Source: Rhodopseudomonas boonkerdii (GTDB lineage: Bacteria; Pseudomonadota; Alphaproteobacteria; Rhizobiales; Xanthobacteraceae). Taken from it: DNA of 64,000 nt. The stretch lies in assembly GCF_021184025.1 (NCBI RefSeq), contig NZ_CP036537.1, forward strand, positions 2,108,001-2,172,000. The letters run 5' to 3'. The notes under the pieces were generated by a model. It did not search any database and had not been told where the DNA came from. It saw only the letters and a program-made list of their open reading frames with translations. A program made the translations under genes and the position numbers. Positions 1-64,000 of this stretch are shown here, one piece after another. Each line of letters starts with the position of its first letter. Position 1 is the first letter of the stretch.

Positions 1-2925
1 CTCAAGACGCTGGACTGTTTGATCAGGGCATGTCCCGGCAATGTTTGGCTCGCTGCCGCCTTTTTCCATCATGGGGATGACAAACGGCGTCTTGCGCGGA
101 TCGAACGTATTGCTGACACTGTCCGCGTGCCGCTGCTCGCGACCAATGAGGTCCTTTATCACGATGACAGCCAGCGGCCGCTCCAAGATGTGCTGACCTG
201 CATTCGCGAGAAGACGACGATCGACAGGATCGGTCGTCGACTGCAGGCGAATGCCGAACGTCATCTCAAGTCGCCATCCGAGATGGCGAGGCTGTTTCGC
301 GATTATCCGGAAGCGATCACCGAGACGTTTCGTTTCGCCGAACGCATTCAATTCACACTCGATCAGTTGCAATATCAATATCCCGATGAGCCGGTGCCGC
401 CGGGGAAGACGGCCCAGCGGCATCTCGAAGATCTGACATGGGAAGGCTATCGCCGGCATTTTCCCGGCGAAGAAGATGTGAAGCTGATCGAGACCTTGAA
501 GAAGGAGCTCGCACTGATCGCCGAACTTGGATACGCGCACTACTTCCTGACCGTCCACGATATCGTCCAATTCGCGCGTCGCGAGGGCATTCTCTGTCAG
601 GGCCGTGGGTCGGCGGCCAATTCGGCGGTTTGCTACATGCTCGATATCACTTCGGTGAATCCCGCCGAAGTCGATCTCCTGTTCGAGCGGTTCATCTCCA
701 AGGAACGCCTGGAGCCGCCGGATATCGATGTCGATTTCGAGCACGTTCGGCGCGAGGAGGTGATGCAATATGTCTATCGCCGCTATGGCCGTCATCGTGC
801 CGCGATCATCGCCACCGTCATTCATTATCGCCCGCGCTCGGCGATCCGCGATGTCGGCAAGGCGCTGGGGCTCACCGAAGATGTCACCACGGCGCTGGCG
901 GATACCGTCTGGGGCAGTTGGGGCAAGGGTCTCGACGAGATGCAGGTGAGACAGGCTGGGCTCGACCCGTCCAATCCAGCCATTGTGCAGGCGGTTGCGC
1001 TGGCGACGCAGTTGATCGAATTTCCGCGTCATCTCTCGCAGCATGTTGGCGGTTATGTGCTGACACAGGACAATCTCGACACGTATGTGCCGATCGGCAA
1101 TGCGGCGATGGACGACCGCACCTTCATTGAATGGGACAAGGACGATGTCGATGCGATGAAGATGATGAAGGTCGATGTGCTCGCTCTGGGCATGCTGACC
1201 TGCATCCGCCGGTGTTTCGAATTGATTTTTCGCCACAAGGGGCGACGCTATGAGCTGAGGGACATCAAGGTCCAGAATAAGGAGGAATCCGAGCCGGTAT
1301 TTGCCATGCTTCAGCGCGGCGAGTCCCTCGGTGTGTTTCAGGTCGAAAGCCGCGCGCAGATGAACATGCTGCCGCGGCTGAAACCGAAGACGTTCTACGA
1401 TCTCGTCATTGAAGTCGCCATCGTGCGCCCTGGACCTATTCAGGGCGACATGGTGCATCCCTATTTGAAACGAAGGGAGATGGATCCGGACGAGATCGTC
1501 TATCCTTACCCGAAAGGTGGCGACAAGAACGAACTCCGCAAGGTTCTGCACAAGACGCTTGGTGTGCCGCTGTTTCAGGAGCAGGCCATGCGCATCGCCA
1601 TTGAGGCTGCGAAATTTACGTCAGAGGAGGCCAACGGGCTGCGTCGCGCCATGGCGACATTCCGCAATGTCGGCACGATCGGAAATTTTCAGGACAAGAT
1701 GATCGGCCAAATGATCGCGCGCGGTTACGATCCGGTTTTCGCCAGGAATTGCTTCGAGCAGATCAAGGGGTTCGGCAGTTACGGTTTCCCGGAAAGCCAC
1801 GCAGCCGCCTTTGCGCAGCTTGTCTATGTTTCGTCGTGGCTGAAGCACCATCATCCCGACGTCTTCTGCTGCGGTCTCTTGAATTCCCAGCCGATGGGCT
1901 TCTATGCACCGTCGCAGATCGTCCAGGACGCACAGAAGAATCGCGTGACGGTGTATCCGATCGACGTTTCGTACAGCCATTCGCAGAATACGCTCGAAGA
2001 CACCGGCGGCGCATATCATGCCGTTCGCCTCGGCTTCCGCCAGATCGATGGTTTCAAATGGGTTGATGCCGACGAGGAACGGCTGCGGCAGGACAGGGAA
2101 AACCCAAAGCCCGCGCCAGAGGACTGGGGCGCCCGTATCGTCGAAGCGCGCGAAAAACTTCCCTTCACCTCGCTGGAAGATTTCGCCCGCGACACCTCGC
2201 TGCCGAAACGGGCGCTGATCATGCTGGCCGATGCCGATGCGTTCCGTTCCATCGGTCTCGATCGTCGCGCCGCCCTATGGGCCATAAGGCGTTTGCCGGA
2301 CGACAGACCGTTGCCTCTTTTCGAAGCGGCCGCCGCGCGCGAGCTGTCCAATGAAAACGCCGCGCCGCTGCCTGTCATGCCGCGGGCCGAGGAGGTGGTG
2401 GCGGACTATCAAAGTATCCGGCTGTCGCTCAAAGGCCATCCGATGGAATTCTTGCGGACGATGTTCGCCGCCGAGAAAGTCTCCACATGTGCGGCAGTCG
2501 CTGCCTCCTCCAATGACACGCCCGCGCGCTGTGCCGGCGTCGTGCTGGTGCGGCAGCGGCCGGGCAGCGCCAAAGGCGTGATCTTCATGACACTGGAGGA
2601 TGAAACCGGCATCGCCAATGTCGTCATCTGGCCGAAGGTGATGGAGAAGTTCCGCAAGGAGGTGATGGGCGCACGGCTGATCTTCGTCGAAGGCCGCATT
2701 CAGAGCAGCAAGGAGAAAGTCGTGCATCTCGTCGCCGAGCGGCTGGTCGATCGCTCCGATGAACTGAGATACCTTGCCAATGATGCGCTCGGCCCGCCAC
2801 GGCGCCTGCTATCGGCCCCGGGGCCGCTCAATGACGATCGCCGCGAACATCCCGACAATCCCGCCCAGCGCATCCGCCATCCGCGCGACGTGCGCATCCT
2901 GCCGCGCTCGCGGGACTTTCACTAG
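1..2925 (+). CDS. dnaE2: Error-prone DNA polymerase DnaE2 (5' end outside window)
   Basis: This is a C-family DNA polymerase alpha subunit of the DnaE2 type, used in SOS-induced translesion synthesis together with ImuA and ImuB. The reading frame is open from base 1, so the N-terminal part of the PHP domain lies upstream; 974 codons are visible against about 1,080 for the family. The palm signature PDIDVDF is at 718-738 and a third acidic motif (MKVDVLALG) follows near 1165. An OB-fold-like segment (TLEDETGIANVVIWP) lies near the C terminus. The C terminus is short and Arg/Pro-rich, without a clear clamp-binding motif. In related genomes dnaE2 is the last gene of an imuA-imuB-dnaE2 operon, which fits here because an unrelated CoA-transferase follows. 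The DnaE2 rather than DnaE1 call rests on overall resemblance and length. Confidence 0.93.
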   Translation, partial: LKTLDCLIRACPGNVWLAAAFFHHGDDKRRLARIERIADTVRVPLLATNEVLYHDDSQRPLQDVLTCIREKTTIDRIGRRLQANAERHLKSPSEMARLFRDYPEAITETFRFAERIQFTLDQLQYQYPDEPVPPGKTAQRHLEDLTWEGYRRHFPGEEDVKLIETLKKELALIAELGYAHYFLTVHDIVQFARREGILCQGRGSAANSAVCYMLDITSVNPAEVDLLFERFISKERLEPPDIDVDFEHVRREEVMQYVYRRYGRHRAAIIATVIHYRPRSAIRDVGKALGLTEDVTTALADTVWGSWGKGLDEMQVRQAGLDPSNPAIVQAVALATQLIEFPRHLSQHVGGYVLTQDNLDTYVPIGNAAMDDRTFIEWDKDDVDAMKMMKVDVLALGMLTCIRRCFELIFRHKGRRYELRDIKVQNKEESEPVFAMLQRGESLGVFQVESRAQMNMLPRLKPKTFYDLVIEVAIVRPGPIQGDMVHPYLKRREMDPDEIVYPYPKGGDKNELRKVLHKTLGVPLFQEQAMRIAIEAAKFTSEEANGLRRAMATFRNVGTIGNFQDKMIGQMIARGYDPVFARNCFEQIKGFGSYGFPESHAAAFAQLVYVSSWLKHHHPDVFCCGLLNSQPMGFYAPSQIVQDAQKNRVTVYPIDVSYSHSQNTLEDTGGAYHAVRLGFRQIDGFKWVDADEERLRQDRENPKPAPEDWGARIVEAREKLPFTSLEDFARDTSLPKRALIMLADADAFRSIGLDRRAALWAIRRLPDDRPLPLFEAAAARELSNENAAPLPVMPRAEEVVADYQSIRLSLKGHPMEFLRTMFAAEKVSTCAAVAASSNDTPARCAGVVLVRQRPGSAKGVIFMTLEDETGIANVVIWPKVMEKFRKEVMGARLIFVEGRIQSSKEKVVHLVAERLVDRSDELRYLANDALGPPRRLLSAPGPLNDDRREHPDNPAQRIRHPRDVRILPRSRDFH

Positions 2926-3017
2926 CGTCATTCAGCAACCGTTCAGCCGTTGACCTGTACCGTCAGAATACGGTCTGCTGGCTTGAGCCAGCCACCGCTT
3001 CTCGGGACAGACAAAAG

Positions 3018-4415
3018 ATGCAGACGCCGCGCGACATGCTTGCCGAGCTGTGGGCCCGGTTGGGCGGAGATCGCGCCGCGCTGGACCGCGTTACGCTGAC
3101 CGGCGTCGAGCCTGCGCTGCCATCGACGTTTCGCGTCGGCGCCGCCGCACAGGTGTCGATCGCAGCGGCCGGTCTCGCCGCCGCCGAGATCTGGCGTGCC
3201 CGCAGCGGGCAGGGGCAGGATATCGGTGTCGATATGCGCCACGCCGTCGTCGAGTGCCGCAGCGAGCGTTACCTGCGCTGCGACGGCAATCCGCCGCCGC
3301 CGGCCTGGGACGCGATCGCCGGTGTCTATCATACCGGCGATGGTCGCTTCGTCCGCCTGCATACCAATTTCCCGCATCATCGCGATGCCGTCTGCAAGGT
3401 TCTGTCCTGCGCACCAGAACGCGGTGCCGTTCAGGCCGCACTGATGCGGTGGAAGGGTGAGGAGTTCGAGACCGCGGCCTATGCGGCCGGCGGTGTCGTC
3501 GCGCTCATGCGCAGCTACGACGAATGGACGGCGCTGCCGCAGGCACAAGCGATCGCCAAGCTGCCGCTTATCGAGATCACCAGGATCGGCGATGCCGCGC
3601 CACGGCCATGGCCCGCAGGCGAGAGGCCGCTTGCCGGCCTGCGCGTCCTCGATCTGTCGCGGGTGATTGCAGGCCCCGTCGCCGGGCGCACGCTTGCCGT
3701 CCATGGCGCTGAGGTGATGCTCGTTTCCAGTCCCAATCTCCCGGCGATCCCGTGGCTCACCATCGACACCGGTCGCGGCAAGCGCTCGTGTTTTATCGAT
3801 CTCGATACCGAACAGGGCAGGGAGACGCTAGGCGGCCTGCTCAAGGGCGCCGATATCTTCTGCCAGGGCTATCGCCCGCAGGCGCTGGGCGGACGCGGCT
3901 TTGCGCCGGAGGACACTGCACGGCTCAGCCCCGGCATCGTTCACGTCTCGCTGTCGGCCTATGGTCGCAGTGGCCCTTGGGCGGGGCGCCGCGGGTTCGA
4001 TTCGCTGGTTCAGTGCGCCACGGGCTTCAATCACGCCGAAGGGCAGGCGGCCGGCGTCGAGGGGCCGAAGGAGCTGCCGGCCCAGATCCTCGATCACGCC
4101 ACCGGCTACCTGATGGCCCTTGGGGCCATGATGGCCAGGCTCCGCCAGGCGCGCGAGGGCGGCAGTTGGCATGTCCAGGTCTCGCTCGCGCGCACCGGAA
4201 AATGGCTGTGGGAGATGGGCCGCCTCGCAAAGGGCTTGGACGTGCCGGATATCGCCGGCGACGTCATTACGCCTCTTGTCGAGGAGCTGCCGTCCGGTTT
4301 CGGCACCTTGTCGGCTGTTCGTCATGCCGCTGTGCTAGGGTTCACACCTGCCTATTGGGCGCGACCCGCGGTGCCGCTCGGGACCGATCCGCCGGTATGG
4401 GGGTCCGCAGCATGA
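3018..4415 (+). CDS. CaiB/BaiF-type (class III) CoA-transferase
   Basis: The 465-residue protein belongs to the class III CoA-transferases, which move CoA between carboxylic acids through an aspartyl-CoA anhydride. The family start of a Rossmann-like half (AGLRVLDLSRVIAGP) appears only around residue 208, followed by the typical GADIFCQGYRP and SLSAYGRSGPWAGRRGFDSLVQ segments; the Asp of GFDSLVQ is the expected nucleophile. The first 200 residues look like a degenerate second half of the fold, so this is an unusually arranged family member. It starts 92 bases after dnaE2 with a weak ribosome site. No neighbour suggests the acyl substrate. The family is clear from motifs; the acyl donor and acceptor cannot be inferred. 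Confidence 0.8.
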   Translation: MQTPRDMLAELWARLGGDRAALDRVTLTGVEPALPSTFRVGAAAQVSIAAAGLAAAEIWRARSGQGQDIGVDMRHAVVECRSERYLRCDGNPPPPAWDAIAGVYHTGDGRFVRLHTNFPHHRDAVCKVLSCAPERGAVQAALMRWKGEEFETAAYAAGGVVALMRSYDEWTALPQAQAIAKLPLIEITRIGDAAPRPWPAGERPLAGLRVLDLSRVIAGPVAGRTLAVHGAEVMLVSSPNLPAIPWLTIDTGRGKRSCFIDLDTEQGRETLGGLLKGADIFCQGYRPQALGGRGFAPEDTARLSPGIVHVSLSAYGRSGPWAGRRGFDSLVQCATGFNHAEGQAAGVEGPKELPAQILDHATGYLMALGAMMARLRQAREGGSWHVQVSLARTGKWLWEMGRLAKGLDVPDIAGDVITPLVEELPSGFGTLSAVRHAAVLGFTPAYWARPAVPLGTDPPVWGSAA

Positions 4416-4451
4416 CTGCGGCTCGCAAGCGCAGCAACAATTTTAACCGAA

Positions 4452-4476
4452 AATGCGGGTCTGGCCTGCGTTTTTT
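4452..4476 (+). terminator. Candidate intrinsic terminator after the CoA-transferase
   Basis: An eight-pair stem containing two G-U wobbles closes a five-base loop and is followed by six T residues. It lies in the 137-base gap between the CoA-transferase and the efflux adaptor and could end transcription from dnaE2 and the CoA-transferase. Confidence 0.45.
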
Positions 4477-4552
4477 GATTGTCTCAACGTCTTTATGCGC
4501 ACTAATAGCGCGCGCAATGGCACCCAAGGCCGCGGCATAAGCGACCTCTCAT

Positions 4553-5812
4553 ATGTTAAGGGCTCGGCAGGTGACGAACGTGAACCAGGGATCTTCGAAA
4601 TTCGGCCGTAAACAGCTGGTTGCCGGCGTTTGCGCGATCGCCGTTTTGGCCGCCGGCGGCTATGCCTATACACAACTCAATGCGACCCCGCAGAAGCATT
4701 CGGACGTTTCCAGCCAGTCCCGCAAGAACCCGCAGCGCTACACGCCGAGCCCGGCGGAATGGGCGAGCCTGACCATCGAACCGGTCACGGTGAAGTCGTT
4801 CCGGTCGGAATCCGTCACCGAAGGCAAGATCGCCGTTGATGAAGATCGTTCGACGCCGATCTTCTCGCCTTATGCAGGCCGCGTGACAAAATTGCTCGCC
4901 AAGCCGGGCGACCATGTGGTGCAGGGGCAGCCGCTGTTCGTCGTCGAAGCCGCCGACACGGTCGGTGCGCAGAATGATTTCGTCGCCGCTGTCACTGCCG
5001 CCAACAAGGCGAAGTCGCAGCTCGATCTCGCCACCATCCAGGACAAGCGCGCCAAGGACCTGTTCGAGGGCAAGGCCGTGCCGCTGAAGGACTATCAGCA
5101 GGCCCAGGCCACGCTGCTGCAGGCGCAGAACGATCTGCGCACCGCCGAGACCGCGCTCGAAGCCGCGCGCAACCGCCTGCGCATTCTCGGCCTCACGGAA
5201 GAGGCGATCACGGCCTTCCAGGAGAAGGGACGCATCAATCCGGAAACCACCGTGTTCTCGCCGCTCGCCGGCACCGTGGTCCAGCGCAAGGTCGGTCCCG
5301 GCCAGTTCATCAGCGCCGGCGCCAGCGATCCGGTGTTTGTGATTGGCGATCTCTCCACGGTCTGGCTCACCGCGTTCGTGCGCGAGACCGAAGCGGCCTC
5401 GGTTCAGGTCGGTCAGGAAATGACCTTCACCGCGCTCGCGCTGCCGGGCCGGGTGATGACCGGCCGCATCGATTATGTGGCCACTGCCCTCGATCCCAAT
5501 ACGCGCCGCCTGATGGTGCGCGCGACGCTGAACAACAGCAACGGCCTGCTTAAGCCGGAAATGTTCACCACCGTGACGATCTATGCGCCGGGCGAACAGC
5601 CGACTGTGGGTGTGCCGAAGACCGCGCTGATCTATGAAGGCGATCAGGTCCGCGTCTGGGTCGCCAACGACGACAAGAGCATCGAGCTGCGCACCATCAA
5701 GACCGGCATGACCAATGCGGGCCTCGTGGAGGTGTTCGGCAATCTGCGGCCGGGTGAGAAGATCGTGACCCGCGGCAGCCTGTTCATCGATCGCGTGGCG
5801 TCTGCCAGCTAA
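4553..5812 (+). CDS. RND efflux periplasmic adaptor (CzcB/CusB type)
   Basis: A membrane fusion protein of the HlyD/RND class that would link an inner-membrane pump to an outer-membrane channel. It has one N-terminal hydrophobic segment (about residues 22-43), a barrel-sandwich hybrid (FSPYAGRVTKLLAKPGDHVVQGQPLF), a long alpha-hairpin rich in Ala/Gln (about residues 140-215), and a beta-barrel and membrane-proximal domain after residue 250. The start at 4553 is ATG; a GTG at 4571 is an alternative and would trim six residues. The pump gene follows after 35 bases, so the two are almost certainly one operon. No metal-binding His/Met-rich stretch is present, so the substrate is open. Confidence 0.88.
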   Translation: MLRARQVTNVNQGSSKFGRKQLVAGVCAIAVLAAGGYAYTQLNATPQKHSDVSSQSRKNPQRYTPSPAEWASLTIEPVTVKSFRSESVTEGKIAVDEDRSTPIFSPYAGRVTKLLAKPGDHVVQGQPLFVVEAADTVGAQNDFVAAVTAANKAKSQLDLATIQDKRAKDLFEGKAVPLKDYQQAQATLLQAQNDLRTAETALEAARNRLRILGLTEEAITAFQEKGRINPETTVFSPLAGTVVQRKVGPGQFISAGASDPVFVIGDLSTVWLTAFVRETEAASVQVGQEMTFTALALPGRVMTGRIDYVATALDPNTRRLMVRATLNNSNGLLKPEMFTTVTIYAPGEQPTVGVPKTALIYEGDQVRVWVANDDKSIELRTIKTGMTNAGLVEVFGNLRPGEKIVTRGSLFIDRVASAS

Positions 5813-5847
5813 GCTCCAGTTCGGCTCGTCTGAAAGGTCCGATCTGG

Positions 5848-8976
<3,129 letters not shown>

Positions 8977-9178
8977 GGGCGCCTAAAAAGCTGGCATGAG
9001 GCTGGATCGAAATGCCAGTTCATCCGTTATCTCTGTCATGCATGAGCGAACCCTGGGACCATCTTCCCGATGGTGTCGGGGTTTGAGCGTTTGTCGGTCG
9101 AAGTCCTGGGACGTGGTATGCTCCGATCCATGGCTTGCGGGATACGGCTTGCGCGATACGCCGTTTCAGAGAGTTTTG

Positions 9179-11731
9179 ATGCCCACCACGTCCGCTCCCG
9201 TCGATCTCACCAATTGCGACCGCGAGCCGATTCATATTCCCGGCAGCATCCAGCCCTATGGCTGCCTGCTGGCCTGCGATGGCTCGGTGGGTATGGTGCG
9301 GCGGCACTCGGCGAATGCGGGCGCCATGCTTGGTATCACCGGCGAGATCAACGATTGTCGCCTTGATGATCTCATCGGCGAAAAGCCGGCGCATGACATT
9401 CGCAATGCCATCGCCAAGTGGGGCAGCCAGCAGCGCGCCGGCCTGCTCGCCAATTTCAAGGTCGCTCATACGGAGACGTCCTTCAACGTCGCGGTCCACC
9501 GGCATCACGGCGTCAACATCGTCGAGTTCGAACCGGTCGATCCTGTCGAGGCTACGCCTCCGCTGGAGTTGTCACGCCTTCTGATCGGGCGCATCGGCCA
9601 GTGCAACGATCTCGATGTGCTATTCGACAATGCCGCGCGGCTCCTGCGCGGTGCGCTTGGTTACGACCGGGTGATGGTCTATCAATTCGCCCATGACGGC
9701 TCCGGCCGTGTCATCAGCGAGGCCAGGCGCGGCGATCTCGAGAGCTTTCTCGGCCAGCACTTTCCTGCCGGCGATATCCCGCAGCAGGCGCGCATTCTCT
9801 ATATGCAGAACACAGTGCGTGTGGTTTCGGATTCGTCGGGCGCTCGCGTGGCGATCCTGCCGGAGCGCGACGCATCGGGTGAGCCGCTCGACCTGTCCTT
9901 TGCGCATTTGCGCAGCGTATCGCCGGTCCATTGCGAATATCTGCGCAACATGGGGGTCGGCGCCTCGATGTCGATCTCGATCGTTCTCGATGGCGCGTTG
10001 TGGGGCCTGATCGCCTGCCATCATTATGCACCCCGCGCGCTGTCGATGGACAAGCGCGTCGCCGCCGAAATGTTCGGCGAGTTCTTTTCCATGCAGCTCG
10101 CGTCGCTGATTCAAAAGCGCAAGCTCGCGGCGAGCGAGCGTGTGCGCCGCTATCTCGATGAGCTCCTCCGCAAAGTCTCGCATCATGACAATGTCGAGGA
10201 TCTGCTCAAGAGCAATATCCGCGACTTCCGCGAATTGATCCCGTGCGACGGGGTTGGTCTCTATTTTAACAATGTCTGGACGGGGTTCGGCAAAGTACCG
10301 CCGCCCAATGCCGTTCCCCCGCTCATGGCGCTGGTGAATTCGGCCGCCGAGGGGCGCGTCTGGGCCAACAGCGCGTTGTCGGACCTGCTGCCCGAGGCAG
10401 AGGGCTATAGCGACATGGTGGCTGGTGTGCTGGCCGTTCCGCTGTCGCAATTGCCGCGCGACTATCTGCTGTTCTTCCGCAGCGAGGTCGCGCAGACGGT
10501 GAACTGGGCCGGTGATCCCAGCAAGACCTACGAGACCGGGCCGCTCGGCGATCGTCTGACCCCGCGCAAGAGTTTCCAGATCTGGAAGGAAACCGTCCGG
10601 CTGCAATCGGAGCCGTGGCTGCAGAACGAGCGCGATACGGCAGAAGCCACGCGTGCGGCGCTGGTGGAAGTCGTGCTGCGCCACAACGAGCTGTTGGCCG
10701 AGGAGCGTCACAAGGCCGATCTGCGCCAGAGGATGCTCAACGAAGAGCTCAGCCACCGCGTCAAGAACATCCTCGCGCTGATCAAGTCACTGGTCTCGCA
10801 TCCGGTGGAAGAGGGGCACAGCATCGAGGATTATGCGGCCTCGCTGAAGGGCCGCATCCAGGCGCTGTCGCTGGCTCATGATCAGGTGATCCGCGGTGCG
10901 GGCGGCGGCGGGCTGAAAAGCCTGATCGACGCGGAGCTGTCGCCTTATCGCGAGGCGGTGACGGAAGTCGAGGTCGAAGGTCCCGAGGCGATGCTGGACG
11001 CCCGTGCCTATTCGGTGCTGGCGCTGGTGCTGCATGAGCTTGCTACCAATGCCGCGAAATACGGCGCGCTGTCCGTCGGCCCCGGCCGCCTGTCGCTGAC
11101 CTGGCGGCGTGTCGATGGCGGTGACTGCGAAATCCGCTGGCAGGAGCGCGATGGCCCGATCGTGAAGCCGCCGTTGAAACGGGGCTTCGGCTCCATGCTG
11201 ATCGGTCGCAGCGTTCCTTACGATCTCGGCGGCGAAAGCGATGTCGACTACGACCCCGCCGGCACGCGTGTGCGCCTCTTGATCCCCGCGCGCTTCGTCA
11301 CCTGGCCGGCTCCGATCGCGGCGCGGATGCGTCGTAGCAAGCGGAGCGACGACAGGCCGGTGGTCGCGTTGCGCGGCCTCGATGTGCTGATGGTCGAGGA
11401 TCAGTTGCTGATCGCGATGGATGTGGAGACCATGCTGGCGGGGGAGGGAGTCGCACGCGTCGAGATTGCCGCCACTGCGAAGGAAGCGCTGACTTTGCTC
11501 GCGAGCTTTCGGCCGGACGTGGCGATCCTCGACGTCAATCTCGGTAGCGGCAGTTCGATGCCGGTGGCGCATATGCTGGCTGAACTCGGTGTGCCTTTTG
11601 TGTTTGCCACCGGCTATGGCGAGACCGACCGCATTCCAGCGCCGCTCGATGCTGTACCGGTGATCCGCAAGCCGTATGATCTCGTCTCACTCGTCACCGC
11701 GCTCGGCGCTGCGATGGCGCGCAAATCGTAG
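9179..11731 (+). CDS. bphP: Bacteriophytochrome: PAS-GAF-PHY sensor, HWE-type histidine kinase, C-terminal receiver
   Basis: A red/far-red photoreceptor kinase of 850 residues from the chosen ATG; the frame stays open further upstream but homology begins here. Cys13, in the motif NCDREPIHIPGSIQP, is the expected biliverdin attachment site. The GAF domain has PAGDIP (usually PASDIP), the conserved SPVHCEYLRNMGV and IACHHYAP. The PHY tongue motif PRKSF is present. The kinase has His526 in SHRVKN and the N-box HELATNAAKYG, both typical of the HWE/HisKA2 family. A receiver domain at the C terminus carries Asp785 in AILDVNLG, so phosphorelay may stay within the protein. No heme oxygenase (bphO) or photosynthesis gene is nearby in the window. 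The next gene is convergent. Confidence 0.93.
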   Translation: MPTTSAPVDLTNCDREPIHIPGSIQPYGCLLACDGSVGMVRRHSANAGAMLGITGEINDCRLDDLIGEKPAHDIRNAIAKWGSQQRAGLLANFKVAHTETSFNVAVHRHHGVNIVEFEPVDPVEATPPLELSRLLIGRIGQCNDLDVLFDNAARLLRGALGYDRVMVYQFAHDGSGRVISEARRGDLESFLGQHFPAGDIPQQARILYMQNTVRVVSDSSGARVAILPERDASGEPLDLSFAHLRSVSPVHCEYLRNMGVGASMSISIVLDGALWGLIACHHYAPRALSMDKRVAAEMFGEFFSMQLASLIQKRKLAASERVRRYLDELLRKVSHHDNVEDLLKSNIRDFRELIPCDGVGLYFNNVWTGFGKVPPPNAVPPLMALVNSAAEGRVWANSALSDLLPEAEGYSDMVAGVLAVPLSQLPRDYLLFFRSEVAQTVNWAGDPSKTYETGPLGDRLTPRKSFQIWKETVRLQSEPWLQNERDTAEATRAALVEVVLRHNELLAEERHKADLRQRMLNEELSHRVKNILALIKSLVSHPVEEGHSIEDYAASLKGRIQALSLAHDQVIRGAGGGGLKSLIDAELSPYREAVTEVEVEGPEAMLDARAYSVLALVLHELATNAAKYGALSVGPGRLSLTWRRVDGGDCEIRWQERDGPIVKPPLKRGFGSMLIGRSVPYDLGGESDVDYDPAGTRVRLLIPARFVTWPAPIAARMRRSKRSDDRPVVALRGLDVLMVEDQLLIAMDVETMLAGEGVARVEIAATAKEALTLLASFRPDVAILDVNLGSGSSMPVAHMLAELGVPFVFATGYGETDRIPAPLDAVPVIRKPYDLVSLVTALGAAMARKS

Positions 11732-11739
11732 GGCGATGA

Positions 11740-11830
11740 GTAGGGCGGATTAGGCGAAGCCGTAATCCGCCGGCCGAGTTCATGGCAGAGACTCCGCGGC
11801 GGATTACGCCTTCGGCTCATCCGCCCTACG
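11740..11830. repeat. Palindromic repeat, family A, copy 1
   Basis: An imperfect inverted repeat of about 90 bases whose arms start gtagggcgga and end tccgccctac. It separates the convergent bphP and tolC-like genes and may act as a shared transcription end. Related copies lie at 26348-26436 and 56271-56354. Similar palindromes are scattered through Bradyrhizobium-group genomes. Confidence 0.8.
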
Positions 11831-11839
11831 GTTCGGTGT

Positions 11840-13258
11840 TTACTTCCCGTCCGGCGTGCGCAGCCCGTGCCAGGCGTCGCGCACCTGGTGATAATGCACC
11901 TCCGGCAGATAGTCCGGCGTCTTCAGGCCGAGAGTCCTGACGTCGAGACGGCCGACGGCACTGAGCAGCGCATAGGACGCGATCACGCGGTCGCGCTGCG
12001 CGCCGATCAGACGGGCCTTGGCCTGGATCAGATCCTGTTGCGCGTTCAGCACTTCCACGGTGGTGCGCTGACCACCTGCGGCTTCGCGCTGTACGCCCTG
12101 CAAAGCGACGGCCGCGCCGCGCACTTCAGCCTCGGCGGCGGTGACGGCCGTCTTGGCGCCCTCGTTCGAAACCCATGCGCCGATGGCCGCGGTGCGCGCT
12201 TGGTTGCGCACCATTTCCAGCACCAGCCGGCTCTGGGTCGAGAGTTCCTTGGCCTGACGCGTCTGCGCCGCGCCGAGACCGCCGTCATAGATCGGCGCGT
12301 TCAATTGGCCGATAATGGAAGCCTGGTCGGTGCCGTAGGTGCCGAGCGTCGAGTCCGACTGGCTCGATTTGCTGGCGCTGCCCTGCAAGGTGAGCGTCGG
12401 CAACAGGCTGCTCTCGGCGACCTTGATGCTGGTGGTCGCCACATCGACGTCGAAGCCGGCGGCGAGCACGGCGGGATGGCCCTTGAAGGCCTGCGCAATC
12501 GCATCTTCGCGTCCGCGCGGCAGCAGCCGGTCGACCGGCTCGGCCGGGCTCAGGCGGTTCGGCAATGAGCCGACGATCTGCGCATAGGTGGCCTGGCTGA
12601 TCGACAGCGCGACTTCTGCGGCATTGAGATCGGCCTGGCCGCGGGCCAGGCGGGCTTCCGCCTGGGCCGTGTCGGTCGGCGTCACGTCGCCGGCATTGAG
12701 GCGCTTCCTGGCGATGTCGAGCGTCTCGCGCAGCGCGGTGACGTTGGAACGCTGCGCTTCTACCAGCGACTGGTTGGCGAGCACGTTCATGTAGACGGTC
12801 ACGGCGTCGAGCAGCACGCCCTGGCCGACATTGCGCAGCGCCTCGCGGCCGGACTGCACCTGGAACTCGGCGATGCGAACGCTGTTGGCTGTCTTGTTGC
12901 CGTTATAAAGCGTCTGCGTGACGGTGACGCCGATGGTCCACGGCTTCAGCGTCGCGCCCTGAATCGTGTTGTCGACCTGCAGGTTCCGCACCGCCTGAAG
13001 TCCGGCGCTGAGCGTTGCCACCACCTGCGGCCGATAGCCGGCCATCGCCTGCGGCACGTTTTCGTCGGTGGCGCGCTGGCGCGCGCGCTCGCTGTTGAGC
13101 TGCGGATTGGTTTGGTAGGCCTTGACGAGAGCATCGGAGACGGTTTCAGCGCGTGTATCGGTCGCTGCAAGAAGGCTGCAGGCGATCACCCCCAAGGCCG
13201 TTCCCGCCCGGAGCACGTTCCGTGCGGCGCGGCCCATTCTCACGCAATGACTGGTCAT
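11840..13258 (-). CDS. tolC: TolC-family outer-membrane channel protein
   Basis: An outer-membrane efflux/type I secretion channel. The chosen start gives 472 residues with a signal peptide ending near ATDTRA; a start at 13300 would add 14 residues. After it come the two TolC repeats: ETVSDALVKAYQTNPQLNSERARQRATDE opens the first, and the second begins near HPAVLAAGFDVDVA. The segments NAGDVTPTDTAQAEARLARG and GQRTTVEVLNAQQDLIQAK are the typical helical hairpins of the periplasmic tunnel. It stands alone on the minus strand. It could serve the RND pair at 4.5-9 kb, but genomes of this group usually use one TolC for several pumps, so pairing is only inferred. Confidence 0.9.
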   Translation of the reverse strand: MTSHCVRMGRAARNVLRAGTALGVIACSLLAATDTRAETVSDALVKAYQTNPQLNSERARQRATDENVPQAMAGYRPQVVATLSAGLQAVRNLQVDNTIQGATLKPWTIGVTVTQTLYNGNKTANSVRIAEFQVQSGREALRNVGQGVLLDAVTVYMNVLANQSLVEAQRSNVTALRETLDIARKRLNAGDVTPTDTAQAEARLARGQADLNAAEVALSISQATYAQIVGSLPNRLSPAEPVDRLLPRGREDAIAQAFKGHPAVLAAGFDVDVATTSIKVAESSLLPTLTLQGSASKSSQSDSTLGTYGTDQASIIGQLNAPIYDGGLGAAQTRQAKELSTQSRLVLEMVRNQARTAAIGAWVSNEGAKTAVTAAEAEVRGAAVALQGVQREAAGGQRTTVEVLNAQQDLIQAKARLIGAQRDRVIASYALLSAVGRLDVRTLGLKTPDYLPEVHYHQVRDAWHGLRTPDGK

Positions 13259-13558
13259 TTTGTCCCAAAGCGATCTTCGGATATCCGCCCCCGCTGACAT
13301 CCACAGGTATGTTTAGAGGGCGTTGCCGGGAGTGGCAAACCTTCCGACGAAGAACCTCCGAGCTTTCGCGCGTTCCCCACAGGGCATTTCGAGGCCCTGA
13401 TCTTCTCGATTGATCAATACCCTAGCGGCGCCGGTCAGGTGATGGAATGCGACAACGAGCCCGCTCAATTTGCGCACGCCTGTTGCATCATGGGCACATT
13501 CACGCTTACTCGCGAAGCGGTAGCCATGTCCGGTCCACGCTGTTCAATCGGAAACGTC

Positions 13559-15403
13559 ATGCCGAAGATATTCTCCGATCCCGATGCCATCGCCGAGGAC
13601 ATCGTCCGCGATGTCGGCACCACGCTGGTGGTCGGACTGCCGCTGGGTCTCGGCAAGGCCAATCACATCGTCAATGCGCTCTATCGGCGTGCGGTTGCCG
13701 ATCGCAGCATCCATTTGACGTTCTTCACGGCGCTGACGCTGGAAAAGCCGCGGCCGTCGAACGAACTGGAAAAGCGTTTCATCGGCCCGGTGATCGATCG
13801 CCTGTTCGGCGGCTATCCCGATCTCGATTATGCGACGGCGCTGCGCAAGCGCGAGCTGCCTCCGAATATCCAGGTCAACGAGTTCTTCTTTCTCGCCGGC
13901 AAATGGCTTGGTGTCGCCGACGCGCAGCAGCACTACATTTCCGCGAACTACACTCACGCCGCGTCCTATCTGCTGGCACGCGGGCTCAATGTGATCACGC
14001 AGCTCGTCGCCAAGCGCGTCGTCGACGGCGCCGCGCGCTACAGCCTGAGCTGCAACACCGACACGACGCTCGACATGATGCGCGCCCGCGCGGAAGGCCG
14101 CGCGTCGTTCAGACTGATCGGTCAAGTGAATTCGGACCTGCCATACATGCCGGGGCAGGGCGATCTTCCCGGCGACGAATTCCATGCGGTGCTGGAGAGT
14201 CCGGACACCGAATTTCCGCTGTTCGCGCCGCCGTCCGAGCCGGTCAGCGACACCAAATACGCGATCGGCCTGCATGCCGCCGGCCTGATCCGCGACGGCG
14301 GAACCTTGCAGATCGGCATCGGCCAGATCGGCGATGCGCTGGCGCAGGGCTTGATTGTTCGGCATCGCGACAGTGCGGCGTTCAAGGACGTCATGCAGCG
14401 CCTGTCGCCTGCGGCGCATGTGCAGACCGCGCCGTTCGCGCAGGGCCTCTACGGCGTCAGCGAGATGCTGTTCGAAGCGTTTCTCGGTCTGATCGAGGCG
14501 GGCATCCTGAAGCGTGATGTCGATGGCGTAATTTTGCACGCGGCATTTTTCCTCGGGCCGCAGGCCTTCTACGCAAAATTGCACGACATGCCGCCGGAGC
14601 AACTGGCGAAAATCCGGATGATGCCGGTGTCTTTCACGAACGAACTCTATGGCGATGAAGGGGCCAAGCGGCGCGCGCGCGTGAATGCGCATTTCGTCAA
14701 TAACACCATGATGGCGACCCTGACGGGGGCTGCGATTTCCGATGGTCTTGACGACGGACAGGTGATCAGCGGCGTTGGCGGCCAGTATAATTTCGTCGCA
14801 CAGGCCTTTGCGCTCGAAGGCGCGCGCTCGATCCTGACCCTCGAAGCGACGCGCGCGGGAAAAACTCCGTCATCGAATATCCGCTGGTCCTATGGTCATC
14901 AAACCATCCCGCGCCATCTGCGCGATATCTTCGTGACCGAATATGGCGTCGCCGATCTGCGCGGCAAATCCGATGCGGACACCATTGCGGCGATGCTGTC
15001 CGTCGCGGACTCGCGCTTTCAGCAAGAGCTGATGCGGCAGGCGAAGGATGCCGGAAAGCTGCCGAAGACTTTCCAGATCGCAGCGGCGCATCGCGACAAC
15101 ATGCCGGATCGGATCGCTACCGCCTTGAAGCCGGCGCGCGATGCGGGTCTGCTGCCGATGTTTCCGTTCGGCAGCGATTTCACGGATGTCGAGCAACGTC
15201 TGATCCCGGCGCTGCAGATACTGAGTGCGGCGGTGAAGGTGCCTTCGAAACTGGCGACTTTGTTATGGGAGGGGCTTATGTCCTCGCCGAACGCGATTGA
15301 AGAGGCTTGCCTTGCACGCCTGAAGCTCGACAAACCCGCGACGATCCAAGAGCGAGCCTATCGCTGGCTGGTGTCCGGCGCGCTGAAGAGCAGTCGTTCT
15401 TAA
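13559..15403 (+). CDS. Acetyl-CoA hydrolase/transferase family protein
   Basis: A 614-residue member of the acetyl-CoA hydrolase / acetate CoA-transferase superfamily. The start at 13559 places the protein at MPKIFSDPDAIAEDIV; an upstream in-frame start at 13439 would add 40 residues without family resemblance. The C-terminal half shows ISGVGGQYNFVAQAF and the SNIRWSYGHQTIPRHLRDIFVTEYGVADLRGK-like block (positions about 14760-14970) that is typical of the family's C-terminal domain. The family is usually 430-500 residues; the longer form here has an extended N-terminal domain. It is convergent with an enoyl-CoA hydratase, suggesting acyl-CoA metabolism, but the acyl substrate is not known. 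Confidence 0.83.
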   Translation: MPKIFSDPDAIAEDIVRDVGTTLVVGLPLGLGKANHIVNALYRRAVADRSIHLTFFTALTLEKPRPSNELEKRFIGPVIDRLFGGYPDLDYATALRKRELPPNIQVNEFFFLAGKWLGVADAQQHYISANYTHAASYLLARGLNVITQLVAKRVVDGAARYSLSCNTDTTLDMMRARAEGRASFRLIGQVNSDLPYMPGQGDLPGDEFHAVLESPDTEFPLFAPPSEPVSDTKYAIGLHAAGLIRDGGTLQIGIGQIGDALAQGLIVRHRDSAAFKDVMQRLSPAAHVQTAPFAQGLYGVSEMLFEAFLGLIEAGILKRDVDGVILHAAFFLGPQAFYAKLHDMPPEQLAKIRMMPVSFTNELYGDEGAKRRARVNAHFVNNTMMATLTGAAISDGLDDGQVISGVGGQYNFVAQAFALEGARSILTLEATRAGKTPSSNIRWSYGHQTIPRHLRDIFVTEYGVADLRGKSDADTIAAMLSVADSRFQQELMRQAKDAGKLPKTFQIAAAHRDNMPDRIATALKPARDAGLLPMFPFGSDFTDVEQRLIPALQILSAAVKVPSKLATLLWEGLMSSPNAIEEACLARLKLDKPATIQERAYRWLVSGALKSSRS

Positions 15404-15409
15404 ATATTT

Positions 15410-15533
15410 TGTCCCGGGCGCGATGCGGCGCTCTTCGCGCTGCTTCGCAGAACCGGGACCGTCACGAACTCCGGCATCTGGAACGGTCCCGGCTCTGCGA
15501 AGCAGCACTGCGTGCTGCATCGTGTCCGGGACA
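15410..15533. repeat. Palindromic repeat, family C, full copy
   Basis: Two arms beginning gtcccgg and ending ccgggaca, each itself an inverted repeat around gcttcgcag or ctgcgaagc, fill the 137-base gap between two convergent genes. A half copy lies at 24838-24888. The arrangement would fold into a long hairpin in either transcript and may serve as a bidirectional end. Confidence 0.75.
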
Positions 15534-15540
15534 CGCTACG

Positions 15541-16320
15541 TTACCTGTTCTTGTTGACCGGCTTCCGCTTCTCGATGAAGGCGGCCATGCCTTCGCTACG
15601 GTCTTCTAGCGCAAACGTCGCGTGAAAGAGGTCGCGCTCGACCTTGAGGCCTTCGGCGAGCGAGGTTTCCAGCGAACGGTTGACGGCGCTCTTCGCCATC
15701 GCGGCAACAGGGCGCGACATGCCGGCGATCTTCTCGGCCATCGCGATCGCCTCTTCCATCAGCTTGTCGGCGGCGACGACACGGCTGACGAGGCCGGAGC
15801 GCTCGGCTTCCGCCGCATCCATCATGCGGCCGGTGAGGCAGAGATCCATCGCCTTCGACTTGCCGATGGCGCGGGTGAGGCGCTGTGTTCCGCCGATGCC
15901 GGGAATGGTGCCGAGGGTGATTTCGGGCTGGCCGAATTTTGCGGTGTCCGAGCAGATCATGATGTCGCACATCATCGCCAGTTCGCAGCCGCCGCCGAGC
16001 GCATAGCCGGACACAGCGGCGATGGTCGGTTTGGTGCAGGTGGCAACGCGGTCGCCGCCGATCTGGGTGAAGTCCTTGGAGAACATGTCGATGAAGCCCT
16101 TCGGCTGCATCTCCTTGATGTCGGCGCCGGCGGCAAAGGCCTTTTCGCTGCCGGTGATGACGATGCAGCCGATGGCATCGTCCGCTTCGAGATCATCGAT
16201 GGCGCGTTTGATCTCGCTGAAGACGCCGAACGACAGTGCATTGAGCATCTTCGGGCGGTTCAGGGTCACGATGCCGACGGCGCCTTTGCGCTCGACGAGA
16301 ATGTGTTCGAAGCTGCTCAT
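15541..16320 (-). CDS. Enoyl-CoA hydratase (crotonase family)
   Basis: A 259-residue crotonase-fold enzyme that would hydrate 2-enoyl-CoA to 3-hydroxyacyl-CoA. The oxyanion-hole segment [11 protein letters not shown], the [18 protein letters not shown] helix, and the [19 protein letters not shown] segment with the catalytic glutamates are all present, matching the short-chain FadB1x/Ech type. The C terminus ends [12 protein letters not shown], as in mitochondrial-type short-chain hydratases. The start ATG has an in-frame context and the length equals the family norm. It is separated from the next minus-strand gene by a short gap and is probably transcribed alone. Confidence 0.93.
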
Positions 16321-16397
16321 GTTTCATCCCGCGGTCTGTTGCTTGCGGCCGCCGGAGCCGGCGACCGCGCGCAATCTGCCCGCTCACAGGATGAGGT

Positions 16398-17075
16398 TCA
16401 AGCCATAAACATCCGCGCCGCGGAGGCCATGGTCAGCAGTCCGCCGAGTGCGATGAAAATCTTGCCGATCATCGAGGTTTGCTCCCACGGCCCGTTGTTC
16501 TCGGCCGTTGCAGCGGCGGGCGGCGTGTCGATGGTGGCGCTGGCGAGAGTCAGGGGCGGCTTTTCTTCGGCGGCGCGGTCGAGATCGTTCAGTTGATCGG
16601 CGGCCACCACGTCTTCGGTGCTCGCGCTGGCTGTGGCGGCAGCGCCCGTGCCCGGCGCTGGCTGCGCGTCCATCTGGCTCAGCACATTTCCGGCCTGGGC
16701 AGACATGTTGTAGGTGTCGGTCGGTTTCGCATCGGTGGGCCATTGCGCGTTGGCATTGGCGACGGCGGGGGTGATGTTGCCGTCCTGTTCGGGCTTCGCT
16801 GCGTCTGCCTTGGCGGCCTGGTCCTCGGCGGCTTTCTTCGCCTTGGTCTGGCGCTCGGCCTTGTGGGACCTGCTGGCGGTCTTCTTCGCATGGCTGCGGG
16901 CTGGCTTGACCGCCTCTGTCGAGGTATCGGCGGCCGTGCCGACGGATGTCGGCTGTTCAGGCGTCTGGGCGGCTGTCTGCGCCGTGGCCTCGGCGGCAGG
17001 GAACAGGGCTGCGGCACATATCCACAATCCCGCCGCGACGATCCATGCGGCATGCCCGGTGGTGTTCAATTTCAT
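16398..17075 (-). CDS. Hypothetical exported Ala/Pro/Lys-rich protein with C-terminal membrane segment
   Basis: This 225-residue protein is not recognised. The start at 17075 is chosen because it opens a clear signal peptide (MKLNTTGHAAWIVAAGLWIC, cut after ATAQ); a longer frame upstream has no such property. Residues 40-90 are low-complexity and rich in Ala, Lys and Thr, the middle is Ala/Pro/Thr-rich, and the last 25 residues (MIGKIFIALGGLLTMASAARMFM) form a hydrophobic helix. That makes a periplasmic linker tethered at both ends or only at its C terminus plausible. Such proteins are common and poorly conserved in this group. Codon use resembles its neighbours. It lies between the enoyl-CoA hydratase and the divergent EcfF-like gene. 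Confidence 0.6.
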   Translation of the reverse strand: MKLNTTGHAAWIVAAGLWICAAALFPAAEATAQTAAQTPEQPTSVGTAADTSTEAVKPARSHAKKTASRSHKAERQTKAKKAAEDQAAKADAAKPEQDGNITPAVANANAQWPTDAKPTDTYNMSAQAGNVLSQMDAQPAPGTGAAATASASTEDVVAADQLNDLDRAAEEKPPLTLASATIDTPPAAATAENNGPWEQTSMIGKIFIALGGLLTMASAARMFMA

Positions 17076-17284
17076 CTGAGTCTCCCCAAGATACCCGCCC
17101 CACCGGCGCCACAGGAAACTGCGCGCGTGACCACACCGCGGCAAAAAAGGGGAATCTTCGCGCCTTGATGGGCATTCGCTGGCACAGCCGGGATGCCCGC
17201 CGCGCCGCAATGGTGCTATGAGCGGTATTGCAGGGCTGGGATCGCTGCGTGAGGTCACGCTTCCGTGATTTTTCGGGAGCGGAT

Positions 17285-17309
17285 GTAACGTTCGGGCCCG
17301 GCCGCCGAA
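17285..17309 (+). promoter_or_regulatory. Candidate EcfF/SigF-type promoter
   Basis: The sequence GTAAC, 16 bases, then CGAA lies directly before the first possible ATG of the sigma gene. It resembles the GTAACC-N16-CGAA motif described for the related Caulobacter SigF, though one base short. If it is used, transcription would begin after 17310 and the true start codon would be further downstream. Confidence 0.35.
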
Positions 17310-17873
17310 ATGCCTTCAGGAGCGCGCGTGCGCGGACGTGACGACGAATGGACTGGTCTGATGCGGTCGGCCAATGCCGGTGACAGCGCAGCCTATCACC
17401 GCCTGCTCAAGTCGGTTGCGCCGGTGTTGCGTGCGGGGGCGCGGCAAGGCTTGTCACGCGCCGGTCAGCCGCCGGATCAGGCCGAGGATATCGTGCAGGA
17501 CATTCTACTCGCGGTGCATCTGAAGCGGCACACCTGGGACGCCGATGCGCCTTTTGCGCCGTGGCTGTTCGCCATCGCCCGCAACAAGCTGATCGATGCG
17601 CTGCGCAAGCGCGGCCGCCGGGTCTTCGTCGATATCGACGATTTCGCGGAAACGCTGCCGAGTGAGCCACCGGCGGAGCCGTTGCCGTCGGTGGATATCG
17701 CCGCTCATCTCGGCGATCTGCCGCAGCGCCAGCGCGACGTGCTGCAGTCCATCGCGGTGGAGCAGGCATCGATCCGGCAGACCGCCGAGAAACTGTCGAT
17801 GACCGAAGGCAATGTGCGCGTCGCCTTGCATCGCGGGCTTGCGAGCCTTGCGGCGAAATTGCGGGAGGATTGA
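17310..17873 (+). CDS. ecfF: ECF RNA polymerase sigma factor, EcfF/SigF type
   Basis: A 187-residue extracytoplasmic-function sigma factor. Region 2 contains GDSAAYHRLLK and DQAEDIVQDILLAVHLKRHTWD; region 4 contains LPQRQRDVLQSIAVEQASIRQTAEKLSMTEGNVRVALHRG, the DNA-binding helix-turn-helix. The following gene encodes a six-helix NrsF-type anti-sigma factor and overlaps or adjoins its stop, so they form a pair. The related pair in Bradyrhizobium japonicum, EcfF and OsrA, responds to reactive oxygen species. The start is uncertain: ATG 17310 is the first, but GTG 17328 gives a protein closer in length to relatives and fits a promoter candidate at 17285-17309. The usual downstream target genes (DUF2282, DUF692, DUF2063) are not in the window. 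Confidence 0.88.
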   Translation: MPSGARVRGRDDEWTGLMRSANAGDSAAYHRLLKSVAPVLRAGARQGLSRAGQPPDQAEDIVQDILLAVHLKRHTWDADAPFAPWLFAIARNKLIDALRKRGRRVFVDIDDFAETLPSEPPAEPLPSVDIAAHLGDLPQRQRDVLQSIAVEQASIRQTAEKLSMTEGNVRVALHRGLASLAAKLRED

Positions 17874-17875
17874 GC

Positions 17876-18514
17876 GTGGATACCGATCGATTGATGCTGG
17901 CGCTCGCCGCCGACAACGATCACAGGCCGCAGCCGGTGCGTATGCAACTTGCCATGGCTCTGCTTGTTACCCTGCCGGCGGCTACAGCGATGATGCTCGT
18001 CACCATCGGGATGCGGCCGGATTTCATGGCGGCGATGCGTAACCCGTTTTTCGATCTGAAATTCGTGATCGCGCTCGCGCTCGCCATCCCGGCCATCGTC
18101 ATCAGCGTGCATCTGTCGCGGCCCGAGGCGTCGCTTGGCCGCTGGGTGTGGATGCTGCTGCTGTCGCCCTTCATCCTGATCGCCGCCATCATCGCCGAAA
18201 TGATGGTGCCGCAACGCACGCCGATGATGATGCGCATCATGGGCAAAAACGCGGGCGTGTGCACGATGTTGATCTCGCTGCTGTCGCTGCCGATCCTCGG
18301 CGCCGCCTTGCTGGCGCTGCGGCATGGTGCGCCGTCGCGTCCCGCATGTGCCGGCGCATTGGCCGGGCTGATGTCGTCAGGGCTCGCGGCTGCGATCTAT
18401 GCCGCGCATTGCGTGGATGACTCGCCGTTATTCGTTGCGGTCTGGTACACGATCGCAACCGCCGCGGTCACCGCGCTCGGTGCTGTCGTGGGCGCACGCG
18501 TGTTGCGTTATTGA
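17876..18514 (+). CDS. nrsF: NrsF/OsrA-type membrane anti-sigma factor (DUF1109)
   Basis: This 212-residue protein has six hydrophobic helices (about residues 23-47, 62-80, 90-107, 128-147, 156-176 and 188-208) and matches the NrsF/OsrA family that holds its sigma factor inactive at the membrane. A GTG at 17876, eight bases after GGAGG, is preferred to the TTG at 17870. With this start the two cysteines of GVC and AAHC fall at residues 129 and 179. I recall positions 129 and 179 as the cysteines reported for redox sensing in the B. japonicum homologue OsrA; this is from memory. The stop of the sigma gene lies at 17873, so translation is probably coupled. Confidence 0.85.
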   Translation: MDTDRLMLALAADNDHRPQPVRMQLAMALLVTLPAATAMMLVTIGMRPDFMAAMRNPFFDLKFVIALALAIPAIVISVHLSRPEASLGRWVWMLLLSPFILIAAIIAEMMVPQRTPMMMRIMGKNAGVCTMLISLLSLPILGAALLALRHGAPSRPACAGALAGLMSSGLAAAIYAAHCVDDSPLFVAVWYTIATAAVTALGAVVGARVLRY

Positions 18515-18544
18515 GGTCGCTGCATTCTGCGGCGCGCTGAGGCT

Positions 18545-19534
18545 TCACGCCGCAGGCGTCTGTACTTTCGACGCGCTGCCAAGATGGCGCTGATAGCTCA
18601 TGATGATCTCGTCGAATGTCTTGTCGGCGACCACGCCGACCGACGGCGCACGAGTCGAAATGAACCCCTTCGGCCAGCCATCGACGATCTTTTTCAGTTC
18701 GGGGTCGGGCTCGAAGGTCACGCGCGGCACGACGTCCGTCACGATGTTGAGCGCGGCGACGACATCTTCCATGCTGACGGTCAGCGCCGGCTGGTTGAGC
18801 ACGCGTTTGCCGCGCAACGCCGTGGTGTCGGCATCGTGCAGCGTGATCAGGTTGCGCACCACCGTATCCACCGAAATCACAGGCACCCTGGTATCCGGCC
18901 GCAGCGGACAGACCGTTGGCCTGCCGGCAACGCTGTCGCGCACCATGCCAGCGATGCGGTCCGACACCGAAAAGGTCGGCGGTCCCGGATGCACCAGCAC
19001 GATCGGCAGCCGCAGCGCACGCGCATCGACCACGCCATGGCGTGTTGCGTCCGCCAGCATCAGTTCGGCGATGGCCTTGTGCGTGCCATAGGACGTCTGT
19101 GGTTTCTGCAGGTGATCGTCGTCGACATTGTCAGGCAGCAATCCACCGAATACGGCGATGGAGCTTGGAAAGATCAGACGCGGCGGCGCCGTCTTGTTGC
19201 CGACGGCGTCGATGAGCCCAGCGAGCGACGAGACGTTGACGACGAGCGCAGCCGCAGGATCGTCCTCGGCGGCCGTGGTGAGTACGGCAGCGAGATGGAA
19301 GACGCTATGCGGTTTCCACGCGGCGATCGCCGCACGCGTCTCACGATCGGACATATCGGCCTGCATGCGTGTGATGCGCGGATCGGATGTGGGCGGCAGA
19401 TACGTGTCGAGCAGCAACACGCCGTCAATCGTTTCGCTCTCGCCCTTCGCGTTTTTCAGAACACCGCCTTGCAGCAGCGCTGCGGTGAGCGTCGTGCCGA
19501 TGAAGCCACCGGCGCCTGTAATCAAGACACGCAT
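18545..19534 (-). CDS. denD: NAD-dependent epimerase/dehydratase, probable D-erythronate dehydrogenase
   Basis: A short-chain dehydrogenase-fold sugar enzyme of 329 residues. The start at 19534 places the NAD-binding motif VLITGAGGFIG at residues 3-13. The catalytic region shows FPSSIAVFGG (Ser) and SYGTHKAIAE (Tyr and Lys of YxxxK). The middle and C-terminal segments (VLTTAAEDDPAAALVVNV, LRLPIVLVHPGPP and VTFEPDPELKKIVDGWP) strongly resemble DenD, which oxidises D-erythronate to 2-oxo-tetronate. The usual partners OtnK, OtnC and OtnI are not adjacent, so the substrate remains an inference. It stands alone on the minus strand, convergent with nrsF. Confidence 0.78.
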   Translation of the reverse strand: MRVLITGAGGFIGTTLTAALLQGGVLKNAKGESETIDGVLLLDTYLPPTSDPRITRMQADMSDRETRAAIAAWKPHSVFHLAAVLTTAAEDDPAAALVVNVSSLAGLIDAVGNKTAPPRLIFPSSIAVFGGLLPDNVDDDHLQKPQTSYGTHKAIAELMLADATRHGVVDARALRLPIVLVHPGPPTFSVSDRIAGMVRDSVAGRPTVCPLRPDTRVPVISVDTVVRNLITLHDADTTALRGKRVLNQPALTVSMEDVVAALNIVTDVVPRVTFEPDPELKKIVDGWPKGFISTRAPSVGVVADKTFDEIIMSYQRHLGSASKVQTPAA

Positions 19535-19715
19535 GGATTTTGCCCTGTCTTCGCCCCGCTCACGGCGTCGATCGCCGCGACGTCGCATCACTATCAACGC
19601 CTGCGCAGACAAGTCGATGCGTGCTGGGCGAATGGCAGGTCAGCGCAATTGGCGTTGCAGCGGCAGCGTCCGGTGGCACACACTGCCGCACAGGTGTCGA
19701 TCAGGCGGCGAGCGA

Positions 19716-20828
19716 TCAGGCGACGGACGTGTCCGCCGTCGCCTGCTGCATGCGATGGAAGCGCAGCACCTGCTGTGCGGTCGAAGGACGCAGCCGTTCA
19801 TAAGTGCCGCGATCGGACGTGTTCTCGGATAGCGGCTGGTTCGCCAGCTTCTGTCGCATATCGATGATCGCCTTGACGGTCGGCCACGAAAAACCGGCGA
19901 CTTTCGATATGATGAGAACGCCTTCGTTGCTCGCTTCGATCATCATTGCCTCGACCACCGACACCGGTACATGTGCGAGGCATGCGACGGCGGCATTGGT
20001 CTCGTCGAATTTCTCATTGATGGCGAACTTCATCACCTCGTTCTCGTCGAGGCGGCCGTCCTTGTGGAGCAGGCGCACCAGCTCGTGCGAGATCACCGCT
20101 TCGTCGCTCATGGTGGCAGGTGCCGAGCGGGCCTGGCGCGTGGCCTTCTGGACCGCGGAAGCGATTTCCTCGGCGAGTTTCGGGTTGGCTGACGCCATCC
20201 GTCCACGCACCGATGCCGAGGCCTGGCTGATCAGTTTCAGGAGGTGATGGCGTGGCACCGACGGGCGGACGGCGACACACGCGGCGATGCCGCCGCTGGT
20301 CCCGGCACGCTGCACCAGCCGGTCGTAACCGCGCTCGGAGAACGAAGCGCCCTGGTTGTTGACGGTGCTCATCACCACGGAGTCATCGCCGCGCTCGACC
20401 AGGACCTCGGTGACGGCGCCGCTCAATGTCTTGCGCGTCGAGATGGCGAGCAGGTGGCCCTGACTTTTGGTGCGCGCATTCTCGATCAGCGTGGGGTCGT
20501 CGAGTTGGCTGGATTGCGACAGAATAGGCGCCGCGATCTCGATGCGGTCGTCGAAGGCGAGATTGCGCAAGACGCGCGGCGGCGCGCTGCTGGCAGCGCC
20601 GAGACGTTCGGCGAGCAGGGCCTTCGTATGGGCTTCGAGATGTTCGATCAGGCATTCGAACACATCGTCGAACACGGCGATCTGCGCGGCGGAATAATCG
20701 GGCGCATGATCGATGAACAGATCGGTGACCTTGCGCAGCATATCAACGCGGCGCGCGACATTGCCATGCGCAAGCGCGGCCTGGAGGTCGTCGAGAATAT
20801 TGGCCGACAGCGGCGATTTGAAAACCAT
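19716..20828 (-). CDS. DUF2336 domain protein
   Basis: A soluble, helix-rich protein of 370 residues with no signal peptide or membrane segment, matching the DUF2336 family that is common in alphaproteobacteria. The body is made of repeated Leu-rich two-helix units (ALAHGNVARRVDMLRKVTDLF, VLRNLAFDDRIEIAAPILSQSSQLDDPTLIE), suggesting a HEAT/TPR-like solenoid used in protein binding. Its function is not known to me. It lies 66 bases downstream of a diguanylate cyclase on the same strand, so the two may be cotranscribed and the protein may act in the same signalling output; this is inference from position. Confidence 0.78.
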   Translation of the reverse strand: MVFKSPLSANILDDLQAALAHGNVARRVDMLRKVTDLFIDHAPDYSAAQIAVFDDVFECLIEHLEAHTKALLAERLGAASSAPPRVLRNLAFDDRIEIAAPILSQSSQLDDPTLIENARTKSQGHLLAISTRKTLSGAVTEVLVERGDDSVVMSTVNNQGASFSERGYDRLVQRAGTSGGIAACVAVRPSVPRHHLLKLISQASASVRGRMASANPKLAEEIASAVQKATRQARSAPATMSDEAVISHELVRLLHKDGRLDENEVMKFAINEKFDETNAAVACLAHVPVSVVEAMMIEASNEGVLIISKVAGFSWPTVKAIIDMRQKLANQPLSENTSDRGTYERLRPSTAQQVLRFHRMQQATADTSVA

Positions 20829-20894
20829 GACTCTATCCTGGAGTATTCAAAAAACAGGCTTCCGTTCTCGGTCGCCCTGGGTGGTCAAAAATAA

Positions 20895-22043
20895 TCAGGC
20901 GGTGGCAATACGATTTCGCCCGCGTTCCTTTGCTGCGTATAGGGCAAGATCGGCGCGGGCAAGCAGGGATTCGGATGTTTCGTTCTCGCGCAGGGTTGTG
21001 ACGCCGACCGAGATCGTGACAGTGAGGCCTTCCGAAAAGGCGCTCCAGTCGAGCGTTGCAATGATGGCACGCAGCCGGTCCAGCATGCGCGCGGCGCTGT
21101 CATGGGGCGTGTCCGGCAGCACCAGCAGAAATTCCTCGCCGCCGAACCTGCCGAACCTGTCGGCGTCGCGGATATTGGCGAAAATGCTGATGGCGAAGGT
21201 GCGCAGGACCTCGTCGCCGGTGAGGTGGCCGAATTTGTCGTTGATCTGCTTGAACAGGTCGAGGTCGATCAGGGCCACGCTGCAGGCGACGCCGTTCTGC
21301 CGGCAGCGGGAGACCTCGTGATCGAGCTGCTGCATGATGCTGCGGCGATTGAGCGCGCCGGTGAGTTCATCGACTTCGGCCAGCTCCTCGATGCGCTTAT
21401 AGGCGGTTTCGAGCGCGGCGCTGCGGCGATACAGGTTGTCGCGCAGCCGGCTCGCGAAGATGTTGATGAACATGATGCGCGCCAGCGTCGCCGCGAAGGT
21501 CAGCAGCGTTGCGATGCGTTCGAGCGGTGTGCTCGCCGGCAGCACGATCGGCAGATCCGTTATCAGATAGAGTGCGGCGACGCTGCCGGCCATGATCGTG
21601 CAGGCAATGGCGCCGCGCTGTGGCCCGGCGCGGAAGGCGATCACATTGACGATAATGAAGAACGTGCAGAGAAAGACGACGGCGACCGTGGGGGCGGCGT
21701 AGATGAACGCCAGCATCAGCGCGCAGGTCGCCGCGGTATAGGGACCGGTCAGGAAGTGATCCTTCCAGCGGTCGCTCAGGCCACTCTCGGAAATTGCCGC
21801 GAATATCGCGACCTTGCAGGTTGCGCAGATGGCAAAGGCGGCGATCAAGGTGCCGGAGATGGTTCCGGCTGCGGCGAACAGGGCGAGCAGGCCGATATTG
21901 ATGACATGGCTGGCGGCAGCCAAAACCATGGTCTGGCGCCGCCGCCTCAGCCGCCGCGCGAGCGCAATCGGCAACGGCTCGCCATCGACGGCTTCGAAGT
22001 CGCCGTTGACGGGATCGTAAAAGGAACCGGCGGCTGCTGTCAT
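20895..22043 (-). CDS. Membrane-bound GGDEF diguanylate cyclase
   Basis: A 382-residue enzyme predicted to make cyclic di-GMP. Residues 35-195 hold about six hydrophobic helices without a recognisable ligand domain, then a short coiled linker (SAALETAYKRIEELAEVDELTGALNR), then the GGDEF domain. The active site reads FGGEEF, a common functional variant, and an RxxD inhibitory site (RDAD) lies exactly five residues before it, so product inhibition is expected. The start at 22043 follows a 400-base upstream gap. A DUF2336 gene follows downstream on the same strand. Confidence 0.92.
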   Translation of the reverse strand: MTAAAGSFYDPVNGDFEAVDGEPLPIALARRLRRRRQTMVLAAASHVINIGLLALFAAAGTISGTLIAAFAICATCKVAIFAAISESGLSDRWKDHFLTGPYTAATCALMLAFIYAAPTVAVVFLCTFFIIVNVIAFRAGPQRGAIACTIMAGSVAALYLITDLPIVLPASTPLERIATLLTFAATLARIMFINIFASRLRDNLYRRSAALETAYKRIEELAEVDELTGALNRRSIMQQLDHEVSRCRQNGVACSVALIDLDLFKQINDKFGHLTGDEVLRTFAISIFANIRDADRFGRFGGEEFLLVLPDTPHDSAARMLDRLRAIIATLDWSAFSEGLTVTISVGVTTLRENETSESLLARADLALYAAKERGRNRIATA

Positions 22044-22448
22044 CGATCCAGGATGTCGGATTTCAATAACCGAACAGTAGGTTCCAAGCCTTTAAGTTTG
22101 GTATCTATGGGCGTGCGGGGATGCCCCGTTTTTAACTATGTCACTCAACCGTCAGGATAATTTCCGTATTCCGGTAGGGTGGTCCCGGTCTGTCGCAGCG
22201 ATTTCCCGGTTTTGCCGGCCGGCCTGGATCGCTCGCTGTCGACTTCGCAGGCCTGTTGGGAGAATGATGCAGACAAACTCGGAAACGAACGAGCATTATG
22301 CTACCCATCCCCCTGCGGTTCCCGGCCGCAATATCCCGCCGGCGCCCTGCCGGCAGCCTGTGGTCTATTCTGCTCGATTTTGAGAAGATTTCGCCTTGCC
22401 AGTCGAACCTCTTGTGATTTCAACCCGACCAACCCTGCGAGACGGACA
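22044..22448. other. Gene-free interval between diguanylate cyclase and ECF sigma gene
   Basis: About 400 bases hold the divergent starts of the diguanylate cyclase (-) and the ECF sigma gene (+). The part around 22075-22150 is AT-richer than its surroundings, as expected of promoters. Short open frames here have no ribosome site or family resemblance. No clear operator or repeat was seen. Confidence 0.6.
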
Positions 22449-23018
22449 GTGAGCGCGAGCCAGGCGACATCAGATGAAGCCCTGATCGGCCGTATCGCGC
22501 AGGGCGACCGTCTCGCGATGCAGGTGCTTTACGGGCGCCATCACGTCCGGGTGTTTCGCTTCGGCCTGCGGCTGGTGCGCAACGAACAGATTGCGGAGGA
22601 CCTTATCAGCGAGGTGTTCCTGGATGTATGGCGCCAGGCCGGCAAGTTCGAGGGGCGTTCGGCCGTCTCGACCTGGCTGCTGGCCATTACGCGTTTCAAG
22701 GCGCTCTCCGCATTACGGAAGCGCAAGGATGCCGAGCTGGACGACGAGACGGCCAATGCGATCGAGGATACGTCCGACGATCCGGAGGTCACGGTTCAGA
22801 AGAAGGATAAGGGTGACGCCCTGCGACGTTGTCTGTCGTCGCTTTCGGCGGAGCACCGCGAAATTGTCGATCTCGTCTACTACCACGAAAAATCCGTGGA
22901 GGAGGTGGCCGAGCTGGTTGGAATTCCAGAGAACACCGTGAAAACGCGTCTGTTCTATGCGCGCAAGAAATTGGCCGAACTGCTGAAGGCAGCCGGCATT
23001 GAACGAGGCTGGCCATGA
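22449..23018 (+). CDS. ECF RNA polymerase sigma factor
   Basis: A 189-residue ECF sigma factor starting at GTG 22449; a longer open frame exists upstream but lacks sigma-factor similarity. Region 2 is GDRLAMQVLYGRHHVRVFRFGLRLVRNEQIAEDLISEVFLDVW, and the promoter-melting part FEGRSAVSTWLLAITRFKALSALRKR follows. Region 4 is LSSLSAEHREIVDLVYYHEKSVEEVAELVGIPENTVKTRLFYARKKL. The stop codon overlaps the ATG of the next gene (ATGA), and that gene encodes its probable anti-sigma factor. The regulon cannot be deduced from the window. Confidence 0.9.
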   Translation: MSASQATSDEALIGRIAQGDRLAMQVLYGRHHVRVFRFGLRLVRNEQIAEDLISEVFLDVWRQAGKFEGRSAVSTWLLAITRFKALSALRKRKDAELDDETANAIEDTSDDPEVTVQKKDKGDALRRCLSSLSAEHREIVDLVYYHEKSVEEVAELVGIPENTVKTRLFYARKKLAELLKAAGIERGWP

Positions 23019-23797
23019 TGGCGATGAGCAACAAGATGCCGGAGCAGGAGCCGGGCGAGATCGAGGCATTGCTGCCTTGGCATGCCGCCGGCACGCTCGG
23101 TGCGCGCGATGCGCGCCGCGTCGAGGACGCGCTCGCCCGCGATCCCGATCTGGCTCGCCAATACGAGGTGATCCGCGAGGAATATGCCGAGACCATCGCG
23201 CTCAACGAGAGCCTGGGTGCGCCGACCGTGCGCGCCATGCAAAAGCTGTTCGCGGCGATCGATGCCGAGCCGCTTCGCAAGGATACGTCCAGGTCGGTGA
23301 GCTTCGGCGCGCGCCTCACCCGTTTCTTCGGCGGCCTGTCGCCGCGCACGCTGATGGCCGGCACTGCCGTCGGCTGTCTCGCGATCATGCTGCAGGCCGG
23401 CGTGATCGGCAGCATCGTCATGCAACGCGAGCAGGGCGGCTTCCCAGCGCCCGCGCGGGAAGCTGCGCCGCAGGCTGCGCCGGCTCCATCGGCCCCGGCG
23501 CCCCGGAGCGCCGCTCCGGCCGTCACCACGCGCTCGATGACTTCGTCGCCGACCTCGCAACCTGCTGCGGCGGCCGACGGCCCGACCCGGCTGTTCGTCC
23601 GTTTCGCGCCGACAGCACGGGTGTCGGACATCACCGCGCTGCTCGAGGCCTATCAGGGCACGATTGTCGGCAACGACAAGGACGGTCTGTTCCGCCTGCA
23701 GTTTGGCAGTCAGGTCATGACCAGGGATCAGGTCGCCGGCCTGATCCGCCGTCTCGAGAACGAGAAGATCGTCAGCATGGCGGTCCCGGCGCAATAA
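23015..23797 (+). CDS. Probable membrane anti-sigma factor without zinc motif
   Basis: A 260-residue protein translationally coupled to the ECF sigma gene by a four-base overlap. The N-terminal 90 residues (EIEALLPWHAAGTLGARDARRVEDALARDPDLARQYE) resemble the anti-sigma domain of ECF partners but lack the HxxxCxxC zinc site. One transmembrane segment lies at about residues 112-134, then an Ala/Pro-rich linker of about 50 residues, then a periplasmic domain of about 75 residues (TRLFVRFAPTARVSDITALLEAYQGTIVG) that looks like the prodomain fold of subtilisin-like proteases. That tail could sense or bind a periplasmic protease; this is inference. No protease gene is adjacent. Confidence 0.75.
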   Translation: MMAMSNKMPEQEPGEIEALLPWHAAGTLGARDARRVEDALARDPDLARQYEVIREEYAETIALNESLGAPTVRAMQKLFAAIDAEPLRKDTSRSVSFGARLTRFFGGLSPRTLMAGTAVGCLAIMLQAGVIGSIVMQREQGGFPAPAREAAPQAAPAPSAPAPRSAAPAVTTRSMTSSPTSQPAAAADGPTRLFVRFAPTARVSDITALLEAYQGTIVGNDKDGLFRLQFGSQVMTRDQVAGLIRRLENEKIVSMAVPAQ

Positions 23798-24277
23798 TCG
23801 CGGTGCCGGGGCTGGCATCGTCCAGCCGTGGAAATCATCCGATTTCGTTGAACGTTTTCCGGCCTGCGCGGACTCATGAATGCGGGAGCGGCTTGCCCTC
23901 CCCAGCGAGACCGTTCCCCGGCGCAAGCGCCCAACCTGCGCCAAGAGGTATCGCTCGACCCGTCCGGTTGTCCCCCCGGGCGGGTCTTTTTATGGGCGCA
24001 TGAACCGGCGACGGGGCCGGGGAAAACGGAGCCGGATGGCGAAGAGTGCCCTAACGCGCTCTGTAATATTTGTTCCAATCTTCTGTGACATACAGCCATT
24101 CATCGACTCGGCTTGACAGAAGAAGTGCAGATTCCACGGAGCTTTCCCGAAGCTTGCGTCTGGAAACTGTCAAATTGCAGACACATTTCGCTAGACTGCG
24201 GGCGTTTTTCCACAGATTGTAGCTAAGTACCAGTCAGTGATTCTGTTGCGTTGATTCCGTTCTTCTCTTTTGCGGAC
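23798..24277. other. Gene-free interval with sigma-operon terminator
   Basis: About 480 bases separate the anti-sigma gene from the TIGR03809-like gene. The interval contains the terminator at 23957-23991 and an AT-richer 3' half that presumably holds the promoter of the next gene. Small overlapping frames near 23876-24116 span the terminator and have no family resemblance, so they are not called. Confidence 0.6.
23957..23991 (+). terminator. Intrinsic terminator of the ECF/anti-sigma operon
   Basis: Arms gacccgtccgg and ccgggcgggtc pair almost perfectly, allowing one bulge on each side, around a short loop and are followed by five T residues. It lies 160 bases after the anti-sigma stop. Confidence 0.8.
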
Positions 24278-24826
24278 ATGCACATGTCACTGCATCCCTT
24301 GTTTGCTCGATCTGCCGCACCGCATTTCAGCGATCCCAAGACCCGCAAGATCGTGGAGCGTTGGGCTGCATTGGCCGAGCAGCGTCTCGATTATCTCACC
24401 GAACTGTTCGACAGCGGCCGCTGGCGCCGCTTTCACGGCGAGGCCGAATTCCTCGACAACATCGCGGAAGCGAAGGACGCCGTGGCGCGCTGGCAGGCGA
24501 TGGCGAATGGCGAGTTCGTTGCCCCGGTGATCCGCGCTGCGCCGCCGCTGCAGCCGGTCCTTGCTGCGATCGAAGCCGCCATTGTCGCCCCGGTCGAGCA
24601 GCAGCAGGCCGAGGTGCTGTCCTTCGAGGACCATGCCGCCCAGCGCGACACTGCACGCAGGCCGCATTTCGTTGCGATGAGCGACGTGATCGTGAACCAC
24701 GCCGAAGCGGAAGGCGTGGTTGAGACGGATGAGGCGGAGTCGCCGGTGCACGCCGTCTCGCCGCTCGATCTGTTCGATCACGACGCCATCGTCGCCCGCT
24801 ATCCGATGCTGCGCGCGGCGATGTAA
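24278..24826 (+). CDS. TIGR03809-like hypothetical protein
   Basis: A 182-residue soluble protein whose function is unknown. The N-terminal 70 residues (FSDPKTRKIVERWAALAEQRLDYLTELFDSGRWRRFHGEAEFLDNIAEAKDAVARWQ) form two to three amphipathic helices and resemble the small family TIGR03809, which I recall as restricted to Bradyrhizobiaceae and encoded next to TIGR03808 proteins. The rest is Ala/Val-rich and probably flexible. The start is ambiguous: ATG 24278 and ATG 24284 both lack a good ribosome site, and a TTG at 24251 is further upstream. The convergent downstream gene matches the TIGR03808 type, which supports the assignment. Confidence 0.68.
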   Translation: MHMSLHPLFARSAAPHFSDPKTRKIVERWAALAEQRLDYLTELFDSGRWRRFHGEAEFLDNIAEAKDAVARWQAMANGEFVAPVIRAAPPLQPVLAAIEAAIVAPVEQQQAEVLSFEDHAAQRDTARRPHFVAMSDVIVNHAEAEGVVETDEAESPVHAVSPLDLFDHDAIVARYPMLRAAM

Positions 24827-24837
24827 GCTACTGATCT

Positions 24838-24888
24838 TGTCCCGGCTCTGCGAAGCGGCACTTCGCGCCGCATCGCGTCCAGGACACG
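24838..24888. repeat. Palindromic repeat, family C, half copy
   Basis: A 51-base sequence nearly identical to one arm (15487-15533) of the full copy at 15410-15533, sharing gtcccggctctgcgaagc. It sits in the short gap between two convergent genes. Confidence 0.75.
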
Positions 24889-24911
24889 ACGTCAGCAGGT
24901 CGCAATTCCAT

Positions 24912-26273
24912 CTAGCGCACCGTATTTCCCGACAGCGCGATCTGCGCAAAACTCTGCGCACCCTTCGCCGTCAGGTCGGGCGTCGTCGGTTTGGCGTGGT
25001 CGAGGCCGACCACGGCACCGCGCGCCGCTCCTGAAATCATGTTGTTGCTGACCAGCGCCGTGCCCGCTCCGGGCATCACCGACACGCCGATGCCGACGAA
25101 GGCATTGCGCACCACATTGCCGGATATGGCGACATCGCGCAGATAACGGCCCCAGCCTGCGATGATGCCGAAAGCCGGCGCATTCTCCACCACATTGCCG
25201 CTCACCGTGGCATCCGCTTCCACATAGATGCCGACGCCGGCATCGTCATCCGGTGCCGTGCCGATCGGCCGTTTCGGAATCAGGTTACGAATGATGTTGC
25301 CCTGCACGACGGCGATGCGGCCGCCTTCGTTGAAATTGCACACAGAGACGCCGAACGCCGCGCCGTCCACCGTGTTGTTGGCGATGACTGCGCCCTCGAA
25401 GGCGAATTCCGAATACAGCGCGACCTCGCGCACCTGCGAGACGCTGTTGCCGGTGATGTGGATGTTGGAGGCCGAATTGCCGCGCACCGCCGAGTAGTCG
25501 CAATTTCTGATGCGATTGCCGGATACAATGACATTGCCGGCACGAAATGCGTTGATGGCATTGCCATACTGGCCGGAGCCGCCGGGGCCGGCCTTGATGT
25601 CCTCGATGCGGTTGTCGATCACCTGCGTGCCGTCGTCACCAAGGGCGCTGCGCAGGATTTCGATGCCGTTGCTGCGGGTGTTGCCGATTGTGTTCTGGGT
25701 GACGAGCAGGCCATTGCCATCGAACGAGACGATGGCGGTGGTGGCGATATCGCTGAAAGCGTTGCCGCGCAGCGCGCCGGCGCAACGTTCGAGCCAGATG
25801 CCGGCATTGCCGCTTTTGAGGATCGTGCAATCGTCGATGCGGATGTCATTACTCGTGGTGACCTGCACGAGGCCGGTGCGCGGCGGCAACGCCGCGTAAT
25901 TGCCGTCCAGGGTCAATCCGTTCAGACTCACGTAATCGGCGCCATCGCCCGCCAGCAACGGTCCGCCGCCGAGGGAGGTGAGGGTGGTGGCGCCGCGAAT
26001 GCCGACCAGCTGCGTGCCGCGTGCGAGCTTCAGCGTCGAGGTGCGATAGTTGCCAGGCGGCAGCACCAGCGGCGCCTGCAGCCGCGTGGCGTCGTCGATG
26101 GCGCGTTGCAATGCTCGGGTCTGATCGTCCTGGGTATTGGAGCGCACGCCATATTGCGTGGCATCGCGCCCGAGTGCCGAGGGCAGCGGCGCCGCTTCGG
26201 CGCGCGAGGCGACGAGCACGCCGGCCGCGCCGAGCGCGGAGACATTCAACAAGTGGCGGCGGTCGGTGATCAT
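24912..26273 (-). CDS. TIGR03808-like Tat-exported parallel beta-helix protein
   Basis: A 453-residue exported protein. The start at 26273 gives MITDRRHLLNVSALGAAGVL, a twin-arginine signal; ATGs at 26282 and further upstream are alternatives. After the signal comes a pectate-lyase-like N-terminal cap (RALQRAIDDATRLQAPLVLPPGNYRTSTLKLARGTQL) and then at least eight right-handed beta-helix turns with repeated ISGNxIRN or VVxNNTVxG-like coils. Asn-rich ladders such as NAINAFRAGNVIVSGNRIRN and SGNVVENAPAFGI are visible. This matches the TIGR03808 Tat-translocated repeat family. Carbohydrate binding or cleavage is typical of such folds, but no catalytic triad can be assigned. Confidence 0.82.
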   Translation of the reverse strand: MITDRRHLLNVSALGAAGVLVASRAEAAPLPSALGRDATQYGVRSNTQDDQTRALQRAIDDATRLQAPLVLPPGNYRTSTLKLARGTQLVGIRGATTLTSLGGGPLLAGDGADYVSLNGLTLDGNYAALPPRTGLVQVTTSNDIRIDDCTILKSGNAGIWLERCAGALRGNAFSDIATTAIVSFDGNGLLVTQNTIGNTRSNGIEILRSALGDDGTQVIDNRIEDIKAGPGGSGQYGNAINAFRAGNVIVSGNRIRNCDYSAVRGNSASNIHITGNSVSQVREVALYSEFAFEGAVIANNTVDGAAFGVSVCNFNEGGRIAVVQGNIIRNLIPKRPIGTAPDDDAGVGIYVEADATVSGNVVENAPAFGIIAGWGRYLRDVAISGNVVRNAFVGIGVSVMPGAGTALVSNNMISGAARGAVVGLDHAKPTTPDLTAKGAQSFAQIALSGNTVR

Positions 26274-26347
26274 GGCGCGCATCCCGTGGCGGAAGATGTC
26301 GCTCACCATACGCCATTGGCGCAAAGCGGCAGGTTAATGTCGCGCCC

Positions 26348-26436
26348 GTAGGGCGGATGCGCCGAAGGCGTCATCCGCCGGCGGAATACATGGCTGAAAC
26401 GCCGCGGCGGATGACGCTCCGCTCATCGGCCCTGCC
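26348..26436. repeat. Palindromic repeat, family A, copy 2
   Basis: Begins gtagggcggatgcgcc and ends with a degraded complement (atcggccctgc). It follows the promoter side of the Tat protein gene. The right arm has diverged more than in the other two copies. Confidence 0.7.
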
Positions 26437-26800
26437 GCTCGTGTAAAATATTCCTATTTTGTTCTTGACTGAATTCCGTAAAGGACTATGTTCCGCGTTG
26501 TCCGGCCCCGGTGAGAGGGGCGAGCGCGATCGTCACGTTCGCGGGGCTGGATGCGGTGGACGCCAAGGCTTGGGCGTCGCGCGGTGCCTTGAAGACGTTC
26601 GCCTGCGGGCGGGACGGACCCGTGCCAGACCTGCCACTGGCGTGGAGATGTCTCACCTTCGGATGGACCGATTTGGGGTCACGCACGACGGACGACCCTC
26701 GCGGCGGCGTCCGGCCAAAGCGCTCTGTCCCGGCCCATCGCCTTGGGCGGAACGGGTCAAGACGGGTCGACGACCCCGGCGACACGAGCAAGCCGAACAC

Positions 26801-26918
26801 CGCGTGCGGAACGTCGAGCTTGCTCGATCATTCCGAAAGTCCTGATGCATACCCTTGCGGAGTACCGCATCGGCATCAGGCACCAAGGGTGCATCGGGCA
26901 CCCGGCGTTCCGCACGCC
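26801..26918. repeat. Nested inverted repeat (large hairpin)
   Basis: The outer arms cgcgtgcggaacgtcg (26801-26816) and cggcgttccgcacgcc (26903-26918) pair, allowing a few mismatches. Inside them gatgcatacccttg (about 26842-26855) pairs with caagggtgcatc (about 26884-26895). The two nested stems would give one structured RNA or cruciform of about 118 bases. The surrounding sequence resembles long intergenic repeats I recall from Bradyrhizobium-group genomes. Confidence 0.6.
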
Positions 26919-27099
26919 CTCTTTCGAGGGGGGAGGTGGGAATGAAAGACGACGGCGCCCCCGCGCCGCAAACAACAGGGGCGACGACGCATGTCTGAGG
27001 TGCGGTCACAGGCCGAAGCAGGGCTGACGCCGCTCCCGACTTTCAGCTAGACTCATTCCAAACAAGAGGCCCAACAAAAGCGCGCGCAAGGAAATCCCC

Positions 27100-28647
27100 A
27101 TGGCTCTGTCTACGGCTCTGTCTACGGCTCCGTCTCCCGTCATCCGTCTGCATCCCGACGACGCCGTGCTGATCGCGCGCACCATGCTGCTGCCGGGTGT
27201 CGAAGTCGCCAAAGGCGTCACCACCAGCGAGCGTATTCCCGCCGGCCACAAGGTGGCGATCCGGCCGATCGCCGTGAACGAGCCGATCTATCGCTACGGC
27301 CAGATCATCGGCTTCGCCACTCAGCCGATTGCGCCGGGCCAGCATGTCCACACCCAGAATTGCGGCATGGGCGATTTCGACCGCGACTATGCTTACGGCG
27401 TCGACGTGAAGCCGACGCCGAATGTCGAGTTGCCCGCGACCTTCATGGGCATCAGGCGCAGCGACGGCCGCGTCGCCACGCGCAACTATATCGGCCTGCT
27501 GACATCGGTGAATTGCAGCGCCCATGTCGCCAGCCTCGTTGCCGATGTGTTCAAGCGCAATCCCTTCAGCGGCCACGATCCGCTTGCCGATTATCCGAAT
27601 GTGGACGGTGTCGTCGCGCTGACGCACAAGACCGGTTGCGGCATGACGCAGGACGAGCCGCTGACGCTGCTCCGCCGCACCCTCGGCGGTTATGCGCGGC
27701 ATGTGAATTTCTCGCATGTGGTCGTGCTCGGCCTCGGCTGTGAGATCAACCAGATCGGCGGCCTGATGCAGGAGCAGAAGCTCGCCGGCCGCTTGCGAGA
27801 GATGCAGATCCAGGAGATCGGCGGCACACGCAAGACGACGGAAGCCGGCATTGCCTTCGTCAAGGAAGCGCTCGCCGATTCCAACAAGGTGACGCGCGAA
27901 GAAGTCTCGGCGAGCGAACTCACCGTCGCGCTCCAATGCGGCGGCTCCGACGGCTATTCGGGCATCTCGGCCAATCCCGCGCTCGGCGCGGCCAGCGATC
28001 TGCTCGTGCGTCATGGCGGCACGGTGGTGCTGTCCGAAACGCCCGAGACCTATGGCGCCGAACATCTTTTGACGCGCCGCGCCGTCTCGCGCGAAGTCGG
28101 GGAAAAGCTGGTCGGCCTGATGCGCTGGTGGGAGCAATATTGCGAACGGGAAGGCGCCGAGATGAACGCCAATCCCTCGCCGGGCAACAAGGCCGGCGGC
28201 CTCACGACCATCCTCGAAAAATCGCTTGGCGCCATGGCCAAGGCGGGCTCGACCAATCTCGTCGATGTCCTCAACTATGCCGAGGCCATTACCCGGAAGG
28301 GTTTCGTCTTCATGGACACGCCCGGTTACGATCCGGTCGCCGCGACGGGGCAGGTGGCCGGCGGCGCCAATATGGTTTGCTTCACCACCGGCCGCGGCAG
28401 CGTGTTCGGCTGCAAGCCCGCGCCGTCCATCAAGCTCGCCACCAACACGCCGATGTTCAAGCGTATGGAAGACGACATGGACATCAATTGCGGCACGGTG
28501 CTCGATGGCGACGAGACCGTGCAGGAATGCGGCCAGCGCATTTTCGACCTGATGCTGAAGACCGCGTCAGGTCAGCGCACCAAGAGCGAAAGCTTCGATT
28601 TCGGCGGCGCCGAATTCGCGCCGTGGGTGCTTGGCGCGACCATGTAG
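27100..28647 (+). CDS. UxaA-family sugar-acid dehydratase (altronate dehydratase type)
   Basis: A 515-residue hydro-lyase of the UxaA/GarD family, which dehydrates altronate or galactarate using an iron centre. The N-terminal SAF-like domain (IRLHPDDAVLIARTMLLPGVEVAKGV) ends near residue 95, and the catalytic part has RNYIGLLTSVNCSAHVA, VALTHKTGCGM, VLGLGCEINQI and the C-terminal ATGQVAGGANMVCFTTGRGS. Both domains are fused in one polypeptide, as in E. coli UxaA. The start carries a tandem 12-base duplication (LSTALSTA). eutB follows after 47 bases, so the pair may be cotranscribed, although the reactions are unrelated. Substrate is uncertain among altronate, galactarate and related acids. 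Confidence 0.86.
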   Translation: MALSTALSTAPSPVIRLHPDDAVLIARTMLLPGVEVAKGVTTSERIPAGHKVAIRPIAVNEPIYRYGQIIGFATQPIAPGQHVHTQNCGMGDFDRDYAYGVDVKPTPNVELPATFMGIRRSDGRVATRNYIGLLTSVNCSAHVASLVADVFKRNPFSGHDPLADYPNVDGVVALTHKTGCGMTQDEPLTLLRRTLGGYARHVNFSHVVVLGLGCEINQIGGLMQEQKLAGRLREMQIQEIGGTRKTTEAGIAFVKEALADSNKVTREEVSASELTVALQCGGSDGYSGISANPALGAASDLLVRHGGTVVLSETPETYGAEHLLTRRAVSREVGEKLVGLMRWWEQYCEREGAEMNANPSPGNKAGGLTTILEKSLGAMAKAGSTNLVDVLNYAEAITRKGFVFMDTPGYDPVAATGQVAGGANMVCFTTGRGSVFGCKPAPSIKLATNTPMFKRMEDDMDINCGTVLDGDETVQECGQRIFDLMLKTASGQRTKSESFDFGGAEFAPWVLGATM

Positions 28648-28694
28648 CGCATTCGCCGGTGGACAGGGCGGTGGGCACGACCAAGAATAGCGGC

Positions 28695-30077
28695 ATGACC
28701 TATCGCCACACCATCGATAGCACGACCTATACCTTTGCCGGGCTGCGCGATCTGCTCGCCAAGGCCACACCCCCGCGCTCCGGCGATCGGCTTGCGGGGA
28801 TTGCGGCGGAGACCGCCGAGCAGATGATCGCCGCGCGGATGGCGCTGGCGGATCTGCCGCTCGTGCAATTCCTGAACGAAACCGTCATCCCTTATGAGAG
28901 CGACGAGGTAACCCGCCTCATCGTCGATACGCACGCCGCCGCGGCCTTCGCGCCGATCGCATCGCTCACCGTTGGCGGGTTTCGCGACTGGCTGCTGTCG
29001 GATGCTGCAACGCCTGAAGCGATGACACGGCTGGCGCCCGGCGTGACTCCGGAAATGGCGGCTGCTGTCTCCAAGCTGATGCGCAATCAGGATCTGATCC
29101 TGGCGGCCAAGAAGTGCGAGGTCGTCACCCGTTTCCGCAACACCATCGGCCTGCGCGGCCGCATGAGCGTGCGTCTGCAGCCCAATCATCCGTTCGACGA
29201 CATCAGGGGCATAGCCGCCTCGACGCTGGATGGCCTGTTGCTCGGCGCCGGCGACGCCTGTATCGGCATCAATCCGGCCAGCGACGATCCGGCGGTGCTC
29301 GGCCGGCTGGTGCGGATGCTCGACGACGTGATCGTCCGGCTCGGTATTCCCACGCAGAGCTGCGTGCTGACCCATGTGACCACCTCCATCGATCTGATCG
29401 CGCAGGGCGCTCCGGTCGATCTGGTGTTTCAGTCCATCGCCGGCACCGAAGCGGCGAACAGGAGCTTCGGCATCGACCTCGCCCTGTTGAAGGAAGCGCG
29501 CGAGGCCGGCCTGTCGTTGAAGCGCGGCACAATCGGCGACAATGTGATGTATTTCGAAACCGGGCAGGGCTCCGCCTTGTCCGCCAATGCCCATCACGGT
29601 GTCGATCAGCAGACCCTGGAAGCCCGCGCCTATGCGGTGGCGCGGGCCTTCTCGCCGCTGCTGGTGAACAGCGTGGTCGGCTTCATCGGTCCCGAATATC
29701 TCTATGACGGCAAGGAGATCATCCGCGCCGGGCTGGAGGATCATTTCTGCGGAAAATTGCTTGGCCTGCCGCTCGGCGTGGACGTCTGTTACACCAACCA
29801 TGCCGAGGCCGATCAGGACGATATGGACAACCTCATGACGCTGCTGGCCGCTGCCGGCGTCAATTTCATCATGGGCGTGCCGGGCGCCGATGACGTCATG
29901 CTGAACTATCAGTCGACATCCTTTCACGATGCGCTCTACTTGCGCGATCTGTTCGGTCTGAAGCGGGCTCCGGAATTCGATGCCTGGCTGTTGCAGGCGG
30001 GAATTGTCGATGGCGATCTGCGCATTCGCGACCAGGGCGGCGTGTTGCCGGATTTCGCGGCGCGGCTCATCGCCTGA
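28695..30077 (+). CDS. eutB: Ethanolamine ammonia-lyase large subunit
   Basis: A 460-residue B12-dependent ammonia-lyase large subunit that, with EutC, converts ethanolamine to acetaldehyde and ammonia. The start ATG 28695 is inside a longer open frame and gives the family length. Conserved segments include MLADxPLxxFLNExxIPYExDEVTRLI-like sequence near residues 58-85, AKKCEVVTRFRNTIGLRGRMSVRLQPNHP, and SIAGTEAANRSFGIDL. Its partner eutC lies 2.2 kb downstream on the same strand, separated by a radical SAM gene and a palindromic repeat pair. No carboxysome-like eut shell genes are in the window, so this is the soluble form of the pathway. Confidence 0.95.
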   Translation: MTYRHTIDSTTYTFAGLRDLLAKATPPRSGDRLAGIAAETAEQMIAARMALADLPLVQFLNETVIPYESDEVTRLIVDTHAAAAFAPIASLTVGGFRDWLLSDAATPEAMTRLAPGVTPEMAAAVSKLMRNQDLILAAKKCEVVTRFRNTIGLRGRMSVRLQPNHPFDDIRGIAASTLDGLLLGAGDACIGINPASDDPAVLGRLVRMLDDVIVRLGIPTQSCVLTHVTTSIDLIAQGAPVDLVFQSIAGTEAANRSFGIDLALLKEAREAGLSLKRGTIGDNVMYFETGQGSALSANAHHGVDQQTLEARAYAVARAFSPLLVNSVVGFIGPEYLYDGKEIIRAGLEDHFCGKLLGLPLGVDVCYTNHAEADQDDMDNLMTLLAAAGVNFIMGVPGADDVMLNYQSTSFHDALYLRDLFGLKRAPEFDAWLLQAGIVDGDLRIRDQGGVLPDFAARLIA

Positions 30078-30188
30078 CGTGGAGCTGACCACGTCGCGTC
30101 GGCCGCGCGGTCCCGTCACAATGTTGAAGGAATTCTGGCCCAGATTCGCCGCTTGTAACTGGATTTGGCTGGAGCGTTCGAACGGAGT

Positions 30189-30213
30189 GGAACGGTTTCA
30201 TCTCAGCGGCGTT
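30189..30213 (+). promoter_or_regulatory. EcfG-type general-stress promoter
   Basis: GGAAC at 30189-30193, 16 bases, then CGTT at 30210-30213 matches the EcfG consensus GGAAC-N16/17-CGTT. The radical SAM gene starts at 30262, so the leader would be about 40 bases. EcfG control of hpnP has been reported in Rhodopseudomonas palustris. Confidence 0.75.
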
Positions 30214-30261
30214 GTTATGGGTTTAGCGAGGGGCCGCTGATGCATCCGCAGAGGTTTTTGA

Positions 30262-31857
30262 ATGAGAGCTGAGGGCAGGCAGACGGCGCGGCGCATCCTG
30301 TGCGTCTTTCCGCGATATACTTCTTCATTCGGCACGTTCGAGTATTCATATCCCCTGACCGATGGCGTTCAGGCCTTCATGCCTCCCCAGGGGCTTCTCC
30401 TGATCGCGGCCTATATGCCGGAGAACTGGGAGGTTCGTTTCGTCGACGAAAACATCCAGACCGCCACGCCCAACGATTTTCTCTGGGCCGAGGCGGTGCT
30501 GGTCAGCGGCATGCACATCCAGCGCGCGCAGATGAACGACATCTGCCATCGCGCACATGCCTATGATCTCCCCGTCGCCATCGGCGGCCCGTCGGTGTCG
30601 TCCTGCCCCGATTACTACCCGGCCTTCGATTATCTTCATCTCGGCGAACTCGGCGATGCGACCGACCGGCTGATCGATATCCTGGAGAAAGATACAAAGC
30701 GTCCGCCGCGTCAGATCGTGCTGAAGACCGCCGACCGGCTCGACATGCATGACTTCCCGATTCCGGCCTATGAGCTGGCAGATATCCCGCGCTATTTTCT
30801 CGGCAGCATCCAGTACTCGTCCGGCTGTCCGTATCAGTGCGAATTCTGCGACATTCCCGGCCTCTATGGCCGTAATCCGCGCATCAAGACGCCGCAGCAG
30901 ATCACCGCCGAGCTCGACAAGCTGCTGGCCTGCGGCATCAATGGCTCCGTCTATTTCGTCGATGACAATTTCATCGGCAATCGCAAGGCTGCTCTCGATC
31001 TCCTGCCGCATCTCGTCGAGTGGCAGAAGAAGACAGGCTATGTACTGCGGTTGTCCTGCGAGGCGACGCTCAACATCGCCAAGCGGCCGGAGATCCTCGC
31101 GCTGATGCGCGATGCCTGGTTCGGCACGATCTTCTGCGGCATCGAGACCCCGGATCCAGCGGCGCTGAAGGCGATGAAGAAGGATCACAACATGATGGTC
31201 CCCATCATGGAGGCGATCCACACGCTGAACAGCTTTGGCATGGAGGTGGTGTCCGGCATCATTCTCGGCCTCGACACCGACAAGCCGGAGACCGGCGAAC
31301 ATCTGCTCGAATTCGTCGAGACCTCGCAAATCCCGCTGCTGACCATCAATCTGCTGCAGGCGTTGCCGCAGACCCCGCTCTGGGACCGCCTGAAGAAGGA
31401 AGGTCGCCTGATCGAGGACGAAGGCCGCGATTCCAACGTGGATTTCCTGCTGCCCTATGACGACGTGGTGCGCAGCTGGCGCCGCGCCATGGGATCGGCC
31501 TATGTGCCCGAGAAGCTGCTGCAGCGCTTCGAGTACCAGATCACGAACACCTATCCGCACCGCATCAAGCCGCCGGCTGGCGCCATGCTGACGGCGAAGA
31601 ACATCCGCCTGGGTCTTGTGATGCTGCGAAATATTTTCTGGAAGGTCGGCGTACTCGGCGACTACAAGCGCGCGTTCTGGAAATTCGCCGTCCGGCGTCT
31701 GGCCCGCGGCGAGATCGAATATCTGATCTCGTCCATCATGGTCGCGCATCACCTCATCAACTTCGCCCGCGACGCCTCCGGCGGCGTGACCAACGCATCC
31801 TATTACTCGATGAAACTGCAGGATGCAGCGGCCGCGCCTGCGGTGCCGGCGGAGTAG
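30262..31857 (+). CDS. hpnP: B12-binding radical SAM protein, probable hopanoid C-2 methylase HpnP
   Basis: A 531-residue radical SAM enzyme with an N-terminal B12-binding domain (about residues 10-150; GLLLIAAYMPENWEVRFVDENI), a CxxxCxxC cluster motif in SSGCPYQCEFCDIPG near residues 190-205, and a C-terminal extension of about 200 residues. The whole sequence resembles HpnP, which adds a methyl group to C-2 of the hopanoid A ring. The related HpnJ is shorter and contracts a ribose ring. Calling it HpnP is supported by the EcfG-type promoter upstream and by the hopanoid genes starting 5 kb downstream. GAGG lies seven bases before the ATG. It sits between eutB and eutC. Other DUF4070-type methylases are not fully excluded. 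Confidence 0.8.
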   Translation: MRAEGRQTARRILCVFPRYTSSFGTFEYSYPLTDGVQAFMPPQGLLLIAAYMPENWEVRFVDENIQTATPNDFLWAEAVLVSGMHIQRAQMNDICHRAHAYDLPVAIGGPSVSSCPDYYPAFDYLHLGELGDATDRLIDILEKDTKRPPRQIVLKTADRLDMHDFPIPAYELADIPRYFLGSIQYSSGCPYQCEFCDIPGLYGRNPRIKTPQQITAELDKLLACGINGSVYFVDDNFIGNRKAALDLLPHLVEWQKKTGYVLRLSCEATLNIAKRPEILALMRDAWFGTIFCGIETPDPAALKAMKKDHNMMVPIMEAIHTLNSFGMEVVSGIILGLDTDKPETGEHLLEFVETSQIPLLTINLLQALPQTPLWDRLKKEGRLIEDEGRDSNVDFLLPYDDVVRSWRRAMGSAYVPEKLLQRFEYQITNTYPHRIKPPAGAMLTAKNIRLGLVMLRNIFWKVGVLGDYKRAFWKFAVRRLARGEIEYLISSIMVAHHLINFARDASGGVTNASYYSMKLQDAAAAPAVPAE

Positions 31858-31946
31858 TGCTCCTCCTTCATTCTGAGAGCCTGACCGGAAATGTGGCCCG
31901 TAATTGGCGCTGCTGGCCGCCCAGGCGGAACGCAACAGCTCTGTCT

Positions 31947-32053
31947 CTCATGGTGAGGAGGCGCGCAGCGCCGTCTCGAACCATGAGATGGCTTGGCTCG
32001 GAACCTTTTCGGCCATCCTTCGAGACGCCGCTGCGCGGCTCCTCAGGATGAGG
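31947..32053 (+). repeat. Dispersed repeat, family B, copy 1
   Basis: About 107 bases from ctcatggtgaggagg to cctcaggatgag, with internal inverted symmetry around ccttcgagacgccg. It is closely similar to copy 3 at 42894-43006 and occurs inverted as copy 2 at 32143-32240. Confidence 0.85.
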
Positions 32054-32142
32054 GGTGGAGAATCTAGATTCTGAGCTGAACGGGCATTGTTCCGAGCAAA
32101 AGCAGTCGAAAACCACCTCGACCGCTTTTTGAGTCAGACACG

Positions 32143-32240
32143 GAGGAACCGCGCCGCGGCGTCTCGTATGATAGCCGCAGACGCAGGAGGCCAAGCCATC
32201 TCACGGTTCGAGACGGCGCGTTGCGCCTCCTCACCATGAG
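32143..32240 (-). repeat. Dispersed repeat, family B, copy 2 (inverted)
   Basis: The reverse complement of family B copy 1, more diverged at its left end (gaggaaccgcgccgcggcg). Its right end, cctcctcaccatgag, is the complement of the start of copies 1 and 3. It lies 90 bases after copy 1. Confidence 0.8.
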
Positions 32241-32277
32241 GGTGGAGTTTCTTGGCGGGGTTGGGCAAAGTGCCTTC

Positions 32278-33054
32278 ATGATCGAACGCGACACGCCAAT
32301 AGCGGGCCCTTCAACTCCGTCGCTTGCCGATTTGCGACGGCTGACGCCAGCGCGTGTCGGCCTTGGCCGCGCGGGCGCAAGCCTCACGACGCCGGCGCTG
32401 CTTGATTTTACTCTCGACCATGCACGTGCCCGCGATGCCGTGCATGCGCCGTTCGCGGCTGCCGTCATGGCTACAGCTCTCGCCGACCGAGGTTGGCGGG
32501 CGCTGACCGTATCGAGCCTTGTGGCCGACCGCGCGGATTACCTGAAGCGTCCCGATCTCGGCCGCAAGCTCGCCCCCGAATCGCGCGCCTTGCTCGACGA
32601 GCGAAATGGTGACGGCTGCGACGTTGCGCTTGTGATTGCGGACGGGCTTTCGCCGGCGGCGGTCAATGCGCACGGGATCGGCCTGGTCACGGTGTTGCTG
32701 CCGAAGCTCGAGGGTCTGTCCCTCGGGCCGATGGTCGTTGCCAGTGGTGCGCGCGTGGCCCTCGGCGACGAGATTGGCGCGCTGCTTAATGCGCGCATGA
32801 CCGTCATGCTGATCGGCGAGCGGCCTGGGCTATCCGCGCCACAGAGTCTCGGTGCCTATATCACTGTCGCGCCCCGGCCGGGCCGGAGCGATGCCGAACG
32901 CAATTGTGTCTCCAATATCCAGTCCGCAGGACTGAGCTTCGACGAGGCTGCGATCAAGATTGCGTGGCTGGCTCGCGAGGGCCTGCGACGTGGCGTCACC
33001 GGTATCGCTTTGAAGGAAGAAAGCGGAATGCATCTGGCCGCACCGGCAGGTTGA
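32278..33054 (+). CDS. eutC: Ethanolamine ammonia-lyase small subunit
   Basis: A 258-residue light chain of ethanolamine ammonia-lyase. The start ATG 32278 gives the usual family length; a TTG upstream at 32221 lies inside a repeat and would add 19 residues of no family similarity. Characteristic segments are [41 protein letters not shown] and [26 protein letters not shown] sequence, followed by [11 protein letters not shown] and the Cys-containing [22 protein letters not shown]. It is separated from eutB by hpnP and the inverted repeat pair. If it is transcribed from a separate promoter, none is recognised, so it may be read through from the hpnP promoter. Confidence 0.94.
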
Positions 33055-33171
33055 CGCACTCCACACCGTAATTTGTTGTCCCGGTGATTGCCCTGCACCA
33101 GCGTCGCCTTGCGAAAAGTCACACAGAACTGCTACACCCGGCCGGCGAATTTACCACGTAATTTCAAAGGC

Positions 33172-33222
33172 TAGAGCACGATCCTGAAAAGTGGTCACCG
33201 GTTTTCGGGGAAGATCGTGCTT
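33172..33222. repeat. Short palindromic repeat of the rhizobial tagagcatgatc type
   Basis: A 51-base imperfect palindrome with arms gagcacgatc and gatcgtgct around aaaagtggtcaccggttttcg. Similar elements are widespread between genes of Rhizobiales. Only one copy was seen here, before the MMPL transporter. Confidence 0.7.
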
Positions 33223-33251
33223 AATCGAGATAAACGTTTACAGGACACGGC

Positions 33252-35621
33252 ATGGACCAGATGAGCTCCCACGACGCCGACATCAAGAAACTGGGGCGTG
33301 GTCCATCCAGCATCGCCTTCGGCCTTGAGCGCATGGGCCTAATCGCCGTTCGTGCCCCTGTGCTCTCCTGCATCATTCTGCTGGCGCTGGTGATCGGCGC
33401 CGTGTTCGGCATCCAGCGCATCAAGATCGACGATTCGCTGAGCCAGCTGTTCCGCTCCGACAGCAAGGAATACAAACAGTATGAGGAAGTGACGAAGCGT
33501 TTCCCCTCGACCGAATTCGATGTGCTCGTGGTGCTCGAAGGCAAGACGCTGCTCGCCCGCGACAATCTGGAAAAGATGCGCGACCTCGTTACCGATCTGC
33601 AACTGGTCGATGGCGTACGCGGCCTGATCTCGATCTTCTCGGCACGGCAGACGCCAGCGCCGGGTAAATTGCCGGCGGCGCTGTTTCCCAGCGAATTGCC
33701 GGAAGGCGCGGCCTATGACCAGTTCATCGAGACGGTGAAGCAGAACGAGTTGATCCGCGGCAAGCTGCTGTCGGAAGACGGCACTCTCGCGCTCGTGGTG
33801 CTGTCGCTCGATCCAGAAGTCGTGAGCAACAACAAGCTGTCCGGCGTCATCGCAAATATCCGCAAGACCATGAATGAAGATCTGGCGGATAGCGGCCTGA
33901 CCAAGGAATTGTCCGGCGTGCCGGTGATGCAGCTCGAAATCCGCAATGCGGTCGAGCGCGACGGCCTGATGTATAATGTCATCGGCATTCTCGCCGGCTG
34001 CATCATCGCCATCATCTTCTTCCGCAAGATCTCTTTCATGATCGTGGCGGCGTTTCCGCCGCTGCTGGCGATCCTGCTGGCGCTGGGTGCGCTCGGTTGG
34101 GCCGGCTTCAGCCTCAACATGTTCCTCAATGTGATGACGCCGCTGATCATGGTGATCAGTTTTGCCGACTCCATGCAACTGACCTTCGCCGCGCGTGACC
34201 GCCTGATCGCCGGTGAGGACAAATACTCGGCCTTCACCAACGCGGTGCGCGTTGTCGGTCCGGCCTGCGTGTTGACCCATGGCACCGCAGGCATTTCGTT
34301 CCTCGCTCTGCAGTTCTCGGACTCCGATCTGATCCGCGCTTTCGGTGAGGCGGGTCTGACCGCCACCATCATCGCGCTGGTCGCGGTGCTGTCGCTGGTG
34401 CCGGTGTTCGGCGTGCTGCTGGTGCGCAACGAAAAGATCTTCGCGCAGAAGTTCCAGGCAGCCGATGCGGGCGTGCAGGCGCTGCGCGCTTTCTGTTACT
34501 GGATTGCGGTGCGCATGGTCGGGCGTCCCGGCCTGTTCAGCCTGATTTCACTGCTGGTCGTGGTCGGCCTCGGCACCGTCTATGCCAGTCTCGAGCCACG
34601 CTATCGTCTGGCTGATCAGGTGCCGGACAAGGAACAGGCGGTGGCGGCCAGCGGCCGTCTCGACGCCAAGCTTACCGGCGCCAATCCCATCGACGTGCTG
34701 ATCGAATTCCCGAAGGGACAGGACTTGTATTCGCCTGAAACGCTCAAGACCATCGCCGATGTCCATGCGATGGTCGAGAAGACATCCGGTGTCGGCAATG
34801 TCTGGTCGCTGGAAACGCTGCGCCGCTGGCTGGCGGAGAAGGCGGGCTCGACCGATGTCGCAACGCTGAAGGAATATGTCGACGTTATTCCCGAGCATCT
34901 CGTGCGCCGCTTCATCTCGGCCGACAAGACCGCGGTCGTGGTGTCAGGCCGCGTGCCCGACAGTGACGCCAGTCAGATCCTGCCGGTGGTGGACAAACTC
35001 GATACGGCGCTGAACACCGTCCGCAGCGCGCATCCCGGCTATGAGATTGCGGTGACGGGCCTCTCTGCGATCGCGGCGCGCAACAGCGCCAGCATGATCG
35101 AAAAGCTCAATCACGGCTTGACCATCGAGTTCGGTCTGGTCGCGGTCTTCATCGGTCTGGCCTTCCGCTCCTGGGTGGTGATGCTGGCCTGCATCCTGCC
35201 GGGCATCTTTCCGGTGGTGTTGTCGGGATTCGTGTTGTGGCTGCTCGGGGAGGGGCTGCAATTCGCCAGCGTCGTCGCGCTCACGGTCTCCTTCGGTCTC
35301 GGCTTGTCCGCGACCATCCACTTTCTCAACCGTCTGCGGCTTGAAGATACGCCAGGCACCGATCCGGCCGTCGCTGTCGAGCGCGCGACCGTGCTGGTCG
35401 GCCCGGCGCTCATTCTCACGACGGTGGTGCTGGCCTGCGGCCTCGTGGTGACGGTGTTTTCGGATTTGCCATCGCTACGGCTGTTCGGCTGGCTTAGCGC
35501 CTTCTCGATGGTGGCTGCGCTGGTCGCCGACCTCTTCATCCTGCGTCCGACATCGATGTGGCTGATCCAGATGCAGCAGAAGCTGACGGGCAAATCGACG
35601 TTGGCGAAGGGGATGGAATGA
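33252..35621 (+). CDS. MMPL/RND-family transporter near hpnP
   Basis: A 789-residue RND-type lipid or hydrophobe exporter. It has an N-terminal helix (about residues 34-55), a periplasmic domain of about 160 residues, a sterol-sensing-like bundle of six helices (about 235-430), another periplasmic domain (about 450-620), and a second bundle. The transport motifs SFADSMQLTFAARDRL and SFGLGLSATIHFLNRLRL occupy equivalent places in the two halves. It resembles HpnN in plan but is a distinct protein, 73 residues shorter than the HpnN-like gene at 45650. Its position between eutC and hpnC makes a second hopanoid or membrane-lipid transporter plausible. The ATG is preceded by AGGACA. Confidence 0.82.
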   Translation: MDQMSSHDADIKKLGRGPSSIAFGLERMGLIAVRAPVLSCIILLALVIGAVFGIQRIKIDDSLSQLFRSDSKEYKQYEEVTKRFPSTEFDVLVVLEGKTLLARDNLEKMRDLVTDLQLVDGVRGLISIFSARQTPAPGKLPAALFPSELPEGAAYDQFIETVKQNELIRGKLLSEDGTLALVVLSLDPEVVSNNKLSGVIANIRKTMNEDLADSGLTKELSGVPVMQLEIRNAVERDGLMYNVIGILAGCIIAIIFFRKISFMIVAAFPPLLAILLALGALGWAGFSLNMFLNVMTPLIMVISFADSMQLTFAARDRLIAGEDKYSAFTNAVRVVGPACVLTHGTAGISFLALQFSDSDLIRAFGEAGLTATIIALVAVLSLVPVFGVLLVRNEKIFAQKFQAADAGVQALRAFCYWIAVRMVGRPGLFSLISLLVVVGLGTVYASLEPRYRLADQVPDKEQAVAASGRLDAKLTGANPIDVLIEFPKGQDLYSPETLKTIADVHAMVEKTSGVGNVWSLETLRRWLAEKAGSTDVATLKEYVDVIPEHLVRRFISADKTAVVVSGRVPDSDASQILPVVDKLDTALNTVRSAHPGYEIAVTGLSAIAARNSASMIEKLNHGLTIEFGLVAVFIGLAFRSWVVMLACILPGIFPVVLSGFVLWLLGEGLQFASVVALTVSFGLGLSATIHFLNRLRLEDTPGTDPAVAVERATVLVGPALILTTVVLACGLVVTVFSDLPSLRLFGWLSAFSMVAALVADLFILRPTSMWLIQMQQKLTGKSTLAKGME

Positions 35622-35645
35622 GCGTGCGCTGACGCCACCTATCGT

Positions 35646-35664
35646 CGCCCGGCTTGACCGGGCG
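35646..35664. repeat. Short inverted repeat after the MMPL transporter
   Basis: The arms cgcccgg and ccgggcg flank a five-base loop; this is a short palindrome typical of intergenic repeats in this group. Another palindrome follows at 35711. Confidence 0.6.
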
Positions 35665-35710
35665 GTCCAGCAGACATCGGCCTTTGAGAACGTGTCCGGA
35701 GTCGGTGTGT

Positions 35711-35744
35711 GCTGTCATCACCCGCTTTCGCGGGTGATGACAGC
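35711..35744. terminator. Perfect 15-bp inverted repeat, possible bidirectional terminator
   Basis: gctgtcatcacccgc pairs exactly with gcgggtgatgacagc around a four-base loop. It lies between the convergent MMPL gene and the 166-residue secreted protein. No long T-run follows, so it could also be a dispersed palindrome rather than a terminator. Confidence 0.55.
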
Positions 35745-35754
35745 AAGCGTGAGT

Positions 35755-36255
35755 TTAACCCCTGGTCATGCTGATGCTGACGCCGCGAATCTCGCCCTTC
35801 GACGAGATCGAGACGTTCTGCTTGTTGCCTCTGGTCGTCAGCGTGATGTTCGCCGCGAAACCCGCGGCTTCGACGAAGACCTCGATCTGGCCGCCGCCGG
35901 CTTTTCCATTCAGATTGCCATAGACGTTGCGGCTGGCTTCGCTCCAGCTGCCGGACACGTTGTTGCCCGAGCTGATGACATTGCTCGAAAGATCGAATTT
36001 ATAGCTGTCGCTGGCGCAGCGCAGGCTCTGTTCGAGCGCCGTGCCGCTGCTGCCCACCTTGTAGGTCGCACGGCAACGAATCTTCTCGGACGAGCCGTCC
36101 GAAAGGGTGACGGTGCCGTTGCCGCTCCAGCTGCCGTCGAAGCCTGCAAAGGGAGCGGACTGGGCGTAGCTCGCCGAGACCGACAGTATCAGAAGCGCGC
36201 CGGCGCCGGCGGCCTTGAGGGCATGGCCGAGCAGGCCGGCAGAATGAATCGTCAT
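35755..36255 (-). CDS. Hypothetical periplasmic protein
   Basis: A 166-residue protein of unknown function. The first 31 residues are a signal peptide (hydrophobic core ALKAAGAGALLILSVSAS, cut near SYAQ). The mature part is a beta-rich domain with regularly spaced Gly, Ser and Tyr: DGSWSGNGTVTLSDGSSEKIRCRATY, SCASDSYKFDLSS-like sequence, VSGSWSEASRNVYG and a C-terminal KGEIRGVSISMTR. Two cysteines (in IRCRA and LRCAS) may form a disulfide. The shape suggests an eight-stranded lipocalin-like barrel, but that is inference. Such proteins are common in Bradyrhizobium genomes. It is convergent with the MMPL transporter. Confidence 0.72.
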   Translation of the reverse strand: MTIHSAGLLGHALKAAGAGALLILSVSASYAQSAPFAGFDGSWSGNGTVTLSDGSSEKIRCRATYKVGSSGTALEQSLRCASDSYKFDLSSNVISSGNNVSGSWSEASRNVYGNLNGKAGGGQIEVFVEAAGFAANITLTTRGNKQNVSISSKGEIRGVSISMTRG

Positions 36256-36698
36256 GTTGGTATCCCCGAAAAGATTGGCACCGCGCCGGCAATATGGTGC
36301 CGCGACGCTTCGGACGTGAGTGTTGCAGCGGTTGGGACAGGTTCAATCGGCCATGAGGAGCGATCACGAAACCGTATGGACATCCGTCTCGGTTCCGCGT
36401 GGGGCCCCCGAAGCATTGTCGATTGAGCATTGGCAGGTTCCAGTCTTGGTCGCGATGGCTGGCGCCGGGCTGATCGGTCGGGCTGGAGCAGGTCCCCGTC
36501 GGTGAGCGCGGGACCGGCAGGCACCCTGCGGTCGCATTTTGCGGGTTAGTGCGTTTGCGGCCTGTGTCTCCCATGCATCCCTCGCGATGAATGTGCGCGG
36601 AGGGCCGCTGTTCGGGATCGGTCGACAGGTGCGATTGTTACGGTTTGTGCTATGGAGCCCTTCGGGCTGACTCTCGCTTGCTGAATTGAAGGACGACA
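36256..36698. other. Gene-free interval of 443 bases
   Basis: Contains the divergent promoters of the 166-residue secreted protein (-) and the 80-residue Cys-rich protein (+). Several short open frames overlap here without a ribosome site or family resemblance. No repeat or recognisable operator was seen. Confidence 0.55.
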
Positions 36699-36941
36699 AT
36701 GCGTAAAATTCTCCTGGCCTTGACCGTGATCGCCGCATCTGCCTCGACCGGCGCATTGGCCCAGCAGACCCAAGGCCGCAGCGGCACCGAAGCTGAGCAA
36801 AAGGCCTGCACCCGCGACGTGCAGAAGCTTTGCCGCAACGTCATGGATCAGGGCGATCTGGTGATTCTGTCCTGCCTCAAGGAAAATCGTCCCAAGATCA
36901 GCAAGGCCTGCAACGACGTGCTGGTCAGCCACGGCCAGTAA
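36699..36941 (+). CDS. Small secreted Cys-rich protein
   Basis: An 80-residue protein with a signal peptide (MRKILLALTVIAASASTGALAQ) and a mature part of about 58 residues with four cysteines, in KACTRDVQKLC, LSCLKENRPK and KACNDVL. The pattern matches a single cysteine-rich repeat unit of the type found in small secreted alphaproteobacterial proteins. Four cysteines would give two disulfides. The ribosome site GAAGGA precedes the ATG by eight bases. The gene lies 218 bases before hpnC on the same strand, so cotranscription with the hopanoid operon is possible. Function is unknown. Confidence 0.75.
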   Translation: MRKILLALTVIAASASTGALAQQTQGRSGTEAEQKACTRDVQKLCRNVMDQGDLVILSCLKENRPKISKACNDVLVSHGQ

Positions 36942-37159
36942 GGGTTCCATCTCCCGATTATCCGGGCTCACGGCGCCTGCCGCGAGCCCGCCGGCAGCTG
37001 TTCCGGCCTGGCATGCGCTGCGGCCGAGGGTGGCATATTGGCATTGGTTTCGCTGGCCGATTTGGCCTATATGAGGGCGCAGACGGCTCGTCGGCCGGTA
37101 TTTTTGAACCGCGACAGCGTCCACTTCACCCCAGTTTTCATTGAACGAAGCCGAGATTG

Positions 37160-38038
37160 ATGACCCCTGCGAGCGAGCTGCGATCCGGCAAGACCGATCG
37201 TGACGAGAACTTCCCGGTCGCGTCGAGGATCATCCATTCGCGCCACCGGGCGCTGATTCTGGCGTTCTATAATTTCGTCCGGACCGCCGACGATATTGCC
37301 GATCATGCGCTGCTCGATGCCTCGACCAAGCTCGCGATGCTGGACGAGCTGGAGACGGGGCTGCTCGGCAAGCACGATGAGCAGGCCGAAGCGAATACGC
37401 TACGCGCTGCCTTCGCCGAGCGCGGCATGCCGCCGCGCCATGCGCTCGATCTACTCACCGCCTTCCGGATGGACGTGACCAAGCTGCGCTATGCCGATTG
37501 GGACGAACTGATCCATTACTGCTCGTTCTCGGCGATGCCGGTCGGTCGTTTCATGCTCGAGGTGCATGGCGAGGACAAGGCCACCTGGCCGGCTTCGGAT
37601 GCCATCTGTGCGGCGCTGCAGATCAACAACCATCTGCAGGATTGTGCCAAGGATTATCGCGATCTCGATCGCGTCTACCTGCCGCAGGATATCATGCAGC
37701 GCCATGACGTCGGCGTCGAAGCGCTCGACAAGCCAAAGTCGTCGCTGGCGCTGCTCGCATGCCTGCGCGAGATCGTGTCTCGCAACGAGGCCTTGCTGCG
37801 CGAGGGCGACAGTCTGACGGTGCACATGGCGGACACGCGGTTTGCCTGCAACATCGCCGTCATCGAGAAATTCGCTTGGGAAATCTCGAAGCTGCTGCGG
37901 GTGCGCGATCCGCTGAGCGAGAAGGTGCATCTCTCCAAGGGCAGCATGGCCGGTCATGCGCTCGCGGCCATCGCGGGGTGCCTGTGGCGCCGCGCGACCA
38001 CATCCGTTCCGCTCTCGCGTCCGGCGGCGGGCAAATGA
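37160..38038 (+). CDS. hpnC: Hydroxysqualene synthase HpnC
   Basis: A 292-residue squalene/phytoene-synthase-fold enzyme, first gene of the core hopanoid operon. With HpnD and HpnE it replaces squalene synthase: HpnD makes presqualene diphosphate, HpnC converts it to hydroxysqualene, and HpnE reduces that to squalene. The first Asp-rich motif is RTADDIADHALL and the second LQDCAKDYRDLDRVYLP. ATG 37160 is preferred over the TTG immediately before it. The stop overlaps the hpnD start in an ATGA. HpnC rather than HpnD is chosen from gene order and from the motif context, where HpnD has FCRQVDDIADS and ILRDIDEDA. Confidence 0.93.
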   Translation: MTPASELRSGKTDRDENFPVASRIIHSRHRALILAFYNFVRTADDIADHALLDASTKLAMLDELETGLLGKHDEQAEANTLRAAFAERGMPPRHALDLLTAFRMDVTKLRYADWDELIHYCSFSAMPVGRFMLEVHGEDKATWPASDAICAALQINNHLQDCAKDYRDLDRVYLPQDIMQRHDVGVEALDKPKSSLALLACLREIVSRNEALLREGDSLTVHMADTRFACNIAVIEKFAWEISKLLRVRDPLSEKVHLSKGSMAGHALAAIAGCLWRRATTSVPLSRPAAGK

Positions 38039-38877
38039 ACCAGATGAATACCCAGACCGAGACCAGCGAAGCCCAGGGCGTCGCCGCGGGCAGCTCATTC
38101 TACGCGGCGATGCGTATCCTGCCGCGCGAGCAGCGCGACGCCATGTTTCAGATCTACAGCTTTTGCCGTCAGGTCGACGACATCGCGGACTCGCATGAGC
38201 CGCGCGAGCTGCGGCTCAGCCAGATGCAGCAGTGGCGCGAGGACATCGAAGCGCTTTATGCCGGCAACCCGCCGCCGCGCGTGCGCGACTATGTCGAGCC
38301 GATCAAGCGTTTCGGCATGCTCAAGGAAGACTATCTCGCCGTCATCGACGGGATGGAGATGGATATCCCCGCCGACATCCGTGCGCCGGATGAGGCAACC
38401 TTCGATCTCTATTGTGATCGCGTGGCGAGCGCGGTGGGCCGGCTGTCGGTGAAGGTGTTCGGCATGCCCGATGAGGACGGCGTGCTGCTCGCCCATCATC
38501 TCGGCCGCGCGCTGCAGATCACCAATATCCTGCGCGATATCGATGAAGATGCCGCGCTCGGTCGTCTCTATCTGCCGCGCGAACTGCTCTATCATGCCGG
38601 CATCACCTCCAGCGACCCGCAGGTGGTGATCAAGGAGAAGGCGCTTCCGAAGGTGGCTGCACCTCTCGTGCGCCGGGCTCAGGAGCATTTCAAGAAGTCT
38701 GACGAGATCATGGCCCGTAACAGGCGCCGCGCCGTGCGTGCGCCGCGGATCATGTCGAAATACTATCACGCCATCCTGGAATTGCTGGTGAAACGCGGCT
38801 TCGCTCTGCCGCGCGATCCCGTTCGTCTCGGCAAGGCCTCCAAGATAGCGATCCTGCTGCGATACGCGATCATCTGA
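38035..38877 (+). CDS. hpnD: Presqualene diphosphate synthase HpnD
   Basis: A 280-residue enzyme that condenses two farnesyl diphosphate molecules to presqualene diphosphate. The Mg-binding motifs are YSFCRQVDDIADS (about residues 42-54) and ITNILRDIDEDAALGRLYLPRE (about 162-183). The start is the ATG overlapping the hpnC stop; the open frame extends further upstream within hpnC but that is a shadow. The stop overlaps the hpnE start (TGATG), showing tight coupling of the three squalene genes. Confidence 0.95.
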   Translation: MNQMNTQTETSEAQGVAAGSSFYAAMRILPREQRDAMFQIYSFCRQVDDIADSHEPRELRLSQMQQWREDIEALYAGNPPPRVRDYVEPIKRFGMLKEDYLAVIDGMEMDIPADIRAPDEATFDLYCDRVASAVGRLSVKVFGMPDEDGVLLAHHLGRALQITNILRDIDEDAALGRLYLPRELLYHAGITSSDPQVVIKEKALPKVAAPLVRRAQEHFKKSDEIMARNRRRAVRAPRIMSKYYHAILELLVKRGFALPRDPVRLGKASKIAILLRYAII

Positions 38878-40127
38878 TGTCCAAAACCGCCCATATCATT
38901 GGCGCCGGCGTGTCCGGCCTTGCCGCTGCTGTCAGTCTCAGCAATGCCGGTTACCAGGTCCACGTGCATGAGGCGACCCAGCAGGCCGGTGGCCGCTGCC
39001 GCTCCTATTTCGATGCGCAGACCGGACTCACCATCGACAACGGCAATCACCTCGTCCTGTCGGGCAACAGCCATGTCCTCAACTATGCGAAGTCGATCGG
39101 CACCGAAGCTGGCCTCGTCGGCCCGGCGCGCGCCCTATTCGCCTTCGCCGATCTTACATCCGGCAAGCGCTGGCAGCTCGATCTCGGTGACGGCCGCATT
39201 CCGACCTGGCTGTTCGATGCATCGCGTCGCGTGCCCGATACGTCGGTCGGCGATTATTTCGCGCTGACGCCGCTGCTCTGGGCCGGCAATGACAAGCTCG
39301 TTGGCGACACCATCAAATGTGAAGGCGTGCTCTACGACCGCCTCGTGCAACCGCTGCTGCTCGCGGCACTGAATGTCGATCCGCCAGAAGGCTCTGCCGG
39401 TCTTGCCGGCGCCATCGTGCGCGAGACCTTGCTGGCGGGCGGGCAGGCGTGTCGCCCGTTGATTGCGCGCTCCGGCCTCAGCGACGTGCTGGTCGAACCC
39501 GCCGTCGAGATGCTGCGCAAGAAGGGTGCCGGCGTTCACTTCGGCCACGAGTTGCGCGGCTACACCATGGCCGGGGAGCGTGTCAGCGAATTGAAGTTCG
39601 GCGAGGGCGATGTGATCGCGCTCGGTGCCGAAGATGTGGTGATCATGGCCGTGCCGGCATGGTCGGCGAAGAACCTGCTTCCAGGCGTCAAGACGCCGAC
39701 GGAAATGCGCGCTATCGTCAATGCGCATTTTGCCTACGTGCCGCCCCCGGGCCAGGCGCCGCTGGTCGGTGTCGTCGGCGGCATCGTCGAATGGCTGTTC
39801 GCCTTCGACAATCGTTTCTCGATCACCATCAGCAATGGCGATCGTTTCGTGAATCTGCCGCGCGAACAGTTCGCGCAGCAGATCTGGGACGAGATCTGTC
39901 AGGTCTCGAACATCAAGGCGCCGTTGCCAAAATGGCAGATCGTGCGTGAGCGCCGCGCGACCTTTGCGGCGACGCCGGCGCAGAACGCCTTGCGCGCCGG
40001 AACCCGCACCGAATTCAAGAACCTGTTCCTTGCCGGTGATTGGACCGATACCGGCCTGCCGGCGACCATTGAAGGCTCGATCCGCTCCGGCGATCGTGCC
40101 GCCGATATGGCACTGGGGAAGATCTGA
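38877..40127 (+). CDS. hpnE: Squalene-associated FAD-dependent reductase HpnE
   Basis: A 416-residue flavoprotein of the amine-oxidase/desaturase fold that reduces hydroxysqualene to squalene. The dinucleotide-binding motif IIGAGVSGLAAAVSLSNAGYQVHVHEA is at residues 6-32, followed by GGRCRSYFDAQTGLTIDNGNHL, and the C-terminal FAD motif FLAGDWTDTGLPATIEGSIRSG closes the domain. Its ATG overlaps the hpnD stop. A 57-base gap separates it from shc, which is still likely to be in the same operon. Confidence 0.95.
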   Translation: MSKTAHIIGAGVSGLAAAVSLSNAGYQVHVHEATQQAGGRCRSYFDAQTGLTIDNGNHLVLSGNSHVLNYAKSIGTEAGLVGPARALFAFADLTSGKRWQLDLGDGRIPTWLFDASRRVPDTSVGDYFALTPLLWAGNDKLVGDTIKCEGVLYDRLVQPLLLAALNVDPPEGSAGLAGAIVRETLLAGGQACRPLIARSGLSDVLVEPAVEMLRKKGAGVHFGHELRGYTMAGERVSELKFGEGDVIALGAEDVVIMAVPAWSAKNLLPGVKTPTEMRAIVNAHFAYVPPPGQAPLVGVVGGIVEWLFAFDNRFSITISNGDRFVNLPREQFAQQIWDEICQVSNIKAPLPKWQIVRERRATFAATPAQNALRAGTRTEFKNLFLAGDWTDTGLPATIEGSIRSGDRAADMALGKI

Positions 40128-40184
40128 ACGGAAACACACTCAGTCGCCCAACGTTACGACGCGTACGGAGATCAATCGAACATC

Positions 40185-42146
40185 ATGGCCTCGACCACTT
40201 CTGAACTCACCATCGACAGGGCGAAGCTGGAAGGCAGCATCGCATCGGCCAAGAAGAGCCTGCTGGATTTCCAGCAGAGCGATGGTCACTGGGTGTTCGA
40301 GCTCGAAGCCGATGCCACCATTCCGGCGGAATATGTGCTGATGCGGCACTTCCTTGCGGAGCCGGTCGATGCGGAACTGGAAGCCAAGATCGCGAACTAT
40401 CTGCGCCGCATCCAGGGCGCGCATGGCGGCTGGCCGCTGGTGCATGACGGTCCGTTCGATATGAGCGCGACCGTGAAGGCCTATTTCGCGCTGAAGATGA
40501 TCGGTGACGACATCGACGCGCCGCATATGAAGCGGGCACGCGAGGCGGCGCTGGAGCGGGGAGGCGCCATCAACGCTAATGTCTTCACGCGTTTCCTGCT
40601 GTCGATGTTCGGCGTAACTACCTGGCGCAGCGTTCCCGTGCTGCCGGTCGAGATCATGCATCTGCCGGCGTGGTTTCCGTTCCACCTCAACAAGATGTCC
40701 TATTGGGCGCGCACCACCGTCGTCACTTTGATCGTGCTGGCGGCCAAGAAGGCGCGGGCCAAGAATCCGAAGGGCGTCGGCATCGACGAACTGTTCCTGC
40801 AGGATCCGCGCACGATCGGCACGCTGGCCCGCGCGCCGCATCAGAATCGCGGCTGGTTCGCGTTCTTCACTGCTATCGACAAGCTGCTGCGTGCTGCCGA
40901 ACCTTATTTTCCGAAGAAGTTTCGCCAGAGCGCCATCGATAAGGCTGTCGCCTTCTTCGAGGAGCGGCTGAACGGCGAGGATGGCATCGGCGCCATTTTC
41001 CCGCCGATGGCCAATGCCGTCATGGTCTATGACGTTCTCGGCTATCCCGAGGATTATCCGCCGCGCGCCGTCCAGCGCCGCGGTATCGACAAGCTGCTCG
41101 TCATCCACGAGCATGAAGCCTATTGCCAGCCCTGCGTTTCGCCGGTGTGGGATACCGCGCTGACGGCCCATGCGATGCTGGAGACTGGCGGCGAGGATAC
41201 GTTCGCGCAGGCCAAGCGCGGCCTCGACTGGCTGGTGCCGCGGCAGGAACTCGAAGTGAAGGGGGACTGGGCGGACAAGCGTCCGGACCTCCGTCCGGGA
41301 GGCTGGGCGTTCCAGTACAACAACGCTCATTATCCCGATCTCGACGACACGGCCGTGGTCATGATGGCGATGGATCGTGCGCGCCGGCAGACCGGCACGA
41401 AGGATTACGATCAGGCGATCGATCGCGGCAAGGAGTGGATCCTTGGCATGCAGAGCAGCGACGGCGGCTTCGCGGCTTTCGACGTCGATAACCACTATCA
41501 CTACCTGAACAATATTCCGTTCTCCGATCACGGCGCTCTGCTCGATCCGCCGACCGAGGATGTGACCGCGCGCTGTGTCTCCATGCTGGCGCAGCTCGGG
41601 GATACGGTCGAGAGCTCGAAGCCGCTGGCGGATGCGGTTGCCTATCTCCGCCGCACCCAGCTTGCGGAGGGCTCGTGGTACGGCCGCTGGGGGCTCAATT
41701 ACATCTACGGCACCTGGTCGGTGCTGTGCGCGCTCAACATGGCCGGCGTGAACCATCAGGACCCGGCGATGCGCAAGGCTGTCGCCTGGCTCTATTCGAT
41801 CCAGAACGAGGACGGCGGCTGGGGCGAGGATGCGGTCAGCTACCGTCTCGACTACAAGGGCTTCGAGGGGGCCCCGTCCACAGCCTCGCAATCGGCATGG
41901 GCTTTGCTTGCATTGATGGCGGCTGGAGAAGCCGACAATCCGGCGGTGGAACGCGGAATGCGATACTTAATGGCCACACAGAACGAAAAAGGGTTGTGGG
42001 ACGAGGCCCGATACACCGCCACCGGCTTCCCGCGCGTATTTTATCTGCGATATCATGGCTACTCAAAATTCTTTCCGCTCTGGGCGTTGGCGCGGTTCCG
42101 GAATTTGCAGAGCACCAACAGCAGGACGGTCGGAGTCGGAATGTGA
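40185..42146 (+). CDS. shc: Squalene-hopene cyclase
   Basis: A 653-residue class II terpene cyclase that folds squalene into the pentacyclic hopene. The protonating motif DLDDTA is at residues 385-390, with Asp387 and Asp388 in the place of the catalytic DxDD aspartates. Several QW repeats appear, including QSSDGGFAAFD and QNEDGGWGED, and an N-terminal FQQSDGHWVFEL. The protein binds the cytoplasmic membrane as a monotopic dimer in known relatives. The stop overlaps the GTG start of hpnG, so translation is coupled. Confidence 0.97.
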   Translation: MASTTSELTIDRAKLEGSIASAKKSLLDFQQSDGHWVFELEADATIPAEYVLMRHFLAEPVDAELEAKIANYLRRIQGAHGGWPLVHDGPFDMSATVKAYFALKMIGDDIDAPHMKRAREAALERGGAINANVFTRFLLSMFGVTTWRSVPVLPVEIMHLPAWFPFHLNKMSYWARTTVVTLIVLAAKKARAKNPKGVGIDELFLQDPRTIGTLARAPHQNRGWFAFFTAIDKLLRAAEPYFPKKFRQSAIDKAVAFFEERLNGEDGIGAIFPPMANAVMVYDVLGYPEDYPPRAVQRRGIDKLLVIHEHEAYCQPCVSPVWDTALTAHAMLETGGEDTFAQAKRGLDWLVPRQELEVKGDWADKRPDLRPGGWAFQYNNAHYPDLDDTAVVMMAMDRARRQTGTKDYDQAIDRGKEWILGMQSSDGGFAAFDVDNHYHYLNNIPFSDHGALLDPPTEDVTARCVSMLAQLGDTVESSKPLADAVAYLRRTQLAEGSWYGRWGLNYIYGTWSVLCALNMAGVNHQDPAMRKAVAWLYSIQNEDGGWGEDAVSYRLDYKGFEGAPSTASQSAWALLALMAAGEADNPAVERGMRYLMATQNEKGLWDEARYTATGFPRVFYLRYHGYSKFFPLWALARFRNLQSTNSRTVGVGM

Positions 42147-42889
42147 TCTTGGGTGATGGGGGCATTTCCGCTGCGGCGACGTCGTCCGCGATGATGTCGG
42201 CCGATCCGCGGCCGGTATTGATCGTGACGGGGCTGGTCCAGGAAGCGAAGATCGCGGCCGGGCCCGGGATGACGGTCATCTGCTCGTCCAGCGATCCGGT
42301 TCAGCTCCGTAGCCTGCTCGCCGATATCGATCCCCTCAGCGTTCGAGGCGTCATCTCCTTCGGTGTCGCCGGTGGCCTCGATCCCGCCCTCACGACGGGC
42401 ACCGTCGTTCTGGCCACTGAGGTGGTCGCCGCCGGTCAGGTCTGGCCGGCGTCCGAACAGCTCAGCGCCGAGCTTCTGGCAGGTTCCGGCGTTGGCAATC
42501 AGAAGGTTGTGCGCGGCGGTCTGGTCGGCGTCGAGAAGGTCGTCACCGGGCAGGCCGGCAAGGCCGCCTTGCGGTCGGAATTCGGCGCCTCGGCCGTCGA
42601 TATGGAAAGCCATATCGCCGCTGAATTCGCGGCGCTGGCCGGTTTGCCCTTTGCCGCTCTGCGTGTGGTCAGCGACCCCGCGACCCGCGCGCTCCCGGAG
42701 ATTGCCACCACCGCCATCAAGCCGAATGGCGATGTCGATCTGCGCAAGGTTCTGCGCGGCATCGCTCGTAATCCGCTGGTGATCCGCGCGCTGGTCTCGA
42801 CCGGCCGCGACTTCAACCGTGCGCTGCGCAGCCTGAAGGATTGCCGTAGCTATTTGCTGAGCAGGATTGGTCTGGCGGCGGAAGCGTAA
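42143..42889 (+). CDS. hpnG: Hopanoid nucleosidase HpnG
   Basis: A 248-residue purine-nucleoside-phosphorylase-fold protein that removes adenine from adenosylhopane, giving ribosylhopane. Typical features are GVISFGVAGGLDPALTTG and AVDMESHIAAEFA, which bind the nucleoside and phosphate or water. The start is GTG 42143, overlapping the shc stop; ATG 42191 is an alternative if the N terminus is shorter. It is the last gene of the plus-strand operon and faces hpnH, which acts one step earlier, on the other strand. Confidence 0.9.
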   Translation: MILGDGGISAAATSSAMMSADPRPVLIVTGLVQEAKIAAGPGMTVICSSSDPVQLRSLLADIDPLSVRGVISFGVAGGLDPALTTGTVVLATEVVAAGQVWPASEQLSAELLAGSGVGNQKVVRGGLVGVEKVVTGQAGKAALRSEFGASAVDMESHIAAEFAALAGLPFAALRVVSDPATRALPEIATTAIKPNGDVDLRKVLRGIARNPLVIRALVSTGRDFNRALRSLKDCRSYLLSRIGLAAEA

Positions 42890-42893
42890 TCTC

Positions 42894-43006
42894 AGTCCCT
42901 CATGGTGAGGAGGCGCACAGCGCCGTCTCGAACCATGAGATGGCTTGGCTCGGAGTTCTGCGGCCATCCTTCGAGACGCCGCTACGCGGCTCCTCAGGAT
43001 GAGGGT
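42894..43006 (+). repeat. Dispersed repeat, family B, copy 3
   Basis: Closely similar to copy 1 at 31947-32053 and in the same orientation, starting ctcatggtgaggaggcgcac and ending cctcaggatgag. It lies between the hpnG stop and a terminator. The two direct copies bracket eutC to hpnG. Confidence 0.85.
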
Positions 43007-43026
43007 GGAGCAGGGGCAACCCCAAC

Positions 43027-43057
43027 AAAAAGGGCGAGATCTGAATCGCGCCCTTTT
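43027..43057. terminator. Shared bidirectional terminator between hpnG and hpnH
   Basis: The arm aaaaagggcg pairs with cgcccttttg around an eleven-base loop, with A and T runs at either end. It would stop both the plus-strand hpn operon and the minus-strand ispH-hpnH transcript. Confidence 0.8.
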
Positions 43058-43080
43058 GCTGTCCGTATATGAAAAGCGCC

Positions 43081-44256
<1,176 letters not shown>

Positions 44257-44296
44257 TACAGTTTTCTTTCTGGGCATCTTCACTAAAGAAGGTTGA

Positions 44297-45244
44297 TCAA
44301 ACCGCGGTCAGTTCAGCGGGTAGTCGAAATTCAATCGTCTCTTCGCGTCCTGGCAGAACCGATACCGAAACCGGCCCGATGCGCCGCAGGGTTTCAATCA
44401 CGTCGTCTACAAGCACTTCTGGCGCCGAAGCGCCAGCCGTTATGCCGACAGTCCGCGCGCCCCTTAACCATTCGGGGTTCAGCTCGCTGCCATCGGCGAT
44501 GAGGTAGCTCGCGACACCGACTTCCGTTCCAATCTCTCGGAGTCGGTTGGAATTGGAACTGTTGGCCGCCCCCACGACCAGGATCACGTCCACGAGCCGG
44601 CTGAGGTCTCTTACCGCAGATTGGCGGTTTTGTGTCGCATAGCAGATATCGCGGGTGTCCGGGCCCTGAATATCGCTGAATTTCGCCTGTAACGCGGAAA
44701 TGATGTCCCGTGTGTCATCTACGCTCAACGTCGTTTGCGTGATGTAGGCGACCGGTTCGTCCACGGGAATCGTCAGCGCGGCCACATCGGCGATGCTCTG
44801 GACGATATGAATAGGGCCGGGAACCTGTCCTATAGTACCGTCGACTTCCGGATGCCCCGCATGGCCGATGAGAATGACCGTTCGGCCCTTGGCGACGTAG
44901 CGCTTTCCTTGGTTATGGACCTTGGCGACGAGCGGGCAGGTGGCGTCCAGAACCGGCAAGCCGCGGGCCTCGGCTTCTTCCTCGACGGTGCGGGCGACGC
45001 CGTGGGCGCTGAAGACCGTCATGGCGTGGTCAGGTACCTCTGAGAGTTCCTCGACGAAAATAGCGCCCTTCGATTTCAACGTTTCGACGACATGCCTATT
45101 GTGCACGATCTCGTGTCGCACATACACCGGCGCGCCATAGCGCTCGAGCGCTCGCTCCACGATCTCGATGGCTCGCACGACGCCTGCACAGAATCCGCGC
45201 GGCTGGGCCAAATAGATCTCCAAGGGGCGGGGGCGATCAAGCAC
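44297..45244 (-). CDS. ispH: 4-hydroxy-3-methylbut-2-enyl diphosphate reductase IspH
   Basis: A 315-residue iron-sulfur enzyme that makes IPP and DMAPP in the last step of the MEP pathway. The three cluster cysteines are in [33 protein letters not shown] and [10 protein letters not shown], and substrate residues appear in [11 protein letters not shown] and TTLSVDDT. The start at 45244 is GTG ([14 protein letters not shown]); no strong ribosome site precedes it, and TTG codons just inside are possible. Placed directly before hpnH, it couples isoprenoid supply with hopanoid synthesis. Whether this is the sole ispH in the genome is unknown. Confidence 0.95.
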
Positions 45245-45649
45245 GAGAGACAGAGTCCATCACGAATTCCGACAAACAATAATTGTGTACCATAATCAGG
45301 GACATATCCAGCCCGGCCAAGTATTTGAGCCGTTCTGTGTGACAAAAATCACTCAGTATGCAACACCCGGCGGGAACAGGGTTCCTGAACGCGGGTTAAG
45401 GCTTAAACCTTTACGATATCTCGGATTTAGGCCAAAGAATGCTGCGAAATTTCAACAGTTCGTCACTTTACCCCGCGCGTTGACCCCGATAACAGGACGT
45501 CGCAGCTCTCAATCAATTCCACCTCACGTTTTGTGCCATCGCGTCACGTTGCTGATAGCGCATCCGTTCGGCTACGAAGCCATCCTTTGCGGAACCCACC
45601 GAAGCGCGCCGCATTCATTGCGAGCCCCGTCCAGATAGAAAGATAAAGC
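45245..45649. other. Divergent promoter region of ispH-hpnH and hpnN
   Basis: About 405 bases, AT-richer than the genes, with no open frame of family resemblance. GGAAC and its complement GTTCC lie three bases apart at 45373-45385; GGAAC-N16-GGTT on the plus strand is one mismatch from the EcfG consensus. Other promoter elements are not recognisable. Confidence 0.6.
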
Positions 45650-48238
45650 GTGCTGACAAAAGTCGTCGTCTCGATCGTGAATTTCTGCACCCGATTCGCG
45701 CTTCCGGTGGTGATTGTCGGTGTGCTGCTCTCGATCGCGTCCGCCTGGTATTCGGCCAAGAATTTCTCGATCAACACCGACATCAATAAGCTGATCTCGC
45801 CGAATCTGGACTGGCGTCAGCGCGACATGGCCTTCGACAAGGCATTCGATCAGGAGCGCCTGATCATTGCCGTTGTCGAGGCGCCGACGCCGGAATTCGC
45901 CAATGCAGCGGCGAATGCTCTTGAGAAAAAGCTCGCTCCCAACAAGAAGAACTTCGATTCCGTTCGCCGTCTCGACGGCGGCGAGTTCTTCGAGAAGAAC
46001 GGCCTGTTGTTCCTGCCCACCAAGGAAGTGCAGGGGCTGACCGGTCAGTTCGAACAGGCTGCGCCGCTGCTCGAAATCATGGCCGGCGATCCCAGCATCC
46101 GGGGCCTCACCGGCGCACTCGAAACCGGTCTCATGGGCATTCGCCGCGGCCAGCTCCAACTCGACAGCGCAGCCGGCACATTCGACACGGTCGCCGCGAC
46201 GATCGAAGACGTCCTGAAGAACGGTAAGGGCACGTTCTCCTGGCGTGGCCTCGTCAGCGACAAGCCGCTGACTGATTCTGACAAGCGCGCCTTCATCGAG
46301 GCGAAGCCGGTGCTCGATTTCGCGGCGCTGGAGCCCGGCAAGGATGCAACCGACGCCATCCGTCAGGCTGCCGTCGATCTGAACATCGCGGGAGAATACG
46401 GCGCGCGGGTGCGTCTTACCGGTCCGGTTCCGATCGCCAATGAGGAATTCTCCACCGTACAGGACGGCGCGGTGCTCAATGGCGTCGTTACCGTCCTGCT
46501 GGTGCTTGGTATCCTCTGGCTGGCGCTGCATTCGGCAAAGATCATCGGTGCGGTGTTCGTCAACCTGTTCGTCGGTCTCGCCATCACCACAGCCCTTGGC
46601 CTGATGATGGTGGGCTCGCTGAACCTTTTATCGATTGCGTTCGCCGTTCTATTCGTCGGTCTCGGCGTTGATTTCGGCATTCAGTTCAGTGTCCGCTACC
46701 GCTCCGAGCGCTACAAGAAGGATGATCTCCGCGGAGCTCTAGCCAGCGCGGCCAATTATTGTGCCGTGCCGTTGTCGCTGGCCGCCTTCGCCACCGCCGC
46801 AGGCTTCCTTTCCTTTTTGCCGACCGACTACAAAGGTGTATCCGAACTCGGCAAGATCGCCGGTCTCGGCATGATGATCGCATTCATCACCAGCATCACC
46901 ATGCTCCCGGCGCTGCTCGATCTTCTGAATCCCGCCGGCGAGAAAGAGCCTGTCGGTTACGCCTTCCTCGCGCCAGTCGATCGTTTCCTCGAGGAGAAGC
47001 GCTACTGGATCATTGGCGGCACGCTAGCCGTGACCCTTGCGGGCCTGCCCCTGCTGGCCCACCTGCGTTTCGATTTCAATCCAATCAATCTGCGCAATCC
47101 GCATGTCGAATCGATCGCCACGTTCCTCGATCTGCGCCGCGACCCCAACACCGGCGCGAACGCCGTGAATGTGATGGCGCCCAACGAAGCTGGTGCGAAA
47201 CAGGTTGAAGAGCGTCTGTCCAAGCTGCCGGAAGTCGCGCGTACGATTTCACTCGACAGTTTCGTACCGCAAGATCAGCCGGCCAAGCTTGCCGCCATTC
47301 AGGCTGGCGCAAAGGTGCTGGAGCCTGCGCTCAATCCGGAGTCTGTCGATCAGGCGCCGACCGATGCTGAGAATGTGACCGCGCTCAAGGATTCGGCTGC
47401 AAGCCTGCGCAAGCTCGCAGGCAATCAGACCGGCCCTGGCGCGGTCGCTGCCAGACGGCTCGCGGATGCGCTTGCCAAGACCGCCGATGCCAGCGAGGCC
47501 GTGCGCAATCAGGTGCAGGCGACCTTTGTCGTGCCCCTGAAGATCGCTCTCGCGCAGCTTCGCAATCTCATGCAGGCAGCGCCGGTCACTCTCGACAATC
47601 TGCCGCCCCAACTCGTGAACTCCTGGAAGACCAAGGATGGCCAGATTCGCGTCGAGGCGCAGCCGAGCGGTGATCCCAACGACAATGATACGCTCCGCAA
47701 ATTCGCCGATGCGGTGCTGAAGTCTGAGCCGCTCGCTGTCGGCGGTCCGGTCTCTATCCTCAAGTCGGGCGATACGATCGTGACCGCCTTCATTCACGCC
47801 GGTTTCTGGGCATTGATCACAATTTCGCTGCTGCTATGGCTGGCGCTGCGTCGCTTCGTCGATGTACTCCTCACCATCGTTCCGCTGTTGGTCGCGGGCG
47901 CCGTGACGCTGGAAATATGCGTGCTGATCGGGCTGCCGCTCAACTTTGCCAACATTATCGCGCTGCCGTTGCTGCTGGGTGTCGGTGTGGCGTTCAAGAT
48001 CTACTATGTCGTCGCCTGGCGCGCGGGCCATAAAAACCTGCTGCAGTCGTCGCTGACGCGCGCTATCTTCTTCAGCGCGCTGGCAACGGCCACGGCCTTC
48101 GGCAGTCTCTGGCTGTCGAATCATCCGGGGACGGCGAGCATGGGCAAGCTGCTGGCGATGTCCTTCGTGGTGACGTTAGCGGCGGTGCTGCTGTTCCAGC
48201 CGGCCCTGATGGGCAAGCCGCGCGAAATCGACCGGTGA
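45650..48238 (+). CDS. hpnN: Hopanoid-associated RND transporter HpnN
   Basis: An 862-residue MMPL/RND transporter that moves hopanoids from the inner to the outer membrane. It starts at GTG 45650 with FCTRFALPVVIVGVLLSIASAWYSAKNFSINTDINKLISPNLDWRQRD, a stretch characteristic of HpnN. Two sterol-sensing-like bundles contain GLGVDFGIQFSVRYRSE and LLGVGVAFKIYYVVAWR, separated and preceded by periplasmic domains of roughly 220 residues. The name rests on N-terminal and motif resemblance plus position. The stop codon lies in a 14-base tandem duplication. A perfect hairpin terminator follows. Confidence 0.93.
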   Translation: MLTKVVVSIVNFCTRFALPVVIVGVLLSIASAWYSAKNFSINTDINKLISPNLDWRQRDMAFDKAFDQERLIIAVVEAPTPEFANAAANALEKKLAPNKKNFDSVRRLDGGEFFEKNGLLFLPTKEVQGLTGQFEQAAPLLEIMAGDPSIRGLTGALETGLMGIRRGQLQLDSAAGTFDTVAATIEDVLKNGKGTFSWRGLVSDKPLTDSDKRAFIEAKPVLDFAALEPGKDATDAIRQAAVDLNIAGEYGARVRLTGPVPIANEEFSTVQDGAVLNGVVTVLLVLGILWLALHSAKIIGAVFVNLFVGLAITTALGLMMVGSLNLLSIAFAVLFVGLGVDFGIQFSVRYRSERYKKDDLRGALASAANYCAVPLSLAAFATAAGFLSFLPTDYKGVSELGKIAGLGMMIAFITSITMLPALLDLLNPAGEKEPVGYAFLAPVDRFLEEKRYWIIGGTLAVTLAGLPLLAHLRFDFNPINLRNPHVESIATFLDLRRDPNTGANAVNVMAPNEAGAKQVEERLSKLPEVARTISLDSFVPQDQPAKLAAIQAGAKVLEPALNPESVDQAPTDAENVTALKDSAASLRKLAGNQTGPGAVAARRLADALAKTADASEAVRNQVQATFVVPLKIALAQLRNLMQAAPVTLDNLPPQLVNSWKTKDGQIRVEAQPSGDPNDNDTLRKFADAVLKSEPLAVGGPVSILKSGDTIVTAFIHAGFWALITISLLLWLALRRFVDVLLTIVPLLVAGAVTLEICVLIGLPLNFANIIALPLLLGVGVAFKIYYVVAWRAGHKNLLQSSLTRAIFFSALATATAFGSLWLSNHPGTASMGKLLAMSFVVTLAAVLLFQPALMGKPREIDR

Positions 48239-48258
48239 CAATGAACCGGTGACAATGA
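48231..48258. repeat. 14-base tandem duplication at the hpnN stop
   Basis: The unit accggtgacaatga occurs twice head to tail, so a second copy of the stop-codon context follows the real one. It may be a replication slippage event. Confidence 0.85.
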
Positions 48259-48289
48259 AAAAAGGCGACCCGGATCGGGTCGCCTTTTT
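48259..48289. terminator. Perfect 14-bp bidirectional terminator
   Basis: aaaaaggcgacccg pairs without mismatch with cgggtcgccttttt around a three-base loop. It serves hpnN on the plus strand and the DUF2147 gene on the minus strand. Confidence 0.9.
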
Positions 48290-48310
48290 GCCTGCAACAG
48301 GCTTTGTTGA

Positions 48311-49027
48311 CTAATGCGTCGCCTTGTTGATTTCAGGCAGCAGGCAGATGTCGCCGATATCTGCACCCGGCTGCGGCGCACCGGCCACGGGCGCTAGTGC
48401 CGGCTTCTGGCCAGCCGGTGCCTTGGCGCCGGTGGTCGGAGCGGGCGTGGTCTTGGCCATCGTATTGCTGCCCGGCGCAGGTGCCGGGGCCATCTTGCCG
48501 CCGGGAGCAGGCGCACCCTTGGCGCCGGCTGCAACGGCATTCTTCGCGGTGGCGTTCGAGGGGCTTGAGGGGATCGGCGGACCGACGCGGGTCCAGGTCT
48601 GGCCGCCGCACAGGAAGCCGAGCACACAGCCTTCGACCTCAAGCTCGTTCGTGGTGTCGCCGAGCTTGATGCTGGACTTGTAGAATTTTCCGTCCTTGGC
48701 ATTGTAGATCTGGCCCGACCACTTGTCTTTCGCCGCGTTCGGCTTCATGTCGAGAATCATTGCGTGAGCAAGCGTCGGACGGGATTTCTTGGTTGCATCC
48801 GGATTATTCTTGTCCGTCATCCCCGGGGTCTTTTCCCAAGAGATGGCGCCCCACATGCTGCCGCCGCACTCAGCGATGCGCACATGCGCCACGCCGTCCT
48901 CGACCTGCCAGTCGCCGGTCGGATCGGCGGCAAATGCAGGAGCCAGCCCTGCCGAAAACAGGCCTGCTGAAAAAAGGATTCCGCAATATGTAAGGGGGCG
49001 CGTAGAAATGCGTGGGCGCTGCAACAT
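48311..49027 (-). CDS. DUF2147 exported protein with Ala/Pro-rich tail
   Basis: A 238-residue exported protein of the DUF2147 family, with unknown function. The start at 49027 opens a signal peptide (RPLTYCGILFSAGLFSAGLAPAFA). The conserved core is DPTGDWQVEDGVAHVRIAECGGSMWGAISWEKTPG, then KDKWSGQIYNAKDGKFYKSSIKLGDTTNELEVEGCVLGFLCGGQTWTRV, the family pattern of a beta-barrel calycin-like domain. The last 75 residues are rich in Ala, Pro, Gly and Lys and are probably disordered. Three or four cysteines are in the core. It lies between hpnN and hpnO on the opposite strand, so a link to hopanoid biology is only positional. Confidence 0.82.
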   Translation of the reverse strand: MLQRPRISTRPLTYCGILFSAGLFSAGLAPAFAADPTGDWQVEDGVAHVRIAECGGSMWGAISWEKTPGMTDKNNPDATKKSRPTLAHAMILDMKPNAAKDKWSGQIYNAKDGKFYKSSIKLGDTTNELEVEGCVLGFLCGGQTWTRVGPPIPSSPSNATAKNAVAAGAKGAPAPGGKMAPAPAPGSNTMAKTTPAPTTGAKAPAGQKPALAPVAGAPQPGADIGDICLLPEINKATH

Positions 49028-49142
49028 GTTCAGACCTATGCTTAAGTAGCGTTTCTCGGCGATCTGCGGTGTCTGAGAAGTCAAATCGCCGCATTTACGG
49101 TTTTCAGTTGACGAAGCGACCATCAACCGACGTATGTAACTC

Positions 49143-50534
49143 ATGGTATATCCGAATCTAGATGTTTCCGAGATGTTTGTCGAAAGGGAGGCGCAGCGTA
49201 GCTCCATGCATACGCGCCACCTCAACGAGCAACTCGTCCGAGTCCTCAAGACGATCGGATATGACGTCGGCTTCCAGCGAGGCTCGGGCCAATATCTATT
49301 CGACCGGGAGGGGGCCCGCTACCTCGATCTACTCAGCGGATTTGGCGTTTTTGCGATTGGCCGCAACCATCCGGTGATGCGGAATGCGCTCAAGTCGGTG
49401 CTCGATGCGGATTTGCCCAATTTGGTGCAGATGGACGTCTCGACACTCGCTGGTATTCTGTCCGAGAAGTTACTCGAAAACGTCCCCTATATGGACAAGG
49501 TGTTTTTCGCGAATTCGGGCGCGGAGACTGTCGAAGCGGCGATCAAATTTGCTCGTAACGCCACCGGCCGGAACGAAATCGTCTATTGCGATCATGCCTA
49601 TCACGGCCTGACCTATGGCGCACTATCGCTGACCGATGACAGCAATTTTCGTTCCGGTTTCGGCCCTCTGCTGCAGGGCTGCTCGGTGGTGCCGTTCAAC
49701 GATCTCGAAGCGCTCGAAAAGGCGCTGTCGTCGAAACAGGTTGCAGGCTTCATCGTCGAGCCGATCCAGGGCAAGGGTGTCAATCTGCCCTCGGACGAAT
49801 TCCTGTCCGGCGCCCTCGCACTCTGCCGCAAATACGGCACGCTGTTCATCGCCGACGAAATCCAGACCGGCCTCGGCCGCACCGGCAAGTTTCTGGCCAT
49901 CGAGCACTGGAACATCGAGCCGGACATGATCCTGCTCGCCAAGGCGCTGTCCGGCGGCCATGTTCCGGTCGGCGCGCTGCTGACGCGCAAGCCGATTTTC
50001 GACAAGATCTTCAACCGCATGGATCGCTCGTTGGTCCACGGCTCGACCTTCGGCAAGAACGACCTGGCGATGGCTGCCGGCATCGCGACGCTGGAAATCA
50101 TGAAGCACGAGAAGCTGGTCGAGAACGCCGCCAAACGCGGTGCCGAACTTCGCCTGGCCCTGCAGAACATGATCCCGGAATTCGAGCTCCTCAAAGAAGT
50201 GCGCGGCAAGGGTCTCATGATCGGCGTCGAATTCGGGCCGCCGAAATCGCTGCGCCTGAAGGCGTCGTGGAATATCCTGGAATCGGCCAGCAAGGGACTG
50301 TTCTGCCAGCTGATTACGGTGCCGCTGTTCAAGGATCAGAAAATCCTGACGCAAGTGTCCGGCCACGGCAGCCACACGATTAAGCTGTTGCCGCCGTTGG
50401 TGGTGACCGAGGACGACACCAGATGGATCACGGATTCGTTCCGTACGGTGATTGCCGACAGCCATAAGGTTCCCGGCGCGATCTGGTCGCTCGGTAAGAC
50501 GCTGGTCGATAATGCCGTACGGAAGTCGGCCTAA
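49143..50534 (+). CDS. hpnO: Hopanoid aminotransferase HpnO
   Basis: A 463-residue class III PLP-dependent aminotransferase that introduces the amino group to give aminobacteriohopanetriol. The PLP-binding Lys267 is in LLAKALSGGHVPVG, and the Asp of FIADEIQTGLGRTG contacts the pyridine nitrogen. It resembles ornithine-type aminotransferases but has a long N-terminal arm (DVSEMFVEREAQRSSMHTRHLNEQLVRVLKTIGYD), as in other HpnO proteins. The ATG at 49143 lies 115 bases from the divergent DUF2147 gene, so its promoter is in that gap. Hopanoid rather than ornithine or acetylornithine substrate is supported mainly by the cluster. Confidence 0.92.
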   Translation: MVYPNLDVSEMFVEREAQRSSMHTRHLNEQLVRVLKTIGYDVGFQRGSGQYLFDREGARYLDLLSGFGVFAIGRNHPVMRNALKSVLDADLPNLVQMDVSTLAGILSEKLLENVPYMDKVFFANSGAETVEAAIKFARNATGRNEIVYCDHAYHGLTYGALSLTDDSNFRSGFGPLLQGCSVVPFNDLEALEKALSSKQVAGFIVEPIQGKGVNLPSDEFLSGALALCRKYGTLFIADEIQTGLGRTGKFLAIEHWNIEPDMILLAKALSGGHVPVGALLTRKPIFDKIFNRMDRSLVHGSTFGKNDLAMAAGIATLEIMKHEKLVENAAKRGAELRLALQNMIPEFELLKEVRGKGLMIGVEFGPPKSLRLKASWNILESASKGLFCQLITVPLFKDQKILTQVSGHGSHTIKLLPPLVVTEDDTRWITDSFRTVIADSHKVPGAIWSLGKTLVDNAVRKSA

Positions 50535-50537
50535 GCG

Positions 50538-51290
50538 TCAGCTCGTATTCACCGCATGTTCGAACTTGCTGCCGAAGTCGGCAAGTTCTTCGCTGTTCAG
50601 GTCGCTCGCTGCCCAGTAACTCAGGCCGCGCTGGCTCCAATGGCGAATATTGAAGCCTTGGACGGTTTCGAGTTTCGCCGGATATGTGTCTGTATTCGAC
50701 GTCTGGGCGACGAACAGATTGATGACATGGATACGCCGCCGGTAGACAATGACACCGACAGTCCTGCCGTCGATATAGTCAAGCCGCCCGCCAATCAGCG
50801 TGAAGCCCTGCGCAGCCAGATCGATGACCGGCGGCGCGACATCCAGCCGGCCATTGAACCAGGGCTTCACTGTATGCTTGTCGGTCGAGAGAACGTCGGT
50901 CAGATGCCCTGCCTGCAGCGAGCGCAGGTGCGCCGAGACGACATCCGATAGAATGCGTTGCTCGTCTTCTTGGTGACGCACAAGTACGACGAGGCCTGTG
51001 GCGGCCAGCGCCGACAATGCCGATCCCAGCGCAAATCCTTTCAGGACCCCACGTCGGTTGGGGGCGCGTGCCGGTGGCAAGGATGTTTCGACGCGCTGAC
51101 GCAGCAGTGGCGGCGTGGCAAACCGGAGATTGCTGTGAGCCATCTGGTCGCGTATCTGGCCATAGGCTTGCAGCAGCGCGGCGCAGTGCGCGCAGGCGGC
51201 CATGTGCAGTTCGACCTCCCGCGCATGACCCGCGTCGAGCTCGCCATCGAGCAGCGCGTGCAGCAGGATTTCGGCCTCGTCACAGGTCAT
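50538..51290 (-). CDS. Zinc anti-sigma factor with C-terminal periplasmic domain
   Basis: A 250-residue anti-sigma factor of the ZAS class. The zinc motif HMAACAHC (HxxxCxxC) is at about residues 34-41 in a domain starting MTCDEAEILLHALLDGELDAGHAREVE. A single membrane helix lies near residues 90-109 and a periplasmic region of about 140 residues follows, ending in a Tyr/Trp-rich part (QGFNIRHWSQRGLSYWAASDLN). The ATG overlaps the sigma stop in an ATGA. It is the last gene of an operon with a metallophosphoesterase, a cupredoxin and the sigma factor. A redox or copper signal at the zinc site is plausible but not shown. Confidence 0.88.
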   Translation of the reverse strand: MTCDEAEILLHALLDGELDAGHAREVELHMAACAHCAALLQAYGQIRDQMAHSNLRFATPPLLRQRVETSLPPARAPNRRGVLKGFALGSALSALAATGLVVLVRHQEDEQRILSDVVSAHLRSLQAGHLTDVLSTDKHTVKPWFNGRLDVAPPVIDLAAQGFTLIGGRLDYIDGRTVGVIVYRRRIHVINLFVAQTSNTDTYPAKLETVQGFNIRHWSQRGLSYWAASDLNSEELADFGSKFEHAVNTS

Positions 51291-51847
51291 TTGTCTCGCT
51301 CCTCTTCGGCAAGCCATGCTGCGCGCAGCATGGCGCGCGCGCGCGCAAGCCGGGACATGACGGTCCCGACCGGGACGTCCGTGATCGCAGCGATGTCGCG
51401 ATAGGACAGATCTTGTATTTCACGCAGCACGATCGTTTCCCGAAATGGTTCGGGCAGCGCGCTCACGAGTCGTTGGATGGACGCTGCGTCCCGCAGCTGT
51501 AGCAGTTCGGTCTCTGGAGAAACCTGGGTTGCATGCCATAGCGGCTCGGCCGTTTGCGGGCCGTTTGCTTCCACGTCGGTCGGGGAGGCGGCGTTTGCCC
51601 GGCGGACGAATTCGGCGAAGCAGATGTTACGCAGGATGGAGAACAGCCATGGCTTCATCGCCGGGCCGCGATAGCTGTCGAAATGCTTCAGCGCCCGCAG
51701 GTAACATTCCTGGACGGCGTCCTCGGCATCGGTGGCATCGCGCAGGAGATAGCGTGCCAGCGTGTAGACGTCATTGAGATAGGGCAACGCGGCGTCGCGG
51801 AAACGCCGTGTCCTGTCCGGGTCGTTACCAGAGACGTGAGCTGGCAT
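51287..51847 (-). CDS. ECF RNA polymerase sigma factor
   Basis: A 186-residue ECF sigma factor. The start at 51847 is chosen because the N-terminal extension seen in the longer frame has no sigma similarity. Region 2 contains LPYLNDVYTLARYLLRDATDAEDAVQECYLRALKHFDSYRG and region 4 contains LPEPFRETIVLREIQDLSYRDIAAITDVPVGTVMSRLARAR. It overlaps its anti-sigma gene by four bases. It sits in an operon with periplasmic copper-type proteins and could be the EcfQ-like ROS-induced sigma of Bradyrhizobium, which cannot be confirmed from sequence alone. Confidence 0.88.
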   Translation of the reverse strand: MPAHVSGNDPDRTRRFRDAALPYLNDVYTLARYLLRDATDAEDAVQECYLRALKHFDSYRGPAMKPWLFSILRNICFAEFVRRANAASPTDVEANGPQTAEPLWHATQVSPETELLQLRDAASIQRLVSALPEPFRETIVLREIQDLSYRDIAAITDVPVGTVMSRLARARAMLRAAWLAEEERDK

Positions 51848-51935
51848 TGACTTGTCCGTTGCAGCGACTTGTCTATTACAGCCAATGTCCGGCCGTGGGT
51901 GGCCGGACGTTATTGTGATGCCCCGGTTTCCGTCG

Positions 51936-52265
51936 TTACTCAACCTTGATCATCCCTGTCATATGAGGGTGCAGGGAACAAAAATACTTGTAGTCGCCGG
52001 CTGACGAGAAGGTGAAGGAGTAGCTGTCACCCGTATCCAGGGCCTTTGACTTGAATTTTCCGGCGGATACTACGGTGTGCGGGATGTCGTCTTGGTTTTT
52101 CCAGGTCACGGTCGTGCCGACCTTCACGGTGAGTTCGCCGGGCGAGAAGGTGAAGTTGTCGATGGTCACCATCACCTCTTCGCAACGTGCCCCAGAGATC
52201 TGTAAAGCCATGGCTGCCGCGAGAGTGATGCCAAAGCCGCCTCCGCGTAAAAACAGCGATGTCAT
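51936..52265 (-). CDS. Cupredoxin (amicyanin-like type 1 copper protein)
   Basis: A 109-residue periplasmic blue-copper protein. The start at 52265 opens a signal peptide ending near ALQISGARC. The mature protein has the plastocyanin/amicyanin fold signature VTIDNFTFSPGELTVKVGTTVTWKNQDDIPHTVVSAG, then FSSAGDYKYFCSLHPHMTGMIKV. The copper ligands His (in IPHTV), Cys, His and Met (FCSLHPHMTGM) are all present. It is the second gene of a four-gene operon. Length and motif match methanol/methylamine-type cupredoxins, but no dehydrogenase neighbours, so the electron partner is unknown. Confidence 0.92.
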   Translation of the reverse strand: MTSLFLRGGGFGITLAAAMALQISGARCEEVMVTIDNFTFSPGELTVKVGTTVTWKNQDDIPHTVVSAGKFKSKALDTGDSYSFTFSSAGDYKYFCSLHPHMTGMIKVE

Positions 52266-52278
52266 GACTGTACGCCCT

Positions 52279-53229
52279 CTAGCTTTGCAATGGCGTGTCG
52301 ATGATCGCGAGTTTTTCGGCGCCCGGCTTGAAGACAATGCTCGCCGTACCGAGCAGGCTGCGTAGCTTGTCGTCGGTGACCTTCATCGGGCCCGGAGATG
52401 GCGCCGTCCCCGGTGCGGGCTGCGGAAACGCCGTCGAGCGGGCGGTGTGGAAGGTGACGTTCCCCTCGACCTTCTGCATCGCCTGATGGATGTGGCCGTT
52501 CAGCACGGTGACCGATCCGAAGTCCTTGAGCAGGCTCAGCGCACGCGCACCGTCCTCGGTACCCCAGCCCCATGTCGGATAGACAGACCACAATGGAATA
52601 TGTGCAAACACCACGATGGGCGTCGATGTCGATCGACCCCGCAGATCGTCTTCCAGCCAGGCAAGCTGTTCCGCGCCGAGATTGCCGAGACCGCCGGCCT
52701 TCAGGTCGACGACATTGACGAGACCGATGAAATGCACGCCGCTGGCATCGAATGAATACCAGCCGGATCCCTTGGTCCCGCGCCCATAGCGTTCGCGATA
52801 GAGCTTGACCTCCTCATCGATGAAATCATGTTCGCCGGGCACGTAGTGCACATCGAGCCGTGCCTGCGAGATGATCCGGTCGGCATCGTCGAACTCAGAC
52901 GCTTTGGACAGGTGGCTGATATCGCCGGTGTGGATCAAGAAGGATGGCACGGCCGGCATCGCCTTGATCCGGCCGATGGCTTCTTCGAGGGTCCCGATCG
53001 CGTTCGGATTGGCTGGCTTGTCGAAACCGATATGGCTGTCGCTGATCTGCAGGAATGTCAGCCCCGCGGGCTCTGAGGCCTGCGCCGCCCCGACGAGGCC
53101 GAGTGCGCGCGGCACGCCGCCGGCAATGGTCCAGAGCACGCCGGTTCCGGCCCATGTCATACATTCCAGCACCTTGCGGCGACTCAGGCGGGGATCGTCA
53201 TCATGATGGTCGTGGTCGAATGCGTTCAT
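52279..53229 (-). CDS. Tat-exported metallophosphoesterase
   Basis: A 316-residue calcineurin-like phosphoesterase. The N terminus has the Tat signal SRRKVLECMTWAGTGVLWTIAGG. The metal-binding blocks follow in order: DSHIG in LTFLQISDSHIG, GDISH, GEHD (usually GNHD) in YVPGEHDF, HIP in VVVFAHIPLW and NGHIH. The Glu replacing Asn in the third block may alter metal binding or be normal for this subfamily. It is the first gene of the operon and starts at a candidate promoter with gggaataaa on the minus strand. The substrate is unknown; periplasmic phosphodiester cleavage is likely. Confidence 0.9.
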   Translation of the reverse strand: MNAFDHDHHDDDPRLSRRKVLECMTWAGTGVLWTIAGGVPRALGLVGAAQASEPAGLTFLQISDSHIGFDKPANPNAIGTLEEAIGRIKAMPAVPSFLIHTGDISHLSKASEFDDADRIISQARLDVHYVPGEHDFIDEEVKLYRERYGRGTKGSGWYSFDASGVHFIGLVNVVDLKAGGLGNLGAEQLAWLEDDLRGRSTSTPIVVFAHIPLWSVYPTWGWGTEDGARALSLLKDFGSVTVLNGHIHQAMQKVEGNVTFHTARSTAFPQPAPGTAPSPGPMKVTDDKLRSLLGTASIVFKPGAEKLAIIDTPLQS

Positions 53230-53285
53230 GGCCAGTCTCCCTGTACCCTTGATCGGGTAACGAGGACTGGATCGGGAGAGCGCGA

Positions 53286-53296
53286 GGTTTATTCCC
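53286..53296 (-). promoter_or_regulatory. Candidate -35 element of an ECF-type promoter
   Basis: On the minus strand the sequence gggaataaacc lies 57 bases before the metallophosphoesterase start. GGGAATAAA-like -35 elements are typical of several ECF sigma factors, so the operon may be controlled by its own sigma factor. The matching -10 element cannot be assigned with confidence. Confidence 0.4.
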
Positions 53297-53307
53297 GGAA
53301 TTCGGCG

Positions 53308-54924
53308 TTATCGCGAATCCGTGATGATCATCCCTGCGCCTTTTTCGGCGATCATCGCCGTTGGGGTGTTGGTGTTGCCCGATGTGATGGTCGGCATCAC
53401 CGAGGCATCCACTACACGCAATCCGTCGATCCCGTGGAAGCGCAGACGTTCGTCGACGACGGCATTCGGATCTGATGCCGTGCCCATCTTCGCGGTGCCG
53501 ACCGGATGGAAGATCGTGGTGCCGATATCGCCGGCAGCTTTCGCCAAAGCTTCCGCATCGTCCCCCACAGATGGTCCCGGCAAATACTCTTCCGGTCGAT
53601 AGGCGCTCAGCGCCTTCTGCTTCATCAGTTTTCGCGTTACGCGGATCGCGTCCGCTGCGACCTGACGGTCTTCATCCGTCGAGAGATAGTGCGGAGCGAT
53701 GGCCGGTGCTTCATCAGGTTTGCCCGAACGCAGTTTAATCGTGCCGCGCGAGGTCGGACGCAGATTGCAGGCACTGACGGTGATGGCGGGGAAGCGGTGA
53801 AGCGGATCGCCGAATTTGTCGAGCGACAGCGGCTGCACGTGAAACTGGATATTCGCCCTCTCGCGATGAGCGTCTGAACGCGTGAATATGCCGAGCTGCG
53901 ACGGCGCCATGGTGAGCGGCCCGCGACGGCGCAGCGCATAGTCGACGCCCATCCAGCCGCGGCGGAACAGATTGTAGTAGGTCTCGTTCAGTGTGCGCAC
54001 GCCGGAGACTTTGTAGATCGCGCGTTGCTGCAGATGGTCCTGCAGATTGCGGCCGACGCCGGGCTTGTCGAGCACGACATTAACTCCTGCTTCGGCAAGC
54101 CATTCGGCAGGTCCGATGCCCGAGCGCTGCAACAGATGCGGTGACCCGACGGCGCCTGCGCAGAGCACGACTTCGCCCTTCGCGCGCACTTCGATTTCCT
54201 GTCCGTTCTGCTTGAAGCGGACGCCGACGGCGCGGCCATTCTCGACGATCAGCCGATCGACCATCACATCGGTTTCGAGGCGCAGATTGGGCCGGTTCAG
54301 TACCGGCTTGAGAAAACCGCGTGCCGACGACCAGCGCCGTCCGCGTTTTTGATTGACATGAAAATAGCCGATGCCTTCATTGTCGCCGGTGTTGAAATCG
54401 TCGGTGCGGCGAATGCCCATCTCCGCGGCGGCATCCGCCACGGCATCGAGCACCGCCCATGACAGCCGCGGCGCCTCGATGCGCCAGCCGCCGCCAACGC
54501 CATGATGCTCGCTCTTGCCGAGAAAGTGATCTTCCAGCTTGAGGAAGGACGGCAGCACTTCGTCATAGCCCCAGCCGGTGAGGCCGAGCTGGCGCCAGTG
54601 ATCGTAGTCGGCGGCTTGCCCGCGCATGGAGATCATCGCATTGATGGCGGACGAGCCGCCGATCACCTTGCCGCGGGGATAGGCCAGCGAGCGGCCATTG
54701 AGGCCGGGCTCGGGCTCGGTGCGAAACATCCAATCGGAGCGGGGATTGCCAATCGCGAAGAGATAGCCGACCGGGATGTGAAACCAGATCCAGTTGTCCT
54801 TTCCGCCGGCTTCCAGCAACAGCACGCGTTTGCGGGGATCGGCAGAGAGACGATTGGCGACGATGCAACCTGCGGTGCCTGCGCCAACCACGATATAGTC
54901 GAAATCACCCTCGAGCCACGTCAT
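53308..54924 (-). CDS. GMC-family FAD-dependent oxidoreductase
   Basis: A 538-residue glucose-methanol-choline oxidoreductase of the choline/alcohol dehydrogenase type. The FAD-binding motif is DYIVVGAGTAGCIVANRLS at residues 10-28, the GMC signatures PRGKVIGGSSAINAMISMRGQ and GAVGSPHLLQRSGIGP follow, and the catalytic His is in FHPVGTAKMG near residue 493. Length is normal for the family. Possible substrates include choline, aliphatic alcohols and polyols, which the sequence cannot separate. It is a single gene downstream of the metallophosphoesterase promoter region and on the same strand; the 78-base gap does not suggest an operon. Confidence 0.9.
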   Translation of the reverse strand: MTWLEGDFDYIVVGAGTAGCIVANRLSADPRKRVLLLEAGGKDNWIWFHIPVGYLFAIGNPRSDWMFRTEPEPGLNGRSLAYPRGKVIGGSSAINAMISMRGQAADYDHWRQLGLTGWGYDEVLPSFLKLEDHFLGKSEHHGVGGGWRIEAPRLSWAVLDAVADAAAEMGIRRTDDFNTGDNEGIGYFHVNQKRGRRWSSARGFLKPVLNRPNLRLETDVMVDRLIVENGRAVGVRFKQNGQEIEVRAKGEVVLCAGAVGSPHLLQRSGIGPAEWLAEAGVNVVLDKPGVGRNLQDHLQQRAIYKVSGVRTLNETYYNLFRRGWMGVDYALRRRGPLTMAPSQLGIFTRSDAHRERANIQFHVQPLSLDKFGDPLHRFPAITVSACNLRPTSRGTIKLRSGKPDEAPAIAPHYLSTDEDRQVAADAIRVTRKLMKQKALSAYRPEEYLPGPSVGDDAEALAKAAGDIGTTIFHPVGTAKMGTASDPNAVVDERLRFHGIDGLRVVDASVMPTITSGNTNTPTAMIAEKGAGMIITDSR

Positions 54925-55093
54925 CGTTCCCTGCCATCATTCACGGTTCATTGCCGGATTATGACGCCTTAGCGGCCGCGCGCTGCGATGTACAGACAAC
55001 CATTGCATAACCGGGGACAGCGGGCCGGCTTGGGCAGTTGGCACGTCACATGCTAGGCTGAGACGGACAGATTTCATTGCAGCGAGTTGACCT

Positions 55094-56257
55094 ATGTCGA
55101 TCATTGACCGCATCGTCGAATTGCAGCCCGAGATCACGGCCTGGCGCCGCGATCTGCATCAGCACCCGGAGCTGCTCTACGACGTGCATCGCACCGCAGC
55201 CTTCGTGGCGGAAAAGCTGAAGGCCTTCGGTTGCGACGAGGTGGTCGAGGGCATAGGGCGGACCGGTGTGGTCGGCGTCATCAAGGGCAAGAAGGGAGCG
55301 GGCGGTGTGATCGGCCTGCGTGCCGACATGGATGCCTTGCCGATCGAGGAACAGACCAACCTGTCTTACGCCTCGAAGACGCCCGGCAAGATGCATGCCT
55401 GCGGCCATGACGGCCACACCTCGATGCTGCTCGGCGCTGCGCAATATCTCGCTGAGACCCGCAATTTTGCCGGCGATGCCGTGGTGATCTTCCAGCCGGC
55501 CGAAGAGGGCGGGGCGGGCGCCGATGCGATGATCAAGGATGGCCTGATGGATCGTTTCGGCATCCAGAAGGTCTATGGGATGCACAACAATCCCGGCATG
55601 CCGATCGGCTCGTTCTCCATGCGCACCGGCCCGATCATGGCGGCAATGGATCGCATCGGCATCACCATTGAAGGCGTCGGCGGCCACGCGGCCTATCCGC
55701 ACAAGACCATCGACCCGGTGATGGCAGGCTCGCAACTCATCATGGCGTTCCAGTCGATCGTCTCGCGCACGGTTAGTCCGCTGGATTCCGCCGTCATCTC
55801 GATCTGTGAATTCCACGCGGGCCATGCGAGCAATGTCATTCCGGCATCAGCCGAGCTGCGCGGCACGGTGCGCACGCTCCGCAAAGAGGTTCGCGATCTC
55901 GTCGAGAAGCGCATGAACGAGGTTTGCGCTGGCGTCGCGTTGCAGACCGGTGCGCGCATCACGCTGAACTACGACCGCGGTTATCCCGTCGTGGTCAATC
56001 ATCCCGAGGAAACCAGGCTGGCCGCGAAGATCGCCGGCGAAGTCGGTGGTGCGGCAAATGTCGCCACGGATATGGAGCCGGTGATGGGGGCGGAGGACTT
56101 TGCCTATATGCTCGAAGCGCGGCCGGGCGCCTTCATTTTCATGGGCAACGGCGACAGCGCCGGTCTGCATCACCCCGCTTATAACTTCAACGATGATGCG
56201 ATCGTGTACGGCTCGTCCTATTGGGTGAAGCTGGTGGAGACGTCGCTGGCGGCGTGA
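55094..56257 (+). CDS. M20 family amidohydrolase (hippurate hydrolase type)
   Basis: A 387-residue metallopeptidase-type amidohydrolase that cleaves N-acyl amino acids. Zinc-ligand segments are ADMDALPIEE, HACGHDGHTSMLLGAAQYL and FQPAEEGGAGADAMIKDG, and a lid domain from about residues 180-300 follows. The C-terminal His is in SAGLHHPAYNFNDD. The start ATG 55094 has no strong ribosome site. It is closest to hippurate hydrolase/N-acyl-L-amino acid hydrolase, and the acyl substrate is open. It stands alone between a divergent GMC gene and a palindromic repeat. Confidence 0.92.
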   Translation: MSIIDRIVELQPEITAWRRDLHQHPELLYDVHRTAAFVAEKLKAFGCDEVVEGIGRTGVVGVIKGKKGAGGVIGLRADMDALPIEEQTNLSYASKTPGKMHACGHDGHTSMLLGAAQYLAETRNFAGDAVVIFQPAEEGGAGADAMIKDGLMDRFGIQKVYGMHNNPGMPIGSFSMRTGPIMAAMDRIGITIEGVGGHAAYPHKTIDPVMAGSQLIMAFQSIVSRTVSPLDSAVISICEFHAGHASNVIPASAELRGTVRTLRKEVRDLVEKRMNEVCAGVALQTGARITLNYDRGYPVVVNHPEETRLAAKIAGEVGGAANVATDMEPVMGAEDFAYMLEARPGAFIFMGNGDSAGLHHPAYNFNDDAIVYGSSYWVKLVETSLAA

Positions 56258-56270
56258 GCGCTGCCAAGCG

Positions 56271-56354
56271 GAGGGCGATGAGCGAAGCATAATCCGCCGT
56301 TCTTCGCCGCATGATGTCGGCCGGCGGATTATGCCTTCGGCTCATCCGCCCTAC
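56271..56354. repeat. Palindromic repeat, family A, copy 3
   Basis: Begins gagggcgatgagcgaagcat and ends cttcggctcatccgccctac, the same end as copy 1. It lies between the M20 gene and the convergent gcvP. Confidence 0.8.
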
Positions 56355-56376
56355 GAACTGCTACGGCAGCGGAGTC

Positions 56377-59238
<2,862 letters not shown>

Positions 59239-59247
59239 GATACGTCC

Positions 59248-59613
59248 TCAGGCGCTGTGCGCTTTATAGGCCTCGGCATCCATCAGGCCGTCGAGTTCGC
59301 CCTTGTCGGCGAGCTTCAGCTTGAAGAACCAGGCCTTGCTTTCGGCATCGGAGTTCACCAGCGCCGGCTCGGCGGCGAGGCCGTCATTGATTTCGACCAC
59401 CTCGCCGGAGACCGGCGCGTAGACGTCGGAGGCGGCTTTCACCGATTCCACCACGGCGGCGGCTTCGGCCTTCTTCAGGGCGCGGCCGATCTTCGGCAGT
59501 TCGACGAAGACGACGTCGCCAAGCTGTGACTGCGCGAAATCGGTAATCCCGACGGTGACGATGTCGCCGTCGACCTGCAGCCATTCGTGGTCTTCGGTGT
59601 AGAGGGTGGTCAT
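59248..59613 (-). CDS. gcvH: Glycine cleavage system H protein
   Basis: The 121-residue lipoyl carrier of the glycine cleavage system. The lipoylated Lys59 is in VESVKAAS and the fold begins [36 protein letters not shown]. Length and sequence are normal. It lies eleven bases after gcvT and nine before gcvP, so all three are one operon. Confidence 0.97.
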
Positions 59614-59624
59614 AGGTCAGTTCC

Positions 59625-60773
59625 TCAACGCTTGTAGTTGTTCGGGACGAAAGGCATGGGGGAGACGGTTATCGGCAAACGTTGTCCGCGCAATTCGGCG
59701 AATACGGTCATTCCGTCCTTGGCGTGTGACGTGGGCACATAGCCCATGGCGATCGGCGCCGAGATGCTGGGGCCGAAGCTGCCCGAAGTGACCTTGCCGA
59801 TCGAATTGGTGGAGGTCGCATCCGCAAACAGCAGGACGCCCTCACGCACTGGTGCACGGCCTTCGGGCTTGAGTCCGACGCGCTGGCGCGATGCTCCGCC
59901 ACCGAGCTGCGCGAGAATCGTATCGCTGCCGAAAAAGCCGCCGGCGCGGGCTCCGCCGCTGCGGCGGCTCTTCTGGATCGACCAGACCAGATTGCCTTCG
60001 ACGGGCGTCGTCGTCGTGTCGATGTCATGGCCATAAAGGCACATGCCGGCTTCCAGCCGCAGGCTGTCGCGGGCTCCCAGGCCGATCGGCAGCACATCGG
60101 GATGATCGAGCAGGGCCGAGGTCAGCGCTTCGGCCTGATCGTTCGGGATCGAGATCTCGTACCCGTCTTCGCCGGTATAACCCGAACGCGACACGAAGCA
60201 GGCGATGCCGTTCACCCGATGCGGTCCGGCATCCATGAACTTCATGGCCGGCGCTTCCGGGCAGAATTTGGCGAGCACATCGGCGGCCTTCGGTCCCTGC
60301 AACGCGATCAGCGCACGGTCGGCCAAAGGCTCGATGATGCAGGTATCGGACAGGTGTTTGCGCAGATGCGCTTCATCCTCGGCCTTGCAGGCGGCGTTGA
60401 CGACCAGGAAAAGGTGGTCGCCGAAATTCGCCACCATCAGGTCGTCGAGAATGCCGCCGGATTCATTGGTGAACTGCGCGTAGCGCTGCCGCCCGGGGGC
60501 GAGCGCCAGGATGTCCATCGGCACCAGTCTCTCCAGCGCCAGTGCGGCGTCCTCGACCTTGCCCGATTTCGCCCGCAGCACGATCTGCCCCATATGGGAC
60601 ACATCGAAGAGACCGGCGGCAGCACGGGTGTGGAGGTGTTCCTGCAGCACGCCAGTGGCATATTGCACCGGCATATCATAGCCGGCGAACGGCACCATCT
60701 TGCCGCCGCGCGCGACATGCAGCGCATGAAGCGGCGTTTGTTTCAAAATTGAGGTTTTGTCGCTTGAAAGCAT
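59625..60773 (-). CDS. gcvT: Glycine cleavage system T protein (aminomethyltransferase)
   Basis: A 382-residue folate-dependent aminomethyltransferase. The ATG at 60773 is preferred over the TTG just before it. It begins TPLHALHVARGGKMVPFAGYDMPVQY and contains GLFDVSHMGQ, the folate-binding AYEISIP-like region (DGYEISIPND), GLGARDSLRLEAGMCLYGHD and a C-terminal GYVPTSHAKDGM. It is the first gene of the gcv operon and follows a tandem glycine riboswitch. Confidence 0.96.
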   Translation of the reverse strand: MLSSDKTSILKQTPLHALHVARGGKMVPFAGYDMPVQYATGVLQEHLHTRAAAGLFDVSHMGQIVLRAKSGKVEDAALALERLVPMDILALAPGRQRYAQFTNESGGILDDLMVANFGDHLFLVVNAACKAEDEAHLRKHLSDTCIIEPLADRALIALQGPKAADVLAKFCPEAPAMKFMDAGPHRVNGIACFVSRSGYTGEDGYEISIPNDQAEALTSALLDHPDVLPIGLGARDSLRLEAGMCLYGHDIDTTTTPVEGNLVWSIQKSRRSGGARAGGFFGSDTILAQLGGGASRQRVGLKPEGRAPVREGVLLFADATSTNSIGKVTSGSFGPSISAPIAMGYVPTSHAKDGMTVFAELRGQRLPITVSPMPFVPNNYKR

Positions 60774-60790
60774 CAATGGGAGCCCTCGCG

Positions 60791-60812
60791 GTTCCCCGGG
60801 CCGATTCCCGGA
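60791..60812 (-). promoter_or_regulatory. Possible riboswitch expression-platform hairpin
   Basis: On the minus strand tccggg and cccgggga flank a short loop directly between the aptamers and the gcvT ribosome site. Its arm could compete with the ribosome site or act as an off-state hairpin. Confidence 0.4.
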
Positions 60813-60832
60813 GATGTCGCCGAAAGCCCCAT

Positions 60833-61003
60833 CTGTCGCTGTGCCTGAGAGTATTATCCCGTCGGCGGACGCTCACGGCCAGATCAGCCCGCAGCGCCTC
60901 TTTCCAGATGCTTAGTCCGTCACACGGTCCTTTTGCCTGAGAGTTTCCGGGGCGGTTGCTCCTTCGGCGCCGATCCCTCACAGGACCGGTCTCTCCCGAC
61001 GTG
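60833..61003 (-). promoter_or_regulatory. Tandem glycine riboswitch
   Basis: On the minus strand two aptamers can be read in the gcvT leader. The first begins gggagagaccgg and ends ctctcaggcaaaaggacc; the second begins ggaaagaggcgctg and ends actctcaggcacagcgac. The conserved ctctcaggc element of glycine aptamers occurs in both. Binding of glycine is expected to switch on the gcv operon. Confidence 0.92.
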
Positions 61004-61212
61004 ACGTCGTTCAACGCCCGCAAACAACCACACGTTCCTCGCGCCTGTCAACGCAGATGCAGCATCTATCAACGGCTTGTGCTGATGCGGCAACCCCATG
61101 ATTAAACTGCACAGTTTCTGGACAGGCGCGGGGGCCCCGGTCTAAAAGCTACCGGTTGTGGTTTGAGGCCGCGGGATGGACCGTGGCCGCTTTCAGGCGT
61201 GATTGGACGGGT

Positions 61213-63891
61213 ATGAGCGGCGTTAACGAGATCAGGTCGGCATTTCTGAATTACTTCGCCAAGAACGGCCACGACATCGTGCCGTCTTCGCCGTTGGTAC
61301 CGCGCAACGACCCCACGCTGATGTTCACGAACGCTGGCATGGTGCAGTTCAAGAACGTTTTTACCGGTATCGAGAAGCGATCCTATCAACGCGCTACCAC
61401 CTCGCAGAAATGTGTGCGCGCCGGCGGCAAGCATAACGATTTGGACAATGTCGGCTATACCGCGCGTCACCACACCTTCTTTGAGATGCTCGGCAACTTC
61501 TCGTTCGGCGATTACTTCAAGGAACGCGCCATCGAGTTGGCCTGGAATTTGATCACCAAGGAATACGGCCTGCCGAAGGAGAAGCTCCTCGTTACCGTCT
61601 ACTCGGAAGACGACGAAGCTTTCGGTCTGTGGAAAAAGGTCGCCGGTCTTTCCGAGTCCAAGATCATCCGCATCCCAACCTCGGACAATTTCTGGCAGAT
61701 GGGTGACACCGGTCCCTGCGGCCCGTGCTCGGAAATCTTCTACGATCATGGCGACAAGATCCCCGGCGGCCCTCCCGGCTCGCCCGACGAAGACGGCGAC
61801 CGCTTCATCGAGATCTGGAATCTCGTGTTCATGCAGTTCGAGCAGATTGCGCCGGGCAACCGGCTGTCATTGCCGAAGCCATCCATCGACACCGGCATGG
61901 GTCTCGAGCGCATCGCCGCGGTGCTGCAGGGCAAGCATGACAATTACGACATCGACCTGTTCGTTGCCCTGATCCGCGCCATCGCCGATCTGACCGGCGC
62001 CGATCCTCATGGCCCGATGAAAGCTTCGCTGCGCGTGATCGCCGATCATCTGCGCGCCTCGTCGTTCCTGATCGCCGACGGCGTGCTGCCGTCCAATGAA
62101 GGCCGCGGCTATGTGCTCCGCCGCATCATGCGCCGCGCGATGCGCCATGGCCAGTTGCTGGGCGCACGCGAGCCCATCATGTGGAAGCTCGTGCCGACGC
62201 TGGTGCGCGAGATGGGCGAGGCCTATCCCGAGCTGCAGCGCGCTCGCTCGCTGATCGAGGAGACGCTGCGCCTCGAAGAGACGCGCTTCCGCAAGACGCT
62301 GGATCGCGGCCTCGCGATCCTCGACGACAAGAGCGCCACGCTGAAGCAAGGCGACATGTTCGACGGCGAGACCGCCTTCACGCTGTACGATACATTCGGC
62401 TTCCCGCTCGATCTCACGCAGGATGCGCTGCGTAACCGCGGCATCTCCGTCGATATCGCGTCGTTCACCGATGCCATGGAGCGGCAGAAGCAGAAGGCGC
62501 GTGCCTCGTGGTCCGGCTCGGGTGAAGCCGCCACCGAGACCGTGTGGTTCGGCCTGCGCGAAAAGCTCGGCGCCACCGAATTTCTCGGCTACGAGACCGA
62601 AAGCGCCGAAGGCGCCGTCACCGCGCTGGTGAAGGATGGCAACGAAGTCGAGAGCCTGAAGGCTGGCGAGACCGGCGCCATCGTGCTGAACCAGACGCCG
62701 TTCTATGCGGAGTCCGGCGGCCAGGTCGGTGATCTCGGCGTGCTCACCGGCGAGGGCGTTAGCTTCCGCGTCACCGATACTCAGAAGCGCGCCGGCGATC
62801 TGTTCGTGCATCTCGGCACGGTCGAGTCTGGCGAACTCAAGCTCGGCACCGCGCTGGCGCTTGATGTCGATCATGCGCGCCGTTCGGCGATTCGTGCCAA
62901 TCACTCGGCGACGCATCTCTTGCATGAAGCGCTGCGGCAAGTGCTCGGCGACCACATCGCGCAGAAGGGCTCGTCGGTCGACGACAAGCGCCTGCGCTTC
63001 GATTTCGTGCATCAGAAACCGATCACGCCGGAAGAACTGCGTCAGGTCGAAGACATCGCGAACAATGTCGTGCTCGAGAATGACGAAGTCACCACACGCC
63101 TGATGGCGGTGGACGACGCTCGCGAGGCTGGCGCCCGCGCGTTGTTTGGCGAGAAATATGGCGATGAGGTTCGCGTCGTCTCCATGGGCAAGATGGCCCG
63201 TGATAGCGGCAGCAACGCGCTCGGCTGGTCGGTCGAACTCTGCGGCGGCACCCACGTGAAGCGCACCGGCGATATCGGTATGATCTCGGTGACGTCGGAG
63301 AGCGCGGTGTCGTCCGGCGTGCGCCGGATCGAAGCGCTCACTGGCACCCAGGCCCGTCATCATGCCAACGACACCATCGCGCTTGCCAAGAGCGCGGCGA
63401 ATGAGCTCCGCACCACGCTCGACGACATGCCGGCCCGCATCGCCGCGCTGATGGAAGAGCGCAAGAAGCTCGAGCGCGAGCTGTCGGAAGCGAAGAAGAC
63501 CATCGCCATGGGCGGCGGTAGCGGCAGTGCCGCGGCCGGCGCAGGCGGCGGCGATGTCCGCGATGTCGGCGGTACCAGGCTGATGGCCAAGAACGTGTCG
63601 GGCATCGAGATGAAGGATCTCAAGAGTCTCGCCGACGCTGGCAAGAAGCAGCTCGGCTCCGGTGTTGTCGCGATCATCAATGTCGGCGAGGACGGCAAGG
63701 CCGGCGTCGTGGTGGGGGTCACTGAAGATTTGACCAAGCGCTTCAGCGCCGTCGACCTGGTGAAGATCGCCTCCGAAGCTCTCGGCGGCAAGGGCGGCGG
63801 TGGTCGCGCCGATATGGCACAGGCCGGCGGTCCCGACGGAGCCAAGGCTGGCGATGCGCTGAAGGCGATCGAGGCAGCGATTGCGGGCTGA
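61213..63891 (+). CDS. alaS: Alanyl-tRNA synthetase
   Basis: An 892-residue class II aminoacyl-tRNA synthetase. The start ATG 61213 precedes [20 protein letters not shown]; the open frame reaches 61156 without AlaRS similarity. Catalytic motifs include [41 protein letters not shown] and [16 protein letters not shown]. The editing domain has [12 protein letters not shown] and [13 protein letters not shown], which bind zinc. The C-Ala domain closes with [12 protein letters not shown]. It is transcribed away from the gcv riboswitch; the 200-base gap holds both promoters. Confidence 0.97.
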
Positions 63892-63896
63892 GATTG

Positions 63897-63956
63897 TCAT
63901 CGCGAGCTAAGGGGGAAGCCTCGGCTTCCCCTCGCACGGCGGCTCACAATGACGTT
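63897..63956. repeat. Palindromic intergenic repeat after alaS
   Basis: The outer arms ttgtcatcgcgagc and gctcacaatgacg pair with a few mismatches, and the inside ggggaagcctcggcttcccc is a strong hairpin. It could be a terminator or a dispersed palindrome of this genome group. Confidence 0.65.
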
Positions 63957-64000
63957 GTGAATTGGGTGCGTTAACACCGATAGCTAGGCATCCGGTCGTC

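Follow-up and report, generated by a model that had tools for sequence, protein, structure and literature searches.

Is hopanoid C-2 methylation under the control of the general stress response at this locus, and how widely does such control extend among related bacteria? 2-Methylhopanes serve widely as molecular fossils, and Kulkarni, Wu and Newman reportedly described, in 2013 (J Bacteriol 195:2490), an EcfG-regulated hpnP in Rhodopseudomonas palustris TIE-1. Promoters read by EcfG carry the label ECF15, with N17 as the upper limit of their spacing. The original prediction placed such a promoter directly before a probable hopanoid C-2 methylase gene and took EcfG control of hpnP to be known in R. 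palustris; the latter is indeed stated for TIE-1 in the parts available to us of two papers (PMC4676935, PMC11005386), and concerns the same gene and the same sigma factor system as in the window (the whole stretch of DNA analyzed, 64,000 nucleotides), in a relative. The mechanism is already known, its EcfG control previously published for one strain; new here are the clade-wide conservation of the site, an altered form of it in Bradyrhizobium, and a possible target at hpnN. The literature searched, which comprised partial texts and few subscription journals, yielded no paper with the Bradyrhizobium variant, the hpnN site, or the absence of the site outside the family, and no report of EcfG control of hpnN.

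The identification of the gene as a probable hopanoid C-2 methylase stands, both by the source names of homologues at 78–82% identity and by a hopanoid cluster 5–19 kb downstream (Table 1). Among the best 120 homologues listed, nine (78–82% identity) bear the source name hopanoid C-2 methylase, and more bear the unspecific one "radical SAM superfamily enzyme YgiQ." The protein matches PF04055 and PF13282 above cut-off and contains the CxxxCxxC motif as CPYQCEFC. The N-terminal cobalamin-binding domain PF02310 is unreported in this HpnP and in its nearest homologue, P0001, and is precomputed for many others. An NCBIfam search with the protein returned 16 families, none above cut-off and no HpnP model among them, with HpnR and HpnJ far below theirs; against its own genome, the HpnP query gives one match at E ≤ 0.001. 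The closest HpnP proteins among 80 named relatives (the named loci) are those of L033 (Bradyrhizobiaceae bacterium PARB1, 96%) and L038 (Tardiphaga, 95%), followed by other Tardiphaga, and on this basis the genome is described as Tardiphaga-like. The host has the genes to make hopanoids: shc scores 762 bits (cut-off 431) and hpnH 558.6 bits (cut-off 225), and hpnC, hpnD, hpnE, shc, hpnG, hpnH, hpnN, and an hpnO-like aminotransferase gene all lie within 19 kb downstream of hpnP, the hpnO name being based on position and aminotransferase class, with no HpnO model match. A resistance–nodulation–division (RND) transporter gene at 33252–35621 was rejected as hpnN because it scores 64 bits where 752 are required; hpnN itself begins at 45650.

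Table 1 Features of the hpnP region, given as positions of the window
Feature	Position	Strand	Basis or remark
eutB, ethanolamine ammonia-lyase large subunit	28695..30077	+	directly upstream of hpnP
Conserved element (G)CCACAATnTTGArgAATT	30115..30134	+	alignment of hpnP upstream regions
-35 element GGAAC of the putative EcfG-type promoter of hpnP	30189..30193	+	direct reading; kept in relatives
Spacer, 16 bases	30194..30209	+	direct reading
-10 element CGTT	30210..30213	+	direct reading
Predicted transcription start, ~40-base 5' leader	30219..30222	+	from spacing only
AGAGG, ribosome-binding-like (SD-like)	30250..30254	+	direct reading; 7 bases before hpnP ATG
hpnP, hopanoid C-2 methylase, 531 aa, radical SAM + DUF4070	30262..31857	+	homology, domains, context
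eutC, ethanolamine ammonia-lyase small subunit	32221..33054	+	downstream of hpnP
hpnC-hpnD-hpnE-shc-hpnG, hopanoid biosynthesis	37157..42889	+	no EcfG-like site in 200 bases 5' of each
hpnH (43081-44283) and ispH (44297-45244)	43081..45244	-	
Further GGAAC-N17-GTT site	45373..45397	+	starts 277 bases before hpnN
Second EcfG-like site GGAAC-N17-ATT	45591..45615	+	starts 59 bases before hpnN GTG
hpnN, hopanoid transporter	45650..48238	+	NF052374, 1334 bits (cut-off 1100)

On re-reading, the letters at 30189–30213 match the predicted GGAAC-N16-CGTT, which has the EcfG spacing, and 48 bases separate 30213 from the ATG of hpnP at 30262, as had been claimed. The site thus combines GGAAC, a spacer within 16–17 bases, and CGTT, the make-up expected of an EcfG promoter. 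Its two boxes and spacing are the same as those of the EcfG promoters of R. etli (consensus GGAAC-N16-CGTT, PMC3892343) and S. melonis (consensus GGAAC-N17-20-GTT, PMC6599016), as far as the accessible parts of these papers go, and the window site shows no difference from them. The hpnP sites of relatives differ from the published consensus in a varying first -10 base (genus-weighted C 0.45, G 0.28, T 0.14, A 0.13); in 70 such sites the spacer is 16 bases long in 54 and 17 in 16. No known RNA element is apparent in the hpnP leader, Rfam giving nothing for 29900–30700 at E up to 1.

How much does such a match mean? In the 64-kb window, GGAAC-N15..18-CGTT occurs four times against 1.62 expected, and 12 of 100 shuffles reach four. 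Across the whole genome (5.63 Mb), GGAAC-N16/17-CGTT occurs 94 times and the reversed pattern 120 times. We estimate that a sense match falls within a given 150 bp at ~0.1% per gene, or before some 6–7 genes by chance, if ~5,300 genes are assumed. Because the exact pattern occurs at chance frequency, a lone match carries little weight genome-wide, and motif frequency was rejected as evidence. A match well placed at a gene known elsewhere as an EcfG target is worth more. Given the chance-level frequency, the independent support that the motif was claimed to lend the HpnP assignment is only moderate.

The regulators that an EcfG promoter calls for are present in this genome, with phyR, nepR, and ecfG side by side. 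PhyR matches NF006623 with 364.4 bits (cut-off 240), and the EcfG-like sigma factor matches NF009192 with 390.6 bits (cut-off 307), adjoining a NepR that matches PF18557 with 56.6 bits (cut-off 25.7); NepR was found in 30 of 30 relatives tested. These regulators have sites of their own, GGAAC-N16-CATT upstream of nepR-ecfG and GGAAC-N17-CGTA upstream of phyR. On the phyR side, GGAACTTT is present in 21 of 21 relatives' loci, a count that covers those of the 30 returned on the forward strand. The -10 element beside the regulator genes is loose. The hpnP site comes nearer the published consensus than theirs do. It counts against the EcfG reading that the motif is so loosely defined, no GTT-type -10 being found even in the genome's own nepR–phyR region.

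To gauge conservation, we examined the hpnP upstream regions of 110 genomes of the family, consisting of the window, 29 loci, and 80 further stretches. The 29 loci were among the matches listed from a search in which 178 of 296 genomes matched at E ≤ 1e-50, including paralogues near 38% identity. Paralogues, incomplete matches, and most genomes of the Bradyrhizobium-type genus (g25, of which four were kept) were left out of the 110. The sample overlaps the named loci, with which 22 of its regions agree in every base over 150 bp. Of the 106 non-g25 genomes, 71 have GGAAC-N17/18-GTT in the 200 bp before hpnP, whereas 200 rounds of shuffling yielded 0.81 on average and never more than 4, a comparison that takes no account of the kinship of genomes within each genus. 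In a scan of spacings from 5 to 35, there were 55 sites at 17 and 16 at 18, 20 at 27, and at most 10 at any other; 19 of the 20 at spacing 27 share their GGAAC with a 17/18 site and reflect a further GTT ten bases past the first. Permuted or reversed motifs gave at most six at any spacing.

By genus, the site is present in 14 of 16 genomes of g1 (the window's genus), 1 of 8 in g3, 2 of 2 in g6, 1 of 1 in g8, 3 of 6 in g12, 9 of 9 in g20, 16 of 22 in g26, 15 of 15 in g28, 8 of 8 in g40, and 2 of 2 in g45. Parts of the family are without GGAAC-GTT, which speaks against the EcfG reading: seven of eight g3, three of six g12, and six of 22 g26 genomes, and the whole of g9 (two genomes), g10 (five), g13 (two), g17 (two), g22 (one), g25 (four), g35 (one), g43 (three), and g46 (one). 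If ATT is allowed at -10, the count rises to 75 of 106, with the addition of the two missing g1 genomes, one g10 genome, and the g46 genome. Five further distant family members have no such site at hpnP (0/5).

Single-linkage clustering of the 71 spacers at 60% identity gives 22 groups, the largest with 18 members, so the conservation is not just a product of recent common descent. Eight genera have two or more sites; across them the spacer sequences have diverged, and the two boxes and the distance between them have not. It is this conservation at hpnP, not the motif alone, that makes the site convincing as a predicted promoter. Outside the family, we searched 347 genomes of the order and obtained a match at E ≤ 1e-100 in 26, of which 13, from three families, lie outside the family; GGAAC-N17-20-GTT precedes none of these 13 hpnP genes, and a G[C/A/T]AAC variant precedes two. 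In this small outside sample, the site looks like a trait of the family.

The phototrophic genus g28, which we guess to be Rhodopseudomonas, offers the nearest comparison with the known system; reaction-centre genes are present in 10 of 10 g28 genomes tested, and also in 2 of 2 of g6 and 1 of 1 of g46. The site lies at -118 to -127 in 13 of 15 g28 genomes (taken as Rhodopseudomonas), versus -73 in the window. The -10 element of the window site is the full CGTT, in a comparison that covered the g28 genomes.

Bradyrhizobium departs from this pattern. We defined 52 Bradyrhizobium-type loci (L061–L112), of which 48 are titled Bradyrhizobium and four otherwise (L065, L066, L104, and L107); one of the latter, L107, is titled Frankia sp. 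RB7 and is probably a mislabelled or contaminated record. None of the 52 has GGAAC-N17/18-[G/A]TT within 200 bp of hpnP. Once aligned, 49 of the 52 proved to carry G[C/A/T]AAC-N17/18-[G/A]TT 5' of the CCACAAT element, starting at about -106 to -154, and the idea that Bradyrhizobium had simply lost the hpnP promoter was revised. Shuffling gives a mean of 1.48 and a maximum of 5, and spacings shifted by five give 0 and 3; since the Bradyrhizobium-type loci are closely related, the 49 are not 49 independent cases. Three of the four g25 genomes in the 110-genome sample also have the variant. A tree of 85 HpnP proteins, made by a quick method with a midpoint root, requires four changes of site type against a shuffled mean of 26.0, and places five Bradyrhizobium-titled loci with the variant (L044, L046, L054, L058, and L059) near the base of the window's side. 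We take blr2995 to be hpnP of Bradyrhizobium. Neither this locus tag nor the word "hopanoid" occurs in the main text of the Bradyrhizobium transcription start site paper (PMC4842269). The accessible part of the S. melonis paper includes GCAAC sites in its table of EcfG-dependent genes (PMC6599016).

Sites of this kind are not confined to hpnP. The site nearest hpnN (Table 1) has the CATT form of -10, as before the genome's own nepR-ecfG, and the further GTT-type site is common to three others (G155, G189, and G244) of 14 genomes of the window's genus. We surveyed hpnN in 79 of 80 genomes, leaving out G173 (whose match starts at residue 15) and second copies. GGAAC-N17/18-[G/A]TT lies within 100 bp of hpnN in 31 of 79 (shuffle mean 0.46, maximum 4): 14 of 14 in g25, 7 of 14 in g1, 3 of 6 in g40, 2 of 2 in g6, 2 of 13 in g28, 1 of 8 in g20, and 1 of 1 in each of g8 and g46. 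None occurs within that distance in the 13 genomes of g26, or in g12 (three), g43 (two), and g45 (two); an ATT-type site lies further up, at about -129, in 8 of 13 g26 genomes. GTT alone, within 200 bp, gives 16 of 79 genomes (mean of shuffles 0.36), and g25 accounts for 14 of these. As the g25 spacers are alike, the 14 g25 sites amount largely to one case.

Within 200 bases of hpnC, hpnD, hpnE, shc, hpnG, and hpnH (21 genomes each) and of hpnO (14 genomes), no GGAAC-N17/18-[G/A]TT was found, most of these seven genes being weak controls because they lie inside a gene run. In the same genomes hpnP has the site in 19 of 21, ispH in 2 of 18, and a small gene at 35755 in 2 of 21. From its sequence, hpnN is a possible second EcfG target, and its site predicts stress-driven hopanoid export as well. 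The two genes carry sites on different terms: Bradyrhizobium-type genomes have a consensus site on hpnN and a changed -35 on hpnP, the phototrophic g28 has the site on hpnP and rarely on hpnN, and the window genome has EcfG-like sites on both. The contrast is based on two lineages. Our tentative suggestion, which we hold at somewhat less than even odds, is that the family's general stress response may drive hopanoid remodelling, through methylation by HpnP, and outer-membrane export, through HpnN, not synthesis, with the load shifted between hpnP and hpnN by lineage. According to the part of PMC11005386 available, it has yet to be tested directly whether hopanoid levels in Bradyrhizobium are tied to the general stress response.

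We consider the site at 30189–30213 to be a working EcfG promoter of hpnP with a probability of roughly 0.88, and weighed other readings against this one. Another ECF sigma factor might read the site, and one is encoded nearby, together with a zinc-finger anti-sigma factor, at 50538–51943. This SigH/RsrA-like pair adjoins the hpnO-like gene, and the best-scoring solved relative of the sigma factor is SigH; such relatives use GGAA-N18-GTT. Its distribution fits poorly with that of the site. No match at E ≤ 1e-30 was found in 35 of 51 genomes, including all five g40 and all nine g28 genomes tested, yet GGAAC-GTT is kept in 8 of 8 g40 and 15 of 15 g28 genomes, and the factor is absent from 29 of the 39 tested genomes that have the site. 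This patchy presence led us to set the neighbouring factor aside, and we regard an ECF factor other than EcfG as a very unlikely reader. EcfG remains the best candidate, in a comparison that covered one rival ECF factor.

The upstream region also bears on whether the motif might be a chance match, with hpnP transcribed together with eutB, which ends 184 bases upstream, or from the CCACAAT element. That element is itself conserved: at ≤3 mismatches it is found in 16 of 16 genomes of g1, 2 of 2 of g6, 4 of 9 of g20, 4 of 4 of g25, 8 of 8 of g40, and 1 of 1 of g46, and in none of g12, g26, g28, or g45. It was dropped as a part of eutB, being present also where no eutB was found (L041–L043, L045), and inspection by eye gave nothing convincing as a FixK, RpoN, or sigma-70 match. 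In g1, g6, g40, g46, and the element-bearing g20 genomes, the element precedes the GGAAC site. The chance-level frequency of the exact motif in the genome fits a coincidence; the retention of both boxes and spacing in eight genera with two or more sites, while spacers vary, argues the other way, and we consider coincidence very improbable. A reading compatible with the main one, doubtful in our estimation, is that the promoter is real and minor, hpnP being mostly EcfG-independent and 2-methylhopanoid not mainly a readout of stress. It draws on the second conserved element upstream of hpnP and on two species that, according to the accessible part of PMC12583986, have hpnP and no detected product, with culture conditions named as a possible cause.

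If the site is the EcfG promoter that we favor, the rest can be inferred by analogy with R. palustris TIE-1: that EcfG binds it, where transcription begins, that stress induces hpnP, and how the lipids change. Under stress, PhyR would bind NepR and free EcfG, and RNA polymerase with EcfG would start hpnP transcription near 30220, which would raise C-2 methylation of hopanoids. 2-Methylhopanoids are thus probably stress-controlled here, by analogy with Rhodopseudomonas. The conservation in eight genera, the absence from the 13 hpnP genes outside the family, and the altered Bradyrhizobium form indicate where the stress reading may hold.

Several further observations concern the surroundings of the site. 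A second GTT follows ten bases past the -10 GTT (30210–30223), as in 19 of the 71 hpnP sites, in g1, g40, and g20. Counting this genome, 16 of 51 have a match to the ECF factor of 50538–51943; a cupredoxin-like frame lies upstream of the sigma and anti-sigma pair, seen by eye. The hpnP gene is flanked by eutB and eutC (28695–33054); among the named loci, eutB is directly upstream of hpnP in 65 of 80 and eutC near it in 67 of 80, and the hpnP-eutC pair also occurs in two g28 genomes and one g6 genome. Ethanolamine ammonia-lyase and HpnP are both cobalamin users. The true start of eutC is probably near 32300, as most homologues align from residue 25–34. In the gap between hpnP and eutC (31930–32250) lies a partly palindromic repeat that is dispersed through the genome, with 109 matches if each arm is counted; in L033 the gap is ~43 bases. 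In nearly all named loci, the MMPL/RND transporter gene found here at 33252–35621 comes after hpnP, or after eutC if that is present.
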